Shown piece by piece: positions 1 through 64,000 of a stretch of DNA of 64,000 bases. The position numbers and the translations under genes are program-made. The notes under the pieces are model-generated. The model was not told the DNA's origin and did not search any database. It was given only the letters and a program-made list of their open reading frames with translations. The stretch's first letter is position 1. Each line of letters opens with the position of its first letter. The stretch comes from Acuticoccus mangrovi (lineage in GTDB: Bacteria > Pseudomonadota > Alphaproteobacteria > Rhizobiales > Amorphaceae): positions 186,001 to 250,000 of the forward strand of contig NZ_JAEKJA010000010.1 of assembly GCF_016411865.1 (NCBI RefSeq), read 5' to 3'.

Positions 1-781
1 CATGACGGTCACCGAGAATGTGGGCTACGGCCTGCGGGTCGCGGGCAAGCCCGCCGACTATCGGCAGCGCGTCGCGAGCCTCCTCGAACTCGTCCGCCTC
101 GACGGCAAGGGTCACCGCCTTCCCCGCGAGCTTTCGGGGGGCGAGCAGCAGCGCGTCGCGATCGCCCGCGCGCTCGCCGTCCAACCCGAGCTGCTGCTTC
201 TCGACGAGCCGCTATCCAACCTCGACGCCCGCCTGCGCGCTGACATGCAGGCGGAGCTTCGGCGGATCCAGCGCGAGGCCAACGTCACCACCATCTTCGT
301 GACCCACGACCAGGAGGAGGCGTTCGGGATCTGCGACCGCGTCGCCGTGATGAACCGCGGCCGGATCGAGCAGATCGGCAATGCGCGCGAGATCTACAAG
401 CGGCCGGCGAGCCGCTTCGTCGCCCGCTTCGTGGGGCGGACCAATCATCTGACCGGCGAGGGGACCGGCGACCGAGCGATCCTGGTGGGCGGCCATCGGA
501 TCGCCGTTCCCGAGGCGGTCGCCGCCGGCAAGAGCTACGACCTCTTCGTGCGGCCGGAGGAGGTGATGCTCGCCGAGACGGCGGGGGAGGGCAACTCGCT
601 CCCGGCCAAGGTGGTGTCCATCCAGGAGGCGGGACCGCACCGCTATTATCGGGTGGAGACGGCCATCGGCGTCCTCGAGGCCTGCCGCTCGTCGAAGGCG
701 GACGTGGATTTCGGCTCCGACGACGTCTACGCGAGCTGGCTGCCGGAGGCCTCGACTCTGTTGGACGCGCCCCATGGCTAA
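1..781 (+). CDS. ABC transporter ATP-binding protein, PotA-like (5' partial)
   Basis: ATPase of a spermidine/putrescine/iron-type importer. The reading frame is open to the left edge, so the N-terminus with the Walker A motif is missing; the first ATG in the window (position 2) is probably internal. Counting from it, the signature [15 protein letters not shown] is at about residues 44-58, Walker B LLLLDEPLSNLDA at about 64-76, and the switch histidine is in TTIFVTHDQEEA. A TOBE-like C-terminal domain (about 160-255) follows, as in PotA, FbpC and CysA. The stop overlaps the next permease start by 8 nt, so the genes are translationally coupled. The substrate cannot be read from the ATPase. Confidence 0.93.
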   Translation, partial: MTVTENVGYGLRVAGKPADYRQRVASLLELVRLDGKGHRLPRELSGGEQQRVAIARALAVQPELLLLDEPLSNLDARLRADMQAELRRIQREANVTTIFVTHDQEEAFGICDRVAVMNRGRIEQIGNAREIYKRPASRFVARFVGRTNHLTGEGTGDRAILVGGHRIAVPEAVAAGKSYDLFVRPEEVMLAETAGEGNSLPAKVVSIQEAGPHRYYRVETAIGVLEACRSSKADVDFGSDDVYASWLPEASTLLDAPHG

Positions 782-1616
782 GGCGCACCGCACGTCCCTT
801 CTCATCACCCACGCGGCGATGCTGCTGCCGCTCCTCGTCATCCTGGGCTTCTTCTTCGTCCTGCCGCTCGGCATCGTGGCGACGACGAGCCTCAAGGAGG
901 AGCAGACCTTCCCCTCGCTCGCCCAGTATCTGTCGATCTTCACCGACGGCTTCTATCTGGAGGTGATGGTGCGCACCCTGGTCATCGGCCTGGTGACCAC
1001 CGTCGCGGCGCTCCTCGCCGGCTATCCGGCGGCGCTGCTCCTCGTCTTTTCGAGCAGCCGGTGGCGGCGCGTGTTCCTCTTCATCATCATCTCGCCGCTC
1101 TTCGTCAGCGTGATCGTGCGCACCTACGGGTGGATCGTGCTCCTTGGACCGACGGGGCCCATCGCCTCGCTGTTTCCCCCCGACATCCGCCCGCGGATGC
1201 TGAAGACGGAAGGCGCGATCGTCATCGGCCTGATGCACATCTACATCCCCTACATGGTCCTCTCCATCAACTCGGCGATGGCCAAGATCGACGTCCGTCT
1301 GCTGCGCGCCGCGGCGACGCTGCGGGCGAGCCGATGGCAGATCTTCAAGGACATCATCCTGCCGCTCAGCGCGCCGGGGGTTGTCGCCGGCTCCGCCATC
1401 GTCTTCTCGCTGTCGATGACCGCCTTCAGCACGCCCGTGCTCCTCGGCGGGGCGCGCAACAAGACCATGCCCTTCCTCATCTATCAGGAGAATCTCGTGC
1501 TCGGTGACTGGCAGTCGGGCAGCGCGCTGGCGATCGTGCTCTTGGCGATCACGACCACCGTCCTCGCCGTGGTGACGATCGCGAGCAGCCGCATCGTCAA
1601 CAAGGTGGGCGGCTGA
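774..1616 (+). CDS. ABC transporter permease, PotB-like
   Basis: Inner-membrane permease of 280 residues and about six hydrophobic segments, of the spermidine/putrescine family. The cytoplasmic EAA loop that docks to the ATPase is visible at about residues 178-213 (LRAAATLRASRWQIFKDIILP...G). The ATG at 774 lies inside the 3' end of the ATPase gene, and the next permease starts 3 nt after this stop. Order ATPase-permease-permease is typical of PotABC and of the related iron and phosphonate importers. Confidence 0.93.
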   Translation: MAKAHRTSLLITHAAMLLPLLVILGFFFVLPLGIVATTSLKEEQTFPSLAQYLSIFTDGFYLEVMVRTLVIGLVTTVAALLAGYPAALLLVFSSSRWRRVFLFIIISPLFVSVIVRTYGWIVLLGPTGPIASLFPPDIRPRMLKTEGAIVIGLMHIYIPYMVLSINSAMAKIDVRLLRAAATLRASRWQIFKDIILPLSAPGVVAGSAIVFSLSMTAFSTPVLLGGARNKTMPFLIYQENLVLGDWQSGSALAIVLLAITTTVLAVVTIASSRIVNKVGG

Positions 1617-1618
1617 TC

Positions 1619-2455
1619 ATGGCGCGCCGGAACACTCTCGCCCGGGTCGGGCGTATCTATGGCGTGCTCTTCTCCGCCTTCATGCTGGCGCCGATGGTCG
1701 TGGTGCTCGCCGCTTCGTTCACCGGGGAGGGCTACATCAGCTTTCCGCCGGCGAGCCTCAGCACCCGGTGGTACGTGGAGGTGCTGCAGAACAACACCTT
1801 CATGAACGCGCTGAGCTTCAGCCTGCAGATCGCGGCGATCACCGCCACGGCGTCGGGGCTCGTCGGCGTGCTGAGCGCCGTCGTCCTCGTCAAGCCGAGC
1901 TTTCCGGGGCGCACCTTTCTGGTGTCGCTCGCGATGATGCCGCTCACCTTGCCGCACATCGTCCTCGCCATCGCTCTGCTGCAGCTCTTCGGCAGCCTCG
2001 CCATCCCGAGCGCGCCCTACGCGCTGCTCATGGGGCACATCCTCATTACCGTGCCGTACGTGCTGCGCCTCACCATGACGAGCCTCGGCGGTCTCGATCC
2101 GCGGCTCGAGCTCGCGAGCTTCACGCTCGGCGCGTCGCGCAGCTACACGCTCCGGCACGTCGTGCTGCCGCTCGGGCTGCGCGGCATTCTCGCCGGCATC
2201 CTCTTCGCCTTCCTCCTCTCCTTCGACGAGATCACCATCTCGCTGTTCACAGCGCTCCCCGGCAAGATGACGCTGCCGGCCGAGATCTTCAGCTACGCCT
2301 CGCAGGGCTCAGACCCGGTGATCGCCGCCGCGAGCGGGCTGATGATCATCATCAGCGCCGTCGTTGTGATCATCATCGAATGGTGGTTCGGGCTGCTCCG
2401 CCTGATCCTCGGCGATGAGCCGGCCAAGCGGGGGTCCCGGCCGGCCGGCGAGTAG
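1619..2455 (+). CDS. ABC transporter permease, PotC-like
   Basis: Second inner-membrane permease, 278 residues. An EAA loop is present (LASFTLGASRSYTLRHVVLPLG), followed by the FLLSFDEITISLF stretch characteristic of PotC-type subunits. It presumably forms a heterodimer with the preceding permease. A strong hairpin at 2501-2532 follows, so this is likely the last gene of its transcript. The binding protein is encoded separately about 300 nt downstream, behind its own operator. Confidence 0.93.
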   Translation: MARRNTLARVGRIYGVLFSAFMLAPMVVVLAASFTGEGYISFPPASLSTRWYVEVLQNNTFMNALSFSLQIAAITATASGLVGVLSAVVLVKPSFPGRTFLVSLAMMPLTLPHIVLAIALLQLFGSLAIPSAPYALLMGHILITVPYVLRLTMTSLGGLDPRLELASFTLGASRSYTLRHVVLPLGLRGILAGILFAFLLSFDEITISLFTALPGKMTLPAEIFSYASQGSDPVIAAASGLMIIISAVVVIIIEWWFGLLRLILGDEPAKRGSRPAGE

Positions 2456-2500
2456 ACCGCCCGTATGCGGCCGCCCTCGCGCGGCCACGACGCAAGCCTG

Positions 2501-2532
2501 AACGGCCCGCGGCAGCGCTGTCGCGGGCCGTT
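2501..2532 (+). terminator. Hairpin terminator after the Pot-like permease operon
   Basis: Perfect 11-bp inverted repeat AACGGCCCGCG / CGCGGGCCGTT around a 10-nt loop, with the right arm running into TTT. It lies 46 nt past the stop of the last permease gene and before the operator at 2651. This suggests transcription stops here and restarts for the binding protein. Confidence 0.6.
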
Positions 2533-2650
2533 TGCCGTCGATGCCCGGCGCGACGGCGCGGCGGCATGGCCATCCGGGCCCGCGGATCGGCGCATCGCCG
2601 CCGCACCGTGGAGAGGGGCGAGGAGGCGAGTTTCCCGGCTATTTCTGTAT

Positions 2651-2672
2651 TGATCTCAAAATGTGATCACGA
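2651..2672. promoter_or_regulatory. GntR-type operator, copy A
   Basis: Imperfect palindrome containing ATGTGATCAC, in an AT-rich gap 90 nt upstream of the binding-protein start. It aligns over 22 columns with four other sites in this window (7321, 8292, 9686, 10931) that share the invariant GTGATCA. Inferred to bind the GntR/FCD regulator encoded at 7491-8249. Confidence 0.65.
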
Positions 2673-2761
2673 TATTGTCGCACGCATGGAAGCACCGTGA
2701 CATTCGCCTTGTCACTTCCTCAGCCCCGCGTGGGGCCCTCCAACCAGCCAGGGGACAACGT

Positions 2762-3859
2762 ATGAGACGCTCGGACTTCCCTAAGTTCGCGATGAATCGA
2801 CGGAAAATGGTCGCTCTCGGGCTCGGGGCGCTCGCCAGCCCCGCCGTTCTTTCGCGCCGATCCTGGGCGGATGCCGCCGGCGGCGTTGCCACGGGGCCGC
2901 TCGAGGACGAGCTGATCTTCGCCTGCACCGGCGGCGTCATGCAGAAGATCATGGAAGAGGACATCATCCCCCCGTTCGCCGAAAAGCACGGGGTGAACAT
3001 CATCTACGTGCCGAGCCCGTCGTCGCAGAACCTCGCGAAGCTGCGCACGCAGCGCAGCAGTCCGTCGATCGACGTGATCTGGCTCGCCGGCGCCACCACC
3101 TTTCAGGCGATCGACGACGACGTCCTCGCCGACTACGATCCCGAGCGGATCCCGAACGCGGCGAACGTCTACCCCAACCTGGCGACCGAGTCGAAGGTGC
3201 TTCCCGTCGGCCAGAACGTCATCGGTCTCCTCTACAATGGAGACATCCTGAGCGAGAAGGGGTTCGACGCGCCCACCTCGTGGTGGGACATGTGGGATCC
3301 GAAGTACAAGCAGCACACCGGGATGCTGAACATCAACAGCACCAGCACGATCGGAACGGTGTCGCTGATCGCCAAGATCCTGTCGGGCGATCCCTACGAC
3401 TTCGACGCGGCCTTCGCGAAGTTCGCCGAGCTCATGCCGAACGTCTACGACTTCTTCAGCGCGTCGGGCGAGATGGACGCCCTCGCCCAGGAGGGGCTGC
3501 TGTGGGTGTGGTCCCACGCCGCCGGCCGGGCGATGTTCCACCGGAAATCCGGCTTCCCGGTGCGCTTCGTGGCGCCGAAAGAGGGGGCCGTCGGCTATTC
3601 GAGCTCCGTCGCCGTCGTGAAGAACGGGCCGCATCCCAACGTGGCGCACGCGTGGGTGAACTACCTCCTCTCGACCGACGTGCAGGAGAAGATCGCGCTG
3701 AAGGCCGGCTATGCGCCGGTGGTGCCGGGCGTCACGATCCCCGCCGACGTCAAGGAGTTCTTCCCCGACCTCGATACGATCTTCTTCCCGGACTACCGAA
3801 AGCTGACCGCGGTGCTTCCTGAACTCGTGGATCGGTGGAATCGGGAAGTCGAGCGGTGA
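2762..3859 (+). CDS. ABC transporter substrate-binding protein, PotD-like, Tat-type signal
   Basis: Periplasmic binding protein of the PotD/FbpA extracellular solute-binding family (365 residues), presumably serving the importer just upstream. The frame is open further 5', but the ATG at 2762 gives a sensible signal: an arginine pair at residues 13-14 (RRKMVALGLGALAS) before a hydrophobic stretch, resembling a Tat leader ending near RSWADA. The mature part has the motifs typical of this fold, including PTSWWDMWDPKYKQ and a YSSSVAVVKNGPH segment near the C-terminus. It has its own operator (2651) and is followed by a strong hairpin (3906-3937). Ligand unknown; a polyamine or other small nitrogenous compound is possible. 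Confidence 0.9.
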   Translation: MRRSDFPKFAMNRRKMVALGLGALASPAVLSRRSWADAAGGVATGPLEDELIFACTGGVMQKIMEEDIIPPFAEKHGVNIIYVPSPSSQNLAKLRTQRSSPSIDVIWLAGATTFQAIDDDVLADYDPERIPNAANVYPNLATESKVLPVGQNVIGLLYNGDILSEKGFDAPTSWWDMWDPKYKQHTGMLNINSTSTIGTVSLIAKILSGDPYDFDAAFAKFAELMPNVYDFFSASGEMDALAQEGLLWVWSHAAGRAMFHRKSGFPVRFVAPKEGAVGYSSSVAVVKNGPHPNVAHAWVNYLLSTDVQEKIALKAGYAPVVPGVTIPADVKEFFPDLDTIFFPDYRKLTAVLPELVDRWNREVER

Positions 3860-3905
3860 GCTTCTAATCATCGCCGACAACGGGAGCACCGACCGCTCCC
3901 GCGTC

Positions 3906-3937
3906 GCGTGCCGCCGGACCCCCGCCCGGCGGCACGC
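3906..3937 (+). terminator. Strong GC hairpin after the binding-protein gene
   Basis: Perfect 12-bp inverted repeat (GCGTGCCGCCGG / CCGGCGGCACGC) with an 8-nt loop, 46 nt downstream of the stop of the binding protein. There is no clear T-run, so this may be a Rho-assisted stop or an mRNA 3'-end stabiliser. The rest of the 288-nt gap (3860-4147) turns more AT-rich towards 4148 and probably holds the promoter of the flavin reductase operon. None of the GntR-type sites was seen in it. Confidence 0.5.
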
Positions 3938-4147
3938 TTATGGGGACGCGTGGGCAATCATCATCGACCACGATCGCGGGCGCGCAGCATTCGAGCGAGT
4001 TGCGACCGTATGTGACAAGTCGTTGAAAAGTGACCATCGTGCGGAAAGCGTTCGACGTTCGTTTTCGCGTATGTTGATTGCCACTATCTATGTTGACCGG
4101 CGCCGGCTCGCCGCGGTTTTGTTGAGCGAAACAAACCAAAGTGTCAC

Positions 4148-4672
4148 ATGATGTCTGTCCAGCCCGTCTCCGCTTCCGTCGCGGACCCCGACCCGTTACC
4201 GCCGGAACGGTTCCGCACCATCGCCGCCGCGTGGCCGAGCGGGGTGGCCGTCGTCACCACCGTCGACCGGCACGGCCGGCCCAAGGGCCTCACGATGACC
4301 GCCGTCACGGCGCTGTCGCTGGAGCCGCAGCAGTTTCTGATCTGCGTCGACGACGGCTCCTCGACGCTCGCGCCACTCCTCGATGCCGGGCGCTTCTGCA
4401 TCAACTTTCTCGGCAAGGGGCAGGAGGACGTGGCGCGCCTCTTCGCCTCCAAGCGCGAGGACAAGTTCGGCGCACTCGGCTGGTCGCTCGACGCGATCGG
4501 CATGCCGGCGATCCACGGCGCCGTCGCGCAGGCCGGCTGCGACGTCGTCGCCGTCCATGACGGCGGGGACCACCGCATCATCATCGGCGGCCTGCGCGCG
4601 GCGGCCATCAGCGGCGGCGCGCCGCTTCTCTACCATTCGGGAAGATTTCTCGACGTGAACCAGGGGCAGTAA
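4148..4672 (+). CDS. Flavin reductase-like protein
   Basis: NAD(P)H:FMN oxidoreductase of the flavin-reductase-like family (RutF/HpaC/NtaB type), 174 residues, the usual length. The conserved region RHGRPKGLTMTAVTALSLEP followed by a CINFL block marks the split-barrel FMN-binding domain. It ends 4 nt before the FMN-dependent monooxygenase start, so the two form a two-component system in which this protein supplies reduced flavin. Two ATG codons occur in tandem (4148 and 4151) and the ribosome-binding site is weak, so the exact start is uncertain. Confidence 0.92.
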   Translation: MMSVQPVSASVADPDPLPPERFRTIAAAWPSGVAVVTTVDRHGRPKGLTMTAVTALSLEPQQFLICVDDGSSTLAPLLDAGRFCINFLGKGQEDVARLFASKREDKFGALGWSLDAIGMPAIHGAVAQAGCDVVAVHDGGDHRIIIGGLRAAAISGGAPLLYHSGRFLDVNQGQ

Positions 4673-4676
4673 GACA

Positions 4677-6035
4677 ATGGACGTCACCCGAAAAATGCGT
4701 CTCGGCCTGTCGATGCGAGGCGTCGGATATCATCCGAGCGCGTGGCTCGATCCGGCCGTTCCGGCGGACGGGGCGATCAACTTCCCCTACTATCTGGAGG
4801 TCGCCCAGAAGGCCGAATCCGGGCTGCTCGATCTGGTATTCCTCGCCGATCAGAGCGCCATCACCGTCTCCGACGAGCCGCGCGGGGCGTTCGGCCGCAC
4901 CCCGGTGGGGGCGGAGTTCGAGCCGATCACGCTCCTCTCCGCGCTCAGCCAGTTCACCACCCACATCGGCCTCGTGGCGACGGCCTCCACCACGCTTCAC
5001 CAGCCCTTTCAGCTGGCGCGTCAGTTCGGCTCGCTCGACCATCTGAGCGGGGGGCGCGCGGGGTGGAACGTCGTCACCTCCTCACGCGACAGCGAGGCGC
5101 AGAACTTCAGCGAGGAGAGGATCCTCCCCAAGGATCAGCGCTACCGGCGGGCGCGCGAGGCCCTCGATGTCGCCTTCGGCCTCTGGCAGAGCTGGGAGGA
5201 GGACGCGTTCGTACGCGACCGGGCGCGCGGCGTGTTCGTGGAGCCCGCCAAGATGCACCCGATCGATCATGTCGGCGAGTTCTTCCGCGTGAAGGGGCCG
5301 CTGAACCAGCCGCCCACGCCGCAGGGCCGGCCGGTGATCGTGCAGGCCGGCGCCTCGGCCGACGGCATGGACTTCGCCGCGCGCTACGCCGAGGTGGTCT
5401 ATGCGGTGCAGAACCGCTTGGCGGACGCCCAGACCTTCTACGCCGCGATGAAGGCGCGGGTCGCCGCCAGCGGCCGCAACCCCGACGACGTGAAGATCAT
5501 GCCCGGCATCCTCCCCGTCATCGGCCAGACCCACGCCGAGGCGGAGGATCGCTACCGCGCGATGCAGAACGAGATCGACCCGCTCGTGGGCCTCGAGAAG
5601 CTCGTCCGCTTCTTCGGCGACCTCAGCGACCGCGACCTCGACGGGCCGCCGCCGGAGCTGCGGACGGACATGCCGGTGATCAGCCGCGGCGAGCTTCTTC
5701 TCAACCTCGCGCGGGAGAACGGCTGGTCGATCCGTCAGCTCTACCAGTACACCTCGATCGGTAACGCCCACCACGTCGTCGTGGGCACGCCGTCCGAGAT
5801 CGTCGACGTCATGGAGACGTGGTTCACCGAGGGCGCGGCCGACGGCTTCAACGTGCTCCCGGCGAAGCAGCCGGCCGACATCCACGGCTTCGTCGACCAC
5901 ATCGTGCCGGAGCTGCAGAACCGCGGCCTCTTCCGCACCGAATATGAGGGCAAGACGTTGCGCGGCAATCTCGGCCTTCCAGCGGTCGCGTCGCGCCACA
6001 AGCACCCGCAGGAGATGGCCGCGCAGCCAGCCTGA
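4677..6035 (+). CDS. LLM-class flavin-dependent monooxygenase, NtaA/SnaA/DszA family
   Basis: Flavin-dependent monooxygenase of the luciferase-like superfamily, 452 residues, matching the length of NtaA (nitrilotriacetate), EmoA (EDTA), SnaA and DszA rather than the shorter RutA. Family features seen: an N-terminal strand, LVFLADQSA, TLHQPFQLARQFGSLDHLSGGR followed by AGWNVVTS, and PVIVQAGASADGMDFAARYAE. It should use FMNH2 from the adjacent reductase and O2, probably to oxidise a C-N, N or S centre of the substrate. Family members of this type cleave N-carboxymethyl groups, which fits the nearby opine-dehydrogenase and alpha-hydroxy-acid dehydrogenase genes, but the real substrate is unknown. 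Confidence 0.92.
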   Translation: MDVTRKMRLGLSMRGVGYHPSAWLDPAVPADGAINFPYYLEVAQKAESGLLDLVFLADQSAITVSDEPRGAFGRTPVGAEFEPITLLSALSQFTTHIGLVATASTTLHQPFQLARQFGSLDHLSGGRAGWNVVTSSRDSEAQNFSEERILPKDQRYRRAREALDVAFGLWQSWEEDAFVRDRARGVFVEPAKMHPIDHVGEFFRVKGPLNQPPTPQGRPVIVQAGASADGMDFAARYAEVVYAVQNRLADAQTFYAAMKARVAASGRNPDDVKIMPGILPVIGQTHAEAEDRYRAMQNEIDPLVGLEKLVRFFGDLSDRDLDGPPPELRTDMPVISRGELLLNLARENGWSIRQLYQYTSIGNAHHVVVGTPSEIVDVMETWFTEGAADGFNVLPAKQPADIHGFVDHIVPELQNRGLFRTEYEGKTLRGNLGLPAVASRHKHPQEMAAQPA

Positions 6036-6050
6036 CCCGCGCTTTCCGTT

Positions 6051-6083
6051 GCCGAGGGGCCGCCGTTCGGCGGAACCCTCGGC
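6051..6083. terminator. Bidirectional hairpin between convergent genes
   Basis: Inverted repeat GCCGAGGG / CCCTCGGC enclosing a second GC-rich inner hairpin, located between the stop of the monooxygenase (6035, plus) and the stop of the opine-dehydrogenase-like gene (6156, minus). It probably ends transcription from both sides. No T-run is seen. Confidence 0.45.
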
Positions 6084-6155
6084 GGTGTGGACGAGTCCCA
6101 CGAATGCGTTGGAATGGAGCCGGCGCGGGCGACGAGGGCGCCTGCGCCGGCGCTC

Positions 6156-7247
6156 CTATGCGCCGCGCACCTTGCGAAGCAGGCCGTCCCGGTCGAGGCC
6201 GGCGATGCCCATCGCCTCCGCCGTGCGGCCGTGGACGCGGTAGTCGACGCCGACGGCGGCCTCGGCGAGCGTCAGCAGCGAGCGGGCGACCGGCGTCTCG
6301 ACGCCCGCGATCTCCGCGAGGGCGAGGAAGGGGAGGACGCCGTGCCCGAAGTCCTCTCGATAGTAGCGGTGGGTCAGCGAATCGGGCGCCTTGATGTTCT
6401 TGTTGGCGCCGCCGCCGGCGACCGCCGCGGCGTAGTCCGTCGGGTCGGCGTCGGGCTCGACCGTCCCGATGAGCTTCATCTCCTCGATGAGGTGGGGCAT
6501 CTCGTGGCCGAACGCCCGTGCGACGCGGCAGCGCTCCTCGTCGAGCGCCTGCATGGTTCGAGCGACGCCGGGCGTCATCGCGTCGACGTAGAAGGTGAAG
6601 TCGCCCTGGCGTGCCTCCACCCAGGCCGCGGCGAGGACCGAGCCGGGGGGGTGCAGCACCAGATTGGCGTTCGCGAGCGAGGAGCAGAGAACGTCCGGCA
6701 CGGCGGTCGCGCCGGGAAACAGCGCCACCGCGGCCTCGAGAGCGGCATCGCCGCCGGGGAGGGCGGCGGCGCGCACGCTCTTGGCGCGGCAGGTGACGGT
6801 CACCGTCTCCGGCGCGTACTTGCGCGCCACGTAGGTGAGCGTCGAGAGCTCGGCGACGGGCGGCGCCTGCCGCCCCGTCCGCGCGAAGGCGGTCGCGAAC
6901 TCCAGCGCCCCGCCGGTGTGGCCCGGATTGAGGACCACCGGCTTGTCCGACGGCCAGTCCGCCTCGGCGAGGAGCTTTGCGACCGGGGCGTGCGAGAATG
7001 TCGGCAGGCACACGACGGCGACGTCGGCGGAGCGGATCGCCTCGGCGATGCTGCCCGTGATCATCGGCAGCTCGACGAAGCCCTCGCCGATCACGCCGCT
7101 GAAGCGCACCCCGCTCTGGGCCTTGAGCGGCGCCAGCGTCGCCTCCGAGCGGTTCCAGAGAGCGACGTCGTGGCCGGCGGTGGAGAGCTCGGCGACGGCG
7201 GCGATGCCACCCGCCCCGGCGCCCAGGACCGCAACGCTCATGTTCAT
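6156..7247 (-). CDS. NAD/NADP octopine/nopaline (opine) dehydrogenase family protein
   Basis: NAD(P)-dependent oxidoreductase of the opine dehydrogenase family (363 residues from the chosen start). The Rossmann motif VLGAGAGGIAAVAEL sits directly at the N-terminus, which is why the ATG at 7247 is preferred over in-frame ATGs up to 7340 that run into the operator at 7321. The C-terminal domain has the family block LTHRYYREDFGHGVLPFLALAE. Opine dehydrogenases reductively condense an amino acid with a 2-oxo acid or run the reverse oxidation; in a catabolic cluster the oxidative direction is plausible. The ribosome-binding site is weak for every candidate start. Confidence 0.87.
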   Translation of the reverse strand: MNMSVAVLGAGAGGIAAVAELSTAGHDVALWNRSEATLAPLKAQSGVRFSGVIGEGFVELPMITGSIAEAIRSADVAVVCLPTFSHAPVAKLLAEADWPSDKPVVLNPGHTGGALEFATAFARTGRQAPPVAELSTLTYVARKYAPETVTVTCRAKSVRAAALPGGDAALEAAVALFPGATAVPDVLCSSLANANLVLHPPGSVLAAAWVEARQGDFTFYVDAMTPGVARTMQALDEERCRVARAFGHEMPHLIEEMKLIGTVEPDADPTDYAAAVAGGGANKNIKAPDSLTHRYYREDFGHGVLPFLALAEIAGVETPVARSLLTLAEAAVGVDYRVHGRTAEAMGIAGLDRDGLLRKVRGA

Positions 7248-7320
7248 CGGAACGAGGTGCCCGGCCAGAGTCTGACCTGGAGGGGAAAGCCGCATGGGGT
7301 CCATCGTGCTCAGAAGTAAT

Positions 7321-7342
7321 GAATCACATTTTGTGATCACAA
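7321..7342. promoter_or_regulatory. GntR-type operator, copy B (perfect palindrome)
   Basis: Contains the perfect palindrome ATCACA-TTT-TGTGAT, the best of the five copies, and runs into GTGATCACAA. It lies about 75 nt upstream of the opine-dehydrogenase-like start (minus strand) and downstream of the gntR stop. It defines the core of the shared motif. Confidence 0.7.
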
Positions 7343-7490
7343 TTGCCGACTGTCAAGCATACGAGACCCGGCGGAGCCGGCGGTCGGCCGGCATTCGCTG
7401 TGGGGCTTGCGGGCTGGATGGGGGCGTGGATCGGCGCGGCTCGAAGCGGGGGCGTCGGCCCGGCGGCGTGGGGTCTCTCGGCGGCGAGGC

Positions 7491-8249
7491 TCAGAGGCCG
7501 CGGTCGAGGCGGAAGGCGTTGGAGAGCGACGCGAAGGGGCCCGTTTCCGGCTCCCTCTGGGCCTCGGCGATCAGATAGGCGCCGGTCTTCATGATGTCGT
7601 CGACCATCGCCGTCTCCGCGGCGCCGGTGTCCTTGGCGCGGAACGCGTCGAGGAGGCGCAGGTGCATCGAGGTGTCCCACAGGTTGCGGGGCGAGTTCAT
7701 CGAGAAATACATCGTCGGCCCGCAGCGCAGCCACAACGACTCGATGAGCGGCATCAGGATATCGGAGTTCGCCGCGCGATAGATGGCGAAGTGGAACTCC
7801 TTGTTGGCGATCAGCACCTGGCCCATGTCGTTCTGCGCATGGGCGGCGAGAAGGCGATCGTTGATCTCGCCGAGCTCTTCGATCAGCTCGTCGGTGACCC
7901 TCTCGCATGCGACGCGGGCTGCCATGCCCTCGATGAGGGTGCGCACCTCGAAGAGCTCGATGAGACCCCTCGCGGAGAGCTTCGGCACGCGGACGGTGCG
8001 GTTCGGCAGCTCTTCCAGCGCATGGGCCGCCACGAGCCGGCTCACGCTCTCGCGCACGGGCATCAGGCTGGTGTCGAGGTTCGCCGCGATCTTGCGCAGG
8101 CTGAGCACCTGGCCGGGCAGGAAGAAGCCGGACATCAAGCCGTATTGGAGGCTCGCCAGCACCTTGTCGTGCATCGTCACCCGACCGCCTTTGCCGGGAG
8201 TGGAGGAGGCACCTTTAGGTTGCTCGTCTTCCTTGTCGTTCTTGTCCAT
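7491..8249 (-). CDS. GntR family transcriptional regulator, FCD domain
   Basis: Transcription factor of about 252 residues. An N-terminal winged helix-turn-helix (LSLRKIAANLDTSLMPVRES region) is followed by an all-helical FCD ligand-binding domain (FEVRTLIEGMAARVACERV onward), as in FadR/VanR-type regulators. The longest frame begins at 8300, but that ATG falls inside the operator at 8292-8313, so the ATG at 8249 (MDKNDKEDE) is chosen. It lies among five copies of one palindrome, one of them at its own promoter, which points to an autoregulated local regulator. Effector unknown, probably the substrate or an intermediate of the cluster. Confidence 0.92.
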   Translation of the reverse strand: MDKNDKEDEQPKGASSTPGKGGRVTMHDKVLASLQYGLMSGFFLPGQVLSLRKIAANLDTSLMPVRESVSRLVAAHALEELPNRTVRVPKLSARGLIELFEVRTLIEGMAARVACERVTDELIEELGEINDRLLAAHAQNDMGQVLIANKEFHFAIYRAANSDILMPLIESLWLRCGPTMYFSMNSPRNLWDTSMHLRLLDAFRAKDTGAAETAMVDDIMKTGAYLIAEAQREPETGPFASLSNAFRLDRGL

Positions 8250-8291
8250 CTTGGCTCTCGAGACCGTTGCGGTGGTGGCGTCACCGTAGTG

Positions 8292-8313
8292 TGATGACAT
8301 TACGTGATCAACT
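8292..8313. promoter_or_regulatory. GntR-type operator, copy C (gntR promoter)
   Basis: Operator copy with TGATGACA and GTGATCA half-sites, 43 nt upstream of the chosen gntR start. It overlaps the upstream in-frame ATG at 8300, which argues against that start. The position suggests autoregulation of the GntR gene. Confidence 0.6.
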
Positions 8314-8426
8314 TTGGGTCCTAGCAGGCGCGCCGTGCTCCGCCCAGCCTCGCGACGGCTCGGGTCGCATCCGCGAACAACTTTCCCGATACCGAGTGTA
8401 CACGATCGACCCGCCGCGATGGGGCG

Positions 8427-9635
8427 TCAAAGGTCGCTCTGCGGGCCGGTGTAGCGGGCGCGCGGGCGGATCGGGCGGTCGCTCGCCTGCTGCTCCAATG
8501 CGTGCGAGATCCAGCCGACGCAGCGGCCGAGGAGAAACAGCGTGATGGCCGCGTCGGGCGGGAGGGAGAGCGTCCGCCGCATCGCGACGAGCGCGATGTT
8601 GAGGTTCGGGTGCTTGCCGAGATGCCCCGCCATGGCGTCGACGACGGCGAGGCAAGGGGAGCCCGATGGCAGGCGCTCCAGGATCGCGCGGGCCCGCGGG
8701 TCACCGTCCTCGTGGAGCTGCAGACCGAAGATGGGCGGCGCCTCGCTCCGTTCCAGCCGCACCCGGAGCGCGCCGGCGTCATCTTCGGTCTCGGCCTCCT
8801 CGAACACGCGTTCGATCAGCGCCATCTGCCCGGCGTGGAACGGCGAGCCGTAGGCGGCGAGGCCGGCGCACACGCAGGCGGCCAGCGAGGCGCCGGTGGA
8901 GGCGACGACGCGCACGCCGAAGGTCGCCGTGTTGAGCTCGTAGTCGGCGGAGAGGGAGAGGGCGAGGCGGCAGAGATCGGCGGCGTCGGCCCCGAGCCCC
9001 CAGTGCTCGCTCAATTGCATGTGGACGGGCCGCGCGTCCGCCCGCCGCCCCAAGACGACCGCGAGCATCGTGCGAAGCACCGCGGCCGCGTCCGCGAGAT
9101 CGGATTGCCGCGCATGCGGATGATCGGCCGGGGCGTTCGCCGCGAGCCGCGCCATCGCCACGAGACAGCGTCGCTCGACCCGGCCCTCGCGCAGCGCGCC
9201 GACGCGCGGGGCGGGCTCGGGCCCGTGTGGCGCGGCGAAGATGTCGGCGGTGCAGTCCCACAGCAGCGCCGCCGTCTCCTCGAGCGTCGCCCCGGCGGAC
9301 CACGCCACGATGTCGTGCCCCCGATAGAGGATGCGCCGCTCGTCGATCGCGGAGATCTCCGACGACATCACCGGCAGGCCGAAGTCGAGCGCCGAGATGG
9401 CGGCCTCGTTGGGGCGCTTCGCGAGCCGCTTGCGGCGCACGAGCGCCTCGAGGTCCTTCAGGTTGTAGGTGCGCTTGCGCGGGTCGGCCGGATCCGTGCG
9501 CGTGCGCACCAGGCCACGGCTCACATAGGCGTAGAGCGTGGCGCTGCGCACGCCGAGAATCTCGATGGCGAGCGCCGACGACACGTACGGCTCGCGCGCG
9601 GGGAGGGGAGGCTCGCGCGGGGGGACAGGCGCCAT
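8427..9635 (-). CDS. Helix-turn-helix/citrate-synthase-like fusion protein, catalytic residues replaced
   Basis: About 402 residues from ATG 9635 (an in-frame ATG at 9680 is possible). The N-terminal 75 residues form a MerR-like DNA-binding helix-turn-helix (ALAIEILGVRSATLYAYVSRGLV region). The rest aligns with citrate synthase. The conserved HADHELN is SADYELN here. The active-site histidine in FGHRVYK is leucine (FGLQLHE, about residue 305), and the aspartate in NVDFALA is asparagine (NLNIALV, about 346). One histidine (GSPFHAGQ) remains. It therefore looks unable to make citrate by the usual mechanism and may instead sense an acyl-CoA or 2-oxo acid. It shares a divergent, operator-bearing promoter with the FMN dehydrogenase. 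Confidence 0.85.
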   Translation of the reverse strand: MAPVPPREPPLPAREPYVSSALAIEILGVRSATLYAYVSRGLVRTRTDPADPRKRTYNLKDLEALVRRKRLAKRPNEAAISALDFGLPVMSSEISAIDERRILYRGHDIVAWSAGATLEETAALLWDCTADIFAAPHGPEPAPRVGALREGRVERRCLVAMARLAANAPADHPHARQSDLADAAAVLRTMLAVVLGRRADARPVHMQLSEHWGLGADAADLCRLALSLSADYELNTATFGVRVVASTGASLAACVCAGLAAYGSPFHAGQMALIERVFEEAETEDDAGALRVRLERSEAPPIFGLQLHEDGDPRARAILERLPSGSPCLAVVDAMAGHLGKHPNLNIALVAMRRTLSLPPDAAITLFLLGRCVGWISHALEQQASDRPIRPRARYTGPQSDL

Positions 9636-9685
9636 CGCATGCGGATCCACATCAACGCGTGTGCCGGATTGACACCCCATAAGTG

Positions 9686-9707
9686 TGATGACAATTTGTG
9701 ATCAAAT
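9686..9707. promoter_or_regulatory. GntR-type operator, copy D (divergent promoter)
   Basis: Operator copy TGATGACA...TTTGTGATCA placed between the divergent HTH/citrate-synthase-like gene (minus) and the alpha-hydroxy-acid dehydrogenase gene (plus), so it could control both. It overlaps the ATG at 9685, which supports the downstream TTG start for the dehydrogenase. Confidence 0.65.
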
Positions 9708-9729
9708 CAAGCGTAGAAAGCAGGTTGCC

Positions 9730-10869
9730 TTGTCCGCCAGAGCGCCCGTCAACGTGGACGACTATCGATCGATGGCGCGCCGCGTCCTCCCGCGCATGCT
9801 CTACGACTTCGTCGACGGCGGCGCCCTCGATGAGCGGACCTCGGCGCGCAATCGCGAGGGCTTCGCGTCGTGGTGGCTGCGGGGCCGGAGCTTTCGCTCG
9901 TCGAGCGAGATCGACACCAGCCTCACCCTGCTCGGCACGCCGTGCTCGATGCCGGTGCTCACCGCGCCGACCGGGGCGAGCGGGCTCCTGTGGCCGCACG
10001 GCGAGGAGGCGACGGCCGCCGCGGCCGCCTCGCGCGGCATCATCATGGAGGTGAGCGCCGGCTCGCTCGCTCCGATGGAGGAGATCGCCGCCGCGAGCAG
10101 CGGTCCCAAGTGGCTGCAGCTCTTTCTCTACAAGGATCGCGGCTTGACGCTCGAGTTCCTCCAGCGGGCGAAGGCCGCCGGCTACACCGCCGTCTGCGTC
10201 ACGACCGACTGCCCGGTCCACGGTCGGCGGGAGAGGGACGAGCGCAACGGCTTCACCATCAACCAGACGCTCGGGCTGACGACGATCCTCGATGCGGCCT
10301 TCCATTGGCGCTGGTGGCGGCGCATGGCCGGCAGCGGCCGCTTCTCGATGCGCAATTTCGAGGGGAGGGCGACGGGCGGCATGAGCGACATGGCCGCCTA
10401 CATCGCGAGCGTGCTCGATCCCTCGGTCGGCTGGGACGATCTCTCCTGGCTGCGCACCAACTGGGACGGTCCGCTGGTGGTGAAGGGCATCTGCGATCCC
10501 GACGACGCCGACGAGGCGATCGCGCGCGGTGCCGACGCCATCCAGATCTCCAACCACGGCGGCCGTCAGCTCGACGGCACGCTCGCCAGCATCGACGCCC
10601 TGCCGGGCGTCGCCGAGCGCGTCGCCGGCCGCGTCCCCGTCCTGCTCGACGGTGGCGTGCGGCGAGGCACCGACGTCATGAAGGCTCTCGCGCTCGGGGC
10701 GACCGCCTGCGTCATCGGTCGCAGCCACCTCTGGGGCCTCGCCGTGAACGGCCAGGCCGGCGTTGAGGCCGTCCTCGACATCATCCGCGCCGAGCTCGTC
10801 AACGCCATGACGATCGGCGGCTGGGCCTCGCTCGACGCGCTCGACCACACCGCCGTCCGGCGCCTCTAG
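9730..10869 (+). CDS. FMN-dependent alpha-hydroxy-acid dehydrogenase/oxidase
   Basis: Member of the glycolate oxidase / L-lactate dehydrogenase (LldD) / mandelate dehydrogenase family, about 379 residues, a TIM barrel binding FMN. Diagnostic motifs: MLYDFVDGGA near the N-terminus, TAPTGASGLLWPHGE, the active-site SNHGGRQLDG with catalytic His and Arg, and the phosphate-binding LLDGGVRRGTDVMKALALGA. It oxidises a 2-hydroxy acid to a 2-oxo acid. A TTG start at 9730 is chosen because AGCAGG lies just upstream and the longer frame starts inside the operator. In this cluster it might oxidise glycolate or another hydroxy acid released from the substrate. Confidence 0.92.
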   Translation: MSARAPVNVDDYRSMARRVLPRMLYDFVDGGALDERTSARNREGFASWWLRGRSFRSSSEIDTSLTLLGTPCSMPVLTAPTGASGLLWPHGEEATAAAAASRGIIMEVSAGSLAPMEEIAAASSGPKWLQLFLYKDRGLTLEFLQRAKAAGYTAVCVTTDCPVHGRRERDERNGFTINQTLGLTTILDAAFHWRWWRRMAGSGRFSMRNFEGRATGGMSDMAAYIASVLDPSVGWDDLSWLRTNWDGPLVVKGICDPDDADEAIARGADAIQISNHGGRQLDGTLASIDALPGVAERVAGRVPVLLDGGVRRGTDVMKALALGATACVIGRSHLWGLAVNGQAGVEAVLDIIRAELVNAMTIGGWASLDALDHTAVRRL

Positions 10870-10930
10870 CCCACTTTCCGCCTCGACGATGCCGCGGGTC
10901 GCTCGCGGCATCTTGACGTCCAATCATATG

Positions 10931-10952
10931 TCATCACAATAAGTGATCACAT
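10931..10952. promoter_or_regulatory. GntR-type operator, copy E
   Basis: Operator copy TCATCACAATAAGTGATCAC, ending about 18 nt before the start of the enolase-superfamily gene. It probably controls the three-gene unit 10971-14377 by blocking transcription initiation. Confidence 0.65.
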
Positions 10953-10970
10953 AATCGGAATGAGCCACTG

Positions 10971-12131
10971 ATGGTCCAAATCGCATCCATCGAAACAATG
11001 CTGGTCCGCCTCCCCACCCGGCGGGTGCACAAATGGACCGGACTGACCGAGCCCATCGGCCAGTATCTCCTGGTGAAGATGACCGGCAGCGACGGTTCGG
11101 TGGGCTGGGGCGAGGCGCCTGCGCTGAAGGATTGGGGCGGCGAGTTCGGCCGCTACTTCGGCGAGAGTGCCGCGGTCGTGGAGCTCGTCATCGAGCGCTA
11201 TCTCGCGCCGACCATCGAGGGTCTCGAGATCGCGCGCCCGGCGGAGCTCCACCGGCGGATGGACGCCATGGTGAAGGGCTATCCCTACGCCAAGGCGGCG
11301 CTCGACTTCGCCTACTACGACCTGACCGGAAAGGTGCTCGGACTGCCGGTGCACGCGCTCCTCGGTGGGCTCCTGCGCGAGAACGTCGCCGTCACCCACT
11401 CCATCGGCCTTCTCGGCGTCGACGAGGCCGTCTCGGAGGTGAAGCAGGTGGTGGCGGACGGCATCCGCACCATCAAGATCAAGGTCGGCGTCGATCCCGA
11501 CCGCGACGTCGCCATCGTCACCGCGATCCGCGAGGCCGTCGGCCCCGACGTCAATCTCTGCGTCGACGCCAACGAGGGCTACAAGACGCCCGGCCAGGCG
11601 ATCCAGACCATTCGGCGCATCGAAGAGTGCGGCCTCATCTACGTCGAGCAGCCGGTGATGGGGATCGAGCGGATCGCCCGCGTCGCCGAAGCGATCGACA
11701 TTCCCGTGATGGCCGACGAGTCGGCGTGGAACGCCCACGACGTGATCCAGATCGTGGCGCAGAAGGCCGCCCAGATCGTCTCGATCTACACGACGAAGCC
11801 CGGCGGCCTTTATAAGGCCATGCAGGTCTCGGCCGTGTGCGAGGCGGCCGGCATCATCTGCAACGTCAACGGCTCCGTGGAGACCGGCGTCGGCAACCTC
11901 GCCAACGTGCATCTCGCCGCCGCGGCGCCCGCCGCCGTCTTGTCGAACGTCATTCCCGTGTCGGTGCCGGCCGAGCACCTCAACGGGCGGATCGGCGGCA
12001 TCTACTACGCCGACGACCTTCTCGCCGAGCCGATGACGTTCGCCGACGGCGGGGTGCGCGTTCCCACCGGCCCCGGCATGGGGATCGCGGTGGACGAGGC
12101 CAAGGTCGCGAAATACCGGATCAATCTCTGA
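10971..12131 (+). CDS. Enolase-superfamily enzyme (muconate-lactonising / mandelate-racemase-like)
   Basis: 386 residues with the two-domain enolase fold. The barrel shows the residues of the muconate-lactonising subgroup: KIK at 169-171, metal ligands Asp199 (CVDAN), Glu226 (VEQP) and Asp249 (MADES), and Lys276 (TTKPGG) as the opposite base. Members abstract an alpha-proton next to a carboxylate, giving cycloisomerisation, dehydration, epimerisation or racemisation; N-succinylamino-acid and dipeptide epimerases share the double-lysine layout. It heads an operon with the M24-like protein (10 nt downstream) and the oxidoreductase. An epimerase of an N-substituted amino acid would fit the opine theme, but this is inference. 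Confidence 0.92.
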   Translation: MVQIASIETMLVRLPTRRVHKWTGLTEPIGQYLLVKMTGSDGSVGWGEAPALKDWGGEFGRYFGESAAVVELVIERYLAPTIEGLEIARPAELHRRMDAMVKGYPYAKAALDFAYYDLTGKVLGLPVHALLGGLLRENVAVTHSIGLLGVDEAVSEVKQVVADGIRTIKIKVGVDPDRDVAIVTAIREAVGPDVNLCVDANEGYKTPGQAIQTIRRIEECGLIYVEQPVMGIERIARVAEAIDIPVMADESAWNAHDVIQIVAQKAAQIVSIYTTKPGGLYKAMQVSAVCEAAGIICNVNGSVETGVGNLANVHLAAAAPAAVLSNVIPVSVPAEHLNGRIGGIYYADDLLAEPMTFADGGVRVPTGPGMGIAVDEAKVAKYRINL

Positions 12132-12141
12132 GGAGCCGCCG

Positions 12142-13278
12142 ATGCGCACGCCAATTGTGGAGCGGATGACGGGGCTCCTGGCCCGCAAGGGGCTCGACGC
12201 GATCGTCACGAGCTCGCCGGAGAATTTCGCCTATCTCACGGGCTTCGTCGTGCCGACGCAGCCGTTGATCCGGCACCGCCACGCGATGGCGATCGTGACC
12301 GCGTCGGGCGAAGAGGCCGTGTTCGCGGTGGACATGGAGGAGAGCACCGTTCGCGGGAAGCTGCCCGAGACGCCGCTCTCGGTCTGGCGCGAGTTCCACG
12401 ACGACCCGATGGAGGTGCTCGCCGAGACGCTCAAGGGGCTGGGCCTTGCCGCCGCATCGATCGGCCTCGAGTTCGATTATCTCCCGGCCGGCGACTACGC
12501 CCGCCTCGTGGGGTTCATGCCCGACGCGCGCTTCGTGCCGGTGGAGAAGGACATCGCGCTGCTGCGCCAGATCAAGACGCCGGACGAGGTCGCCCTCATC
12601 CACCGCCTCGCGCGCATCGCCGACGAGGCGATCTGCGACAGCTTCGCCGCGGTGAAGGCCGGCGACACCGAAATGGACATCGCCGCGGTGCTGACGCGGC
12701 GGATCTACGAGCTCGGCGCCGAGGACTTCAAGCTGCTCATCGTGGCGACCGGCGAGCGCAGCCAGCTGCCCAATGTCGGTCCCTCGCTGCGTATCCTGCA
12801 GCGGGGCGACGTCTGCCGGGTCGAGATCTTCGCCGTCATCGCGGGCTATCAGGCGGGCGTCTGCCGCACCGCCTACGTGCAGGAGCCGCCGCCGATGGCG
12901 GAGGAGATCTGGAAGCTGATGGTCGAGTGCAAGTACGCGATCCTCGACCAGATCCGCCCCGGCGCGAGCTGCCTCGCCGTCTACAACGACTTCATCCGCC
13001 GCCTGGCGACGATGAACCTGCCGCCCATCTCGTTCGTCGGCCATGGCATCGGCCTGCACCTTCACGAGGACCCTTATATCGGGGCGACGCCGATCCTCGG
13101 CTCGCCGGCCGGCGATGCCACGATCGAGGCGGACATGGTGCTCGGCTTCGAGCCGCTCTGCTACCGCACCGGCTACGGCTTCGGCGTCCAGAACAAGGAC
13201 GTGCTGCACGTCACCGCGAACGGCTCCGTCCTCCTGTCGGACAAGGCCGATACCGACACCATGATCCGCATCGCCTGA
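12142..13278 (+). CDS. M24/creatinase-family protein lacking canonical metal ligands
   Basis: 378 residues with the N-terminal creatinase domain and C-terminal pita-bread domain of the Xaa-Pro peptidase/creatinase family. The five M24 metal ligands are largely missing: the first Asp is Glu228 (VEIFAVIAGYQ), the second is replaced (AGVCRT, Gly239), and the last Glu is Lys352 (GVQNKDVLHV). His301 (GHGIGLHLHED) and Glu337 (LGFEPLCY) remain. This resembles creatinase, which uses the fold for C-N hydrolysis without metal. It is preceded by a good ribosome-binding site (GAGGAG). Likely a hydrolase of a small C-N bonded compound rather than a peptidase. Confidence 0.9.
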   Translation: MRTPIVERMTGLLARKGLDAIVTSSPENFAYLTGFVVPTQPLIRHRHAMAIVTASGEEAVFAVDMEESTVRGKLPETPLSVWREFHDDPMEVLAETLKGLGLAAASIGLEFDYLPAGDYARLVGFMPDARFVPVEKDIALLRQIKTPDEVALIHRLARIADEAICDSFAAVKAGDTEMDIAAVLTRRIYELGAEDFKLLIVATGERSQLPNVGPSLRILQRGDVCRVEIFAVIAGYQAGVCRTAYVQEPPPMAEEIWKLMVECKYAILDQIRPGASCLAVYNDFIRRLATMNLPPISFVGHGIGLHLHEDPYIGATPILGSPAGDATIEADMVLGFEPLCYRTGYGFGVQNKDVLHVTANGSVLLSDKADTDTMIRIA

Positions 13279-13291
13279 GGGGCTAAGCGCC

Positions 13292-14377
13292 ATGACACAG
13301 CAGCCACCGGCCTGCGACATCCTCCTTCTCGGCACCGGCTTCTTCGCCGAGGTGATGCTGACGGACCTTTCCGCCACCGCGACGACACCGCTGCGCGTGG
13401 TGGTGGGCGGGCGCAACGCGGCGCGCATGGGATGGCTCGTCGACGCCTGCCGCTCGCGCGCCGTCATCCACGACACGCCGATCCGCTTCGACTGGCGGGA
13501 GGTCGACTTCACGTCGGCAGAGACGCTCGCCGAGGCGATCGGTGCGCTGCGGCCGAAGGTGGTGGTGCAGGCGGCGTCGCTCCAGTCGCCGTGGAAGGTG
13601 GACATCGGCGACAGCGCGTGGAGCCACCTCGTGGCCCGTGCCGGCTTCGGCACCACCATCGCCTTCAACGCGATGCTCGCCTGGCGGGCGGCGGAAGCGG
13701 TCCGCCTCCTCGGCGATCGCTGCCATTTCGTCAATACCTGCTACCCGGACGGGGTGAACCCACTCCTCGAGGCGGCGGGCCTTCCGATCACCACCGGTGT
13801 CGGCAATATCGGGATCTTCCCGGGCCTCATCGGTGGCCGTCTCCCCGCCGAAGACCTTGCGGACTTCCGCGTGCTCGCCCACCACCGCCATCTGGTCGAG
13901 TGGCGCAAGCCGGGGCCGGAGCGGGCGGGCGCGCCGGTGCGCGCCTGGTGTGGAGCAAAGGAGCTTGAGGGCATCAACGCCATGACCCTCGACATCCAGC
14001 TTCCCTACCGCGATCTCAATCTGATCTCGGCGGCGAGCGCCGTGCCGGTGCTCCTCGCTCTCGCCGGGGAGGGGGCGCGGCGCTGCCACGTGCCAGGCCC
14101 CTATGGCCTCCCGGGCGGCTATCCGGCGACGGTCGACGAGACGGGCCTCCGTCTCGACCTGCCGCCGGGGCTTTCCGAAGCGGAAGCGATCGCCTGGAAC
14201 CGGCAGTTCGAGGAGGCCGACGGCGTGTCGGTGCGCGACGGGCGCGTCACCTACTCGGCGAACGCGCGGGCGGCCCTCGCCGAGCACAGCGTCGAGATCG
14301 CCGAGGGCTTCGCCGCCGCCGACCTCGAGGACGCCTTTGCCGCGGTCACGGCGCTGCGGGAACGGCTCGGCGGCTGA
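13292..14377 (+). CDS. Saccharopine-dehydrogenase-like NAD(P)-binding protein
   Basis: 361 residues with an N-terminal Rossmann fold (ILLLGTGFFAEVML, then VVVGGRNAARMGWLVDACR) and the block PKVVVQAASLQSPW, which recall saccharopine dehydrogenase / homospermidine-synthase-like proteins. The remainder is not strongly diagnostic. These enzymes make or break secondary amines between an amino acid and a 2-oxo acid or amine, which again fits an opine-like pathway. It is the last gene of the enolase operon, 13 nt after the M24 gene, and converges on the CoxS-CoxG fusion gene. Exact reaction unknown. Confidence 0.75.
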   Translation: MTQQPPACDILLLGTGFFAEVMLTDLSATATTPLRVVVGGRNAARMGWLVDACRSRAVIHDTPIRFDWREVDFTSAETLAEAIGALRPKVVVQAASLQSPWKVDIGDSAWSHLVARAGFGTTIAFNAMLAWRAAEAVRLLGDRCHFVNTCYPDGVNPLLEAAGLPITTGVGNIGIFPGLIGGRLPAEDLADFRVLAHHRHLVEWRKPGPERAGAPVRAWCGAKELEGINAMTLDIQLPYRDLNLISAASAVPVLLALAGEGARRCHVPGPYGLPGGYPATVDETGLRLDLPPGLSEAEAIAWNRQFEEADGVSVRDGRVTYSANARAALAEHSVEIAEGFAAADLEDAFAAVTALRERLGG

Positions 14378-14430
14378 TCGCGTCCGGCCCGGCGGGTCGC
14401 CTCAAGGCTCGCCGGCGGGGTGGGGCGACG

Positions 14431-15567
14431 TCAGCCTCGCCGGAAGAGGCGGCTCAGCCAGTCCTTGACGGCGGACAGGAGGAGGGCGCCCGCGCTCAGT
14501 TCGCCGGCGCCTTCGGCCGGGGTGCGGCCGGCGAGGGCGGCGTCGAGATTCTCGGCGAAGGCGCGGGTGAGGCGGGCGGCGAGGTCGCGGGCGATGCCGC
14601 CGCGGCTCACCTGCGCCAGCGCGCCCACGAGCATATATTCCACCGCCACCGAAACGCGCGTCGTGCCCGGCGCAGGCTCGCTCAGCGTGTAGACCACGCG
14701 GCCCGACGCGCGGGTGGCGCTGCCCTGGTCGGTGCCGCGCCCGGTGATGGTGCCGGTGTGGGTGGCGGCGTCGTTCGCGATCTCGCCCTCGCCGGCGAAG
14801 CGGGCGCCCATCGGGCCGAGGCGAATGCGCATCTCGCCCTCGAAATGGTCGTCCGACAGCGCGGTGAGGTGCGCGCCCGGCATCGCGGCGACGACCTTGC
14901 GCGGATCCTCGAAGAAGGCCCACACGCGGGCCCGCGGAAAGGCCACGGTGAAGGCCTGGTTGATGCGCGTCGCCCCGTTCTCCGCCTCCTCGAAGGTGAT
15001 CGGCTCGAGGCGCGCGGTGGAGGCGGGGCCCGCCTCGTCGGCGAGCGTCACCGCGAGCGGGCGAGCGGGGCTCACGAGCGGGGCGAGGGTCACGGGATCG
15101 TTGGCGGCGGCCTCGGCGCAGGTCGCCTCGATCGCCTTCACGATGCCCACATAGCCGGTGCAGCGGCACAGGTTGCCGGCGAGCTCCTTGCGGATGGTGG
15201 CCGCGTCCGCCCCGGGCAGGCGCATGACGATGTCGCGCGCCATCATCATCATGCCCGGCGTGCAGTAGCCGCACTGCAGCGCGTGCTCGCGGGAGAAGGC
15301 CTCGCGCAGCTTGACCGCCACCGGGTCGGCGTCGATCCCCTCGATGGTGGTGATCTCGGCGCCCTCGAGCGTCGCCGGAAAGGTGATGCAGGAGCGCGCC
15401 GGCACGCCGTCGATGAGCACGGTGCAGGCGCCGCAGATGCCGTGCTCGCAGCCGATGTGGGTACCGGTCAGGAGCTGCTGCTCCCGCAGGAAGTCGGCGA
15501 GGTGCGTGCGCGGCTCCACCTCGCAGGAGACGGGCGCGCCGTTCACGGTGAGGTTGACGAGCGTCAT
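14431..15567 (-). CDS. CoxS-CoxG fusion: 2Fe-2S subunit of a molybdenum hydroxylase with C-terminal SRPBCC/CoxG domain
   Basis: 378 residues. Residues 1 to about 165 are a standard small iron-sulfur subunit with both [2Fe-2S] motifs: Cys40, Cys45, Cys48 and Cys60, then QCGYCTPGM and GNLCRCTGY. After a short linker, about 185-330 match the CoxG family (SRPBCC fold; LTALSDDHFEGEMRIRLGPM region), followed by an alanine/leucine-rich tail ending in LSRLFRRG. CoxG is normally a separate protein that helps recruit CO-dehydrogenase-like enzymes to the membrane, so the fusion could tether this enzyme. The start overlaps the coxM-like stop by 4 nt. Last gene of the LMS operon. Confidence 0.92.
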   Translation of the reverse strand: MTLVNLTVNGAPVSCEVEPRTHLADFLREQQLLTGTHIGCEHGICGACTVLIDGVPARSCITFPATLEGAEITTIEGIDADPVAVKLREAFSREHALQCGYCTPGMMMMARDIVMRLPGADAATIRKELAGNLCRCTGYVGIVKAIEATCAEAAANDPVTLAPLVSPARPLAVTLADEAGPASTARLEPITFEEAENGATRINQAFTVAFPRARVWAFFEDPRKVVAAMPGAHLTALSDDHFEGEMRIRLGPMGARFAGEGEIANDAATHTGTITGRGTDQGSATRASGRVVYTLSEPAPGTTRVSVAVEYMLVGALAQVSRGGIARDLAARLTRAFAENLDAALAGRTPAEGAGELSAGALLLSAVKDWLSRLFRRG

Positions 15568-16358
15568 GCGGCAATTCCTGTCGTCGCCTCGGCCATCGCG
15601 CGGCGGGCGGCGGTCCTGTGGAGGCGCTGGCGCACCGGATCGGCGCCGAGATCGAGGGTGGCGAGGCGGGCGTCGAGGTCGGCGAAGTCGCCCTCGAGGA
15701 GCTGCGGCGGTGCCTCGGTGGCGCCCACGGCGAGGCGGGTGACGCCGGTGTCGGGGTCGTGGAAGGCGGCGGCCATCGCCTCGGCGAACTCGCCCACCTT
15801 GCGGCAGAACTTCACGTAGCCGAAGCGGGCGGCGGCGGACGCCTTGGGCACCTCCACGGCGACGATCACCTCGCCCTCGCCGAGCGCCGGGGCGAAGGCG
15901 CCCCGCACGAAGCCTGCGACGGGTGCGCGCCGCACGCCGCGGGGGCCGGCGACGCGCACCTTGGCGCCGAGCGCGGTGAGGGCGGTGGGCCAGTCGGCGG
16001 CGGGGTCGGCGTGGGCGAGGCTGCCGCCGATGGTGCCGCGATTGCGCACCGCGCGGTAGGCGATGCCGCTCGCAACGCGGGCAAGAGCGCCGCCCGCCGC
16101 GTCGGGCACCCTGCCGTCCTCGATGGCCGCGTGGGTGACGGCGGCGCCGTAGACCACCATGTCGGCCGTCTCCTCCACCGCCGACAGCTCCGGGATGCGG
16201 GTGAGATTGACGATCAGCCGGGGCTGGGCGAGGCGCAGGTTCAGCATCGGGCCGAGCGACTGGAAACCGCTCGCCGCCTTGGCGTCCTCCGTCTGCAGCG
16301 CCTTGACCGCCTCGCCGACGTCCTTGGCGAGGAGGAGATCGAAGCGGCCGGCCTTCAT
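15564..16358 (-). CDS. CoxM-like FAD-binding subunit of a molybdenum hydroxylase
   Basis: 264 residues, medium subunit of the xanthine-oxidase family. The FAD-binding block RNRGTIGGSLAHADPAADWP is intact, and the C-terminal part is the CO-dehydrogenase flavoprotein C-terminal domain. It passes electrons from the 2Fe-2S centres to FAD and on to an acceptor. ATGA-type 4-nt overlaps on both sides tie it to the large and small subunit genes. Confidence 0.93.
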   Translation of the reverse strand: MKAGRFDLLLAKDVGEAVKALQTEDAKAASGFQSLGPMLNLRLAQPRLIVNLTRIPELSAVEETADMVVYGAAVTHAAIEDGRVPDAAGGALARVASGIAYRAVRNRGTIGGSLAHADPAADWPTALTALGAKVRVAGPRGVRRAPVAGFVRGAFAPALGEGEVIVAVEVPKASAAARFGYVKFCRKVGEFAEAMAAAFHDPDTGVTRLAVGATEAPPQLLEGDFADLDARLATLDLGADPVRQRLHRTAARRAMAEATTGIAA

Positions 16359-18694
16359 CGGGCGGCCTCCGTCTCCGCCGCCATGATGGCCGAGAGCAGA
16401 CGGTGCGGCGTGATCGGCGACACCGTCATCTCCACGCCGCTCTCCTTCAGCGCGTCGTTGATCGCGTTGGCGATCGCCGCGGGCGGGGCGATGGCGCCGC
16501 CCTCGCCGATGCCCTTCTGGCCGAAGCGCGTGTTGGGGGAGGGGGTCTCCATGTGACCGACGCGCACCGCGGGCACCTCGCCGGCGCCGGGCAGGATGTA
16601 GTCGGCGAGGGTCGAGGCGAGGGGCTGGCCGTTCTTATCGAACGGCATCTCCTCGTAGAGGGCGGTGCCGATCCCCTGGGCGGTGCCGCCGTAGATCTGG
16701 CCGTCGACCACCATCGGGTTGATGAGAACGCCGCCGTCCTCCACCACCACGTAATCGAGGATCTCGACGAAGCCGGTGTCGGTGTCGACCGCCACGAGCG
16801 CGGCGTGGGTCGCATAGGAGAAGGTGCCGGTGTCGACCTTCGGGCGATAGCCGGCGGTGAGCTCCAGCCCGTCCGGGTTGACGTCGCCGGGCAGATGCTG
16901 CGGTGCCAGATACCAGGTGGCGGCGATCTCCTTGAGCGTCACCGCGCCCGTCTCGCTGCGCACCTCTCCCTCGCCGATCCTCACGTGGTCGGGGCTCGTC
17001 TGGAGGAGATGGGCGCCGATGTGCTTCACCCGCTCGGCGAGCTTCTCGCACGAGGCGGCGACCGCGCCGCCCACCATCACCGCCGAGCGCGAGCCCCACG
17101 TGCCCGTGGAATAGGGCGACATCGCGGTGTCGCCATGGATCACGTTCACCTTCTCCGGGTCGACGCCGAGCACCTCATTGGCGACCTGCGCCAGGGTGGT
17201 CTCGAGCGACTGGCCATGGCTCTGGTTGCCGACGCGCACCTCCAGCGTGCCGTCGGGCGTCAGCCGCACCTGGGACTGCTCGAAGCCCGGCACCATCGGG
17301 ATGCCCCAGCCGTGATAGACCGACGTGCCGTGCGCGCCCTGCTCGCAATAGGTGCTGTAGCCGAGGCCGACCTTGCGCCCGTCGGCCTCCGCGCTCTTCT
17401 GGCGCTCGCGGATCCGGTCGTGCCCGATCATCTCGGCGGCGCGGCGCAGGCTCTCCGGATAGTCGCCCATGTCAAAGTCCTTCCCGGTGATGTTGCGGAA
17501 GGGCATCTGCTCGGGCTTCACGAGGTTGATGCGGCGGACCTCCATGGGATCGAGGCCGGCCGCGCGGGCGACGGCGTCGATCATCAGCTCCATGGCGAAG
17601 CACACGCCGGTGCGCGCCACGCCGCGATAGGGCAGGATCGGAGCCTTGTTGGTGCACACCGCGTAGGTCTTGCAGCGGTAGGCGCCGAAATCGTAGGGGC
17701 CGGGGAGAATCGACCCCACCTGCGCGGCTTCGAGGCACGCGGAGAAGGGGTAGACGGAGTAGGCGCCCGAATCGACGTGGGCGACGGCGTCGAGACCCAA
17801 CAGCCGCCCGTCCTCGGTGGCGTAGGCGGTGAGCTCGTAGTGGTGCTCGCGGCAGTTGGAGGCGGCGACGAGGTGCTCGCGCCGGTCCTCCAGATATTTC
17901 ACCGGCCGGTCGAGGTGCATCGCGAGCCAGCTGACGCACACCTCCTCGGGCTGCAGCATGCCCTTCCAGCCGAAGCCGCCGCCGACGTCGGGCGCAACGA
18001 CGCGGATCTGCCGCTGATCCATCCCCAAGGTGTCGGCGAGGCCGTTGCGCACGATGTGCGGCATCTGCGTGGCGGTCCACAGGTGGAGCTGTTCGAGCTG
18101 GCGGTCCCACACGCCGATGCAGCCCTTGCCCTCGATGGGTGCCATGCACTGGCGGCTCGTCGACACCGTGCGCGACACCTTGATCGCGGCCTCTTCCATG
18201 GCGTCGAAATTCTTGTCGACGAGGCCTTCCAGGAAGGCGTTGTCGGGCCACTCGTCGTGGACGAGCGGGGCGCCGGGCTTCATCGCCTCGCGCATGTCGT
18301 AGTTCGCCGGCAGCTCCTCGATGTCGAGCGATACGGTGGCGGCGATGTCCTCCGCCTCGGCCCGCGTCGCGGCGTAGACCATGGCGACGGGCTCGCCGGC
18401 GAAGCGCACCTTGTCCTTGGCGAGGGGGAATTGCTTGGAGATCTTGAAGCCGGGGATGCCGCACTTGGCGAGGATGCCGTCGCAGCCCGTCATGTCCTCC
18501 ATGGCGAACACGTGGTCCCGGAATTCCTCCGGGGCGGTGACGGAGCGGATGCGGCCGTGGGCGACGGGGCTGCGGACGAAGGCGACCTCCACCTGCCCGG
18601 TGAAGCGCATGTCGCCGATGAACCGGCCGCGGCCGCGCAGCAGGCGGTCGTCCTCCTTGCGGCGGATCGAGGCGCCGACACCCTTGCCACTCAT
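16355..18694 (-). CDS. CoxL-like molybdopterin-binding large subunit (aerobic-type molybdenum hydroxylase, not CO dehydrogenase)
   Basis: 779 residues, the catalytic subunit of a xanthine-oxidase-family hydroxylase; it binds the molybdopterin cofactor and hydroxylates a substrate carbon with water-derived oxygen. N-terminal substrate-channel domain (RKEDDRLLRGRGRFIGDM) and C-terminal cofactor motif GQKGIGEGGAIAPP with the catalytic Glu are seen. The active-site loop reads LPYRGVARTGVCFAMEL; form I CO dehydrogenase would have AYRCSFR, so CO oxidation is unlikely. Likely substrates are N-heterocycles or aldehydes. First gene of the operon; the promoter should lie in the 188-nt gap 18695-18882, where no clear box was found. 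Confidence 0.93.
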   Translation of the reverse strand: MSGKGVGASIRRKEDDRLLRGRGRFIGDMRFTGQVEVAFVRSPVAHGRIRSVTAPEEFRDHVFAMEDMTGCDGILAKCGIPGFKISKQFPLAKDKVRFAGEPVAMVYAATRAEAEDIAATVSLDIEELPANYDMREAMKPGAPLVHDEWPDNAFLEGLVDKNFDAMEEAAIKVSRTVSTSRQCMAPIEGKGCIGVWDRQLEQLHLWTATQMPHIVRNGLADTLGMDQRQIRVVAPDVGGGFGWKGMLQPEEVCVSWLAMHLDRPVKYLEDRREHLVAASNCREHHYELTAYATEDGRLLGLDAVAHVDSGAYSVYPFSACLEAAQVGSILPGPYDFGAYRCKTYAVCTNKAPILPYRGVARTGVCFAMELMIDAVARAAGLDPMEVRRINLVKPEQMPFRNITGKDFDMGDYPESLRRAAEMIGHDRIRERQKSAEADGRKVGLGYSTYCEQGAHGTSVYHGWGIPMVPGFEQSQVRLTPDGTLEVRVGNQSHGQSLETTLAQVANEVLGVDPEKVNVIHGDTAMSPYSTGTWGSRSAVMVGGAVAASCEKLAERVKHIGAHLLQTSPDHVRIGEGEVRSETGAVTLKEIAATWYLAPQHLPGDVNPDGLELTAGYRPKVDTGTFSYATHAALVAVDTDTGFVEILDYVVVEDGGVLINPMVVDGQIYGGTAQGIGTALYEEMPFDKNGQPLASTLADYILPGAGEVPAVRVGHMETPSPNTRFGQKGIGEGGAIAPPAAIANAINDALKESGVEMTVSPITPHRLLSAIMAAETEAAR

Positions 18695-18882
18695 TGCGCC
18701 GCGTCCTCGCGGGCTCGTGCCCTGTAGACAGTCATGGTCCTAAACGCTTGTCCAGGCTGAAGAAGCTTTCGAAGTGGTTCTAACGTCGCACAGATAGGAT
18801 CTTCAAGGAAGGCGGTCCCTCCGGAAGGCCTCGCCGTGCGGCGGCGATCTTAGGGGCTCGGCCGGTCGATGGGAGAGGGGCG

Positions 18883-19629
18883 TCATCGGCGTAGGCGCTG
18901 CTCCACGTCGAGAAGGATCGCCGCCAGCGCCTCGGGGGCCGACAGGAAGGGCGAATGGTCGGTATCCATCGGAAACACCGCCTCGCACGGCGTCGCGGCG
19001 ATCATCGCGTCCTGATAGGTGGGCGAGACGGCATTGTCGCGCAGTCCCTTCACGTAGAAGCGGCGGACGCTGCCGAACCGTTCCGCCGTCAGCGCCAGTG
19101 GCTCACCGTAGACCTTCGTCGCCTGCGGCCGCAAATGGCCTGCGGCCCAGGCGGCGTCCTCGGTGGTAGAGGTGTTGTAGAACACCTCGGCCGCCTTCTC
19201 CTCGGGGAAGGTGGCGCTGCGCCCGTCGGCGGCGACCTCCATGTTCTTCAGGACGAGATCCTCGACCGCGAGGCTTGCCGCCGCACCGTCGAGGAAGCTT
19301 GCGAGCGACTGGCCGTCCGCGAGCATCAGCCCGCAGATGTAGACGACGCCCTTGAGCGCCTCCGGCATCGCTTCGGCGAGGCTCGAGGAGACGAGCCCGC
19401 CCATCGAATGGCCGACGAGGACGACGGGCTCGCCCGCCGCCGCCACCGCCTCGCCGACGCGGGCGGTGTAGCTTGCGAGGTCGGCCGCTTCGAGCGGCGC
19501 GGGATCGTCGCCGCTCGCCGGCAGGTTGGGGGCGACGACCCGGTGGCCCGCGGCGTCGAGATGGGGGATCAGCTTCTCCCAGCACCAGGCGCCGTGGAAG
19601 GAGCCGTGCACGAGAACGAATGTCGCCAT
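18883..19629 (-). CDS. Alpha/beta hydrolase, methylesterase/salicylate-esterase-like
   Basis: 248 residues from the ATG at 19629, which has GGAGATC upstream; the frame extends further but the added sequence is arginine-rich and not family-like. The start FVLVHGSFHGAWCWEKL and the nucleophile elbow GHSMGG match the plant-methylesterase/hydroxynitrile-lyase-like branch of alpha/beta hydrolases; an Asp and the late His (MDTDHSPFLS) complete the triad. Last gene of the ABC/amidase operon, 85 nt after the acetamidase-family gene, so probably cleaves an ester or lactone related to the imported compound. Confidence 0.85.
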   Translation of the reverse strand: MATFVLVHGSFHGAWCWEKLIPHLDAAGHRVVAPNLPASGDDPAPLEAADLASYTARVGEAVAAAGEPVVLVGHSMGGLVSSSLAEAMPEALKGVVYICGLMLADGQSLASFLDGAAASLAVEDLVLKNMEVAADGRSATFPEEKAAEVFYNTSTTEDAAWAAGHLRPQATKVYGEPLALTAERFGSVRRFYVKGLRDNAVSPTYQDAMIAATPCEAVFPMDTDHSPFLSAPEALAAILLDVEQRLRR

Positions 19630-19714
19630 GAAGGATCTCCGGAAGGCTCGGGCCGTCGGGGTCGGGTATCGGGGGGGCGCGGCGGGGCGCCGCCGCCCCG
19701 CCCGCCGGACGGCG

Positions 19715-20653
19715 TCAGATGGCGGCCTTCGCCAGCACCGTATGAATGCCTTTGTTGCCGTCAACGAGCTGCGTCACGCGCATGTCGGCGGCGAGGCTGC
19801 ACAGCATGTAGGCGTCTTCCCGGCTCATCCCGTGCTCGCTGGCGAGCAGGGCGATCATGTCGCGCAGCGCCGTCTTCGCCGCGTCGTCGAGATCGGGGTC
19901 GAAGGCCATGGTGATGAGCTCGCTCGCCGATTCGGCGCGCGGCCGGGTGAGGCTCATGTCCTTGCGCACGATCAGCTCGAAGGTGCCTGAAAGGGCGGTC
20001 TCGAGCGCGGTGAGGCAGACCTCGCCGTCGCCCTGCACGCCGTGTCCGTCGCCGACGGAGAAGAGGGCGCCCTCGTTGAAGACGGGGAGATAGAGGGTGG
20101 TGCCCGCGACGAGCTCCTTGTTGTCCATGTTGCCGCCATGCTCGCGTGGCTCGACGGAGGAGACGCGGCCCCATGCGGGCGGCGGGGCGACGCCCATCAC
20201 GCCGAAGAAGGGCTTCAGCGCCAGCGTCGTGCCCCACGGTGGCGTGCAGGTGCCGGCCTCGATGTCGATGGGGATGTGGACGATCTTGTGTTCGGGGAAG
20301 TCCTCCGGCAGCGTGCCGAGGAGGGGGGCGATGAGCGTCCACCCCCAGTTCTGCCGCGGCACGATGCGCTTGATGCGCACCTCCAGCACGTCGCCCGGCT
20401 CGGCGCCTTCCACGAACACCGGCCCGGTCATGAAGTGGGGGCCGAGGCTCTTGCCGTCGTGGGCGTGGACGTCGAGATGCTCGGGCAGCACCTCGAGCTC
20501 GGGCCGGCCGTGCGGCATATCGGCCGGCTCGCCGGACAGGGTGTCGATGGTGACGGTGTCGCCCGAGGCGACCCTGAGAAGCGGCGCGCGGGTGGGGTCG
20601 AAGTAGCCCCAGTGCACCGTTTCCGGCATTGCCGCGAGATAATGCTCTGCCAT
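19715..20653 (-). CDS. Acetamidase/formamidase family protein
   Basis: 312 residues, full length for the FmdA/AmdA family, which hydrolyses short amides such as formamide or acetamide to the acid and ammonia. Family features: DVHAHDGKSLGPHFMTGPVFVEGAEPGD as the beta-barrel core, NWGWTLIAPLLG, a GGNMDN motif with the conserved acidic residue, and VGDGHGVQGDGEVC. An AAAGGAT ribosome-binding site precedes the ATG. It follows the second permease by 4 nt, so the transported compound, or a product of it, is probably an amide. Confidence 0.9.
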   Translation of the reverse strand: MAEHYLAAMPETVHWGYFDPTRAPLLRVASGDTVTIDTLSGEPADMPHGRPELEVLPEHLDVHAHDGKSLGPHFMTGPVFVEGAEPGDVLEVRIKRIVPRQNWGWTLIAPLLGTLPEDFPEHKIVHIPIDIEAGTCTPPWGTTLALKPFFGVMGVAPPPAWGRVSSVEPREHGGNMDNKELVAGTTLYLPVFNEGALFSVGDGHGVQGDGEVCLTALETALSGTFELIVRKDMSLTRPRAESASELITMAFDPDLDDAAKTALRDMIALLASEHGMSREDAYMLCSLAADMRVTQLVDGNKGIHTVLAKAAI

Positions 20654-20657
20654 CCGA

Positions 20658-21518
20658 CTATCCTTTCACTGCACCCATGGTGAGGCCGCGCACGATGTGA
20701 CGCTGCAGCACGAAGACGACGATCATCACCGGGATCGTGCCGACCATGCCGATGATCGCCATCTCGCCCCAGCGCACCCCTTGCGTGGTGATGAGGCTCG
20801 GGATCGCGACCGGCAGCGTCTTCACATTCTGCCCGCCGAGGAGAAAGGCGTACATGAACTCGTTCCACGCGAAGATGAAGCACAGCACGGCGGTGGCGGT
20901 GATGCCGGGGCGCAGCAGCGGCAGCAGCACCTTGAGGAAGGCGCCGAGGCGCGAGTAGCCGTCGGTCATCGCCGCCTCTTCGAGCTCCAGCGGCAGATCG
21001 CGGCAGAAGCTCGACAGCACCCAGACGTAGAAGGACAGGTTGAACGTCAGATAGACGATGACGAGGCCCGCATAGGTGTCGAGCATCCCGAGCTTCGAAT
21101 AGATCAGATAGAACGGGATGACGAGGCAGACCGGCGGCGCCATGCGCGTGGCGAGCACGAAGAGGAAGAGATCGTCGCGTCCCTTCATCTTGTAGCGCGC
21201 GAAGGCGTAGGCGGCGGGCGTGCCGAGGACGATCACGAGCAGCGTCGACAGCCCCGACACGATGATCGAGTTGATCAGATAGTGGTGGAAGCCGTTGTCG
21301 ATCAGGTAGCGGAAGTGGTCGAGGGTCGGCTCGAACAGCCACACCGTCGGCCGCGCGAACATGACGGTCTCCGGCTTGAAGGCGAGGAGCCACATCCAGA
21401 AGACCGGAAACAGGATGAGGATCGCGTAGCAGATCACGAGCAGCGTGAAGGTCGGGCTGTAGCGACGCTTGGGCTTGGTCTTGGGGGCCGGCAGCGGCGC
21501 GGTGACGGTTGCGTTCAT
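20658..21518 (-). CDS. ABC transporter permease, CUT1/MalG-like
   Basis: Inner-membrane permease of 286 residues with six hydrophobic segments, of the carbohydrate-uptake type 1 family. The EAA loop is seen (LEEAAMTDGYSRLGAFLKVLLPLLRPG), and MKYRRY-like basic residues precede the first membrane segment. The start has GAGGGA upstream. It pairs with the next gene (21535-22470). Confidence 0.93.
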   Translation of the reverse strand: MNATVTAPLPAPKTKPKRRYSPTFTLLVICYAILILFPVFWMWLLAFKPETVMFARPTVWLFEPTLDHFRYLIDNGFHHYLINSIIVSGLSTLLVIVLGTPAAYAFARYKMKGRDDLFLFVLATRMAPPVCLVIPFYLIYSKLGMLDTYAGLVIVYLTFNLSFYVWVLSSFCRDLPLELEEAAMTDGYSRLGAFLKVLLPLLRPGITATAVLCFIFAWNEFMYAFLLGGQNVKTLPVAIPSLITTQGVRWGEMAIIGMVGTIPVMIVVFVLQRHIVRGLTMGAVKG

Positions 21519-21534
21519 GGGAATTCCCTCGCCG

Positions 21535-22470
21535 TCAGAAGACGTTCAGCCGCTTCTTCGCGACCTGATAGAAGATGTTGCAGAAGATGAAGAAAATCAG
21601 CCAGATGACCACGGCGAGGGCCGACGACTGGCCGATGTTCCAGAAGTCGAACGTATACTTATAGCCGAGCACCGACGGGCTCTCGGTGGCCGTGCCCGGC
21701 CCGCCGTTGGTGAGGATGAAGATGGTGTCGTAGACCTTGAAGGCGTCGATGAGGCGCAACAGGCCGATGACGAAGAGCAGCGGTGCCAGCATCGGCAGCG
21801 TCAGCTTGAAGAAGATCTGCACCGGATTGGCCCCGTCGACGGCGGCAGCCCAATAGGGGTTCACCGGAAGCGCCTGCATGCCGGCGAAGAAGGTCAGCAT
21901 CATGAACGGCGTCCACTCCCAGATGTCCACGAAGATGATGCCGTAGAGCGCCAGATCGGGAGACGCGAAGATCGAGGTTTCCTTCAGGATGCCGAAGTTC
22001 TCGAGGATGTTGTAGGAGACGAAGCCCCAGGATCCCGCGAGCATGGTCTTCCAGACGAGGCCGACGATGATCGGCGCCATCATCGAGGGGATGAACAGCA
22101 GGGGGATGAGGACGTTGCGGAAGCGGATCTTCTGGCTGAGCAGCAGCGCGCCGATGAGGCCGAGCATGAATTCGATCGGCACCGCGATGCAGACGAACAC
22201 CAGCGCCACCCACATCGAGTTCCAGAAGCGCGGGTCGGCGAGCAGGGTGGCGAAGTTCTGGAACCAGATGAAGTCGCGCAGCTGCCCGTATCGCGCCTCG
22301 TGCAGGCTGATGTAGCCCATGTAGAGGAACGGGATCAGCGCCACCACGGTGAGGGTGATCATCGTCGGCGCGATGAGGGCGTAGGGGTACCACCGCGACT
22401 CGCGATGGTGGGCGAGGCGAGGAGGCGAGGCCGAGGCGGCGCCGGCGGGGGGAGTGTCGGTGGCGGTCAT
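21535..22470 (-). CDS. ABC transporter permease, CUT1/MalF-like
   Basis: Inner-membrane permease of 311 residues of the carbohydrate-uptake type 1 family, with a basic N-terminus, a first membrane segment around YALIAPTMITLTVVALIPF and an EAA-type loop near AAAVDGANPVQIFFKLTLPML. Lies between the binding-protein gene and the second permease gene on one transcript. Confidence 0.93.
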   Translation of the reverse strand: MTATDTPPAGAASASPPRLAHHRESRWYPYALIAPTMITLTVVALIPFLYMGYISLHEARYGQLRDFIWFQNFATLLADPRFWNSMWVALVFVCIAVPIEFMLGLIGALLLSQKIRFRNVLIPLLFIPSMMAPIIVGLVWKTMLAGSWGFVSYNILENFGILKETSIFASPDLALYGIIFVDIWEWTPFMMLTFFAGMQALPVNPYWAAAVDGANPVQIFFKLTLPMLAPLLFVIGLLRLIDAFKVYDTIFILTNGGPGTATESPSVLGYKYTFDFWNIGQSSALAVVIWLIFFIFCNIFYQVAKKRLNVF

Positions 22471-22546
22471 CGCATCACTTCGGTGGCTTTGGACAACGCG
22501 GCGGCCGGCGCCCCGGAGCGGAGCGCCGGCCGAGCCCGTCGCGGGC

Positions 22547-23959
22547 TTACTGCAGGAAGCAGGGGTTGCAGATGGCGGAGACGCCGGCCTGCATCGCCTT
22601 CGCGCCCTCTTCGGGCGTCATCTGGCCGAGGCCGACCTGCTGGGCGTTGCGGTTGAAGACGTCGAGGATCTCGAGCATGCGCGGGGCCTTCGGCGCCGCC
22701 GTCACGCCCTCCAGGGATCCCTTCATCGCCTCATAGAGGGGGGCGAGACGGTTGTCCGGCGTGATGAGCTGATCCCAGGAGGAGTCGCGGATCGGCACGC
22801 CGATGCCGCCCGACAGGAACGTCTTCTGGGTCATCTTGTCGATGGCCCACTGGAAGAACAGGAAGGTGGCTTCCGGGTTCTTGCTGGCGGAGCTGATCAC
22901 GTAGGCGGAGGGCTCGCCGGCCGAGGAGTAGGTGCCGTCGCCGGTGCCCGGAGGGGCGGCGTAGAGGAAGGAGCCGGAGAGCGCCGAGGCGCCGGGCTGG
23001 TCGATGCCGAGCACGAAGTCGCTCCACGCGATGGTCTGCGCGGCGATGCCGTTGCCCATCACGGTCGGCACGTCGATCAGCGAGTATTCGGCCTGGCCCG
23101 GAGGGGCGAACTTCCACAGCGCCGACCACTGCTTGAGGCCTTCGATCACCTCCGGCGTATCGAAGGTGGGCACGCCCGCCTCGTCGAAGATGTTGCCGCC
23201 GAGGTTGCGGATGAACACGTACCAGAGCGGCGCATAGGTGGTGCCGCCGTTGATGCCCTCGAGCACGATGCCGTAGAAGTCGTCCGCCAGCGTCTCGCCA
23301 GCGAGCGTCTCGCCGGCCGAGCGGGTGAAGAACTCGGAGATGTCGTAGAGTTCCGACAGCGTCGTCGCCGGGGCGAGGGGGTAGCCGTACTTCTCCTCGA
23401 ACGCGGCCTTCTCGGCGTCGTTGCCGAGCAGATCCTGCCGCGCCCAGTAGACCATGTTGTAGTTCCACAGGAGGAAGCCGTAGAGCTTGCCGTCGAACTT
23501 CGACAGCGACTCGAAGGCCGGGCTGATCAGGTCGTCCAGGTCGAGATCGGGATTCATCAGCGCCGCGTCGGCCATCATGTCGTCGATCGGCTCGATCACG
23601 CCGGCGTCGAGGAGCAGACCGTACTGCACGCCGTGCGCCATCACGGCGTCATACTCGCCACGGCCCGACAGCATGTCGGCCTGGCCGCGGTTGATCACCT
23701 CGAAGTGGTTGAGGAGCTGGTAGTTCACCTTGATGCCCGTCTCTTCGGTGAACTGGGGGATGATCGTGGCGAAGATCTCCTGCAGCGGCGTCACCTCGTC
23801 GAGGATCGAGATGGTGGTGCCCTTGTAGGGCTCGGCGGCCTCCTTGTAGGACCACGCGGCGGCCGGCGTGACGGCGGCGCCATAGAGGGCGGCGCCAACG
23901 GCGAGCGCCGAAGCCGAAGCTCGGACGTCCCGCAACGGACTGGAAATGACGGTCTTCAT
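22547..23959 (-). CDS. Extracellular solute-binding protein (CUT1-type)
   Basis: Binding protein of 470 residues. Start ATG 23959 is preferred over 24013 because a GAGAGAGAGCG purine tract precedes it and it begins a typical Sec signal (MKTVISSPLRD, then ASALAVGAALYGAAVTPAAA). The mature protein has family-1 solute-binding features, such as an early TTISILDEVTPLQ strand and an FGDFxLGIDQPGA-like late region, and ends with CNPCFLQ. That CxxC at the extreme C-terminus is unusual for the family. It sits between the two ATPases and two permeases. Ligand unknown; the amidase partner suggests it is not a plain sugar. Confidence 0.9.
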   Translation of the reverse strand: MKTVISSPLRDVRASASALAVGAALYGAAVTPAAAWSYKEAAEPYKGTTISILDEVTPLQEIFATIIPQFTEETGIKVNYQLLNHFEVINRGQADMLSGRGEYDAVMAHGVQYGLLLDAGVIEPIDDMMADAALMNPDLDLDDLISPAFESLSKFDGKLYGFLLWNYNMVYWARQDLLGNDAEKAAFEEKYGYPLAPATTLSELYDISEFFTRSAGETLAGETLADDFYGIVLEGINGGTTYAPLWYVFIRNLGGNIFDEAGVPTFDTPEVIEGLKQWSALWKFAPPGQAEYSLIDVPTVMGNGIAAQTIAWSDFVLGIDQPGASALSGSFLYAAPPGTGDGTYSSAGEPSAYVISSASKNPEATFLFFQWAIDKMTQKTFLSGGIGVPIRDSSWDQLITPDNRLAPLYEAMKGSLEGVTAAPKAPRMLEILDVFNRNAQQVGLGQMTPEEGAKAMQAGVSAICNPCFLQ

Positions 23960-24032
23960 GTGTCGCTCTCTCTCTTGAGGGTCGTTGTCGCGCGCGCCGC
24001 CCGGAGCCGGCACACGGGTTGCGGGGAGGCGG

Positions 24033-25133
24033 TCAGAGCGACCGCCGGGTGGTGCCGTCGAAGACGACGAGCGAGGTCGGGTCGAGGGTCACCGCGATCG
24101 GCTGGTTCGCGGCGAAGCGCTCGGTGCGATGGGTCTTGATGCGCACCAGATCCTCGCCGAGCTTGGCCGTCACGATGGCGTACTTGCCGAAGGGCTCCCA
24201 GGCGTAGACGCTCATCTGAAGGGTGCCCGGCCCGCCGCCGTCGCGAATGTCCATGGCATTCGGGCGCACGCCGAGATAGAGGCCGTGCCCCATCACCGGC
24301 TCGATGCGCTTGGCGATCGGCTGGGGCAGCGCCAGCGACACGCCCTCCCGCTCGAAGAAGAGCGCTCCCTCGCGCGCGGCGACGGCGCCCGGCAGCAGGT
24401 TCATGGCCGGGTCGCCCACGAGGCGGGCGACGGAGGTGGTGGCGGGGGAGAAGTAGATCTCCTCGGGCGTGCCGAGCTGCTCGATCCGCCCGTCGATGAG
24501 GACGGCGACGCGGTCGCCGATCGACAGGGCCTCCATGGCGTCGGGCGTCGACCACAGGGTGGGGGCGTCGACCTTGGTCTGGCGGCGGCGGATGTGGCCG
24601 CGCAGCTCGTTGCGCAGCTTGGCGTCGAGGTGGGAGATCGGCTCGTCGAGGAGGTAGCAGGCGGCGTCCTGCGCCAGCGCGCGGCAGAGGGCAACGCGCT
24701 GTTTCTGGCCGCCCGACAGCGCGCCGGGCAGGCGGTGCCGCAGATGCTCGATCTGGGTGAGACGGGTGAGCTCGACCACCTTCGCCTCCACGTCCGCCCG
24801 CTTGTAGCGCCGGTTGCGGGCGGGCGAGGTGAGCGGAAAGGCGATGTTCTGCGCCACGTTGAGGTGCGGGTAGAGCGCGTAGGACTCGAACATGTGCGCC
24901 ACGTGCCGCTTGGAGGCCGGCAGCGCGGTGAGCTGGGTGTCGCCGAGGAAGATCTCGCCCTCGTCCGGCATCTCGAGGCCGGAGACGAGGCGGCACGTGG
25001 TGGTCTTGCCGGCGCCGGACGGGCCGGTGATGGCGAGGATCTCGCCCGGCGTCACCGCGAGCGAGATGTCGTGCAGCACGCGGGTGCCGAGAAAGTCCTT
25101 GGCGATGGACTGGAGATGGAGGCCGCTCGTCAT
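24033..25133 (-). CDS. ABC transporter ATP-binding protein with degenerate H-loop
   Basis: 366 residues, MalK/UgpC-like ATPase with C-terminal TOBE region. Walker A (GPSGAGKTT, about 37-45), signature LSGGQKQRVALCRAL (about 139-153) and Walker B LLDEPISHLD are intact. The switch region, normally VTHDQxEA, reads STPDAMEA, so the histidine is replaced by Pro197. This should impair hydrolysis at the site it contributes, while its partner ATPase (25130-26254) is canonical. The pair may act as an asymmetric heterodimer. The two ATPase genes overlap by 4 nt. Confidence 0.92.
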   Translation of the reverse strand: MTSGLHLQSIAKDFLGTRVLHDISLAVTPGEILAITGPSGAGKTTTCRLVSGLEMPDEGEIFLGDTQLTALPASKRHVAHMFESYALYPHLNVAQNIAFPLTSPARNRRYKRADVEAKVVELTRLTQIEHLRHRLPGALSGGQKQRVALCRALAQDAACYLLDEPISHLDAKLRNELRGHIRRRQTKVDAPTLWSTPDAMEALSIGDRVAVLIDGRIEQLGTPEEIYFSPATTSVARLVGDPAMNLLPGAVAAREGALFFEREGVSLALPQPIAKRIEPVMGHGLYLGVRPNAMDIRDGGGPGTLQMSVYAWEPFGKYAIVTAKLGEDLVRIKTHRTERFAANQPIAVTLDPTSLVVFDGTTRRSL

Positions 25134-26254
25134 GCCGCCCTCGCGGTCAGGAGGTTGGTGCCGGTCTCGGCGTCGAACAGGCTGAGGCGGCGGTCGTCGA
25201 AGGCGAGGGCGACAGACGCGCCCTCGCGCAGCGCCGTCGGACCGGCGATGTCGGCCGACACGCGCGCGGTCGTCCCGTCCGCGGCGATGTCGACGAGGAG
25301 CACGTCGGTATCGCCACGGTGCTCGCGGAAGAACACCTCGCCACGCATCACCGCCTGATGCTCGAGGGGCGTCTCGGGGGCGAGGGCGATGTGCTCCGGC
25401 CGCAGCCCCATGATGACGTCGGTGGTGTTGGTCGCCGTGAGGGCGGCGCCCTTTTGCGCCGAAAGGGGAAGGGTGAAACCGGTGCCTTCGAGGAACAGCA
25501 CGTCGCTCTTGCGGGCGAGGCGGGCCGGCAGGAGGTTCATCGGCGGCTCGCCGATGAAGGTGGCGACGAAGGTGTTCGCCGGCGTCTCGTAGAGCTCCTG
25601 CGGCGAGCCCACCTGCTGGAGCACCCCGTGGTCCATCACCGCGATGGCGTCGGACATCGCGATCGCCTCGGTCTGGTCGTGGGTCACGAGGATCGAGGTG
25701 AGGCCCTGGGTCTGCTGCAGCCGCTTGATCTCGGTGCGCAGCTGCACCTTCTGATCAGCGTCGAGATGGCTCAGCGGCTCGTCGAACAGGATCACGTCCG
25801 GGTCGCGCACCAGGGCGCGGCCGATGGCGACGCGCTGCTGGGCGCCGCCGGAGAGCTTGCGCACCTTCTCGTCGCGGATGTCGCCGAGGCGCAGGAGGTC
25901 GAGCATTCCCTCCACCCGCTCCTCGATCACCCTCTTCGGCAGATGACGCAGGCGCAGCGGAAAGGCGATGTTCTCGAAAACGGAGAGGTGGGCGTAGAGG
26001 GCATAGTCCTCGAACACCATGGCGATGTTGCGCGCCCCCGGCGGCAGCGCCGAGACGGGGCGATCGCCGAACCAGATCTCGCCCGTCGTCACCTCTTCGA
26101 TGCCGGCGATCATCTTGAGCGTGGTGCTCTTGCCGCAGCCCGACGGGCCGAGCAGCGCCAGCATCTGGCCGGTCGGGCACTTGAGGTCGAGCTCGCGCAC
26201 CGCGACGACCTCGCCGCCATAGGTCTTCGATACCCCGTTGAGAAAGATGCTCAT
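25130..26254 (-). CDS. ABC transporter ATP-binding protein, canonical MalK-like
   Basis: 374 residues. Walker A GPSGCGKSTT, signature LSGGAQQRVAIGRAL, Walker B ILFDEPLSHLDA and switch histidine in VTHDQTEA are all present, with a C-terminal TOBE domain. First gene of a minus-strand operon running to 18883 (two ATPases, binding protein, two permeases, amidase, hydrolase). A palindrome at 26304-26316 lies 50 nt upstream. Two-ATPase CUT1 systems are known, for example the rhizobial glycerol importer, but the gene order here differs. Confidence 0.93.
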   Translation of the reverse strand: MSIFLNGVSKTYGGEVVAVRELDLKCPTGQMLALLGPSGCGKSTTLKMIAGIEEVTTGEIWFGDRPVSALPPGARNIAMVFEDYALYAHLSVFENIAFPLRLRHLPKRVIEERVEGMLDLLRLGDIRDEKVRKLSGGAQQRVAIGRALVRDPDVILFDEPLSHLDADQKVQLRTEIKRLQQTQGLTSILVTHDQTEAIAMSDAIAVMDHGVLQQVGSPQELYETPANTFVATFIGEPPMNLLPARLARKSDVLFLEGTGFTLPLSAQKGAALTATNTTDVIMGLRPEHIALAPETPLEHQAVMRGEVFFREHRGDTDVLLVDIAADGTTARVSADIAGPTALREGASVALAFDDRRLSLFDAETGTNLLTARAA

Positions 26255-26681
26255 CGCTCGCCTTCGGTCCGCTGCCCAGGCGAGGCGAGCATGGTTCTAT
26301 GTGATGGTGGTACCATAGTCCGACCTATTCGGGGTGTATCGGGAAGCTCGCAGGGCTCCGGAGCTCCGCGGCCGGTCTCGGCCTGAGTGACAGGGAATGG
26401 CGACGTCTCGCCGTTTGCCGAGCGCAAATGCAAGTCCGTTGCCAACGGTCGAGGGGACAGCGGAGGGCGTGGTCGAATGCGATGGGGGCGGGCGCAACGG
26501 CGCGGCGCACGGGATCTGCGGCGACATGGGTGTGACGAGACGCCCCACCATCGCCGGACGGGGGACGGGCAGCCGGTCTGACGACGGCGGCGTCGAGCGT
26601 GCCGCGCGATTGCGCAGATGGTGCTCGTTAACTGGTGATTGTATCGGTGGCGGGCGCGCAGCGGCCCGCGGGCACGCCACC
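26255..26681. other. Intergenic region, no gene recognised
   Basis: A 427-nt gap. Its left end carries the palindrome above and presumably the promoter of the ABC/amidase operon. The rest is GC-rich with open frames on both strands, but none shows a plausible ribosome-binding site, a family motif or a natural composition, so no gene is called. Its right end abuts the stop of the nucleotide-sugar-dehydrogenase-like gene. Confidence 0.5.
26304..26316. promoter_or_regulatory. Palindrome of FadR/GntR type upstream of the ABC/amidase operon
   Basis: Perfect palindrome ATGGT-GGT-ACCAT, fitting the TGGTnnnACCA half-site rule of FadR-subfamily GntR regulators. It is located 50 nt before the first ATPase start. 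No regulator gene adjoins it, and it does not match the operator of the 2.6-11 kb cluster. Suggestive only. Confidence 0.4.
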
Positions 26682-28010
26682 TTAGGCGGCGGCCCGGAGC
26701 TCGGTCAACCCGGTCGCGGGGCCGGGGAGAGCGGGGGCAAGGTCCACCACGCGGATCTGGGGCCTTGCCTCGATGAGCGATCGCGTCGCCTCGGTCTCGC
26801 GGGCGAGGATGATCATGTCGACGTCGCAGAGCGCGTCCGCGGCGGTCGGCCGGATGATCTCGTCGAGCACGAAGGCGAGGGCGCGCAGGTCGCGGCTCGA
26901 GTGCTTCATCACCGCGATTTCCCGCGCGAGGGCACGCGTGTCGGTCACCGCGGGGTCGTGCGCTGCAACGAGAATGCCGGCACCGCGCAGTTCGGCGATG
27001 ATGTCGAGAACCGCCGCCATCCTGAGGTCGTCGAGCCGATTGGCGAAGTCGAGCCCGAGCACCGCGACCTTGCGCGGGCGGGCGGCCTTCACTTCCGCGA
27101 TCACGTCGAGAAGCCGCACCTCGCTGAGCGGAACGAGCGTGTCGTAGAGGTCGCAGCCGTTGGCGCAGTCCTCGTGCGAGGGGGCGAGATGGGGCGGCGG
27201 CGACACGCTCGGGCTGAGATAGGCGGCGAGGACGGCCGTCAGGGGGCGCGCCGGCGGCCCTTCCGCCGGCGTTGTCGACGAGTGCGCGGCCGGGACCTTG
27301 GTGAACCACTCGGCGGTCGCCTCGCGCATCGATTCGGCCGCGTCGAGGCTCGTGATCATCGGCGTCGTATCGATGGCGGAGAAGAGCCGGCGCATGATCT
27401 GCTCGCTGCGCGGGTCGCTCACGCCGATGACGGTCTCGAACGGGCGCAGCATGCTCTCCACCGCCTTGCCGCAGACCATGAAGTCCGGCATCACGCAGAT
27501 CCCGAAGTCCACCCCGGCGCGCTTGCCGGAGGCTCGCTCGATTGCGGGAACGATGATCGCTTCCGTGGTGCCTCGCGGCACGGCGCTGCGCAGGGCGATC
27601 ACGTGGAAGCCGGCGGTCTCGCGCAGGCCGATGCCGATCTCGCGGGCGACGGCGCGGATCGGCCCGCCGTCGTAGCCCCCGTCGTCGCGCAGCGGAGTGC
27701 CGATGGCGATGATCGTGACGTCGGTGTCGGCCACCGCGTCGGCGATGACGGTGGTGGTGTCGATCCGGCCGGCGGCGATGCCCTCGCCGAGGAGCGCGTC
27801 GAGGGAGGGCTCGTAGAAGCTGGCATGGCCGTGGGTGAAGCTGGCGATCTTGGCGACGTTGCAGTCGACGGCCATCACCCGATGGCCGAGGCTCGCGAGG
27901 CAGGCGGCGGACACCGCGCCGACGCGCCCGAGGCCGATCACCGCAATCGCGGGAAGATCTGCGAAGAGTTCGGCCGCGATATAGGTATGAGGCGTTGTAA
28001 CGATGTTCAT
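26682..28010 (-). CDS. Nucleotide-sugar dehydrogenase-like protein, active-site motifs eroded
   Basis: 442 residues, laid out like UDP-glucose/GDP-mannose 6-dehydrogenases: NAD-binding IAVIGLGRVGAVSAACL, GTPLRDDGGYDG and RSAVPRGTT are well kept. Catalytic features are not: the usual NPEFLREG reads MPDFMVCG, the helix that should carry the Lys/Asn pair (VKYxxNAF) reads MREATAEWF, the FGGSCLPKD cysteine motif is replaced by SHEDCANGCDLYD, and KPGTDDLRESP is ANRLDDLRMAA. It may be a pseudoenzyme or have another NAD-linked reaction. It borders the AT-rich sulfotransferase island, so it may once have belonged to a polysaccharide locus. Confidence 0.8.
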   Translation of the reverse strand: MNIVTTPHTYIAAELFADLPAIAVIGLGRVGAVSAACLASLGHRVMAVDCNVAKIASFTHGHASFYEPSLDALLGEGIAAGRIDTTTVIADAVADTDVTIIAIGTPLRDDGGYDGGPIRAVAREIGIGLRETAGFHVIALRSAVPRGTTEAIIVPAIERASGKRAGVDFGICVMPDFMVCGKAVESMLRPFETVIGVSDPRSEQIMRRLFSAIDTTPMITSLDAAESMREATAEWFTKVPAAHSSTTPAEGPPARPLTAVLAAYLSPSVSPPPHLAPSHEDCANGCDLYDTLVPLSEVRLLDVIAEVKAARPRKVAVLGLDFANRLDDLRMAAVLDIIAELRGAGILVAAHDPAVTDTRALAREIAVMKHSSRDLRALAFVLDEIIRPTAADALCDVDMIILARETEATRSLIEARPQIRVVDLAPALPGPATGLTELRAAA

Positions 28011-28416
28011 ATCTATCCTCCATGTCAGGAAGCTGACGAGAGGAGGGTACGAGACCTGTCGCTTTAATTCATGCTTCAGGAAGAACAGTCCGCCGCATCA
28101 TTGGAACATCATCTGTATCCTTCCGGATAGGTCGCGCCTGCGCCGAGCGGCGCTGGCTTATATATGTCGGTGCGCACGTCGGGTATAGCCGGTCAGGATG
28201 TATGATGATGTGTAAGGTGCAGCGCAGTAGGTAGAAATATAATCTTCCTCGACTCTGATTTGGAATGAATAAAAAGAAAGCACAAGGATAGCAAAGGAAT
28301 TTCCGCATAGATTTATTTGATTTTTGGCTAAATATAGCATAAGAATTGTCAATTTACCTCTAGGGAAAGGTATATTTTAGAGGTAAATGTAAGAATATAT
28401 TAATAATACAAATATA
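28011..28416. other. AT-rich intergenic stretch, no gene recognised
   Basis: A 406-nt gap in which base composition falls sharply from the GC-rich background to strongly AT-rich after about 28200. Short open frames on both strands (61-79 codons) have no recognisable motif. The right part holds the inverted repeat at 28352-28388. No tRNA, insertion sequence or terminal repeat was recognised. It is best seen as the flank of an acquired segment. Confidence 0.5.
28352..28388. terminator. Stem-loop downstream of the sulfotransferase-like gene
   Basis: Perfect 10-bp inverted repeat ATTTACCTCT / AGAGGTAAAT with a 17-nt loop, starting 29 nt past the stop of the minus-strand sulfotransferase-like gene. 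It could end that transcript, although no long T-run follows. Its composition matches the island, not the host background. Confidence 0.4.
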
Positions 28417-29037
28417 CTATTTCATCGCATATCCAAAATATTTAAAATCGATTTGATATTTATCATTTATAAATTCTATGTCTTCTCGAGAAAGAGATTT
28501 GAAATTTAGATTATTACGTGACTTGTTTATATGAGGCAGTGGGGCGTTTATATTAAATATTTTTTTTGAAAGAGAATTCCATTCCGATTTAAGATCTTCG
28601 TATTTGATTAATTTATCAACAATAATTTTTTCTTTAAATTTATCCATAAGAAAATAGTGTTGAGGGCAGATATGTCGCCAATAGTCACTATACATGTCAT
28701 CTTTAATATTAGATATATATTCAGAAATACTTGTGCAATTGTGGTTTTTTCTGAAATTAAATTCAGAAATAGCTCTATCATACGGATTTCTAACTATAGA
28801 AAATTTAAAGAATTGACTAAATTCATAAAATGAAACATAAGAAAAAAAATAATATTCCCAAGCGAACATGTGAGCAAGGCGTTCTGGGCCGAAATTCCTA
28901 TCTGGGTTGTATCGAAGTAGTAATGGGGCGCGATTCTGCCAATTTAAACCGAGAGAATTCAAAAATGCTACTTCAATACTTTGTCCTGCTGTCTTTGGGA
29001 TGTGAACAAAGATAGTTTGATGAAAGCGTGACAGCAT
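28417..29037 (-). CDS. Sulfotransferase family 2-like protein (AT-rich, probably acquired)
   Basis: 206 residues, Golgi-type/bacterial sulfotransferase fold using PAPS. The 5'-phosphosulfate loop is at the N-terminus (TIFVHIPKTAGQSIE) and the 3'-phosphate-binding segment follows (FSIVRNPYDRAISEFNF); HIPKTAG plus RNPYDR is diagnostic of this family. Such enzymes sulfate carbohydrates, often on surface polysaccharides. Codons are strongly A/T-biased (many AAA, AAT, TTT and ATA), unlike every other gene here, indicating horizontal acquisition. No partner glycosyltransferase is in the window; only the degenerate nucleotide-sugar dehydrogenase adjoins it. PAPS-synthesis genes are not seen. Confidence 0.88.
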   Translation of the reverse strand: MLSRFHQTIFVHIPKTAGQSIEVAFLNSLGLNWQNRAPLLLRYNPDRNFGPERLAHMFAWEYYFFSYVSFYEFSQFFKFSIVRNPYDRAISEFNFRKNHNCTSISEYISNIKDDMYSDYWRHICPQHYFLMDKFKEKIIVDKLIKYEDLKSEWNSLSKKIFNINAPLPHINKSRNNLNFKSLSREDIEFINDKYQIDFKYFGYAMK

Positions 29038-29259
29038 CTGATGATTCTATCTCCATTCAAGAACTTGCGCTTAGTTTCTGAATGAAAATCCCTTATCGGA
29101 GCAAGTTAAAACTACCTCTTGAACTTGCTATCCACAATTTCAGGAGCGGTTCTGATTCTACGACGATGCTTCGCGCTGGGCGTGCATACCGGATGTCCCT
29201 TTCGTCTACCATCGCGTATGCGCTTGTTTGAACCAGTTCGCCGCCAGGCAGCCGTTCGT

Positions 29260-30447
29260 TCAAGGCGCCGATCCCCGCTCCCGGATGCGCAGCGAGAGGG
29301 CGATGGCGAGGCCGAGGGCGGCGGCGAGGCTGCCGACCAGGAAAACGCTGCCGTAGCCCGCGCGGTCGGCGAGAAGGCCGGCCAGCGGGCCGGTCAGGCC
29401 GTAGGCGAGGTCCTGGAAGGCGGCGAAGCCGCCGAGCGCGGTGCCGCGCAGATGCGGGTCGACGAGACGGATGACTTCGCGCCCCATCGCCGGAAAGATC
29501 ATCGAGCACCCGAGCCCCGTCATGAAGGCGCCGAGGAGGGCGAGGGCGGGGTTGTCGGCGCTCCAGATCAGGATTTGACCGATCGTTTCGACCGCGAGGG
29601 AGCCGATCGCCACCCGAAGGCCGCCGATGCGGTCCGGCAGGTGACCGAAGAGCACGCGCACCAGAACGAAGCCGCCGCCGAACGCGGTGAGGCCGAACCC
29701 CGCATAGCTCCACTCCCGGTGATGGAAATAGAGGACGAAGAAGGCGCCGATCGCGGCGAACCCGATGCCTTGCAGGCAGACGATCAACCCGTGTGCCTTG
29801 ATGCGGTTGATCACCGTCAGGAAGGACGGGCGCGCCGCATGCGGGTGCGGCGGCACGCCGACGATCCGCAACGCGACGACGAGCCCCACCAGCGGCAGGA
29901 GGCCGCTGACCGCCATCGCGCCGACGAAGCCGAGCGCGTCGTAGAGCGCCAGGCCGAGCGGGCCGCCGACGGCGAGGGCGCCATACATCGCGGCACCGGC
30001 GAGCGCCAGGACCTTGCCGGCGCGCGCCGGGCCGACGACGCCGACCCCCCAGGCGATCACGCCGACGCCGACGAGGCTCTCGCCGAGGCCGAGGAGGAGC
30101 CGGCCGGCGAGGAGAACGAGAAAGGCCGTCGTCGGCGCGCCGACGGGCACGGCGGCGGCGAGCGACACCAGCGCGCCGAGGATGTAGAAGGCCAGCCCGC
30201 GCGCCACGGCGATCTTGGCGCCCTGCCGATCCGACAGGCTGCCGGCATGGCCGCGGGTCACGATGGTGGCGAGAAAGGCGACGCCGACGGCGAGCCCGGC
30301 CCACACGTTGCTGAGCCCGAGTTGGGCGGCGACGTAGACCGGCACGATCGGCAGAGGGATCGCGACGCAGAGATAGGAGATGAACAGGACGGCGGTCAGC
30401 AGCAGAAGACGCGCGAACGCCGGATCACGGCTCGATGGAGAAGTCAT
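29260..30447 (-). CDS. MFS transporter
   Basis: Major facilitator superfamily protein of 395 residues from ATG 30447, with about twelve hydrophobic segments in two halves. The cytoplasmic loop 2-3 motif appears as GHAGSLSDRQGAK (compare GxxxDRxGRR), and a second copy is seen as GHLPDRIGGLRV. The frame extends to 30495, but that would place the N-terminus inside the terminator hairpin, and MTSPSSRDPAFARLLLL is a better start. Compositionally it resembles arabinose-efflux-like MFS proteins. Substrate unknown. The 222-nt gap beyond its stop (29038-29259) marks the right edge of the AT-rich island and shows no gene. Confidence 0.9.
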   Translation of the reverse strand: MTSPSSRDPAFARLLLLTAVLFISYLCVAIPLPIVPVYVAAQLGLSNVWAGLAVGVAFLATIVTRGHAGSLSDRQGAKIAVARGLAFYILGALVSLAAAVPVGAPTTAFLVLLAGRLLLGLGESLVGVGVIAWGVGVVGPARAGKVLALAGAAMYGALAVGGPLGLALYDALGFVGAMAVSGLLPLVGLVVALRIVGVPPHPHAARPSFLTVINRIKAHGLIVCLQGIGFAAIGAFFVLYFHHREWSYAGFGLTAFGGGFVLVRVLFGHLPDRIGGLRVAIGSLAVETIGQILIWSADNPALALLGAFMTGLGCSMIFPAMGREVIRLVDPHLRGTALGGFAAFQDLAYGLTGPLAGLLADRAGYGSVFLVGSLAAALGLAIALSLRIRERGSAP

Positions 30448-30482
30448 ACCAAAATCCGGGTTGTTCCCCGAACGGCGGCGCA

Positions 30483-30524
30483 CAAAAAAACGCACTCCGA
30501 CCGACGAGGATCGTTGAGTGCGTT
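30483..30524 (-). terminator. Rho-independent terminator of the LysR gene
   Basis: Read on the minus strand: a perfect 9-bp stem AACGCACTC / GAGTGCGTT with an 18-nt loop, followed at once by a run of seven T. It lies about 100 nt after the stop of the minus-strand LysR gene and just before the MFS start, so it separates the two transcripts. One of the few textbook terminators in the window. Confidence 0.75.
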
Positions 30525-30625
30525 GGTTGACGTTAGACGCTTACGGTCAGGTTGTGCTGACGCCGCACTCCTTAGAAAGTTCGGACATGGGAGTCAATCC
30601 GCAGACCGCCCCGTGCGATCGGGTG

Positions 30626-31492
30626 CTATGCGGCGACGGCTTCGAAGAGGTCTCGCAGGGCCTCGGCGTGGACGGCACCGGGCCCGTCCTCCTGCACGGC
30701 GATGCTGAGATAGCGCTCCAGCGGGGGCGCATCGAGGGCGGCGACATGGGCGGCGCTCGCGTAGCGGCGCGCGTCGGGCTCGGGCAGCACCGCGAAGCCG
30801 AGGCCGCGGTTCACGCAGCCCATCACCGCCTCCACCGAATCGAGCGTCACCGTCTCCCGGACGGGGCCGGCATGGTGGCGCAGATAGTTGTCGACGATCA
30901 GCCCGATGCCGGTCGAGGGCAGGAAGCGGATGAAGGCGAGCTCGGCGCAGCAGCGCACGAGATCGCGCTGGGGGGCGTCCTGCGGACAGGCGAGGGCGAA
31001 CGCCTCGCGCCGGAGCCGATGGATGCGCACGCCGAGCGGCATGTCCGGGCTCTCGGTCACCACCGCCGCGTCGAGCTCGCCGCGGGCGACGCGGCGCAGG
31101 AGGTCGGTCGATAGGCCGCTCTCCACCTCAAAGCGCGCCGCCGGCTGCCGGAGGGCGGCCGCGCTCAGAAAGTCCGGTAGGAGGCGCACGCTCGCCGTCC
31201 CCACGAAACCGACCCGCAGGACGCCCTTCAGCGCGCCCGGCTCGTCGCCGAGGCCTCGCACGGCATCGACCTCGGCGAGGATGGTGCGCGCATGCACGGC
31301 CACCTGGCGGGCCGCCGGCGTCATCTGTGGCGGACGATGCCGCCGATCGAACAGGGCGAACTGCAGTTCGTCCTCGAGCGTCTTCATCTGCACGCTGAGG
31401 GTGGAGAGCGTCATGCCCAACCGCTCCGCCGCGGCGGCGAAGGAGCCGATGCGATCGATTTCGACGAGGGTCCGAAGCGCGCGCAAATTCAT
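30626..31492 (-). CDS. LysR family transcriptional regulator
   Basis: 288 residues. N-terminal winged helix-turn-helix (MNLRALRTLVEIDRIGSFAAAAERLGMTLSTLSVQMKTLE) and a C-terminal periplasmic-binding-like effector domain (LRVGFVGTASVRLLPDFL onward), the standard LysR plan. Divergently placed to the acyl-CoA dehydrogenase / AhpD-like pair, with an 87-nt shared promoter containing a palindrome at 31508-31522. It probably controls that pair and itself. Confidence 0.93.
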   Translation of the reverse strand: MNLRALRTLVEIDRIGSFAAAAERLGMTLSTLSVQMKTLEDELQFALFDRRHRPPQMTPAARQVAVHARTILAEVDAVRGLGDEPGALKGVLRVGFVGTASVRLLPDFLSAAALRQPAARFEVESGLSTDLLRRVARGELDAAVVTESPDMPLGVRIHRLRREAFALACPQDAPQRDLVRCCAELAFIRFLPSTGIGLIVDNYLRHHAGPVRETVTLDSVEAVMGCVNRGLGFAVLPEPDARRYASAAHVAALDAPPLERYLSIAVQEDGPGAVHAEALRDLFEAVAA

Positions 31493-31507
31493 GATTTCTG
31501 AAGATAA

Positions 31508-31522
31508 GAAGAATTTTTCTTC
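31508..31522. promoter_or_regulatory. Palindrome in the LysR / acyl-CoA dehydrogenase divergent promoter
   Basis: Perfect palindrome GAAGAA-TTT-TTCTTC located 16 nt upstream of the LysR start and about 58 nt upstream of the acyl-CoA dehydrogenase start. The flanking TGAAG...CTTCA extends the symmetry loosely. Position and AT-richness are typical of a LysR binding site. Confidence 0.5.
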
Positions 31523-31579
31523 AATTGACCAGCGATGCGCGCGACGGAAGGATCACGAAACCGTTATCGGGAGGCCGTG

Positions 31580-32812
31580 ATGACATCAGACCCCTCGCCG
31601 CGCGAGGTCGCCCGGCAGCTCGCCGCCACCTGTTTCGCCGCCCGCGCCGCGATGTGGGACCGCACGCGCGACTATTGCTGGCAGAACGTCGCCGAGCTCG
31701 CCGAGGCCGGGCTGATGGGCATGACGATCCCGACGGCGTACGGCGGGCGGGGTGCCAGCTTTCTCGAAGTCTGCGGGGTGATCGAGGAGGTCGCCAAGGC
31801 CTGCACGCTGACCGCGCGCGTGGTGGTGGAAGCCAACATGGGGGCGATCAGCGCCATCATGGCCTACGGCTCGGCGGCGCAGAAGGAGCGCGTCGCTCCG
31901 CTCGTTCTCGCGGGCGACAAGCCGGCGATCTGCATCACCGAGCCGACCGCCGGCAGCGCCGCCGGGGAGATGGTGACGACGGCGCGACGGGTCGCCGGCG
32001 GCTATCGCCTCGCCGGCCACAAGCACTGGATCACCGGCGGTGGGGTCTCGCGGGTGCATCTGGTGTTCGCCCGCGTCCACGATGCGCGGGGGCGCGAGGA
32101 GGGGATCGGCGGCTTCATCCTCATCGCCGACCCGCGGAAGGGGGAGTGGCCGGCGGGCTTCACCGTCGTGCGGCGCGAGCGCACCATGGGGCTCTGCGGT
32201 ATGCCCGAGGCCGAGCTGCGCTTCGACGACGTGTTCGTCCCCGACGAGATGGTGCTGTGCCCGCCGTCGGGCTTTGCCCGCGGGTTCGCCGATCTGATGA
32301 GCGCCTACAACAGCCAGCGCGTCGGCGCCGGGACCATCGCCATGGGGGTCGCGGCGGGGGCGCTCGACCACGCCCGGCGCTATCTCCTGGAGCGCCACCA
32401 GTTCGGCCGTCCGCTCGCCGAGTTCCAGGGCCTCCAGTGGATGCTCGCCGACATGGACACCGGGGTTCACGCCTCCCGTCTGATGCTGGAGGCGGCGGCC
32501 GCGTCGGCGGCGACGTCGGGCACCGGCTTTCCCGACAAGACGATGGCCGCGCGGGCGAAGCTGTTCGCCTCGGAGACGGCGATCCGGGTCGTCAACGACG
32601 CGCTGCAGATGTTCGGCGCCCGCGGCTACGGCGACGCGGAGCCCTTGGAGCGCATGGCGCGCGATGTCAGGATGTTCACCATCGGCGGCGGCACGGCGCA
32701 GGTGCTGCGCACCCAGATCGCGGGTGCCGTGCTCGGCATGAAGACGCCGCAGACGCGCGACGGCTACGCGCGCCTTGCCCGCGCCGAGGCCGCGCAGGCC
32801 GCCGCCGAGTGA
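31580..32812 (+). CDS. Acyl-CoA dehydrogenase family protein
   Basis: FAD-dependent acyl-CoA dehydrogenase fold, 410 residues from ATG 31580 (GGGAGG upstream; the in-frame ATG at 31535 lacks this). Seen: CITEPTAGSAAGEMVTTARR as the FAD/substrate segment, HKHWITGGG, RHQFGRPLAEFQGLQWMLADM and the C-terminal MFGARGYGDAEPLERMARDVR. The C-terminal loop reads IGGGTAQV rather than YEGT, as in isovaleryl-CoA-type members, so the catalytic base must come from elsewhere. With the AhpD-like gene downstream it forms a LysR-controlled pair. Substrate unknown. Confidence 0.92.
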   Translation: MTSDPSPREVARQLAATCFAARAAMWDRTRDYCWQNVAELAEAGLMGMTIPTAYGGRGASFLEVCGVIEEVAKACTLTARVVVEANMGAISAIMAYGSAAQKERVAPLVLAGDKPAICITEPTAGSAAGEMVTTARRVAGGYRLAGHKHWITGGGVSRVHLVFARVHDARGREEGIGGFILIADPRKGEWPAGFTVVRRERTMGLCGMPEAELRFDDVFVPDEMVLCPPSGFARGFADLMSAYNSQRVGAGTIAMGVAAGALDHARRYLLERHQFGRPLAEFQGLQWMLADMDTGVHASRLMLEAAAASAATSGTGFPDKTMAARAKLFASETAIRVVNDALQMFGARGYGDAEPLERMARDVRMFTIGGGTAQVLRTQIAGAVLGMKTPQTRDGYARLARAEAAQAAAE

Positions 32813-32863
32813 GGCGGCACGCGCGACTGCGGCGCGTGCCATAAGAAACGAGGAGCTCCCGCC

Positions 32864-33448
32864 GTGAGTGCAGCCGCCCACCCCATCAGCCGCTTTCCGG
32901 TGCCCGACCTTGCGGACATGTCGGACGACATCCGCGAGCGCATTCTGGCGGTGGAGGAGAAAGCGGGCTTCATCCCCAACGTCTTCCTGGTGCTGGCGCA
33001 CCGGCCGGACGAGTTCCGCGCCTTCTTCGCCTACCACGACGCCCTCATGGAAAAGCCCGGCAACCTCACCAAGGCCGAGCGGGAGATGATCGTGGTGGCG
33101 ACGAGCGGGCTCAACCAGTGCCAATATTGCGTGGTGGCGCATGGCGCCATCCTGCGCATCCGCGCCAAGGACGGGTTGGTCGCCGACCAGGTGGCGACGA
33201 ACTACCGCAAGGCCGACATCACCGACCGGCAGAAGGCGATGCTCGACTTCGCCGTCAAGGTATCGGCCGAGGCCTACGGGGTGGGCGATGCGGATTTCGA
33301 GCGGCTGAAGGCGCACGGCTTCAGCGAGGACGACGCTTGGGACATCGCCGCCATTGCCGCCTTCTTCGGCCTCTCCAACCGCATGGCCAACGTCACCAAC
33401 ATGCGCCCCAATGCCGAATTCTACACCATGGGGCGGGACATCGGCTGA
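32864..33448 (+). CDS. Peroxidase-related / AhpD (carboxymuconolactone decarboxylase)-like protein
   Basis: 194 residues beginning with GTG (GAGGAG upstream). The AhpD-type redox motif is present as NQCQYCVVAHGAILR (CxxC followed by His), with the helical CMD fold around it; the N-terminal DDIRERILAVEEKAGFIPNVFLVLAHRP is typical of the uncharacterised peroxidase-related subfamily. Such proteins use the cysteine pair for thiol-dependent peroxide reduction. It lies 51 nt after the acyl-CoA dehydrogenase gene and is probably co-transcribed with it. Confidence 0.9.
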   Translation: MSAAAHPISRFPVPDLADMSDDIRERILAVEEKAGFIPNVFLVLAHRPDEFRAFFAYHDALMEKPGNLTKAEREMIVVATSGLNQCQYCVVAHGAILRIRAKDGLVADQVATNYRKADITDRQKAMLDFAVKVSAEAYGVGDADFERLKAHGFSEDDAWDIAAIAAFFGLSNRMANVTNMRPNAEFYTMGRDIG

Positions 33449-33512
33449 GGCCTCGACAAATCGACGGGAACTGTCGGGGCGATGCTAACCATTCCCGCGA
33501 AGGCCGATTTAA

Positions 33513-33533
33513 GGAGGGGGGCGTACCCCCTTC
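33513..33533 (+). promoter_or_regulatory. Hairpin masking the Shine-Dalgarno sequence of the lipoprotein gene
   Basis: The sequence just before ATG 33537 has a near-perfect Shine-Dalgarno core (AAGGAGG, 33511-33517). Its GGAGGGGG can pair with CCCCCTTC (33526-33533) across a 5-nt loop, with one G-U pair. The unpaired site is also unusually far from the start. This could keep translation low or make it conditional, but it is only a structural reading. Confidence 0.3.
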
Positions 33534-33536
33534 CTC

Positions 33537-34133
33537 ATGTGCACACGTTGGCTGACCCTCCCGGGGATCGTTGCGGGCCTGCTCCTGTTGGCGGGCTGCG
33601 GCTCCACGCCGCCGACGAGCATCAACGACGTGTGCTCCGTCTTCTCCCAACGTAGCGGCATGTTCGACAACTGGTATGCCGATGCGAAGAAGGCCGAGCG
33701 AAAATACGGCATTCCCGTGCACATATTGATGGCGACGATGCGCGTGGAGTCCGGCTTCCAGGGCAACGCTCGCCCGCCGCGGCGCAAGGTGATGGGCTTC
33801 ATTCCCGGCAAGCGCCAGTCGACCGCCTACGGCTACTCGCAGGCGCTCAATGGCACCTGGGCGCAGTATCGCAAGGAAACCGGTCAGTCGATGGCGCGGC
33901 GGGGCGACTTCGGCTCCTCCGTCGACTTCGTCGGCTGGTACTATGCGAAGACCATCAACCTCTACGGCGTTCCCCGCGACGACGCCTATTCGCTCTATCT
34001 CAGCTACCGCACCGGCTGGAGCGGCTATGGGCGGGGGAGCTGGCAGGACGACGCCGGCATCCGCCGCACGGCGGCGCGGACGGCGAACTTCGCCCAGTCC
34101 TACCAGGCCCAGCTCGCCGATTGCCGCCTCTGA
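33537..34133 (+). CDS. Lytic transglycosylase-like (SLT domain) lipoprotein
   Basis: 198 residues with a lipoprotein signal: MCTRWLTLPG, a hydrophobic core and the lipobox LLAGC (Cys about 21). The mature domain matches the SLT/lysozyme-like fold: IPVHILMATMRVESGFQ carries the putative catalytic Glu, followed by the AYGYSQALNGTWAQY block. These periplasmic enzymes cleave the glycan strands of peptidoglycan. It stands alone, between catabolic modules, and is probably a housekeeping or secretion-related gene. Confidence 0.88.
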   Translation: MCTRWLTLPGIVAGLLLLAGCGSTPPTSINDVCSVFSQRSGMFDNWYADAKKAERKYGIPVHILMATMRVESGFQGNARPPRRKVMGFIPGKRQSTAYGYSQALNGTWAQYRKETGQSMARRGDFGSSVDFVGWYYAKTINLYGVPRDDAYSLYLSYRTGWSGYGRGSWQDDAGIRRTAARTANFAQSYQAQLADCRL

Positions 34134-34231
34134 TCTGCGGCCCCCGCGCCTTGGCGGGCGAGGTGCGTGCGGCCGGCCACTGGCACGGCTCTTGCCGTAA
34201 GTCTCCGTAGAAACAACGGGGAGGGCGGCCG

Positions 34232-34564
34232 ATGGTGGAAGAGAGCGAGCCGACGAGGCTGCGCCTCGTCGAGGAGTGGTGCGCCGATCCCTACGGCAAG
34301 AAGGGGCCGGAGCTGCAGGCGCTCCTCGATACGCTCCGCCTCGTGAGCGTGGAGGGCGGCAAGCCGCTGCTCGTCGAGACCGAGCGGGGAGCGACGTGGC
34401 ACCTCGCCGTGCTCGAGGGCGAGCCGCCGCGCCCGCGTCTTCTCGCCGATCCGCCCTTCCATAGCCAGCTCGCGGCCGAGTGGGTGATCTTCCGCCGCCG
34501 CTGGGCCTCGCTCTACGGCACCTCGCTCGATGGGCTCTCGGGTCCGGAGGCGACCCATGAGTAG
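34232..34564 (+). CDS. Small protein, probable N,N-dimethylformamidase-type alpha (small) subunit
   Basis: 110 residues, acidic, without signal peptide or membrane segment. Alone it is hard to classify, but it overlaps by 8 nt a gene clearly resembling the large subunit of N,N-dimethylformamidase, whose known enzymes are small/large heteromers with a small subunit of roughly 15 kDa. The size and tight coupling support that role. Preceded by GGGGAGGGCGGCCG. The exact sequence match to known small subunits could not be checked. Confidence 0.7.
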   Translation: MVEESEPTRLRLVEEWCADPYGKKGPELQALLDTLRLVSVEGGKPLLVETERGATWHLAVLEGEPPRPRLLADPPFHSQLAAEWVIFRRRWASLYGTSLDGLSGPEATHE

Positions 34565-36800
34565 CCCGATCCGCCCGGACACGGAGTTGATGGCCTACGC
34601 CGGGGAGACGAGCGTCGTCGCCGGCGGCAGAGTGCCGCTCAAGGTGAGCTGCCGGGGTGCCGAAGAGTGGCGGCTCGACGTCGTCCGCCTCCATGCCCCG
34701 ACCACCGCGCCCGCGCCGCCGGGGTTCCGCGAGAGCCCGGTCGCCTCGTCCGCCGCGGGCGACTACCCGGCGCGCTGGCAGCCGATCGACATCGGCTCCT
34801 GCGCCGTCCTGCCGGCCCCGGTGCGCGGCCTCGAGGCCTTCAGCGTGAGCGCCTTCGTCTGGCCGACGCGGCTTGCGGCGGGGCGACAGGCGATCCTCTC
34901 CGCCTGGCGGGACGACAGAGAGGCGGGCTGGTCGCTGGAGATCGACGAGGGCCGGCCGACGCTGCGCATCGGCAACGGCGGCGAGAGCGTCGCCCTCACG
35001 GCCGACGGGGTGCTCGCCGAGCGCACCTGGTATTTCCTCGCCGCCACCTTCGACGGCGCGACGGGGGCGATGGCGCTCTACGTGCGTCGCCTCGAGGGTC
35101 ACCGCGTGCAGCCGGGGCCGGGGCGGGCGGACGCCACCGCCACGGCGACGGTGCGGCCGACGCCCGCCGCCGACGAGATGCTCGTCGCCGCCTGGCGCGG
35201 CGAGGGCGACCGCCGCGGCGGTTTCTTCGACGGCAAGATCGAACGACCGCGCCTCGCCGGCCGCGCGCTCGACGCCGAAGGACTGACGGCGCTCGCCGCG
35301 CCCCGCGTTCCGGCGGGTCTCGCCGACGCGCTGATCGGCGCCTGGGACTTCAGCGCCGAGATCCCCACCGATCGCGTGGTGGATCTCGGCCCCAATCGGC
35401 TGGACGGGTTCGTATATAATCTGCCGATGCGCGCCGCGACCGGGGTCGACTGGGACGGCAGCGTGTGGGACTGGCGCCTCGACCCCGCCCACTACGGCGC
35501 CATCCACTTTCACTCCGACGACATCTACGACGCCGGCTGGCAGACCGACGTCACGATCCCCGTTCCCGCCGACTGGCCGAGCGGCGTCTATGCCGCGCGC
35601 CTCACGGCGGGGGACGCGGAGTGGTACGTGCCCTTCGTCGTGCGTCCCGCGCCGGGTGCGGCGGCCGACACCGTGTTCCTGCTGCCGACGGCCACCTACA
35701 TGGCCTACGCGAACATCCGCGTGCGCATCGTCTCGCCCTATACGGACCGGCTGATCGGGCGCCTCACGGTGGTCGATCCCACCGATCTGATGATGTTCGA
35801 CCAGCCCCTCGGCCGCTCCACCTACGACACCCACGCCGACGGCAGCGCCGTGCACTATTCCTCGATGCGGCGGCCGGTCACCAACTTCCGCCCCACCGAG
35901 TCCGATCTCGGGATGGCCTACAACAACTTCGCCTGCGACCTCCTGGTGATCGACTGGCTGGAGCAGCACGGCCCGTTCGACGTGCTTACCGACGAGGATC
36001 TCGACGCCGACGGCCTCGCCGCCCTCGCCGGCGCGCGCGTGGTGGTGACCGGCGCCCACCCCGAGTACTACTCAAAGCCGATGCTCGACGCGCTCGCCGC
36101 CTTCACGCGGCGGGGCGGGCGGCTGATGTATCTCGGCGGCAACGGCTTCTACTGGCACGTCGTCTTCCGCCGCGACAAGCCGGGTGCGATCGAGCTGCGC
36201 CGGGCGCGCCAGAACATCGCCCGCTGGAACCCCGGGCCCGGCCAGGACCATCACAGCTTCAACGGGGCGCACGGCGGGCTGTGGCGCGACCTCGGGCGCG
36301 CGCCGCAGGCGATCAGCGGCGTCGGCTTCGTCTCCCAGGGCTTCGACCGGGGCGAGCCCTATCGGCGTCGCCCGGCCGCCGCCGACCCGCGCGCCGCGTT
36401 CATCTTCGAGGGCGTCGAGGGGGACGTCTTCGGCGACTTCGGCGTGATGCTGGGCGGTGCGGCCGGGGTGGAGATCGACGCCGTCGACCCGCGGCGGGGC
36501 ACCCCGCCGCACGCGCTGGTGGTCGCCTCCTCGAGCGGTCACACCAACGTCTACGAGGAGTCCGAGGAGCTCTTTCCGAACGACCCGCTCGATCCCGAGG
36601 CGCCCGACCCCGTGCGGGCCGACATGGTGTTCTTCGAGGTGCCGGGGGGCGGGGCGGTGTTCTCCGTCGGGTCGATCGGCTACGCCGGCTCGCTGGCGCA
36701 CGCGGGTTACGACAATCCCATCGCCCGCCTCACCGGCAACGTGCTCGCCCGCTTCCGCGACCCGACGCCCTTCAAGATGCCGCCGACGGACGCGGTCTGA
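34557..36800 (+). CDS. N,N-dimethylformamidase-like beta (large) subunit
   Basis: 747 residues from ATG 34557, close to the length of known DMFase large subunits. A LamG/concanavalin-like domain occupies about residues 90-250 (EAFSVSAFVWPTRL, TWYFLAATFDGATGAMALYV). The C-terminal half is the DMFase beta-subunit domain with FLLPTATYMAYANIR (Tyr381, Tyr384), STYDTHADGS (Tyr423) and TGAHPEYYS (His501, Glu503). The known enzyme has a mononuclear iron held by two Tyr and one carboxylate, so these residues are candidate ligands. It would hydrolyse N-substituted amides to amine and acid. The natural substrate may be another alkylamide. Confidence 0.88.
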   Translation: MSSPIRPDTELMAYAGETSVVAGGRVPLKVSCRGAEEWRLDVVRLHAPTTAPAPPGFRESPVASSAAGDYPARWQPIDIGSCAVLPAPVRGLEAFSVSAFVWPTRLAAGRQAILSAWRDDREAGWSLEIDEGRPTLRIGNGGESVALTADGVLAERTWYFLAATFDGATGAMALYVRRLEGHRVQPGPGRADATATATVRPTPAADEMLVAAWRGEGDRRGGFFDGKIERPRLAGRALDAEGLTALAAPRVPAGLADALIGAWDFSAEIPTDRVVDLGPNRLDGFVYNLPMRAATGVDWDGSVWDWRLDPAHYGAIHFHSDDIYDAGWQTDVTIPVPADWPSGVYAARLTAGDAEWYVPFVVRPAPGAAADTVFLLPTATYMAYANIRVRIVSPYTDRLIGRLTVVDPTDLMMFDQPLGRSTYDTHADGSAVHYSSMRRPVTNFRPTESDLGMAYNNFACDLLVIDWLEQHGPFDVLTDEDLDADGLAALAGARVVVTGAHPEYYSKPMLDALAAFTRRGGRLMYLGGNGFYWHVVFRRDKPGAIELRRARQNIARWNPGPGQDHHSFNGAHGGLWRDLGRAPQAISGVGFVSQGFDRGEPYRRRPAAADPRAAFIFEGVEGDVFGDFGVMLGGAAGVEIDAVDPRRGTPPHALVVASSSGHTNVYEESEELFPNDPLDPEAPDPVRADMVFFEVPGGGAVFSVGSIGYAGSLAHAGYDNPIARLTGNVLARFRDPTPFKMPPTDAV

Positions 36801-36803
36801 GCC

Positions 36804-38927
36804 TCACTCCGGCCCGGCGCTCGCGACGGCGCCGGGGGCGGCCCCCATCGCCGGGGCGGCCGGGACGAAGCGCGTCGGCAGCGCATCGAGCTTCAGATGG
36901 CAGGCGATGGCGTGGCCCTTCGCCGGCGTGCGGCGGGGCGGGGGGAGCTCGTCGCACGTCCCCTCGATGCGCGAGGGGCAGCGGGCGAAGAAGGGACAGC
37001 CGTCGCCGTCGGGCGCGCCGGCCCCGGGCGCGGCGTCGCGCAGCAGCGCCGAGCGGTCCGGCATCGCCGATCCGTCGACACGCGGGGCCGAGGCGAGAAG
37101 CACCAGCGTGTAGGGATGGAAGGGCGGCGACAGCACCTGATCGGCGGTGCCGGTCTCGGCGAACGTGCCGCGATACATCACGGCGATGCGGTCCGAGAGC
37201 TGCGCCACCACGGCGAGATCGTGGGAGATGAAGAGGTAGGAGAGGCCGAGCTCGTCGCGCAAGTCGGCGAGGAGGTTCACCACCGCCGCCTGCACCGAGA
37301 CGTCGAGCGCCGACACCGGCTCGTCGCACACGATGAATTTCGGCTCGGTGGCGAGGGCGCGGGCGATCGCCACCCGCTGCTTCTCGCCGCCGGAGAGCTG
37401 GTGCGGATAGCGCGTCGCATAGGCGCGCGGCAATCGCACCATCTCCAGGAGGTCGCCCACCCGCTTCGCCCGCTCGCGCGCGGGCACGATGCCGAAGAGG
37501 GCGAGCGGACGCCGCAGCGTCTCGCCCACGGTCTTGCGCGGGTTGAGCGAGGAATCGGCGTTCTGGAACACGATCTGCGCCTCCTTGCGGAAGGGGCGCA
37601 AGGCGCGCTGGGGGAGGCGCTCGATGGCGAGCCCGTCATACTCCACCGCCCCCTCGGTGGGGTCCTCGAGGCGCAGGAGGAGGCGGCCGAGCGTCGACTT
37701 GCCGGAGCCCGATTCGCCCACAAGGCCGACCACCTCGCCCGGGCGGATCACGAGGTCGATCCCCGCGACGGCCTTCACCACCGGCGGCGCGTTGACGATG
37801 CGCGGCGGCAGCCCGGGCTTGAGCTTGATGCCGGCGAAGAGGCCACCCATGCGGAAGCGCTTCTTGAGCCCGACGACGTTGACGAGGGCGTCGCCGAAGC
37901 CCTTGCGACTGAAGTCGTGGCCGAGGCGGGCGCGGCTCGGCCACGCTTCGCCGGCGATCTCGGCGTGACGGTGGCAGCGCGTCATCTGCCGCACGCCGGC
38001 CACGCGGATGGTCTGCGGCCGATCGCAGCCTTCGGCGGAGAAGGGACAGCGCGCTTCGAAGATGCAGCCGGGCGGCGGGGCGAGGAGGTCGGGCAGCTCG
38101 CCGGGGATGGTGGAGAGGCGCTTCACCCGATGCGGCGGCTGAAGGCGGGGCAGCGAGGCGAGCAGGCCGCGCGTATAGGGGTGGGAGGGGCGGTCGAAGA
38201 GGGCGTCGGTGTCGGCCCGCTCCATCAGGCGGCCGGCGTAGAGCACGTAGACCTCTTCGCACACCCGCCGCACCACGCCGAGATTGTGGCTGATGAAGAG
38301 ATAGCTCAGCCCCTTCTCGGTCCGCAGCCGCTCCAGGAGGTCGATGATTTGCGCCTCGATGGTCACGTCGAGCGCGGTGGTGGGCTCGTCGAGGATGATC
38401 AGCTTGGGCTCGCAGGCGAGGGCGGCGGCGATCAGCGCGCGCTGCTTCATGCCGCCGCTGAGCTGGTGCGGATAGGCGCCGGCGATCTCGGCGGGCCTTG
38501 CAAAGCCCATCTCGTCGAGGCGCTCCAGGGTCATCGCACGCGCCTCGCTCGCGCCGACTCCGAGGTGCACCATCATCGGCTCGGCGATCTGGTCACCCAC
38601 CTGGATCGCCGGGTTGAGCGAGGTGAAGGGGTCCTGGAACACCGAGCCGATACGGCGGCCGAGGAGGGCGCGCCGCGTCGCCCGGTCGTGGCTTGCAAGG
38701 TCGGTGCCCTCGAAGCGGATGCGGCCGCCGTCGATGGCGGCGCCGGGGGCGAGGAGGTCGAGGACCGCACCCGCGACGGTGCTCTTGCCCGAGCCGCTCT
38801 CGCCGACGAGGCCGACCGCCCGCCCCGGGCCGATCGCGAGGCTGAGGTCGTCGACGGCCGTCACCGGACCCGCCAGCGTGTCGTAGGTGACGGTGAGGTT
38901 CTCGATGGAAAGGAGAGCGTCGTCCAT
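36804..38927 (-). CDS. Dipeptide/oligopeptide-type ABC ATPase, two ATPase domains fused (DppD-DppF)
   Basis: 707 residues containing two complete ABC domains of the peptide/nickel family. Domain 1 has [30 protein letters not shown] and [13 protein letters not shown]; domain 2 has [27 protein letters not shown] and [11 protein letters not shown]. Each is followed by the oligopeptide-type C-terminal Cys motif ([18 protein letters not shown] and [10 protein letters not shown]...C), typical of Dpp/Opp ATPases. The start ATG at 38927 overlaps the permease stop by 1 nt; longer upstream frames are read-through. Convergent with the DMFase-like pair, 3 nt away. Fused ATPases occur in GsiA-like systems. 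Confidence 0.92.
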
Positions 38928-39808
38928 CAGCCCCTCCGTGCCGACATGCGGGGGTCGAGATATTCGCGCAGGCCGTCGCCGAAGAGGTTCACCGCCACCA
39001 CTGTGACGCACATCGCGAGGCCTGGCGCGAGCACGATCCAGGGCGCCCGCTCGATGTAGCCGCGCGCCTGGGCGATCATCAGCCCCCAGTCGGCGGCCGG
39101 CGGCTGGATGCCGAAGCCGAGGAAGGAGAGCACCGCCGCCAAGAGGATGGCGAAGGTGACGCGCAACGAGCCCTCCACGATGATCGGCGGCCACGCGTTG
39201 GGCAGGATCTCGCGCAGGAGGATGTAGCTCGCCCCTTCGCCGCGGGCGCGGGCGGCGAGCACATATTCCTCGCCCGCAAGGTCGAGGCAGACGCTGCGCA
39301 TTAGCCGGGCGATGGCGGGCACGAAGAGAAAGCCCACCGCCACCGACGTCTTCCACAGGCTCGGCTCGGTGAGGGTGATGATGAGAAGGACGAGCATGAT
39401 CGGCGGAAATGCCATCATGATGTCGAGGATGCGCATCACCGCCTCGTCGACGGCGCCGCGCATGTAGCCGGAGAGGAGGCCGAGGGGCACCCCGATGACG
39501 AGGCTCACGAGCGTCGCGAGCACGCCCATGAAGAGCGAGAGGCGGGCGCCGTAGATCATGCGCGAGAAGACGTCGCGACCATATTCGTCCGTGCCCGCGA
39601 GGTAGGTGAGGGAGGGCGCATGGAAGCGGTCGCGGATGTGCATCTCGTCGAACGGGTAGGGGGCGATGAGCGGCGCGAAGATCGCCACGAGGATGATCGC
39701 GGCGAAGACGAGGCCGCCGGCGACGAGCGAGGACGGCAGCGGTCGGCGCCGCGCGCGCCGTCGCGGCGCGATCGGCGCGGCCTCCAGATCAACCGACGCT
39801 TCGGCCAT
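38927..39808 (-). CDS. ABC transporter permease, DppC-like
   Basis: 293 residues with six hydrophobic segments and a basic N-terminal tail (APRRRARRRPLPSS). Shows the DppC hallmarks LAGTDEYGRDVFSRMIYGARLSL and GVPLGLLSGYMRG, and the EAA loop in AARARGEGASYILLREILPNAWPP. Overlaps the DppB-like gene by 20 nt. Confidence 0.93.
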   Translation of the reverse strand: MAEASVDLEAAPIAPRRRARRRPLPSSLVAGGLVFAAIILVAIFAPLIAPYPFDEMHIRDRFHAPSLTYLAGTDEYGRDVFSRMIYGARLSLFMGVLATLVSLVIGVPLGLLSGYMRGAVDEAVMRILDIMMAFPPIMLVLLIITLTEPSLWKTSVAVGFLFVPAIARLMRSVCLDLAGEEYVLAARARGEGASYILLREILPNAWPPIIVEGSLRVTFAILLAAVLSFLGFGIQPPAADWGLMIAQARGYIERAPWIVLAPGLAMCVTVVAVNLFGDGLREYLDPRMSARRG

Positions 39809-40745
39809 AGCGGATCCTTGGGTTGAGGTAGGCGTACATCAGGTCCGCCGCGAGGTTCGCGAGCGCGTAGACCGCGGTGATGACGAGAATGACGGCGAGG
39901 ACGACGGGAATGTCCTGGCGCTGGATCGCGAAGATCAGGAGCCGGCCGACGCCCGGATAGGCGAACACCGTCTCGATGACGACGATCGACCCGATCAGCC
40001 AGCCGAAATCCTGGGCGAGCACGGTGATCGACGGCAGGAGCCCGTTGCGCAGCGCGTGGTGGCGCAGCACGCGCCGCTCCGGCAGTCCCCGCGCCCGGGC
40101 GGCGCGCACGTAGTTCGACTGCAGCACCTCGAGCATGCTCGAGCGCGTCATGCGGCTGACGTGGGCGATCAGCGTCAGCGTCAAGGTGACGACGGGCAGC
40201 ACGAGGTGGGCGAGGAAGGGGCCGATCCCGTCGGACAGGCTCGCGTAGCCCATCGTCGGGAGGAGATCGAACCAGCTCGCGAAGACGAGGATCAGCACGA
40301 TGCCCCAGAAGAATTCCGGCACCGAGATCCCGAGATAGGTGAAGATCGCGATCGCCCCGTCGATCGGCCGGCCGCGGCGCACGGCGGCGACGACGCCGAG
40401 CACGATGCCGATCACGGCGACGAAGAACAGCGAGGCGGCGGCGAGGATGGTGGACTTCGCCATCGCGTCCCACAGGATCGGGGCGACGGGCCGCTCCATC
40501 ACCATCGACTGCCCGAGGTCACCGGTGGCGAACGCCGACGCCCAACGCCAATATTGCACGAAGAAGTTGTCGTTGAGCCCCATCTTCGCCTCCATCGCGG
40601 CGAGCGAATCGGGCGTCGCGAACTGGCCGAGCATGATGGCGGCGGTGTTGCCCGGCAGGGCGTAGATCGCGGCGAACACCAACAGCGACATCGCCACCAG
40701 GATGAACACGACGAAGACGAGGCGTTGGGCGGCGTAGGCGATCAT
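39789..40745 (-). CDS. ABC transporter permease, DppB-like
   Basis: 318 residues, permease of the dipeptide/nickel family: N-terminal RLVFVVFILVAMSLLVFAAI, the characteristic LGLNDNF-type periplasmic segment (MGLNDNFFVQYWRW) and the C-terminal AARARGLPERRVLRHHALRNGL loop. Transcribed after the binding protein, 67 nt away. Confidence 0.93.
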   Translation of the reverse strand: MIAYAAQRLVFVVFILVAMSLLVFAAIYALPGNTAAIMLGQFATPDSLAAMEAKMGLNDNFFVQYWRWASAFATGDLGQSMVMERPVAPILWDAMAKSTILAAASLFFVAVIGIVLGVVAAVRRGRPIDGAIAIFTYLGISVPEFFWGIVLILVFASWFDLLPTMGYASLSDGIGPFLAHLVLPVVTLTLTLIAHVSRMTRSSMLEVLQSNYVRAARARGLPERRVLRHHALRNGLLPSITVLAQDFGWLIGSIVVIETVFAYPGVGRLLIFAIQRQDIPVVLAVILVITAVYALANLAADLMYAYLNPRIRYGRSVG

Positions 40746-40812
40746 GGGGCGCTCCCGTTGGGCCGCAGGCCGGCGTCGCCGCCGCGGCTTCGAACCGCGG
40801 CGGCGATCGGCA

Positions 40813-42339
40813 TCAGTTCTTCAGCGACACGCCGCGCAGGTCCGGCCACATCAGCGGCGAGGACTTGAAGCCCTCCACCCGCTCGTGCACCCCGTTGGCG
40901 TGGTTGAGCTGGTAGACGACCACCCCGGGCACGTCCTCCACGACGATCTCCTGAACGCGCTTGTAGAAGCCGGCGAGGGTCTCCTCGTCGGTGGTGATGC
41001 GGGCGTCGTCGAGGATCTTGTCCATCTCCGGGTTGGAGAAGTGCCACAGATTGTTGTTCCACGAGCCGGAGCTGTGCAGCCACGGATAGAGCATCGTGTC
41101 CATGGTGGTGCGGCCGTAGAAGTTGGTGGTGAAGAGCGGCACCTTGCCTTCATATTCGGAGAAGAAGCGGTCGCTCGGGATCGGCTGGATGTCGATGGTG
41201 ATGCCCGCCTGGCGCGCCGCGTCGCGGAAGGACACCGCGAGGCGCTCCATCGCCGAGGACTCGGCCGGGACGTAGATCGTCTGCTCGAAGCCGTTCGGGA
41301 AGCCCGCTTCGGCAAGCAGCGCCTTCGCCTTCTCCACGTCGGCCGTGCCGATCGGGATGTCCTTGTCGAAGTAGGGCGACGTCGGCGGGATCGGCGAGTG
41401 GGTGGGGGTCGCCGCGCCGAACATCGCGATCTCGGCGAAGAGCGGCTTGTCGATCAGCGCGTAGACGGCCTGGCGCACCTTCTTGTCGGTGAAGGGCTCC
41501 TTCTCGTTGTGCATGATGATGCCGTGCCAGGAGCCGGTCGGGACGAAGTCCACGTGCGCGACGCTGCTCGAGGCGAGCTTCTCCTGCTCCTCCGGCGGAA
41601 TGTCCCAGACGATGTCGACCTCGCCCGCCTCGAGCGCCGCCGTGGCGGTGGCGAACTCGGGGATGATGCGCATCGTCACCTTGTCGAGCTTCGGCTGGCC
41701 TTCGACGAAATAGTCGGGGTTCTTCTCCATCACGAGGCGGTCGCCGGGCAGGTACTCCACGAACTTGAAGGCGCCGGTGCCGATCGGATGGGTCGTCAGC
41801 GTGTCGATATGGTCGTACGGCACGATGCGGGCCTGGTAGCCGCCGAAGAGGGCCGGGAAGGTGGAGTAGGGCAGCTTCAGATTGAACACGACGGTGTGCT
41901 CGTCGGGCGCCGACATGTCCTCGATCAGCTCGAAGTTCACCCGCATGCGCGAGCCCACCTCGGGGTCGAGCATGCGCTTCATGGTGGCGAGCACGTCCTC
42001 GGCCACGAACGGGCGGCCGTCATGCCAGGTCACGTCGTCGCGCAGCTTGAAGGTCCAGGTCTTCAGATCGTCGGACGCGGACCAGCTCTCGGCGAGGTCG
42101 GGCACCACGTTGAGCTGGTCGTCGTAGCCGGTCAGCCCGTTGAACACGAGCAGCGAGTACGCGTACTCGACGCCGGTCTTCATCTTCGCCGGGTCGAGAG
42201 TATCGGGCGTGACGGTGTAGGAGATCGTCAGATCATCCGCCGCCGAGGCGGCCGACGCGGCGAGAGCGCCGGCAAAGGCCACCGTCGACGCCAAAAATAG
42301 AGCGCGTACTGTGCGCGGAACACTTATGCGATAGCGCAT
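40813..42339 (-). CDS. ABC transporter substrate-binding protein, family 5 (DppA-like)
   Basis: 508 residues, family 5 extracellular solute-binding protein (peptide/nickel class). Start ATG 42339 has GGAGGG upstream and opens a Sec signal (MRYRISVPRTVRALFLASTV...ASAA); longer frames to 43278 are antisense read-through. The mature domain shows ESWSASDDLKTWTFKLRDDVTWHDG and HPIGTGAFKFVEYLPGDRLVM, typical of the class. First gene of a minus-strand operon with DppB, DppC and fused ATPase genes. Ligand unknown; an amide close to the DMFase-like enzyme is possible. Confidence 0.93.
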   Translation of the reverse strand: MRYRISVPRTVRALFLASTVAFAGALAASAASAADDLTISYTVTPDTLDPAKMKTGVEYAYSLLVFNGLTGYDDQLNVVPDLAESWSASDDLKTWTFKLRDDVTWHDGRPFVAEDVLATMKRMLDPEVGSRMRVNFELIEDMSAPDEHTVVFNLKLPYSTFPALFGGYQARIVPYDHIDTLTTHPIGTGAFKFVEYLPGDRLVMEKNPDYFVEGQPKLDKVTMRIIPEFATATAALEAGEVDIVWDIPPEEQEKLASSSVAHVDFVPTGSWHGIIMHNEKEPFTDKKVRQAVYALIDKPLFAEIAMFGAATPTHSPIPPTSPYFDKDIPIGTADVEKAKALLAEAGFPNGFEQTIYVPAESSAMERLAVSFRDAARQAGITIDIQPIPSDRFFSEYEGKVPLFTTNFYGRTTMDTMLYPWLHSSGSWNNNLWHFSNPEMDKILDDARITTDEETLAGFYKRVQEIVVEDVPGVVVYQLNHANGVHERVEGFKSSPLMWPDLRGVSLKN

Positions 42340-42513
42340 GAATTCCCTCCAGAGGTTGGAGCGTGTCGAATTAGACCGGCCGACGCGCTTGCCTTCAGCG
42401 CACAGCAACTCATGTGCCACATGCCCGTAAAACCGGGGCTTTGGCATATTTTTTGTATACGATCGGGTGCGCGCTGGCGGCGATGCAGCGCCGGCGCTCC
42501 AGGAGGAGACGAG

Positions 42514-43413
42514 ATGAGCCAATTGCAGAGCGAGCCGCTGACGGAGACCCTTGGCGCCGTGATTCACGGCCTGGATCTCGCGACACCGATGGAGCCGTCC
42601 ACCTTCGCCGCCTTCCGCCGGATCCTGGCGGAACGCGGCATCGTCCTCGTCCGGAACCAGACGCTGACGCCCGGCCAGCAGGCCGACCTGATGCGCCGCT
42701 TCGGCACCGTGATGGTGGGCCCGCGCAAGACGTTCAACCACCCCGACGACGAAGGCGTCGCCCGCCTCGGCAACGCCAAGGACGCCAACGGTGAGCCCAT
42801 CGCCTTCATGAACGAGGTGGGCATCGAGTGGCACTCGGACGCCACCGGCCGGCCCTTCCGCCAGGTGGTCACCTCGCTCTACGCCGTCGAAACGCCCAAG
42901 GTCGGCGGCGACACGCTCTACGCGAGCAGCGTCCACGCCGCGAAGACGCTGCCGCCGGCGCTCAGGGCCAAGGTGGAAGGGCGCCGCGCCGTCTACAACT
43001 ACCGCGTCATCCACGCCAAGCTGACCAACGCCAGCAAGAACGGCGTCCACCTCACCGACGCCGAGAAGGCGCGCTACAAGGATTCCGCGCATCTCGTCCT
43101 GCGTCCGCATCCGCTGACCGGCGAGGAAGCCGTGTTCATCACCCCCGAGGAGATGGTCTACATCGAAGGCTATTCTCCGGAGGAGAGCTATCAGATCGCC
43201 CTCGACATCGTGCAGCACGTGACGCGGCCGGGCCTCGTCTACGCGCACCACTACGAGGTGGGCGACATCGTGCTGCACGACAATTCATCGGCGCTGCATT
43301 CGACCACCGAGTACAACTACCAGAACGAGGTGCGCCTCGTTCATCGCTGCATTGCCTACGAGATGGACGAGAGCCCCGCGGCCGTGCCCGCGCCCGTGAT
43401 GGAGGCCCAGTGA
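42514..43413 (+). CDS. TauD/TfdA family 2-oxoglutarate dioxygenase (first of pair)
   Basis: 299 residues from ATG 42514, preceded by a strong AGGAGGAG. 2-Oxoglutarate/Fe(II)-dependent dioxygenase with the HxD motif in EWHSDATGRPF, the distal His in VLHDNSSALHSTTEYNY and the 2OG-binding Arg in RLVHRC. Members hydroxylate small sulfonates, aryloxyacids or betaines. Its TGA overlaps the second dioxygenase start (TGATG). Divergent from the Dpp-like operon; the 174-nt gap contains an AT-rich stretch (TATTTTTTGTATAC, about 42447-42460) likely to be the promoter. Confidence 0.92.
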   Translation: MSQLQSEPLTETLGAVIHGLDLATPMEPSTFAAFRRILAERGIVLVRNQTLTPGQQADLMRRFGTVMVGPRKTFNHPDDEGVARLGNAKDANGEPIAFMNEVGIEWHSDATGRPFRQVVTSLYAVETPKVGGDTLYASSVHAAKTLPPALRAKVEGRRAVYNYRVIHAKLTNASKNGVHLTDAEKARYKDSAHLVLRPHPLTGEEAVFITPEEMVYIEGYSPEESYQIALDIVQHVTRPGLVYAHHYEVGDIVLHDNSSALHSTTEYNYQNEVRLVHRCIAYEMDESPAAVPAPVMEAQ

Positions 43414-44267
43414 TGGCCATGGAATTCCAGCCGATCCTTCCCGCCTGCGGCGCCGAGGTCACGGGCGTCGATCTCGCCGCCGCCGACGCCGCGCTGATGG
43501 CCGAGATCCTCGACGCCTTCCACGCCTACGGTCTCCTGGTGTTCCGCGACCAGACCCTCGCGCCGGCCGACGAGGTGGCGTTCGCCCGTGCCTTTCCGCA
43601 CGGTCCCGGGCGGCCGATCTACACCGAGCACACCTTCCCCGACTTTCCGGAGGTGCAGCTCCTCGGCAACGCGGAGAAGGAGGGCAAACCCATCGCCCTT
43701 CTGAACAAGCTCGGGATCGAGTGGCACACCGACGGCACCTCGCGCGAATTGCCCTGCGTCGCGACCCAGCTCTATTGCATCGAGGCGCCCGAAAAGGGTG
43801 GGGAGACGCTGTTTGCCAGCGGCTACACCGCCTACGAGCTGCTGTCGGACGCGATGAAGGCGCGCATCGACGGGATGAAGGTGCGCTACAACTACAAGAA
43901 CATCGTCAACAAGGTGAACGCCGCGTCGGGCAACGCCATGCACGAGCGGGCGGTGAAGACGTGGGACGACGTGGTGCATCCGCTGGTGCGCACCCATCCG
44001 GCGACGGGGCGCAAGGCGCTCTGGGTGACGCCGGCCGAGATGGTCACCATCGACGGCATGGATCCGGAGGAGAGCGCCGAGTTCATCGAAGAGCTGATGG
44101 CGCCGGGGCTCGCCGACGAGTACGTCTACTCGCACGCCTACCGCCCCGGCGACATGGTGGTGTGGGACAACCGCTGCATGTTCCACTCCACCACGCCCTA
44201 CACCTTCCACGGCCAGACGCGCCTCCTCCACCGCGTCGCCCTCAACGGCAACGAGGTGCCGGCCTGA
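43413..44267 (+). CDS. TauD/TfdA family 2-oxoglutarate dioxygenase (second of pair)
   Basis: 284 residues from the ATG overlapping the previous stop. Iron and 2OG sites are complete: HxD in EWHTDGTSREL, distal His in VVWDNRCMFHSTTPY, Arg in RLLHRV. It is clearly a paralogue of the preceding gene, and strict coupling suggests equal production or a heteromer. It ends 39 nt from the convergent Ssu-type ATPase gene, so its relation to the rut-like module is uncertain. Confidence 0.92.
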   Translation: MAMEFQPILPACGAEVTGVDLAAADAALMAEILDAFHAYGLLVFRDQTLAPADEVAFARAFPHGPGRPIYTEHTFPDFPEVQLLGNAEKEGKPIALLNKLGIEWHTDGTSRELPCVATQLYCIEAPEKGGETLFASGYTAYELLSDAMKARIDGMKVRYNYKNIVNKVNAASGNAMHERAVKTWDDVVHPLVRTHPATGRKALWVTPAEMVTIDGMDPEESAEFIEELMAPGLADEYVYSHAYRPGDMVVWDNRCMFHSTTPYTFHGQTRLLHRVALNGNEVPA

Positions 44268-44306
44268 CCCGTCGGCGGGGCGGCCCGTCCTCCTGTCGCC
44301 TCGGCC

Positions 44307-45092
44307 TCACCTCGTCGGCCGGGGCGACAGCTCCAGCTCGTTCCAGATGGTGGTGAAGAGCTCCTGGTAGCGTGGGTGGGCGCGCACGGCGACGGGATCG
44401 TCGGCGGTCTCGTCGATGCCCACCTCGTAGACGTCCTTGACCCGTGCCGGGCGATTGGTGAGGAGCACGATGCGGTCGGCCATCGAGATCGCCTCGCCGA
44501 TGTCGTGGGTGATCAGGATGACGCTCTTGCTCTCCTCGCGGATGATGCGCTTCACGTCGGCCTGCAGCAGCAGACGGGTCTGGAAGTCGAGGGCGGAGAA
44601 GGGCTCGTCGAGGAGCACGACTTCGGGATCGAAGGCGAGGGTGCGCATCAGCGCCACGCGCTGGCGCATGCCACCGGATAGGGCGGCGGGCTTGGCGTTC
44701 TCGAACCCCTTGAGGCCGTAGCGCTCGATCAGCTCCTCGGCGATCGCGCGGGCCTTGGCGCCGCGCACGCCGCGTACCTCGAGCCCCAGCGTCACGTTCT
44801 GCGTGACGCTGCGCCAGGGAAGCAGCAGGTCCTTCTGGAGCATGTAGCCGACGTGCCCGGCGGCCCGGTCCACCCGCTCGCCCGACACGGTGACGCTGCC
44901 CCCCTGGATCGGGATCAGCCCGGCGATGGCGTTGAAGAGGGTGGTCTTGCCGCAGCCCGACGGGCCGACGAGGGCGAGCACCTCGCCGCTGTGGAGCTCG
45001 AGCGAGATGTCGTGGACCGCCTCGACGGCGCTCTCCGTCCCCTCGTTGTAGACGACGCGGACGCCGTGGGCGGCGAGAACGGCCTCGCTCAC
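44307..45092 (-). CDS. ABC transporter ATP-binding protein, SsuB/TauB-like
   Basis: 261 residues beginning with GTG at 45092 (GGAAGGG upstream, GTGA overlap with the hydrolase stop). Walker [13 protein letters not shown], the Q-loop region [14 protein letters not shown], signature [15 protein letters not shown], Walker [12 protein letters not shown] and switch His in ITHDIGEA are intact. The family imports nitrate, sulfonates, taurine, pyrimidine-like and thiamine-precursor compounds. Last gene of the minus-strand operon that starts at 48843 with the binding protein. Confidence 0.93.
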
Positions 45093-45886
45093 GCGGACCC
45101 TTCCCGCAGGAAGTCGAGCACGATGCGGTTGAACTCGTCCGGCATCGTCTGGCTGGCGGCGTGGGCGCCGTCGGCCATGATCATCACCTCGGCGTTCGGG
45201 ATCAGCGTGCCGAGCTCGTGCGAGTAGTAGGCCGGCGTCAGATGGTCGTTGGCGACGCCGAGCACCAGCGTCTCGTGGGTGATCTCGCCGAGACGGGCGG
45301 TCCAGTCGAAGGCGAGGAGGGCGTCGATGCGGCTCGCCATGATGTCGATGTCGGGATTGGCGCCGTAGACGGTCGCCTCGGCCTTCTCCAGCTTTTCGAT
45401 ATTGTCGCGGATCCACCAGCTCGGATGCAGGAAGATCGGCGTCGCCTTCACGTAGGCGTCGGCGCCGGCGGCAAGGAGAAGCTCCTTGCGCACCTCGAAG
45501 CAGCGGCGGAAGAAGCCGTCCGCCTTCGTCCAGGTGGAGGCCATCACCGGCCTGGCGATGCGGTCCGGGTGGGTCACGCACAGGATCTGGGCGATGGCCC
45601 CGCCGGTGGAGTGGCCCACGAGGTGCGCCTTCTCGATGTCGAGCGCGTCCATCAGCTTCAGCGTGTCGTCGGCCATCTGCTCCAGCGAGTAGGCGATCTT
45701 GGAGCGCGAGCTTTGGCCCGTGCCGCGATGATCGTGCAGGATCACGCGATACGATTGAGCGAAGGCCTCGATCTGGGGGTTCCAGTAGGCGCCGACACCC
45801 CCGAGCCCCGCCACCATCATGACGGGAAAGCCGGTGCCGTGCTCCTCGTAGTAGAGTTCTGCGTCGGTGACGGGCGCAAAGGGCAT
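45089..45886 (-). CDS. rutD: RutD-like alpha/beta hydrolase (putative aminoacrylate/carbamate hydrolase)
   Basis: 265 residues. The alpha/beta-hydrolase elbow GHSTGG places the nucleophile at Ser93, with an Asp (VANDHLTP) and a late His (GAHAAS). The mid-region [32 protein letters not shown] parallels the same region of Escherichia coli RutD, as recalled from that protein. RutD speeds loss of aminoacrylate in the Rut pyrimidine pathway. Together with rutC- and rutB-like genes in the same operon this assignment is strong, although similar hydrolases act on enol-lactones. Confidence 0.82.
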
Positions 45887-45896
45887 GGGGCGGGTC

Positions 45897-46688
45897 CTAG
45901 TAGGTGAGGCGTTTTTCGATCCAGGCGACGACGACTTCGAGCATCAGCGCCATGATCATCAGGGAGAAGATCCCGACCCAGACGCTGTCGAGATCGTAGA
46001 GCTGGCCGGAATAGTAGACGTGGTAGCCGAGCCCTTCCTCGGCGGAGATGTACTCGCCCACCACCGCGCCGATGAGGGCGAAGCCCACGTTGAGGCGGAA
46101 GGCGGCCACCACCCACGGCAGGCTCCCCGGCACGATGATGGTGCGGAAGATCTGCAGCGGTCGCGCGCCGAGCGAGCGCATCAGGCGCACCCAGTCCTGA
46201 TCCACCTGCTGGGTGCCGTTGTAGGAGGTGATGAAGGCGACGATGAAGGTAATGATCGCCGCGATCGCCACCTTGGAGCCCATGCCGAGGCCGAACCACA
46301 CCACGATGAGCGGTGCCAGCGAGATCTTCGGCACCCCGTTGAGGGCGACCATATAGGGGTGGAGGATGCGCGCCCATAATGGCGACAGCCACAGGGCGAG
46401 GCCGCTCAGCGTGCCGAACAGGCTGCCGATCAGGAAGCCGAGGATCACCTCCTGCAGCGTCACCCAGAAGTGGCGGATCAAGACGCCCGAGGCGATCTGC
46501 TCGCCGAACGCGGCGATGACGCCGGAGGGCGTGCCGTAGATGTAGGCCTTGATCACGCCGAGGTGGATCAGGATCTCCCACGCCGCGAGGATCACGGCGA
46601 GGACGAGGAACTGGTAGAGGAGGATGCGCGTCCCGCTCACCGGGGCGCGCGTCGCGGGGGCCTTGGGGGGACTTGCCGGATCGGCCAT
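45897..46688 (-). CDS. ABC transporter permease, SsuC/TauC-like
   Basis: 263 residues, inner-membrane permease of the nitrate/sulfonate/taurine family with about six hydrophobic segments. EAA loop: VRLMRSLGARPLQIFRTIIVPGSLP. Located between rutC- and rutD-like genes, so the importer is built into the enzyme operon and replaces the RutG permease used by enterobacteria. Confidence 0.93.
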   Translation of the reverse strand: MADPASPPKAPATRAPVSGTRILLYQFLVLAVILAAWEILIHLGVIKAYIYGTPSGVIAAFGEQIASGVLIRHFWVTLQEVILGFLIGSLFGTLSGLALWLSPLWARILHPYMVALNGVPKISLAPLIVVWFGLGMGSKVAIAAIITFIVAFITSYNGTQQVDQDWVRLMRSLGARPLQIFRTIIVPGSLPWVVAAFRLNVGFALIGAVVGEYISAEEGLGYHVYYSGQLYDLDSVWVGIFSLMIMALMLEVVVAWIEKRLTY

Positions 46689-46703
46689 GGTGCGCCCGCC
46701 GCC

Positions 46704-47084
46704 TCAGATGTGGGCGATCGAGGCGATCTCGACGAGGAACTCGTCGCGCACCAGCTCGCAAATGATGCAGTAGCGGGCCGGCGGCGCGGCGCCGAAGAAC
46801 TCGGCATAGACTTCGTTGAAGGCGGCGTAGTCCGATCGCTGCTTCAGCATGATCATGTTGTAGGCGATGTCGGTGGGCTTGCCGCCGGCGGCCTCCACCA
46901 CCGCGAGGATCTGCTCGATGACGTAGCGGGTCTGGGCCTTGATGTCGCCCACATGGAGGCTCTCGCCCTCGGCCGAAATGGCGAGGGTGCCGGCGACGTA
47001 AAGCGGCTCGCCGCTCGCCTTGGAGCCGTGCACATAGGGCGCGATGGGCTTCGACGCGCCCTTCGGGGTGACGGGAACGAACAT
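46704..47084 (-). CDS. rutC: RutC: RidA/YjgF family 3-aminoacrylate deaminase-like protein
   Basis: 126 residues from ATG 47084 with a GAGGAGAAG ribosome-binding site; longer frames are read-through. Starts FVPVTPKGASKPIAPYVHGS, contains the RidA core LYVAGTLAISAEG and KAQTRYVIEQI, and ends with the RutC-like PPARYCIICELVRDEFLVEIASIAHI pattern, whose closing VEIAxIAHI is also found in E. coli RutC. RutC removes the amine of 3-aminoacrylate (peracid product) in uracil degradation. It lies 11 nt after the rutB-like stop. Confidence 0.9.
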   Translation of the reverse strand: MFVPVTPKGASKPIAPYVHGSKASGEPLYVAGTLAISAEGESLHVGDIKAQTRYVIEQILAVVEAAGGKPTDIAYNMIMLKQRSDYAAFNEVYAEFFGAAPPARYCIICELVRDEFLVEIASIAHI

Positions 47085-47095
47085 CGATCTTCTCC

Positions 47096-47818
47096 TCAGC
47101 TGGCGGGCGTGTTGATGGCGAGCGTCTCGCGAAGGTCCTCGCTGGTGGCCGACCAGCCGAAGAAGGTCTCCACGTTGTACACCGTCGCCTCCTGCACCAT
47201 CGGCGGGCCGGCATGGTGACAGCAATCCTTCACGAGCACCGCGAAATATTCGAGCGCGAACGCGTCGCGGATCGTCGTCTCGACGCAGACGTTGGTGGCG
47301 ACGCCGACGAAGATCAGGTTGCGGATGCCGCGCGAGCGCAGGATCGAGTCGAGCGCGGTATTGTAGAAGCCGGAATAGCGCGGCTTCGGCACCACGAGGT
47401 CGCCCTCCTTGGGGGCGATCTCCTCGCGCAGCGCATAGTCCCAGCCACCCTTGGCGAGCAGCGTCCCGTTGAGCTCGGGGCGCTTTCGTATCAGCTTCAG
47501 CGCGTTGGACTTGTACTGGTTGGGCGAGAGCGCGCCGCCCGCCTCGCGGTAGCCGGCATCCCACCCGTTCTGCAGATAGACGATGGTGACGCCCGCCGCG
47601 CGGGCCGCCTGGAGCACCGGCGCCGTCGCCTTGACGGAAGCCTCGGCGCCCTCGTGGCTGAAGCCCGCGAGATCGATGTAGCCGCCCTTCGACAGGTAGG
47701 CGTTCTGCATGTCGACCACGATCACGGCGGTGGCCGCGAGGTCGAGCGAGAGATCCTCCGGCCGCGCGCGCAGGGTGCGCACGACGGGCTCCCGCGGAAG
47801 CGTCGGCGCGACGGTCAT
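47096..47818 (-). CDS. rutB: RutB: ureidoacrylate amidohydrolase (isochorismatase family)
   Basis: 240 residues. The cysteine-hydrolase triad of the isochorismatase fold is Asp36 (VVDMQNAY), Lys145 (PKPRYSGF) and Cys178 (GVATNVCVE). The protein carries blocks specific to RutB rather than generic isochorismatases: [53 protein letters not shown] and a C-terminal NVETFFGW. RutB hydrolyses ureidoacrylate peracid to carbamate and aminoacrylate. Its start overlaps the binding-protein stop by 4 nt, so binding protein and enzyme are coupled. Confidence 0.93.
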
Positions 47819-48843
47819 TTCGCGGCGTACTCCGCGGCCGCCTTCTCGGCGAAGGAGTTGTCGACCATCTGCTCATAGGGCAGCGACTTGCGCAGCGTGC
47901 CGGCGACGAGTTCGTGGTTCATCATCGTGTCCCATTCGGCCTTGGAGATCGTCGGGGCGGTGGGCACCACCGGAGCGTCGCCGAAGAAGCGCGCCTTGGC
48001 CGCCTCGATCACGGCGGCGTCGATCTGCGGGAACTCCGCCGCGCTCACCTCGGTGAAGACCTCCGGATCCTGGTGCAGCAAGGCCTGCGCCTGCGCGATC
48101 GCGTTGACGTAGTTCTGGCACATCTCGGGGTTTTCGTCGCGGAAGGTCTCGGTCACGAAGCTCGAGGTGAAGACCGCGGGACCCACCGCGCCGCCGATGG
48201 CGAAGACCGTCTCGAGGCCGAACTTCGTCTCCGCGATCGAGGCGTCCCACTCGAAGACGCAGGCGATGTCGGCCCGGCCGTCGGCGACCGCCTGGATCTG
48301 CGCGCCGAAGGGAAGCTGGAGGAAGGTCGCCCCCTCGGCCTCCGGATCGAAGCCGCCGAGCTCCTTCATCGCGTAGGTCGGAGTGGTGATGGTGTTGGAG
48401 GGATATTTCAGCGTCGCGATGCGCTTGCCCTTGAAGTCGTCGACGCTCTCAAAGGTGGTGCCGGGCTTGGCGACGACCCACACCGAGATGTGGCCGACGA
48501 TCTTGGCGATGTTGATCATCTGCGCCCCCTCGACGGTGGCGTTGACCGACATCGCGGGGGCCGTCACCGCGAACTCCGCCGAGCCGGAGAGGAGGGCGGG
48601 CACGGGCTGGGCGATGCCGCCGGCGGAGCGGATCGTCATGTCGATGCCCTGCTCGGCGAAGAAGCCCTTCGCCTTCGCCACGTAGATCGGGATGTAGAAG
48701 CCGAGGTGGATCGCCTCGGAGATCGTCGCCGGTGTCGCCGCGGCGGCGCGACCGATGCCCCCGAAGGCGCCAGCGGCCGCACCGGCCGAAAGACCCAGGG
48801 TGAAGGTTCGCCGGTCGATGGCCGGCCACGCGCGCTTCGTCAT
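47815..48843 (-). CDS. ABC transporter substrate-binding protein, SsuA/NMT1-like, Tat signal
   Basis: 342 residues, first gene of the rut-like operon. Twin-arginine leader near residue 11 ([17 protein letters not shown]) and signal end around AAAATPA. The mature domain is the NMT1/THI5/SsuA fold: [31 protein letters not shown] is its diagnostic first half. Relatives bind pyrimidine precursors, sulfonates or taurine. With RutBCD enzymes in the operon, a uracil-like or ureido ligand is the natural guess. Confidence 0.92.
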
Positions 48844-48939
48844 CTCAGCTCTCCTGTCCGCACGGCGGGTCCGGATCTGCGCCGGACGCCTCGATCGACA
48901 CGACGTTAGCGAGCCCTCGTGTGGCGCGATATTGCTTTC

Positions 48940-49893
48940 TCATCGCCAATGCGTTGCGGAAAACGCAACGCTTTGGCTGGTGATCTCGCCCACCCCTCGA
49001 TCGGCGAGCTCGGTGAACTTCAAGACCATCAGGCGCAGGAACTCGGCCGCCGCGAAGGGCAGCTCCCGATCGCGGTGGACGCAGAGGGCGGTGCGGCCCG
49101 GGGCGATCTCGTCGGCACGGACGGGGACGACGGTGATCGCCGCCGCCTCCGCTTCGGTGAGAGTGGTGACGGCCGGCCGGAACGAGATCGCCATCCCCGA
49201 AAGCGCGGCCTGCTTGGTGAGCTCGAGCGAGTTGGTGTCGATGGCGACGGTCGGGACGCAATTGTGCCGGCGGAAGCCCGCGTCGATCATGCGGCGCAGG
49301 CCGAACGTCGGATCGGGCAGCGCGAGCGGCTCGCCGACGAGGTCGCGCACGGTAAGCTCGGCATGGCCTGCGAGCGGGTGGCCGGGCGGCACCAGACAGC
49401 GCAGCGGCTCGACATATTCGAGCACGGTGACGATGTCGGAGCGTTCCGGCGCATTGTAGACGACGGCGATGTCGGCCTCGTCCCGGATCAGGGCCTCGAG
49501 CAGGCGGTCGGTGGCGGCGGTCGCGAGGCTGAAGGTGATCGCCGGATAGCGCGAGCGGAAGGTGGTGAGGATCGAGGGTACGAACTCGGCCACCATCCCC
49601 TCGATCACGTAGGCGACCACATGGCCGCGCCGCAGCCCCTTGAGATCGTCGATCCACCCGCGCACCCGACCGAGATCGCGGAACGTGCGGTCGGTGTGGC
49701 GGGCGAGAAGCTCGCCGGCGGAGGTGAGGCGCACGCCCTGGCCGGTACGCTCCAGGAGCGGCACGTCGAACTCGCGCTCCAGCGACATGATCTGCCGGCT
49801 GACGGACGACGGCGAGACGTGCAGCGCCTCGGCGGCCCGACGGATGGAGCCGGCGCGGACGGTTTCGTGGAAATAGCGCAGCGCGGTGAACAT
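48940..49893 (-). CDS. LysR family transcriptional regulator
   Basis: 317 residues. N-terminal helix-turn-helix (FHETVRAGSIRRAAEALHVSPSSVSRQIMSLE) and LysR substrate domain (GHVVAYVIEGMVAEFVPSIL onward). It is upstream of, and on the same strand as, the rut-like operon, 96 nt away, so it is a likely regulator of it. A palindrome at 48951-48971 lies at the end of its coding region. Confidence 0.93.
   Translation of the reverse strand: MFTALRYFHETVRAGSIRRAAEALHVSPSSVSRQIMSLEREFDVPLLERTGQGVRLTSAGELLARHTDRTFRDLGRVRGWIDDLKGLRRGHVVAYVIEGMVAEFVPSILTTFRSRYPAITFSLATAATDRLLEALIRDEADIAVVYNAPERSDIVTVLEYVEPLRCLVPPGHPLAGHAELTVRDLVGEPLALPDPTFGLRRMIDAGFRRHNCVPTVAIDTNSLELTKQAALSGMAISFRPAVTTLTEAEAAAITVVPVRADEIAPGRTALCVHRDRELPFAAAEFLRLMVLKFTELADRGVGEITSQSVAFSATHWR
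48951..48971. promoter_or_regulatory. Inverted repeat upstream of the rut-like operon
   Basis: Perfect 8-bp inverted repeat GCGTTGCG-GAAAA-CGCAACGC, about 110 nt upstream of the rut-like operon start and within the last codons of the LysR gene. The inner TTGCG...CGCAA fits the symmetry of LysR boxes. It could be an operator, or a hairpin at the end of the lysR mRNA; no T-run follows. Confidence 0.4.
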
Positions 49894-49968
49894 GGCGCGC
49901 CACCGTGGCAGGTCGCCGGGCGCGGCGCCACCACATGGTGGGCCGCGGCGCCGGGCTCGGCGCGCGGC

Positions 49969-51507
49969 TCAGTCGATGACGGCGCCTTCCTCGTCCATCC
50001 GCCGCCGCATGCGCCGCTTGAGGACGCGGCCGAAGAGGATCGGCAGCACGAAGCCCACGAAGGCGACCGTCCAGAGCCCGATCGCGAGCGGCGAGCCGAC
50101 GAGGGTCGACCAGTCGCCGTCCGAGATCGTCATCGCGCGGCGCAGATTGACTTCCATCTCGTTGCCGAGGAGCACGCCGAGCACCACCGGGACGAGCGGC
50201 ACGTCGACCTTGCGCAGCAGCCAGCCGAGCACGCCGAAGGCGACCATCACGATGAGGTCGAAGCTCGAGCCGGAGATGCCGTAGACGCCGACGAAGGAGA
50301 TCATCGCCACCACCGGCATCAGGATGCGCGGCGGCACGAGGAGAACGCGGGCGAAGAGGCTCACCATCGGGATGTTCATGATGAGGAGCATGAAGTTGCC
50401 GATGAAGAGCGCCGCGATGAGGCCCCACACGACGTCCGGGTTCTGCTGGAAGAGGAGGGGGCCCGGGGTGATGTTCATTGCAAGGAGCACGGCGAGGAGC
50501 ACCGCGGTGGTGCCCGAGCCCGGCACGCCGAGCGCGAGCATCGGCACCAGCGCCCCGCCGGCGGCGGCGTTGTTGCCCGCCTCGGGCGCCGCGACGCCGC
50601 GCGGGTCGCCCTTGCCGAAGGTGCGGCCCTTCGGGTCGACGAGCCGCTTCTCCAGCGAATAGGAGATGAAGGAGCCGAGCGAGGCGCCCGCGCCCGGCAG
50701 GACGCCCGACAGGAAGCCGAGCACCGTGCCGCGGATCATCGTCGGCGTGCAGCGAGCGAGGATCGAGAGCGGGGGCACCACGCGGCCGATCTTGGGCGGC
50801 TCGTGAAGGTCAGCCTTGCCGTGGCGCTCCTCCAGGAAGACGAGCACCTCCGAAAGGGCGAAGAGGCCGACGATCACCACCAGGAAGTCGATGCCGTCAT
50901 AAAGGTGCACCTCGCCGAGGGTGAAGCGGGGCACGCCGGTCTGGGTGTCGACGCCCACCATGGCGATCATCAGCCCGAGGGCGGCGGCGAAGGCGGCCTT
51001 CGCCTGGTTCGTGGAGGCGATGCCGCCGAGCGTCGCGAAGGCGAGGGTGAAGAGCGCGAAATATTCCGCCGGGCCGAACAGGAGAGCGACCCGCACGAGC
51101 TGCGGGGCGAGGAGCACCAGGCCGACGGTGGCGAAGAAGGCGCCGACGAAGGAGGCGACGCCCGACAGGGAGAGGGCGAGGCCGGCTTCCCCCTTCTTCG
51201 CCATCGGGTGGCCGTCGAGGCAGGTCATCATGGCCGGCTCGTCGCCGGGGATGTTGAGAAGGATCGAGGAGATCCGCCCGCCGTACATGCAGCCATAGTA
51301 GACCGAGGTGAGGAGGATCAGTGCCGGGGTGGGCGCGAGCCCCATGGTGAAGGCGAGGGGGATCAGGATCGCGACGCCGTTCGCCGGGCCGAGGCCGGGC
51401 AGCGCTCCCATGATGGAGCCGAGGGCGCAGCCGATGAGGGCGAGGGCGAGGTTCTCGAAGGTCAGCGCGATGACGAAGCCGTCGGCGAGCGAGGCGAGGG
51501 TGTCCAT
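49969..51507 (-). CDS. tctA: Tripartite tricarboxylate transporter permease, TctA
   Basis: 512 residues, the large 12-segment membrane subunit of a TTT system that imports carboxylates with a cation gradient. N-terminal hallmark MGALPGLGPANGVAILIPL and the conserved internal repeat GFLSGVLPGAGASLGSFISYSLEKRL are visible. It is the last gene of a minus-strand unit tctC-tctB-tctA. The ligand class is usually citrate-like or aromatic carboxylates. Confidence 0.93.
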   Translation of the reverse strand: MDTLASLADGFVIALTFENLALALIGCALGSIMGALPGLGPANGVAILIPLAFTMGLAPTPALILLTSVYYGCMYGGRISSILLNIPGDEPAMMTCLDGHPMAKKGEAGLALSLSGVASFVGAFFATVGLVLLAPQLVRVALLFGPAEYFALFTLAFATLGGIASTNQAKAAFAAALGLMIAMVGVDTQTGVPRFTLGEVHLYDGIDFLVVIVGLFALSEVLVFLEERHGKADLHEPPKIGRVVPPLSILARCTPTMIRGTVLGFLSGVLPGAGASLGSFISYSLEKRLVDPKGRTFGKGDPRGVAAPEAGNNAAAGGALVPMLALGVPGSGTTAVLLAVLLAMNITPGPLLFQQNPDVVWGLIAALFIGNFMLLIMNIPMVSLFARVLLVPPRILMPVVAMISFVGVYGISGSSFDLIVMVAFGVLGWLLRKVDVPLVPVVLGVLLGNEMEVNLRRAMTISDGDWSTLVGSPLAIGLWTVAFVGFVLPILFGRVLKRRMRRRMDEEGAVID

Positions 51508-51619
51508 CTCTGTCTCCCTGGCGCATCCCGCGCCCTATCGAGCCCGGAGGGGATGCCCTATCTCGTTGAACGCGAGTATGTTTTCCCGCTCGAATGATGT
51601 CACTCGAGCGGGGCGGGCC

Positions 51620-52051
51620 CTAGAAGCCGAACGGCCCTTCGGCGAGCGACAGGCCGAGGATGAGCTTGAACACGACCCAGATGCCGAGCGCCGTCGCGAT
51701 GCCGATGAGAAGCGAGGCGAGGGGGCGAGAGCCGAGCCGCCAGGTGAGGTAGCCGGCGGCGATGGCGGTGGCGATGACGAAGCCCACCTGCGGCAGATAG
51801 AGGGCGTAGAGGACGAGCACGGCGATCGCCATCAGGAGCTCGAAGAGGCGCGCTCCCGTCGGCCATTCCGGTCCCTTGTCGGGCCGCAGGATGAAATAGA
51901 GGCTCGTCGCCGCCATCAGGATCGCGAGGATGATCGGAAACGTCTTCGGCCCGACGACGTCGGTGATGAAGCTCTCCTCGATGAGCGTGGCCTGCCAGAC
52001 ATAGAGGGCGGCGACGACGAGGCCGACGAGCCCGAGAATTCGGTCGCTCAA
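51620..52051 (-). CDS. tctB: Tripartite tricarboxylate transporter small membrane subunit, TctB
   Basis: About 143 residues with four hydrophobic segments (LGLVGLVVAALYVWQATLI, FPIILAILMAATSLYF, ELLMAIAVLVLYALYLPQVGF, LIGIATALGIWVVFKLILG). A TTG start at 52051 is chosen because GGAGG stands 7 nt upstream and the 5' extension is a low-complexity arginine/serine run. TctB assists TctA at the membrane. The gap of about 110 nt to tctA contains no other gene. Confidence 0.83.
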   Translation of the reverse strand: MSDRILGLVGLVVAALYVWQATLIEESFITDVVGPKTFPIILAILMAATSLYFILRPDKGPEWPTGARLFELLMAIAVLVLYALYLPQVGFVIATAIAAGYLTWRLGSRPLASLLIGIATALGIWVVFKLILGLSLAEGPFGF

Positions 52052-52103
52052 GGGGATGCCTCCGGGTGGTGGGGGAGGCGGCCGGGCCGCCTCTCCCGAC
52101 GGG

Positions 52104-53087
52104 CTAGCGGATGATGCCGATCTGGCGCGACAGCGCCTGGATCTCGTCGACATTCTTCTCGACGAAGTCCTTGAAGGCGGCACCGCTGAGGTTGAGCTTG
52201 GCGAGGCCGTTCGCCTCCATCACCGACTGCCACGCGTCGGTGGCGTACATCTTGGTGATGGCGCCGACCCAAAAGTCGTAGGCGCTGTCGGACATCTTGC
52301 CCGGGGCGTAGAAGCCGCGCCAGTTGGCGCCCACCACGTCGATCCCCTCCTCCTTGGCGGTGGGGAAGTCGGCGGCCCATCCCTCGAGGCGCTCGGGGGC
52401 GAGCACGGCGAGCACCTTGAGGTCGCCCGACTCCACGAAGCCCTTCGCCTCGGAAATGTCGCCGGTGAAGGCCTGGACCGAGCCGGCGAGGAGCTGCGTC
52501 ATCGCCTCGCCGCCGCCGGCGAAGGCGACGTACTTGATGGTGCGCACGTCCTCGATGCCCACCTTCTGGGCGGCGAGCAGCACCTTCAGATGGTCCCATC
52601 CGCCGACCGCGGAGCCGCCGGCGAAGGCGATGGAGCGCGGGTCGGCCTTCACCTTCTCGAAGAGCTCGGCCAGCGAGGAGATGTCGGACGAGCCGGAGAC
52701 GCCGATGATGCCGTAGTCGGCGCCGATGGTGGCGACCCAGCGGACCTGGTCGGCGGTGTTGCCGGGGAAGGCACCCTGGGCGAGGCGGGTGGTGGTGGCC
52801 GACGAGGCGGCGACGATGAGGTTGTCGTCGCTGTCGCGCTTGTTGACCACCTCGGCGTAGGCGACGCCGCCGCCGCCGCCCGACAGGTTGGTGACCTGCA
52901 TGGTGGTGGGGATGATACCGAGATCCTGCAGCGTCTTGCCCACCTGGCGGCAGGTGAAGTCCCAGCCGCCGCCGGGGTTGGCGGGCGCGATGCATTGCGG
53001 ATTGGCGGGCGCCTCCTGGGCGATGGCGGGGGCGGCGAGGCCGACGCCGGCGGCAATCGCCGCCGAGCGCAGAAGCGTCTTGAGCAT
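52104..53087 (-). CDS. tctC: Tripartite tricarboxylate transporter substrate-binding protein, TctC/BugT-like
   Basis: 327 residues from ATG 53087 (GGGAGGATCC upstream), with a Sec signal MLKTLLRSAAIAAGVGLAAPAIAQ. The Bug fold is marked by CIAPANPGGGWDFTCRQVGKT, then a serine/threonine-rich ATTTRLAQG segment and GGWDHLKVLL. The CxxPANPGGGWD motif is typical for carboxylate-binding TctC proteins. First gene of the TTT unit; promoter in the 173-nt divergent gap towards the SDR gene. Confidence 0.93.
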   Translation of the reverse strand: MLKTLLRSAAIAAGVGLAAPAIAQEAPANPQCIAPANPGGGWDFTCRQVGKTLQDLGIIPTTMQVTNLSGGGGGVAYAEVVNKRDSDDNLIVAASSATTTRLAQGAFPGNTADQVRWVATIGADYGIIGVSGSSDISSLAELFEKVKADPRSIAFAGGSAVGGWDHLKVLLAAQKVGIEDVRTIKYVAFAGGGEAMTQLLAGSVQAFTGDISEAKGFVESGDLKVLAVLAPERLEGWAADFPTAKEEGIDVVGANWRGFYAPGKMSDSAYDFWVGAITKMYATDAWQSVMEANGLAKLNLSGAAFKDFVEKNVDEIQALSRQIGIIR

Positions 53088-53260
53088 GGATCCTCCCTGC
53101 CGGTTGATGTCCGGCGTGTCAGTGTTTCCCGTGACATTCGGCGGGAAGCGGCGCCGAGGCAAGGGGGCGAGGCGGTATCGATAAGATCCGCCGGTCCGGG
53201 GCTGGCGGTCGAAGGCGTGGCAGGGCTATCAGCGCAGGGTGCAACGGCAGGGAGGACAGC

Positions 53261-53962
53261 ATGTCTCAGAAGGTGGCGCTCATCACTGCGGGAGGCAGCG
53301 GCATGGGGGCGGGAGCGGCGCGACGCCTCGCGGCGGACGGATGCCGCGTCGCGATCCTCTCCTCCTCCGGCAAGGGAGAGAGGCTCGCCGAGGAGCTGGG
53401 CGGCTTCGGGGTGACGGGCTCCAACCAGTCGGCCGAGGATCTGACGCGCCTGGTGTCGGGGGCGATGGAGCGCTACGGGCGGATCGACGTTCTGGTGAAC
53501 TCCGCCGGCCATGGCCCGAAGGGTGACATCCTCGCCATCGCCGACGAGGACTGGCACACGGGGCTCGACGTCTACCTGATGAACGTGATCCGTCCGACGC
53601 GCCTCGTCGCGCCGCTGATGGCGGAGGCGGGCGGCGGCGCGATCATCAACATTTCCACCTTCGCCGTGTTCGAGCCCGATCCGCTGTTTCCAACCTCCGG
53701 CGTGTTCCGCGCCGGGCTCGCCGCCTTCACCAAGCTCTTCGCCGACAAGTTCGCCGCGCAGAATGTGCGCATGAACAACGTGCTGCCGGGCTTCATCGAC
53801 AGCCTGCCGGAGAAGGAGGACCGCCGCGCGCGCATCCCGATGGGCCGCTACGGCACCACCGAGGAGGTGTCGGCGCTGATCGCCTATCTCGCGAGCGACG
53901 TCGCCGCCTATGTGACGGGCCAGAACATCCGCATCGACGGCGGCCTGACGCGCTCGGTCTGA
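53261..53962 (+). CDS. SDR family oxidoreductase with atypical catalytic motif
   Basis: 233 residues with the SDR Rossmann fold: nucleotide-binding TAGGSGMGAGAARRLAADG (variant of TGxxxGxG), VNSAGHGPKGD in place of NNAG, and C-terminal YVTGQNIRIDGGL. The active-site Tyr-xxx-Lys is missing: where YxxSK is expected the sequence reads PTSGVFRAGLAAFTK, giving Ser and Arg. It may use a different mechanism or be a non-catalytic member of an uncharacterised subfamily. Divergent from tctC, convergent with the amidase. Confidence 0.88.
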   Translation: MSQKVALITAGGSGMGAGAARRLAADGCRVAILSSSGKGERLAEELGGFGVTGSNQSAEDLTRLVSGAMERYGRIDVLVNSAGHGPKGDILAIADEDWHTGLDVYLMNVIRPTRLVAPLMAEAGGGAIINISTFAVFEPDPLFPTSGVFRAGLAAFTKLFADKFAAQNVRMNNVLPGFIDSLPEKEDRRARIPMGRYGTTEEVSALIAYLASDVAAYVTGQNIRIDGGLTRSV

Positions 53963-53964
53963 GC

Positions 53965-55347
53965 CTAACCGATGGGCGGGGCGGCGAGGTGGTGCTCGCT
54001 CGCCCGCTGGAAGGCGCCGACGAGGGCGAGGAGGGCCATCTCGTCGAACGGGCGGCCGACGAGCTGGAGGCCCACGGGCAGCCCGCCCGCGCCGAAGCCC
54101 GCCGGGAAGGCGAGGGCGGGAACGCCGAGATAGTTGGCCGGCCGCATCAGCCGGCTCATGCGCCGGATCAGCGCCTCGGCGAGTGGTCCGCCGCCGACGT
54201 CGGTGTCCTCGAGCCTCGGCGCCTCGAAGGCGACGACGGGGGTGAGGACGGCGTCGACCTCCTCCGTCGCGGCGAGGTGGGCGGCAAGGGCGGCGCCACG
54301 CCCGCGTGCGGCCGCCAGATAGTCCTGCGCGCTGTAGCCGAAGCCGTTGAGGAGGCGGTTGCGGATCTGCGGCTCGAAGCCGTCGGGCTCGGCGAGGATC
54401 TTGTCGCGATGCTGGCTCAGCGCCTCGCTCGCGACGAGCACGAGCTGGCCGGCCGAAAGGGGAGCCTGATCGGGAAGGCGCACCCGCCGCACGGCGACGC
54501 CGAGCCGCTCGAAGCCGGTGATCGCCGCCTCGAGAGCGGCGGCGACGCCGGGGCTCAGATCGTCGAGATAGAAGCGTTCAGGCACGCCGATCACGCGGCC
54601 GTCGACGGGCGCGTCAACGGCCGCGGCGTAGTCGGGCAAGGGGTGGTCTTCGGCGGTGGGGTCGCGCGGGTCGGGGCCGGCGATCTCCTGCAGCACGGCG
54701 GCGACGGCGGCGGCGCTACGGGCCATCGGGCCGATGGTGTCGAGGCTGAAGGAGAGCGGCATGGTGCCGGCGCGGCTCACGAGCCCCTGCGTGGGCTTGA
54801 GGCCGGTGATGCCCGTGAAGTGGGCGGGCATGCGGATCGAGCCGCCGGTATCGGAGCCGAGGGCGGCGAACACCATGCGCGCCGCCACCGCCGCCGCCGG
54901 ACCCGAGGACGACCCGCCGACGATGTGATCGGTGTGCCAGGGATTGTGGACGGGGCCTAGGAAGGCGTTGTGGCCGGTGCTCGAATGGGCGAGCTCGGCC
55001 ATGTGCAGCGTGCCGAGGTCGAGGGCGCCGGCGGCATCGAGCCGGGCGAGCACGGTCGCCGTGGTGGTGGCGACGGTGTGCGCGAAGCCGCGCGAGCCGA
55101 AGGTGGAGACCATGCCGGCGCGCAGGAACATGTCCTTGTGCGCAAGAGGGAGGCCGGCGAGCGGTCCGGCGGCGGGTGCCTGGGCCCGCGCTCGGGCCGC
55201 TGCGTCGTCAAGCCGCACGAAGGCGTTGATGGCCCCGTCGAGCCGTCCGATGCGCTCCAGCGCCGCCTCGAGGAGCGCCGCGGGGGTGAGCGATCCGGCA
55301 CGGAGCGCCGCAAGCGCCTCGGGAATGTCGAGGCAGAGAGGGTTCAC
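53965..55347 (-). CDS. Amidase signature family protein (AtzE/GatA-like)
   Basis: 460 residues, full length. The Ser-cis-Ser-Lys triad is visible: Lys71 (LAHKDMF), cis-Ser146 (GGSSSGPAAAVAARM) and nucleophile Ser170 (GSDTGGSIRMPAHF). These enzymes hydrolyse amides; the closest-looking relatives include AtzE (1-carboxybiuret hydrolase) and GatA-like proteins. Its ATG overlaps the stop of a 71-residue gene, a layout used by AtzG-AtzE. Substrate undetermined. Confidence 0.92.
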   Translation of the reverse strand: MNPLCLDIPEALAALRAGSLTPAALLEAALERIGRLDGAINAFVRLDDAAARARAQAPAAGPLAGLPLAHKDMFLRAGMVSTFGSRGFAHTVATTTATVLARLDAAGALDLGTLHMAELAHSSTGHNAFLGPVHNPWHTDHIVGGSSSGPAAAVAARMVFAALGSDTGGSIRMPAHFTGITGLKPTQGLVSRAGTMPLSFSLDTIGPMARSAAAVAAVLQEIAGPDPRDPTAEDHPLPDYAAAVDAPVDGRVIGVPERFYLDDLSPGVAAALEAAITGFERLGVAVRRVRLPDQAPLSAGQLVLVASEALSQHRDKILAEPDGFEPQIRNRLLNGFGYSAQDYLAAARGRGAALAAHLAATEEVDAVLTPVVAFEAPRLEDTDVGGGPLAEALIRRMSRLMRPANYLGVPALAFPAGFGAGGLPVGLQLVGRPFDEMALLALVGAFQRASEHHLAAPPIG

Positions 55348-55559
55348 CGCCGCGCCGCCCGCAGCGTTGCGACGAGATCGGCGGGCTCGGCGCCGAACGG
55401 GAGCGCCTCTCCACGCGGCAGCGCCTCAACCACCGGCAGCACCGCGTCGGCGATGGCGGGACCGCGCTCGGCGGGGGCGCCGTGGGCGACGGCGGCGGCA
55501 GCACGCGCCGCAATCCTCGGGTTGGCATCGCTGTTGCTAGCAGCGGGCATGATGAACAC
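55344..55559 (-). CDS. Small helical protein, possible AtzG/GatC-like partner of the amidase
   Basis: 71 residues, mainly Ala/Arg-rich and predicted helical, with the pattern AARAAAAVAHGAPA followed by a VLPVVEALPRGEALPFGAEPADL segment. AtzG (DUF4089) and GatC are small helical proteins that complete their amidase partners, and the 4-nt overlap with the amidase start supports that role here. Sequence similarity could not be tested, so the assignment rests on size, position and general pattern. Its start is close to an AT-rich promoter-like stretch. Confidence 0.5.
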   Translation of the reverse strand: MFIMPAASNSDANPRIAARAAAAVAHGAPAERGPAIADAVLPVVEALPRGEALPFGAEPADLVATLRAARR

Positions 55560-55691
55560 TCCCTCTTACGCCGTTTGGCTTAAGTTAAATCTCCCTGAAA
55601 TACAATGATCTGTCACCAGTTTGGCTGGAGCCCCCAAATGTTCGACGTCCGGGCTCGGACACCTTTTGACTTTCAATCCCGTCAGAAGGTG

Positions 55692-56843
55692 ATGGAGCTC
55701 GATTTTTCGGCGGATGAATACGCCCGTCGTTGTCGCGAATTGGCGGCCGAGATGCGCGAGGATGGACTCGACGCGCTGTTGATCTTCGAGCGCGGCGGGG
55801 ATTGCTCCAACACGCGCTACCTGACGGGCTTCGCCCACGCCTCAACCTTCACGGGAGACTCGCTGACCCTCGTGCGGGACGACGGCGAGGTGGCGCTGAT
55901 CACGAGCGCCATCGCCCACGGCGAGCCGATGCACTCCAATATCCAGACCGCCTGGCTCGAGACCGTGCGCTGCCTCGCGAGCGGCGCGGCCGAGGCCTTC
56001 GCGGCGACGGCGGGGGAGGTGCTCGCGGCGTGGACATCGCGGCGCGTCGGCCTCCACGATCCGGATCATCTGCCGCTCGGCATCTACCGGGCGCTGACGG
56101 CGCTCGGCGGCCTGCGCTTCTCGCCGGCGCAGGATCTCGTCGCGCCGCTGCGCCGGGTGAAGTCGCCGGCCGAGATCGCCGTGCTGCGCCGTCTCGGCGC
56201 GATCACCGCCGAAGCGATGGGGGCGGCCGTCGCCGCGGTGCGGGAGGGGGTGTCGGAGTCCGAGATCGCCGCCGAGGCGCACCGCTCCGCCATCGCCGCC
56301 GGGGCGGAGCTGATGGCCTTCGGCTGCTACGTCGCGACCGGCCCGCGCGGCGCGCTCAAGAATGTCGCGCCGCGCCCCGACCGGTTCGTCGCGCCGGGCG
56401 AGCTCGTGGTCATCGATCTCGGCCTCAAGCTCGCCGGCTACCAGTCCGACATGTCGCGCAACGTGGTGGTGGGGAGGGTGGACCCGCGCCTTGCCGACAT
56501 GCTCGACGCCTGCGACGCGGCGCTCGCCGCGGGTAAGGCCGCGACGCGGCCCGGCGTGCGCGACGTCGACGTGGTGGCCGCCGTGCGCGAGGTGATCGCC
56601 GAGCGGGGCTTCGAGGCAGACGACTATTCCATTTGCCACAGCTACGGCCTCGACCTCGTGGAGGCGCCGCGCTTCGACGCGGCGCGCCCCACCACGCTGA
56701 CCGCCGGCATGACCTTCTTCGTCGAGCCGATGATCATCCCGCCGCACGTCGGCTCGGTCTGCATCGAGGACATGATCGTGGTGACCGACACCGGCTGCGA
56801 GACGCTGACGCCGCTGCCCACGCGCCATTGGCCCGGCGCGTGA
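55692..56843 (+). CDS. M24 family Xaa-Pro peptidase/creatinase-like hydrolase, metal ligands present
   Basis: 383 residues from ATG 55692, preceded by AGAAGGTG; in-frame ATGs at 55605 and 55638 are possible. N-terminal creatinase-like domain and C-terminal pita-bread domain. All five metal positions are kept: Asp in VVIDLGLKLAGYQSDMSR (both Asp residues), His in ICHSYGLDLV, Glu in MTFFVEPMI and Glu in SVCIEDMIVV. This contrasts with the metal-poor paralogue at 12142. It should hydrolyse an imide or amide bond next to Pro or a similar group and probably serves the same pathway as the amidase divergent to it. Confidence 0.9.
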   Translation: MELDFSADEYARRCRELAAEMREDGLDALLIFERGGDCSNTRYLTGFAHASTFTGDSLTLVRDDGEVALITSAIAHGEPMHSNIQTAWLETVRCLASGAAEAFAATAGEVLAAWTSRRVGLHDPDHLPLGIYRALTALGGLRFSPAQDLVAPLRRVKSPAEIAVLRRLGAITAEAMGAAVAAVREGVSESEIAAEAHRSAIAAGAELMAFGCYVATGPRGALKNVAPRPDRFVAPGELVVIDLGLKLAGYQSDMSRNVVVGRVDPRLADMLDACDAALAAGKAATRPGVRDVDVVAAVREVIAERGFEADDYSICHSYGLDLVEAPRFDAARPTTLTAGMTFFVEPMIIPPHVGSVCIEDMIVVTDTGCETLTPLPTRHWPGA

Positions 56844-56927
56844 GGGTCGCGGCGAGGCGACCTTCCCTGCTCGGGCGGCGCGTTCTAGGTTTCCCGTCGT
56901 TCCCGCATCGCTGAGGAGTGGCGAGAG

Positions 56928-57770
56928 ATGTTCGAGATCAAAGCCGTGAGCTTTCGGGACCCCGATGCGCCGGCGGCCTTCGCCCGCTCGCTGCGCGAGA
57001 CGGGCTTTGCCGTGCTCGCCGACCACCCCATCACCCCGGAGCGGATCGACGCGGCCTATGCCGAGTGGGGCCGCTTCTTCGCCTCGCCCGACAAGGAGAG
57101 CTTCAAGGTTCGCCCGCCCGCGCCGGACGGCTACTATCCGTTCCGCTCCGAGAACGCCAAGGGCGCGCCGGCCAAGGACCTCAAGGAGTTCTTCCAGGTC
57201 TACCCGGCGACGCACCTGCCCGACAGCGTCGAGGCGACGACGCGCGGCCTCTACGAGGATCTCGTCGTCCTCGGCATCACGCTGCTCGAGTGGGTCGAGG
57301 ACAATACCCCGCCCGAGATCCGGGCGCGGTTCAGCGAGCCGCTGCCCGCCATGCTGCGCGGCAGCGCGATGTCGATGCTGCGCATCCTCCACTATCCGCC
57401 GCAGACCGGGGCGCCGCCCGAGCCCGGCGCGACGCGCGCCGCCGCCCACGAGGACATCAACCTCATCACGCTGCTCGTCGCCGGCTCCGCCCCCGGCCTC
57501 GAGGCGCAGGACCGCGACGGCAACTGGCATGCCGTGCCCTGCGACCGCGGCATGATCGCCGTCAACACGGGGGACATGCTGGAGCTCGCCTCGGGCGGCT
57601 ACTACCCCTCGACGACCCACCGCGTGGTCAACCCGGAGGACGGGCAGGGCGGGGCGCGCTTCTCGATGCCGATGTTCATCCATCCGCGCCCCGAGGTCCG
57701 CCTCAGCGTGGAGAAGACGGCGAACGAGTATCTGCAGGAGCGGCTGCGCGAGATCGGCCTCGCGGGGTGA
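56928..57770 (+). CDS. 2-oxoglutarate/Fe(II)-dependent oxygenase, isopenicillin-N-synthase-like
   Basis: 280 residues. DIOX-type N-terminus (GFAVLADHPITPERIDAAY), then the C-terminal jelly roll with HxD in AAHEDINLITLLV, distal His in STTHRVVNPE and Arg in RFSMPMF, the His-His-Asp/Arg set of 2OG-Fe(II) oxygenases. Likely a hydroxylase or desaturase of a small molecule. Lies 84 nt after the M24 gene and 83 nt before the BMP-type binding protein, on the same strand, so probably part of the same transcription unit. Confidence 0.9.
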   Translation: MFEIKAVSFRDPDAPAAFARSLRETGFAVLADHPITPERIDAAYAEWGRFFASPDKESFKVRPPAPDGYYPFRSENAKGAPAKDLKEFFQVYPATHLPDSVEATTRGLYEDLVVLGITLLEWVEDNTPPEIRARFSEPLPAMLRGSAMSMLRILHYPPQTGAPPEPGATRAAAHEDINLITLLVAGSAPGLEAQDRDGNWHAVPCDRGMIAVNTGDMLELASGGYYPSTTHRVVNPEDGQGGARFSMPMFIHPRPEVRLSVEKTANEYLQERLREIGLAG

Positions 57771-57853
57771 GCCGCGGGCCCACTTGCGGTGGACCACCGC
57801 CGGAGCTTTCAATAGATTCGAAAAATGCGCAGGCGCGCACAACGGAGATGGTG

Positions 57854-58861
57854 ATGGAACTGACGCGGATCGCGGGTCTCGCCGGTGCACTTCTGACGGC
57901 CGTCGCCGTTGCGCCCGCAGCGGCCCAGGACTTCAAGCCCGCCGTGGTGTTCGACATGGGCGGCAAGTTCGACAAGTCGTTCAACGAAGGCGTGTGGAAC
58001 GGCGTCAAGCGCTTCTCCGACGAGACCGGCATCGAGGTGATGGAGTTCGAGGTCACCAACGAGACGCAGCGCGAGCAGGCGATCACCCGCATGGCCCAGC
58101 GCGGGGCGACGCTGGTGCTCGGCGTGGGCTTCTCCCAGGCCGACGCCATCGACAAGGTGGCGCAGGAATATCCCGACAAGAAGTTCGCCATCATCGACGT
58201 CTACTGGCTCGATCAACCCAATCTGCGCCAGTACCGCTTCGAGGAGCATCAGGGCAGCTACCTCGCCGGCGTCGCCGCGGCGATGGCGAGCGAGACGGGC
58301 ACCGTCGGCTTCGTCGGCGGCATGGACGTGCCGCTGATCCGCAAGTTCGCCTGCGGCTACGTCCAGGGCGTCAAGGCGACCGATCCCGACGCCACGGTGA
58401 TCGAGAACATGACCGGCACCACCCCCGCCGCCTGGAACGACCCGACGAAGGGCGCCGAGCTCGCCCGCAGCCAGATCGATCGCGGCGCGGACGTCGTCTA
58501 CCACGCCGCGGGTGGCACCGGCCTCGGCGTGATCCGCGCCGTCGCCGATGCCGGCAAGCTCGCCATCGGCGTCGACAGCGACCAGAACGACGTGGCGCCC
58601 GGCTCGGTGCTGACATCGATGCTGAAGCGCGTCGACAACGCCGCCTACGACACGCTGATGGACGGCAAGAACGACGAGTTCACCTCCGGCATCGTGAGCC
58701 TCGGCCTCGCCGAGGAGGGCGTCGATCTGGTGGCGAACGAGGAGAATGCGGCGCTCATGACGCAGGAGATCCGCGCCGCCGTGGACGGGGCGAAGGCCAA
58801 GATCATCGCCGGCGAGATCGAGGTCCACAACTACGAAGACGACCAGAGCTGCCCGTTCTGA
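57854..58861 (+). CDS. BMP family ABC transporter substrate-binding lipoprotein-like protein
   Basis: 335 residues from ATG 57854 (GGAG 6 nt upstream), Sec-type signal MELTRIAGLAGALLTAVAVAPAAAQ without a lipobox Cys. Bmp/Med/PnrA fold: VVFDMGGKFDKSFNEGVWNG, then RYRFEEHQGSYLAGVAAAMAS-like block and GADVVYHAAGGTGLGVI. Relatives bind purine nucleosides or related compounds. The C-terminus ends in a Cys-containing segment (DDQSCPF). Followed by the two-domain ATPase and two permeases of the same importer. Confidence 0.93.
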   Translation: MELTRIAGLAGALLTAVAVAPAAAQDFKPAVVFDMGGKFDKSFNEGVWNGVKRFSDETGIEVMEFEVTNETQREQAITRMAQRGATLVLGVGFSQADAIDKVAQEYPDKKFAIIDVYWLDQPNLRQYRFEEHQGSYLAGVAAAMASETGTVGFVGGMDVPLIRKFACGYVQGVKATDPDATVIENMTGTTPAAWNDPTKGAELARSQIDRGADVVYHAAGGTGLGVIRAVADAGKLAIGVDSDQNDVAPGSVLTSMLKRVDNAAYDTLMDGKNDEFTSGIVSLGLAEEGVDLVANEENAALMTQEIRAAVDGAKAKIIAGEIEVHNYEDDQSCPF

Positions 58862-58904
58862 GCCGCCCGATGCATCTGCCGCGGCGGCATCGAGAGGCGG
58901 CGCG

Positions 58905-60506
58905 ATGACGCCCCCCGCCGTCCGCCTCACCGCGATCTCCAAGCGTTTCGGCGCGGTGCAGGCGAACGACGCGGTCGACCTCACCGTCGCGGCCGGGGCG
59001 ATCCACGGCATCATCGGTGAGAACGGGGCGGGCAAGTCGACGCTGGTATCGATCCTCTCCGGCCACTACACGGCCGATTCGGGAGAGATCGCCCTCTTCG
59101 GCAAGCCGGTGAAGCTTGCGACCAGCGCCGACGCCATCGCCCTCGGCATCGGCATGGTGCATCAGCACTTCATGCTGGTGCCCAATTTCACCGTCCTCGA
59201 AAATCTCATGCTGGGCCTCGCCAAGGCCCCCTTTCTCGCCGAAAGCCGGGCCGACGTGCGCGAGCGCCTCGCCCGCATCGAGGAGGACTACGGCCTCTCC
59301 GTCGATCCCGACATGGTGGTGGAGCGGCTGCCCGTCGGCCTGCAGCAGCGGGTGGAGATTATCAAGGCGCTGATCGGCGGCGGCCGCATCCTGATCCTCG
59401 ACGAGCCGACCGGCGTCCTCACCCCCGACGAGACCGACCGCCTGTTCGAAAGCCTCAAGGTGCTGAAGTCGAAGGGGGTGACGATCCTCCTCATCACCCA
59501 CAAGCTGCGCGAGATCATGGCGATCACCGACACGGTGTCGGTGATGCGGCGCGGCAGGATGGTCGCCCACACCGCCACTGCGGACACCGATCGGGCGAGC
59601 CTTGCCGAGCTGATGGTGGGGCGCAGCGTGGAGCTCGTGACGAACACCCGCAGCCGCGCCGCCGGCGAGGTCGCGCTCGCGGTGCGCGATCTCTCCGCCG
59701 AGGACGAGACGGGCAAGGGGAGGCTCCACGCCATCTCCTTCGACCTGCGCGCCGGCGAGATCGTCGGCGTCGCGGGTGTCGCGGGAAACGGCCAGTCGGA
59801 GCTTCTCGCCGTGCTCGCCGGGCTGACGCCGCCGAGTGGCGGCAGCTTCGCCTTCGCCGGGCGCACGGTGAGCGCCGCAGCGCCCGCCGATCCGCACCTG
59901 ATGCGCCGCCTCGGCCTCGCCCACGTGCCGGAGGATCGACGCCGGGAGGGTCTCGTCATGGCCTTCCAGATGCTCGAGAATGCGGTGCTCGGCTATCTCC
60001 GCTTCGCCCGGGGGGCGCGGCGCTGGCTCCTCGAGAAGCGCCGCATGCGCGAGCGCTGCGACGGGCTGATGCGGCGCTTCGACGTGCGTCCGCCCGACCC
60101 GCGGCTGCGCGCGGCGGGCTTTTCCGGCGGCAATCAGCAGAAGCTGGTGCTCGCCCGCGAGCACGGCGCGGCGCCCACCGTCCTCCTCGTCGGCCAGCCC
60201 ACGCGGGGGGTCGACATCGGCGCCATCGAGTTCATCCACCGCGAGCTCCTCGCGCTGCGCGACAAGGGCTGCGCGATCCTCCTCGTCTCGGTGGAGCTCG
60301 ACGAGATCCTCGCCCTCTCCGACCGGGTGATGGCGATGAACGCCGGCCGCATCGTCGGCATCCTCGACGCCGCGGATGCCGACCGGCAGAGCGTGGGGCT
60401 GATGATGGCGGGCGTCGACCGGGCGGCGAACTCGGACCGCGCCGCCATGGGTCGCGCCGGCATGGGTCACGCCGGCATGGGCCACGCCGCCGGAGACGAG
60501 CGTTGA
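58905..60506 (+). CDS. ABC transporter ATP-binding protein, two ATPase domains (BMP/nucleoside and ribose type)
   Basis: 533 residues with two ABC domains. Domain 1 is complete: GENGAGKSTLVSIL Walker A, a VGLQQRVEIIKAL signature variant and LILDEPTGVLT Walker B. Domain 2 has GVAGNGQSELLAVLAGL as a degenerate Walker A, AGFSGGNQQKLVLARE as signature and LLVGQPTRGVD as Walker B. Domain 2 divergence is usual for this class. The C-terminus has a three-copy repeat MGxAG rich in Met, Gly and His. The permease start codon TTG at 60503 overlaps this stop. Confidence 0.93.
   Translation: MTPPAVRLTAISKRFGAVQANDAVDLTVAAGAIHGIIGENGAGKSTLVSILSGHYTADSGEIALFGKPVKLATSADAIALGIGMVHQHFMLVPNFTVLENLMLGLAKAPFLAESRADVRERLARIEEDYGLSVDPDMVVERLPVGLQQRVEIIKALIGGGRILILDEPTGVLTPDETDRLFESLKVLKSKGVTILLITHKLREIMAITDTVSVMRRGRMVAHTATADTDRASLAELMVGRSVELVTNTRSRAAGEVALAVRDLSAEDETGKGRLHAISFDLRAGEIVGVAGVAGNGQSELLAVLAGLTPPSGGSFAFAGRTVSAAAPADPHLMRRLGLAHVPEDRRREGLVMAFQMLENAVLGYLRFARGARRWLLEKRRMRERCDGLMRRFDVRPPDPRLRAAGFSGGNQQKLVLAREHGAAPTVLLVGQPTRGVDIGAIEFIHRELLALRDKGCAILLVSVELDEILALSDRVMAMNAGRIVGILDAADADRQSVGLMMAGVDRAANSDRAAMGRAGMGHAGMGHAAGDER
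60447..60491 (+). repeat. 15-nt coding tandem repeat, three copies
   Basis: Three successive 15-nt units (60447-60461, 60462-60476, 60477-60491) encode MGRAG, MGHAG and MGHAA near the C-terminus of the two-domain ATPase. They differ by only a few bases, so they arose by recent slippage or duplication. The tail is beyond the conserved domain. Confidence 0.75.
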
Positions 60507-61612
60507 GCGCGGCCCCGCTGCCCCGCTGGGCCGATGTGGTGGTGATCCCGGCGATCAACCTCGTCCTCGCCTTCCTGGTCGCGGGCGCGGTGGTGGCGAT
60601 CATCGGCGAAAATCCGTGGCGCGCCTTCCTGGTGATGATCGAGGGGGCCTTCGTCTATCCCGGCAGCCTCGGCTACACGCTCTACTACGCGACGAACTTC
60701 ATCTTCACGGGGCTCGCGGTGGCGGTCGCCTATCACGCCCGCCTCTTCAACATCGGCGGGGAGGGGCAGGCGGCGATCGGCGGGCTCGGCATCGCCCTCG
60801 TCTGCCTCGCGCTCGACCCCTATCTTCCGGGCGTCCTGGTGATCCCCATCGCGATCGCGGCGGCGGCGCTCTTCGGCGCGGGGTGGGCGTTCCTGCCGGG
60901 CTTTCTGCAGGCGACGCGGGGCAGCCACGTCGTCATCACCACCATCATGTTCAACTTCATCGCGGCGGGCGTGCTCGTGTCGCTGTTGACCGGACCGCTC
61001 ATCCGCCCCGGCCAGTCGACGCCGCAGACGCGCAACATCGCCGAAGGCGCGACGCTGCCGAAGGTCCACGAGATCCTGCGCGCCATGGGCTTCGACGCGG
61101 CCTCCTCGCCGCTCAACCTGTCGCTCCTCTTCGCCCTCGTAGCGGCGGTCGGGGTGTGGGTGCTCGTCTGGCGCACGCCCTTCGGCTACCGCCTGCGCAC
61201 GCTCGGCGAGAGCGAGCCCGCCGCCCGCTATGCCGGCGTCGCCGTGCCTCGCACCATCGTGATCGCGATGATGATCTCCGGCGCCCTCGCCGGCATGATG
61301 GCGATCAACGACGTGCTGGGCGCCCAGGAAAAGCTCGTCCTCAACTTCACCGCCGGCTACGGCTTCACCGGCATCGCGGTGGCGCTGATGGGGCGGGGCC
61401 ATCCGGTGGGCATCGTCATGGCGAGCCTCCTCTTCGGCGCCCTCTACCAGGGCGGGGCCGAGCTCTCCTTCGAGTTCCGCACCATCGATCGGGAGATGGT
61501 GCTCGTCATCCAGGGGCTGATCATCCTCTTCTCGGGCGCGCTCGCCTATATGTTCGAGGCGCCGCTCTCCCGCCTCCTGTCGCGCCGGGGGCGCCGCGCC
61601 GTTCATGCATGA
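60503..61612 (+). CDS. ABC transporter permease, BMP/nucleoside type (YufP-like)
   Basis: 369 residues, permease of the branched-chain/ribose-like family used by nucleoside importers, with about ten hydrophobic segments. Start TTG 60503 has GGAGACGAG upstream and overlaps the previous stop by 4 nt. The conserved FNIGGEGQAAIGGL segment and LGESEPAARYAGV loop are typical of this subunit. Overlaps the next permease by 8 nt. Confidence 0.93.
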   Translation: MSAAPLPRWADVVVIPAINLVLAFLVAGAVVAIIGENPWRAFLVMIEGAFVYPGSLGYTLYYATNFIFTGLAVAVAYHARLFNIGGEGQAAIGGLGIALVCLALDPYLPGVLVIPIAIAAAALFGAGWAFLPGFLQATRGSHVVITTIMFNFIAAGVLVSLLTGPLIRPGQSTPQTRNIAEGATLPKVHEILRAMGFDAASSPLNLSLLFALVAAVGVWVLVWRTPFGYRLRTLGESEPAARYAGVAVPRTIVIAMMISGALAGMMAINDVLGAQEKLVLNFTAGYGFTGIAVALMGRGHPVGIVMASLLFGALYQGGAELSFEFRTIDREMVLVIQGLIILFSGALAYMFEAPLSRLLSRRGRRAVHA

Positions 61613-62579
61613 GGTGATCGTCGACATCGCGCAGATCCTCGCGAGCACGCTGCGCCTTTCGACGCCGCTCATCCTGTGCGCGATGGCGGGCCTCTTCTCG
61701 GAGCGGGCGGGGGTGGTCGACATCGGCCTCGAAGGCAAGCTCCTGATGGGCGCCTTCGCCGCCGCCGCCGTGGCGAGCCTCACCGGCAGCCCCTGGCTCG
61801 GCCTTCTCGCCGGCATCCTCGCCGGCATGGCGATGGCGCTCGTCCACGCCTTCGCCTGCATCACCCACCGCGGCGACCAGATCGTGTCGGGGGTGGCGAT
61901 CAACATCCTCGCCTCCGGCCTCACGGTGGTGATGGGCATCGCGATCTTCTCCCAGGGTGGCCAGTCGCCGCCGCTCTCGCGCGAGGAACGCTTCCTGCCG
62001 ATCACGCTGCCCTTCGCCGACGCGCTGCGCGGCGTGCCCATCCTCGGCCCGATCTACGCCGACCTCATCAGCGGCCAGAACCTCCTCGTCTACGTCGCCC
62101 TCCTGTCGGTGCCGCTGGCGGTGGTGGTGCTCTTCGCCACCTCGTTCGGGCTGCGGCTGCGGGCGGTGGGGGAGGCGCCCGAAGCCGTCGACAGCGCCGG
62201 CTATTCGGTGGCGTGGCTGCGCTACCGGGCGGTGCTGATCGCCGGCCTCCTGTGCGGCATGGGTGGGGCCTATCTCTCGATCGCCCACGGCGGCGGCTTC
62301 GTGCGCGAGATGAGCGCGGGCAAGGGCTACATCGCCCTCGCAGCTTTGATCTTCGGCAAGTGGCGGCCGGTGCCGACGCTCTTCGCCTGCCTCCTGTTCG
62401 GCGTTCTGGAAAGCTCCGCCTCGCGCCTCTCCGGTGTGTCGCTCCCCCTCGTCGGGGCGATCCCCGTCGACGTGGTGCTTCTCGCCCCCTACGTGCTGAC
62501 GGTGGTGCTTCTCGCGGGCTTCTTCGGTCGGGCGATCCCTCCGCGCGCGCTCAGCGTGCCCTACGTCAAGGACCGCTGA
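61605..62579 (+). CDS. ABC transporter permease, BMP/nucleoside type (YufQ-like)
   Basis: 324 residues, second permease, several membrane segments. Diagnostic VVDIGLEGKLLMGAFAAA near the N-terminus and LRAVGEAPEAVDSAGYSVAWLR loop. Last gene of the BMP-type importer; converges on the ABC-F gene 21 nt away. Confidence 0.93.
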   Translation: MHEVIVDIAQILASTLRLSTPLILCAMAGLFSERAGVVDIGLEGKLLMGAFAAAAVASLTGSPWLGLLAGILAGMAMALVHAFACITHRGDQIVSGVAINILASGLTVVMGIAIFSQGGQSPPLSREERFLPITLPFADALRGVPILGPIYADLISGQNLLVYVALLSVPLAVVVLFATSFGLRLRAVGEAPEAVDSAGYSVAWLRYRAVLIAGLLCGMGGAYLSIAHGGGFVREMSAGKGYIALAALIFGKWRPVPTLFACLLFGVLESSASRLSGVSLPLVGAIPVDVVLLAPYVLTVVLLAGFFGRAIPPRALSVPYVKDR

Positions 62580-62600
62580 GGCGGGAGCCGGAAGGAGGCG

Positions 62601-64000
62601 TCAGGACAGGGCGGTCTCGGCCTCGGCGGCCTCGTAAGCCTCCGCGTGCGTCATCCACTCTTCCTCGGCGCTCTCGCGCGCCTCCACCCAGCGGGCTCGC
62701 TCCTGGCTGATCGCGGCCGCCTTGGCGGGGTCCTTGGTGTAGAGGCTCGGGTCGGCGAGGAGGGCGTCGCGCTTTTCGATCTCCGCCTCGGCCTTGGCGA
62801 TGGCGCGCTCGGCGGCCTGCATCTTCTTCTTCAGCGGGGCGAGGGCGGCGCGCGCCTCGGCCGCCTCGCGGCGACGGTCCTGCGCGCTCATCCGCTCCGC
62901 CGGCTTCTCCGCCGCCTCGCTGCGCGACTTGCGCGCGTTGCCGATGATCAGCGCCCGGTAGGCCTCCATGTCGTCGTCGAACGGCTTCACCGTGCCCTCG
63001 CCCACGAGCCACAACCGGTCGACGCAAGCCTCCACCAGATAGCGGTCGTGGCTGATCAGGATCACCGCCCCCTCGTAGCTGTTGATCGCGTCGATGAGAG
63101 CGGCGCGGCTGTCGATGTCGAGGTGGTTGGTGGGCTCGTCGAGGATCAGGAGGTTCGCCCCGTTCATGGTGGCGAGGCCGAGGAGGAGCTTCGCCCGCTC
63201 GCCGCCCGAAAGGTCCCGCGCGGGCGTGTCCATCCGCTCGCCGGCGAGCCCCATCTGGGCGACCTTGGCACGCACCTCCGCCTCGCCCTCGTAGCGCAGG
63301 CGCGCGCGGACGTGGTCGAACGGGCTCTCGGCCGGCCGCAATTCGTCGAGCTGGTGCTGGGCGAAGTAGGCGATCTCCATGCGATCGGCCCGCGTGGTCG
63401 TGCCTTCCATCAGCGGCAGGCGGCCGGCGAGGAGCTTGGCGAGGGTCGACTTGCCGTTACCGTTGGCGCCGAGGAGGGCGATGCGGTCGTCGTCGTCGAT
63501 CCGCAGGTTGAGGCGGCGCAGCACCGGCGTGTCGCCGTAGCCGATCACCCCGCGCTCCACCGCGATGATCGGCGGCGACAGCGTGCGCTTGGGGGCGGGG
63601 ATGCGGATCGGCGGCATCGTCTCGTCGAGGACGGGCTCGATGAAGGCCATCTTCTCGAGCTTCTTGATGCGGCTCTGGGCCTGGCGCGCCTTGGAGGCCT
63701 TGGCGCGGAAGCGGTCGACGAAGGCCTGGAGGTGCGCCCGCTCCTCGGCCTGCTTGACGGCGCGCTTCTGGGCAAGCTCCGCCTTCTCCCGCCGCAGCCG
63801 CTCGAACTCCGAATAGTTGCCGCGATAGGTGACGAGCTTGCCGTTGTCGACGTGGATGATCTGCCGCGCGACGGTGTCGAGGAGGTCGCGGTCGTGACTG
63901 ATCACCACCACCGTGTGCGGGTAGCGGGCGAGATAGGTCTCGAGCCACACCGTGCCTTCGAGGTCGAGATAGTTGGTGGGCTCGTCGAGGAGGAGGAGGT
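62601..64000 (-). CDS. ABC-F family ATPase (Uup/YheS-like), N-terminus beyond window
   Basis: Soluble ATPase with tandem ABC domains and no membrane part. Visible: Walker B LDEPTNYLDLEG of domain 1 at the window edge with VVVISHDRDLLD, the inter-domain linker (RAKASKARQAQSRIKKLEKM, Arg/Lys-rich), and complete domain 2 with GANGNGKSTLAKLLAG, LSGGERAKLLLGL, ILDEPTNHLDID and ILISHDRYL. A C-terminal coiled coil rich in Ala, Glu and Lys follows (about the last 90 residues). ABC-F proteins act on ribosomes in translation control. The 5' part, with domain 1 Walker A, is outside the window. Likely a housekeeping gene. Confidence 0.93.
   Translation of the reverse strand, partial: LLLLDEPTNYLDLEGTVWLETYLARYPHTVVVISHDRDLLDTVARQIIHVDNGKLVTYRGNYSEFERLRREKAELAQKRAVKQAEERAHLQAFVDRFRAKASKARQAQSRIKKLEKMAFIEPVLDETMPPIRIPAPKRTLSPPIIAVERGVIGYGDTPVLRRLNLRIDDDDRIALLGANGNGKSTLAKLLAGRLPLMEGTTTRADRMEIAYFAQHQLDELRPAESPFDHVRARLRYEGEAEVRAKVAQMGLAGERMDTPARDLSGGERAKLLLGLATMNGANLLILDEPTNHLDIDSRAALIDAINSYEGAVILISHDRYLVEACVDRLWLVGEGTVKPFDDDMEAYRALIIGNARKSRSEAAEKPAERMSAQDRRREAAEARAALAPLKKKMQAAERAIAKAEAEIEKRDALLADPSLYTKDPAKAAAISQERARWVEARESAEEEWMTHAEAYEAAEAETALS

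Follow-up and report, generated by a model that had tools for sequence, protein, structure and literature searches.

We propose that the FCD-type GntR regulator encoded at 7491–8249 of the window (the whole 64,000-nt stretch of Acuticoccus mangrovi DNA analysed here) very likely governs a local catabolic regulon through seven operator sites, each most likely with two boxes, and probably as a repressor, a reading drawn from sequence comparison. The regulon would include a transporter, an opine-dehydrogenase-like protein, the enolase-M24 genes, an amidohydrolase, an MmgE/PrpD protein, an FMN dehydrogenase, an HTH-citrate-synthase-like protein and gntR itself. In this model each operator, with its two TGTGATCACA-like boxes at a 13 bp pitch, would be held by two dimers or by a tetramer; at the recognisable promoters GntR would lie over the -10 and exclude RNA polymerase, resulting in repression, and it would release the DNA upon binding a substrate or early intermediate.

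Five sites at 2651, 7321, 8292, 9686 and 10931 had been noted in a preliminary description; their coordinates are correct, they align without gaps, GTGATCA is identical across all of them, and each precedes the genes it was said to precede (the binding protein gene, the opine-dehydrogenase-like gene, gntR, the divergent pair and the enolase operon; Table 1). The core given for them, ATnACA-n3-TGTGAT, is indeed free of mismatches in site B, and site D is equally mismatch-free; symmetry over the core is seen only in B. Two upstream in-frame starts had been doubted as falling inside sites, which is true of 8300 (within site C), whereas 9685 is at the edge of site D, and would be upstream of a transcript begun from the TTGACA at 9669–9674. 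With up to two mismatches, ATNACANNNTGTGAT gives 11 strand-matches in the window against 3.1 expected, a number reached by none of 100 shuffles (shuffle maximum 10), and the five sites, read on each strand, account for 10 of these matches. When 4 mismatches in 16 are allowed, the only places in the window that match the symmetric 19-mer TGATCACANNNTGTGATCA are the five sites, with 1–2 mismatches each, the background in simulated sequence being 0.6 per sequence (mean of 5). The flavin-reductase and luciferase-like gene pair at 4148–6035, within the same stretch, has no operator in the 19-mer scan. The flanks of operator A are similar to those of an upstream site, C2:185469.

Table 1. Operators, promoter-like hexamers and genes of the cluster (window positions)
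Feature	Position	Strand	Remarks
ABC transporter ATPase	2..781	+	Start left of window (L009 17585); downstream of the upstream divergent site
Two PotB/PotC-like ABC permeases	774..2455	+	
Operator A, TGATCTCAAAATGTGATCA	2651..2669	no strand	Precedes binding-protein gene
Solute-binding protein	2762..3859	+	Downstream of operator A
Opine-dehydrogenase-like protein	6156..7241	-	Downstream of operator B; 64% identity to Aminobacter partner
Operator B	7321..7339	no strand	Precedes opine-dehydrogenase-like gene; right box is exact TGTGATCACA, 7332-7341
TTGACA, -35-like, opine-dehydrogenase promoter	7351..7356	-	Consensus match only; -10-like CAAAAT (4/6) at 7328-7333 inside operator B
FCD-type GntR regulator	7491..8249	-	252 aa from ATG 8249; Pfam GntR and FCD above cut-off
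Operator C	8292..8310	no strand	Precedes gntR
HTH-like N-terminus fused to degenerate citrate-synthase domain	8427..9680	-	Downstream of operator D
TTGACA, -35-like, FMN-dehydrogenase promoter	9669..9674	+	Consensus match only; 17 nt before operator D; poor -10 (2/6)
Operator D	9686..9704	no strand	Divergent gap, HTH-citrate-synthase-like / FMN-dehydrogenase genes
FMN-dependent dehydrogenase (lactate-dehydrogenase-like)	9730..10869	+	Downstream of operator D; start codon uncertain
TTGACG, -35-like, enolase promoter	10913..10918	+	Consensus match only; -10-like CACAAT (4/6) at 10935-10940 inside operator E
Operator E	10931..10949	no strand	Precedes enolase-M24 operon
Enolase-superfamily (muconate-cycloisomerase-like) protein	10971..12131	+	Downstream of operator E; 68% identity to Aminobacter partner
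M24 (creatinase/prolidase-type) protein	12142..13278	+	Presumed enolase operon; 68% identity to Aminobacter partner
Third gene, presumed enolase operon	13292..14377	+	No Pfam or NCBIfam match at E 0.001

Comparison with related loci lends good support to the assignment of these sites to GntR, which had been offered at the outset as a conjecture. The operator is found before the same kinds of gene on plasmids of Aminobacter, Shinella and Phyllobacterium (301 plasmid records matched, of which 8 were examined) and in four of the six further genomes, and a common site kept in this way makes it very probable that one regulator is in control. Where partner genes are in reach, the operator precedes gntR together with enolase, M24, opine-dehydrogenase or transporter genes, and in genome G724 it is retained at a transporter that lies on a separate contig (L075). 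Among 24 scanned loci with this GntR or a homologue, the operator (at most 3 mismatches) is present in 12 and absent from 12. In a tree of 23 regulators, from which the second Aminobacter copy was left out, the 11 operator-bearing proteins make up one side of a branch with support of 82/85, or 99/97 when G460 is removed. Two of the six other-genome matches (G600 and G237, E <= 1e-42) and Microvirga have no paired site, each having one upstream TGATCA. Close relatives of the protein are few: matches at E <= 1e-42 occur in 2 of 385 genomes of the class sample and 6 of 397 of the order sample (own genome included in both), and in an orthologue search of 61 genomes (own included) nothing apart from the gene itself exceeded 41% identity. 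Homologues at E <= 1e-20, present in 27 of the 61, were reused for the single-box comparison below, and two distant matches, the only ones in a scan of genome contigs (one in Bacillus, one in a Clostridia MAG, at 23% and 25% identity), were set aside.

From these sequences the operator may be two adjacent TGTGATCACA boxes 13 bp apart rather than one wide palindrome; that is, the palindromic sites first described are real, but the symmetry axis chosen for them is possibly not that of one dimer. The strongest competing explanation, which we consider appreciably less probable but a serious one, is that a single dimer occupies the whole 19–22 nt as the wide palindrome originally drawn. Consistent with this, the inner arms CACA and TGTG are more informative than the outer flanks, the A. 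mangrovi genome has the outer TG in 4 of its 7 sites and the outer CA in 2, and both TGATCA hexamers are exact in just one of the seven. However, one TGTGATCACA box with no partner at 13 bp is common among homologous regulators: the box (at most 1 mismatch, within 350 bp upstream) is present at 21 of 34 usable homologue loci (L024 dropped) versus 22 of 700 control windows, these being mostly coding rather than intergenic, and with the four paired-site loci removed it precedes the regulator's own gene in 17 of 30 cases, the other 13 having none. Moreover, G460 has two perfect CTGTGATCACAG boxes at the 13 bp spacing, 23 of the 38 sites have the outer TG and 17 the outer CA (sites that are not independent and have no control set), and on the wide axis AC and GT are turned inside-out from the rule NyGTNxACNy that PMC4494728 states for GntR sites. 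A third box (at least 5 of 6 matches) lies beside 5 of the 38 sites, namely four related-plasmid enolase promoters at +26 and the L055 opine-dehydrogenase site at -13, an argument of modest weight as four of the five are the same promoter in related plasmids. Exact TGATCA pairs at spacings of 0–30 number 25 genome-wide; spacing 7 is not enriched and occurs once, at C2:185469, a result that does not favour the two-box reading.

The relation of the operators to promoters bears on the sense of regulation. Of 42 site-gene pairs, 24 have an exact TTGACA that starts 16–19 nt upstream of the operator, all of them among the 33 that do not face gntR and none among the 9 that do; this count includes related plasmids, leaves out the operator-bearing loci L046, L068 and L070, and was made without a shuffle control. 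A TTGACA at this distance puts the -10 inside the operator, which suggests repression. In the A. mangrovi cluster a phased TTGACA or TTGACG is found in 3 of 9 site-gene pairs only, the amidohydrolase, binding protein, ABC ATPase, MmgE, gntR and HTH-citrate-synthase pairs having no phased hexamer, and the -10 matches of phased promoters reach just 2–4 of 6. That GntR acts instead as an activator seems unlikely; the related AkgR is termed a transcriptional activator in PMC6365646, but wherever a promoter is recognisable here the operator overlaps the -10 and is not upstream of the -35.

It is very improbable that another regulator occupies the sites. The best candidate, the HTH-citrate-synthase-like protein, is encoded in the cluster, its N-terminus has weak MerR/HTH_17 matches (below cut-off) and its catalytic residues have seemingly been lost, but no homologue of it is detected at eight loci (tblastn, E 1e-8), five of which bear the operator, nor among 19 compared Aminobacter proteins (blastp), whereas gntR is common to the eight loci, albeit they were chosen by gntR. 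A CRP site was considered as well and rejected. The CRP consensus is TGTGA-N6-TCACA, and the arms here are reversed relative to it.

Scans of the 5.46-Mb genome provide further insight into the extent of the regulon. The regulon is local as first proposed but not limited to five sites: there are seven, five inside the window and the two additional ones a short way beyond its left edge (-3470 and -531 in window coordinates), before an amidohydrolase gene and in the divergent gap between MmgE-PrpD and the ABC ATPase. Genome scans for numerous matches of equal quality elsewhere did not find them. At up to 2 mismatches the symmetric 19-mer has 7 matches in the whole genome, all within C2:182530–C2:196949 (14.4 kb). 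A looser 17-letter pattern has 21 strand-matches, 14 of which are the seven sites; all 8 with 0–1 mismatch fall in these sites, and the 7 scattered outside have two mismatches. The weight-matrix scan that had been recommended, using the five sites, yields 12 strand-matches at E <= 10, 11 from the seven sites and one weaker outsider, C23:240600. The training sites score 17.8–20.0 bits, the added sites 14.5 bits (E 0.24) and 12.2 bits (E 1.42) and the outsider 10.3 bits (E 5.8), so the margin over the outsider is wide for the former and smaller for the two added sites. Site C2:182530 has GTGATGA as its right arm instead of GTGATCA. A chance or repetitive-element coincidence is extremely improbable, for while the 19-mer, with 2 mismatches allowed, turns up in 132 of 397 genomes from the order (own included), usually once or twice per genome, the seven in A. 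mangrovi are the maximum of the 397 (the next count being 5, in two genomes), lie inside 14.4 kb before genes, and have counterparts elsewhere before the same gene kinds. Ten stretches around such other matches were examined, a small share of the 132 genomes, and nine (L072–L074, L076–L081) have no GntR homologue at tblastn E 1e-8, such that the 19-mer there would reflect chance or another regulator.

The regulator gene lies mid-cluster, as described, and both Pfam domains of its product exceed their cut-offs: an N-terminal GntR winged helix-turn-helix (PF00392; 36.2 bits, cut-off 27) and a C-terminal FCD domain (PF07729; 86.0 bits, cut-off 24.3). FCD proteins belong to the FadR subfamily. The window box is GT-GATC-AC, with GT and AC 4 nt apart, and this is outside the 2–3 nt separation described for the FadR subfamily in PMC4494728, where 4 nt is given for the HutC subfamily; the protein is classed as FCD-GntR by its domains and the operator is not typically FadR-type. 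By sequence its nearest solved relative is McbR (4p9f, E 1.3e-26). This match is no more than a hint of membership in the VanR group of FCD regulators, which has a six-helix effector domain. In the regulator alignment, which does not contain Atu1419, the metal-site stretches NKEFH and SMH are kept, and the third metal-site His is apparently Asp in the window protein (MVDDI versus IVHDI in Aminobacter); the FCD metal site of Atu1419 is described in PMC7797058 as Asn/Asp plus three His.

The unit box is already published for related GntR proteins in PMC6365646: GTGATCAC is given there as the conserved palindrome upstream of the GntR-like PS417_07240 of Pseudomonas simiae, and is said to be among the sites of AkgR of Rhodobacter sphaeroides, which is 32% identical to PS417_07240. 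The likeness to our sites is at the level of the box, from its description; those systems are given with a single palindrome and other target genes, and AkgR is described as an activator. McbR/YncC of Escherichia coli, a VanR-type FCD protein, differs in that it reportedly favours numerous AT-rich sites containing an ATATAT motif (PMC13343897). Atu1419 of Agrobacterium fabrum, another FCD protein of the VanR group, binds as a dimer per 10-bp palindrome and as a tetramer can hold two, but it recognises ATGTATACAT (GT-N2-AC), at two boxes separated by 190 bp with the DNA looped, compared with GT-N4-AC and 13 bp here (PMC7797058). NanR of E. coli is a GntR-type repressor that places three dimers on a short-repeat array, but of GGTATA repeats, whereas here every box is itself palindromic (PMC8012715). 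Weaker extra boxes 7–12 nt from the centre are described for many GntR sites in PMC4494728; here the two boxes are of similar strength and at a fixed 13-bp pitch. The portions of PMC6134199 and PMC11323563 covered contain no operator of this kind, and no paper joining three of four gene-name terms was found in the open-access literature. The regulator type is familiar, while the paired layout and the nutrient or pathway are apparently undescribed in the open-access literature as far as searched. In one published passage TGTGATCACA occurs as a primer.

As to the pathway, our best guess, made with low confidence, is that an N-substituted amino acid of opine or iminocarboxylate type is broken down. 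The leads to a substrate are weak: the closest match of the MmgE/PrpD protein is iminodisuccinate epimerase, that of the opine-dehydrogenase-like protein is 1bg6, and that of the luciferase-like protein, whose gene pair has no operator, is nitrilotriacetate monooxygenase. In the M24 protein three presumed metal ligands are substituted. The sites appear to tie one regulator to one operator and a defined gene set, and so may offer a handle on an uncharacterised pathway that is also carried on plasmids of Aminobacter, Shinella and Phyllobacterium.

We suggest tentatively, at somewhat less than an even chance, that a clade of FCD-type GntR proteins replaced a single TGTGATCACA box by an obligate pair (sometimes three) at the 13-bp pitch, with a dimer-of-dimers contact fixing the spacing, and that it controls an undescribed catabolic pathway built on metal-free M24, muconate-cycloisomerase-like and opine-dehydrogenase-like enzymes. 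If so, an obligate pair would separate the clade's own sites from the single boxes of paralogues in the same cell. The recognition helix is almost identical in regulators with and without a paired site, and single- and double-box paralogues would provide a clean test of how proteins with such similar helices stay off one another's sites. At position 75, 10 of the 11 operator-bearing regulators have Ala and none of the 12 others does, a pattern for which kinship alone may account. One single-box paralogue is encoded in the A. mangrovi genome itself, on contig C9, with one exact box about 101 nt upstream of its match.

The five putative operators A to E lie exactly at the positions claimed for them in the preliminary description (2651, 7321, 8292, 9686 and 10931), and each departs from the symmetric 19-mer TGATCACA-N3-TGTGATCA at one or two of 16 positions; at up to four mismatches this 19-mer matches no further place in the 64-kb window. 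That description had also suggested a weight-matrix scan of the genome. Over the 5.46 Mb assembly, of which the window is C2:186001-250000, a sequence-only model trained on the five window sites gives 12 strand-matches at E <= 10, of which 11 correspond to seven places clustered within one 14.4-kb stretch of contig C2, the remaining one being outside it at C23:240600 (10.3 bits). Because this outlier scores as high as it does, the two additional sites of the stretch (see table) owe their distinction more to position and symmetry than to score. The same seven sites are the only ones in the genome to match the symmetric 19-mer at up to two mismatches, and a looser pattern adds seven scattered two-mismatch matches. 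In a sample of 397 genomes of the order that contains our own, the 19-mer is matched at up to two mismatches in 132; our own has the most such matches, seven, followed by G734 and G769 with five each. Operator A (2640-2690) and the divergent operator upstream of it (17455-17500 of L009, the stretch to the left of the window) have common flanks, TATTGATC...GTGATCACGATATnGTCG, that are longer than those at the other sites.

Column counts place conservation both inside the 19-mer and in the flanks beyond it, with TG before the left hexamer in 23 of 38 sites and CA after the right hexamer in 17 of 38 (4 of 7 and 2 of 7 respectively in our own genome, where one site only has two exact TGATCA hexamers). 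Because of these conserved flanks and outer dinucleotides, each hexamer tends to lie in a palindrome of its own, TGTGATCACA, the pair being 13 bp apart. In the 350 bp upstream of the regulator at 34 usable homologue loci (35 examined, L024 dropped), TGATCA is present at 26 of 34 loci versus 66 of 700 mostly coding control windows, and TGTGATCACA at up to one mismatch at 21 of 34 versus 22 of 700. Four of these loci have the pair; the comparison that weighs most leaves them out, and there the box is found at 17 of 30. Our own genome has just three exact copies of TGTGATCACA: two lie in the cluster, and the third stands singly at about -101 of the paralogue on contig C9. We are inclined, if with some reserve, to prefer two GntR boxes in tandem over a single wide palindrome as the form of the putative operator. 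Three TGATCA hexamers at a 13-bp pitch were seen at 7461-7492 of locus L072 (G769:C130), and no GntR homologue was found in the 15-kb stretch around them.

The unit box is already known for relatives: GTGATCAC is reported both for a GntR-like regulator, as its conserved palindrome, and for AkgR, as one motif found among its sites (PMC6365646). A GntR operator rule with extra boxes is described (PMC4494728), and a tetrameric FCD regulator binds 10-bp palindromes (PMC7797058). We found no description of the fixed box pair, or of the regulon and its pathway, in the literature searched.

Seven genomes of the same genus and two of the same family were searched, and none has a close gntR orthologue. 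Plasmids hold 301 records of GntR homologues at E <= 1e-20; identity is highest, at about 48%, for those of Aminobacter, Shinella and Phyllobacterium. Eight of the 301 were fetched, and all six from these three genera contain the operator together with gntR, an opine-dehydrogenase gene and an amidohydrolase gene. Five of the six have an ABC transporter, the exception being pAA03 (L046), in which transposition genes stand in its place behind a retained operator site; the whole enolase-M24 pair is present in four, L046 being without it and the stretch of L071 stopping inside M24. Identity between the window and pAA01 of Aminobacter aminovorans is 64% for opine dehydrogenase, 68% for enolase, 68% for M24 and 48% for GntR, and the pAA01 operators precede enolase, opine dehydrogenase and binding protein, with one in the gntR/cytosine-deaminase gap. 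On pAA03 the same TniQ/TniB/Mu-type transposition genes, with identical protein accessions, bound the cluster on both sides (L046 309-3664 and 18616-21971), which suggests movement of the whole cluster as a composite element.

Six GntR matches at E <= 1e-42 were obtained from other genomes. In four (G572, G724, G608 and G460) the operator precedes both gntR and partner genes; none was found at the loci of G600 and G237. G724 has an additional match on another contig, before a transporter operon 59-82% identical to that of Aminobacter; here the putative operator accompanies its target despite the gene's different location. In Marinibacterium, at 41% identity, gntR is preceded by a site with three mismatches, and no site was found at the Microvirga homologue locus. 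Another nine homologue loci, 34-41% identical and with the C9 paralogue among them, gave no match at up to three mismatches. Allowing four mismatches brings up a match at four of the nine; the one in G009 precedes its regulator by about 190 bp. In a tree the eleven operator-bearing regulators form one side of a branch with support 82/85 (99/97 without G460).

Promoter phasing was assessed by pairing every operator with every gene that it faces. Nine loci, some of them on related plasmids, supplied 42 such site-gene pairs; three other loci with the operator did not enter the count. In 24 of the 42 an exact TTGACA starts 16-19 nt ahead of the operator, which puts the -10 region at its positions +4 to +7. 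Enzyme or transporter genes are faced in 33 pairs, the HTH-citrate-synthase-like gene being counted with them, and these 33 contain all 24 cases; the nine pairs facing gntR contain none. Agreement at the -10 is weak (2-4 of 6), and the phasing counts carry no shuffle control. Apart from the two listed below, phased TTGACA was not seen at targets in our own genome.

Candidate promoter elements and additional operator sites (C2, contig positions; others, window positions)
Feature	Position	Location or gene served	Remarks
Extra site	C2:182530	Between the end of guaA (identity read from translation) and an amidohydrolase gene	14.5 bits; not in training set
Extra site	C2:185469	Gap between leftward MmgE/PrpD gene and rightward ABC ATPase gene, which extends into the window	12.2 bits; not in training set
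Phased TTGACA	7356-7351	Opine dehydrogenase	
Phased TTGACA	9669-9674	FMN dehydrogenase	Poor -10
TTGACG	10913-10918	Enolase	One mismatch; not among the 24

The simplest mechanism, and probably the one in use, is repression in which GntR would occlude the promoter until relieved by a ligand of its FCD domain. Earlier doubts over two upstream in-frame starts were well placed: 8300 falls inside operator C, and ATG 8249 is closely preceded by GAGAG, while 9685 would precede the transcript driven by the phased TTGACA of the FMN-dehydrogenase gene, whose start we would guess to be TTG 9730.

The enolase-superfamily protein belongs with the muconate cycloisomerases and epimerases, and the M24 protein (12142-13278, +) matches prolidases and creatinase. 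Compared with prolidase the M24 protein differs at three positions that we take to be metal ligands of prolidase, where D has become E, D has become G and E has become N; the replacements recur in 8 of 9 family members aligned and are presumably those of creatinase-like enzymes. The presumed enolase operon has a third gene (13292-14377, +), for which there is no Pfam or NCBIfam match. The nearest match to the opine-dehydrogenase-like protein is 1bg6 and that to the MmgE/PrpD protein is iminodisuccinate epimerase; we suggest, with considerable doubt, that the pathway substrate could be an N-substituted amino acid such as an opine or an iminocarboxylate. The product of 8427-9680 (-) joins an HTH-like N-terminus (MerR and HTH_17 matches weak, below cut-off) to a citrate-synthase domain in which, relative to 3o8j, His is replaced by Leu and Asp by Asn, presumably two of the three catalytic residues of citrate synthase, and it may serve to sense a ligand as a regulator instead of acting as an enzyme. 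A flavin reductase and NtaA/DmoA-family monooxygenase pair (4148-6035, +) lies within the regulon stretch, and no operator was found for it. Adjoining the regulon, 14431-18694 (-) includes a 2Fe-2S/CoxG fusion protein and two ORFs that, by translation, look like subunits of a xanthine-oxidase-type enzyme, namely its FAD subunit and its molybdenum subunit.
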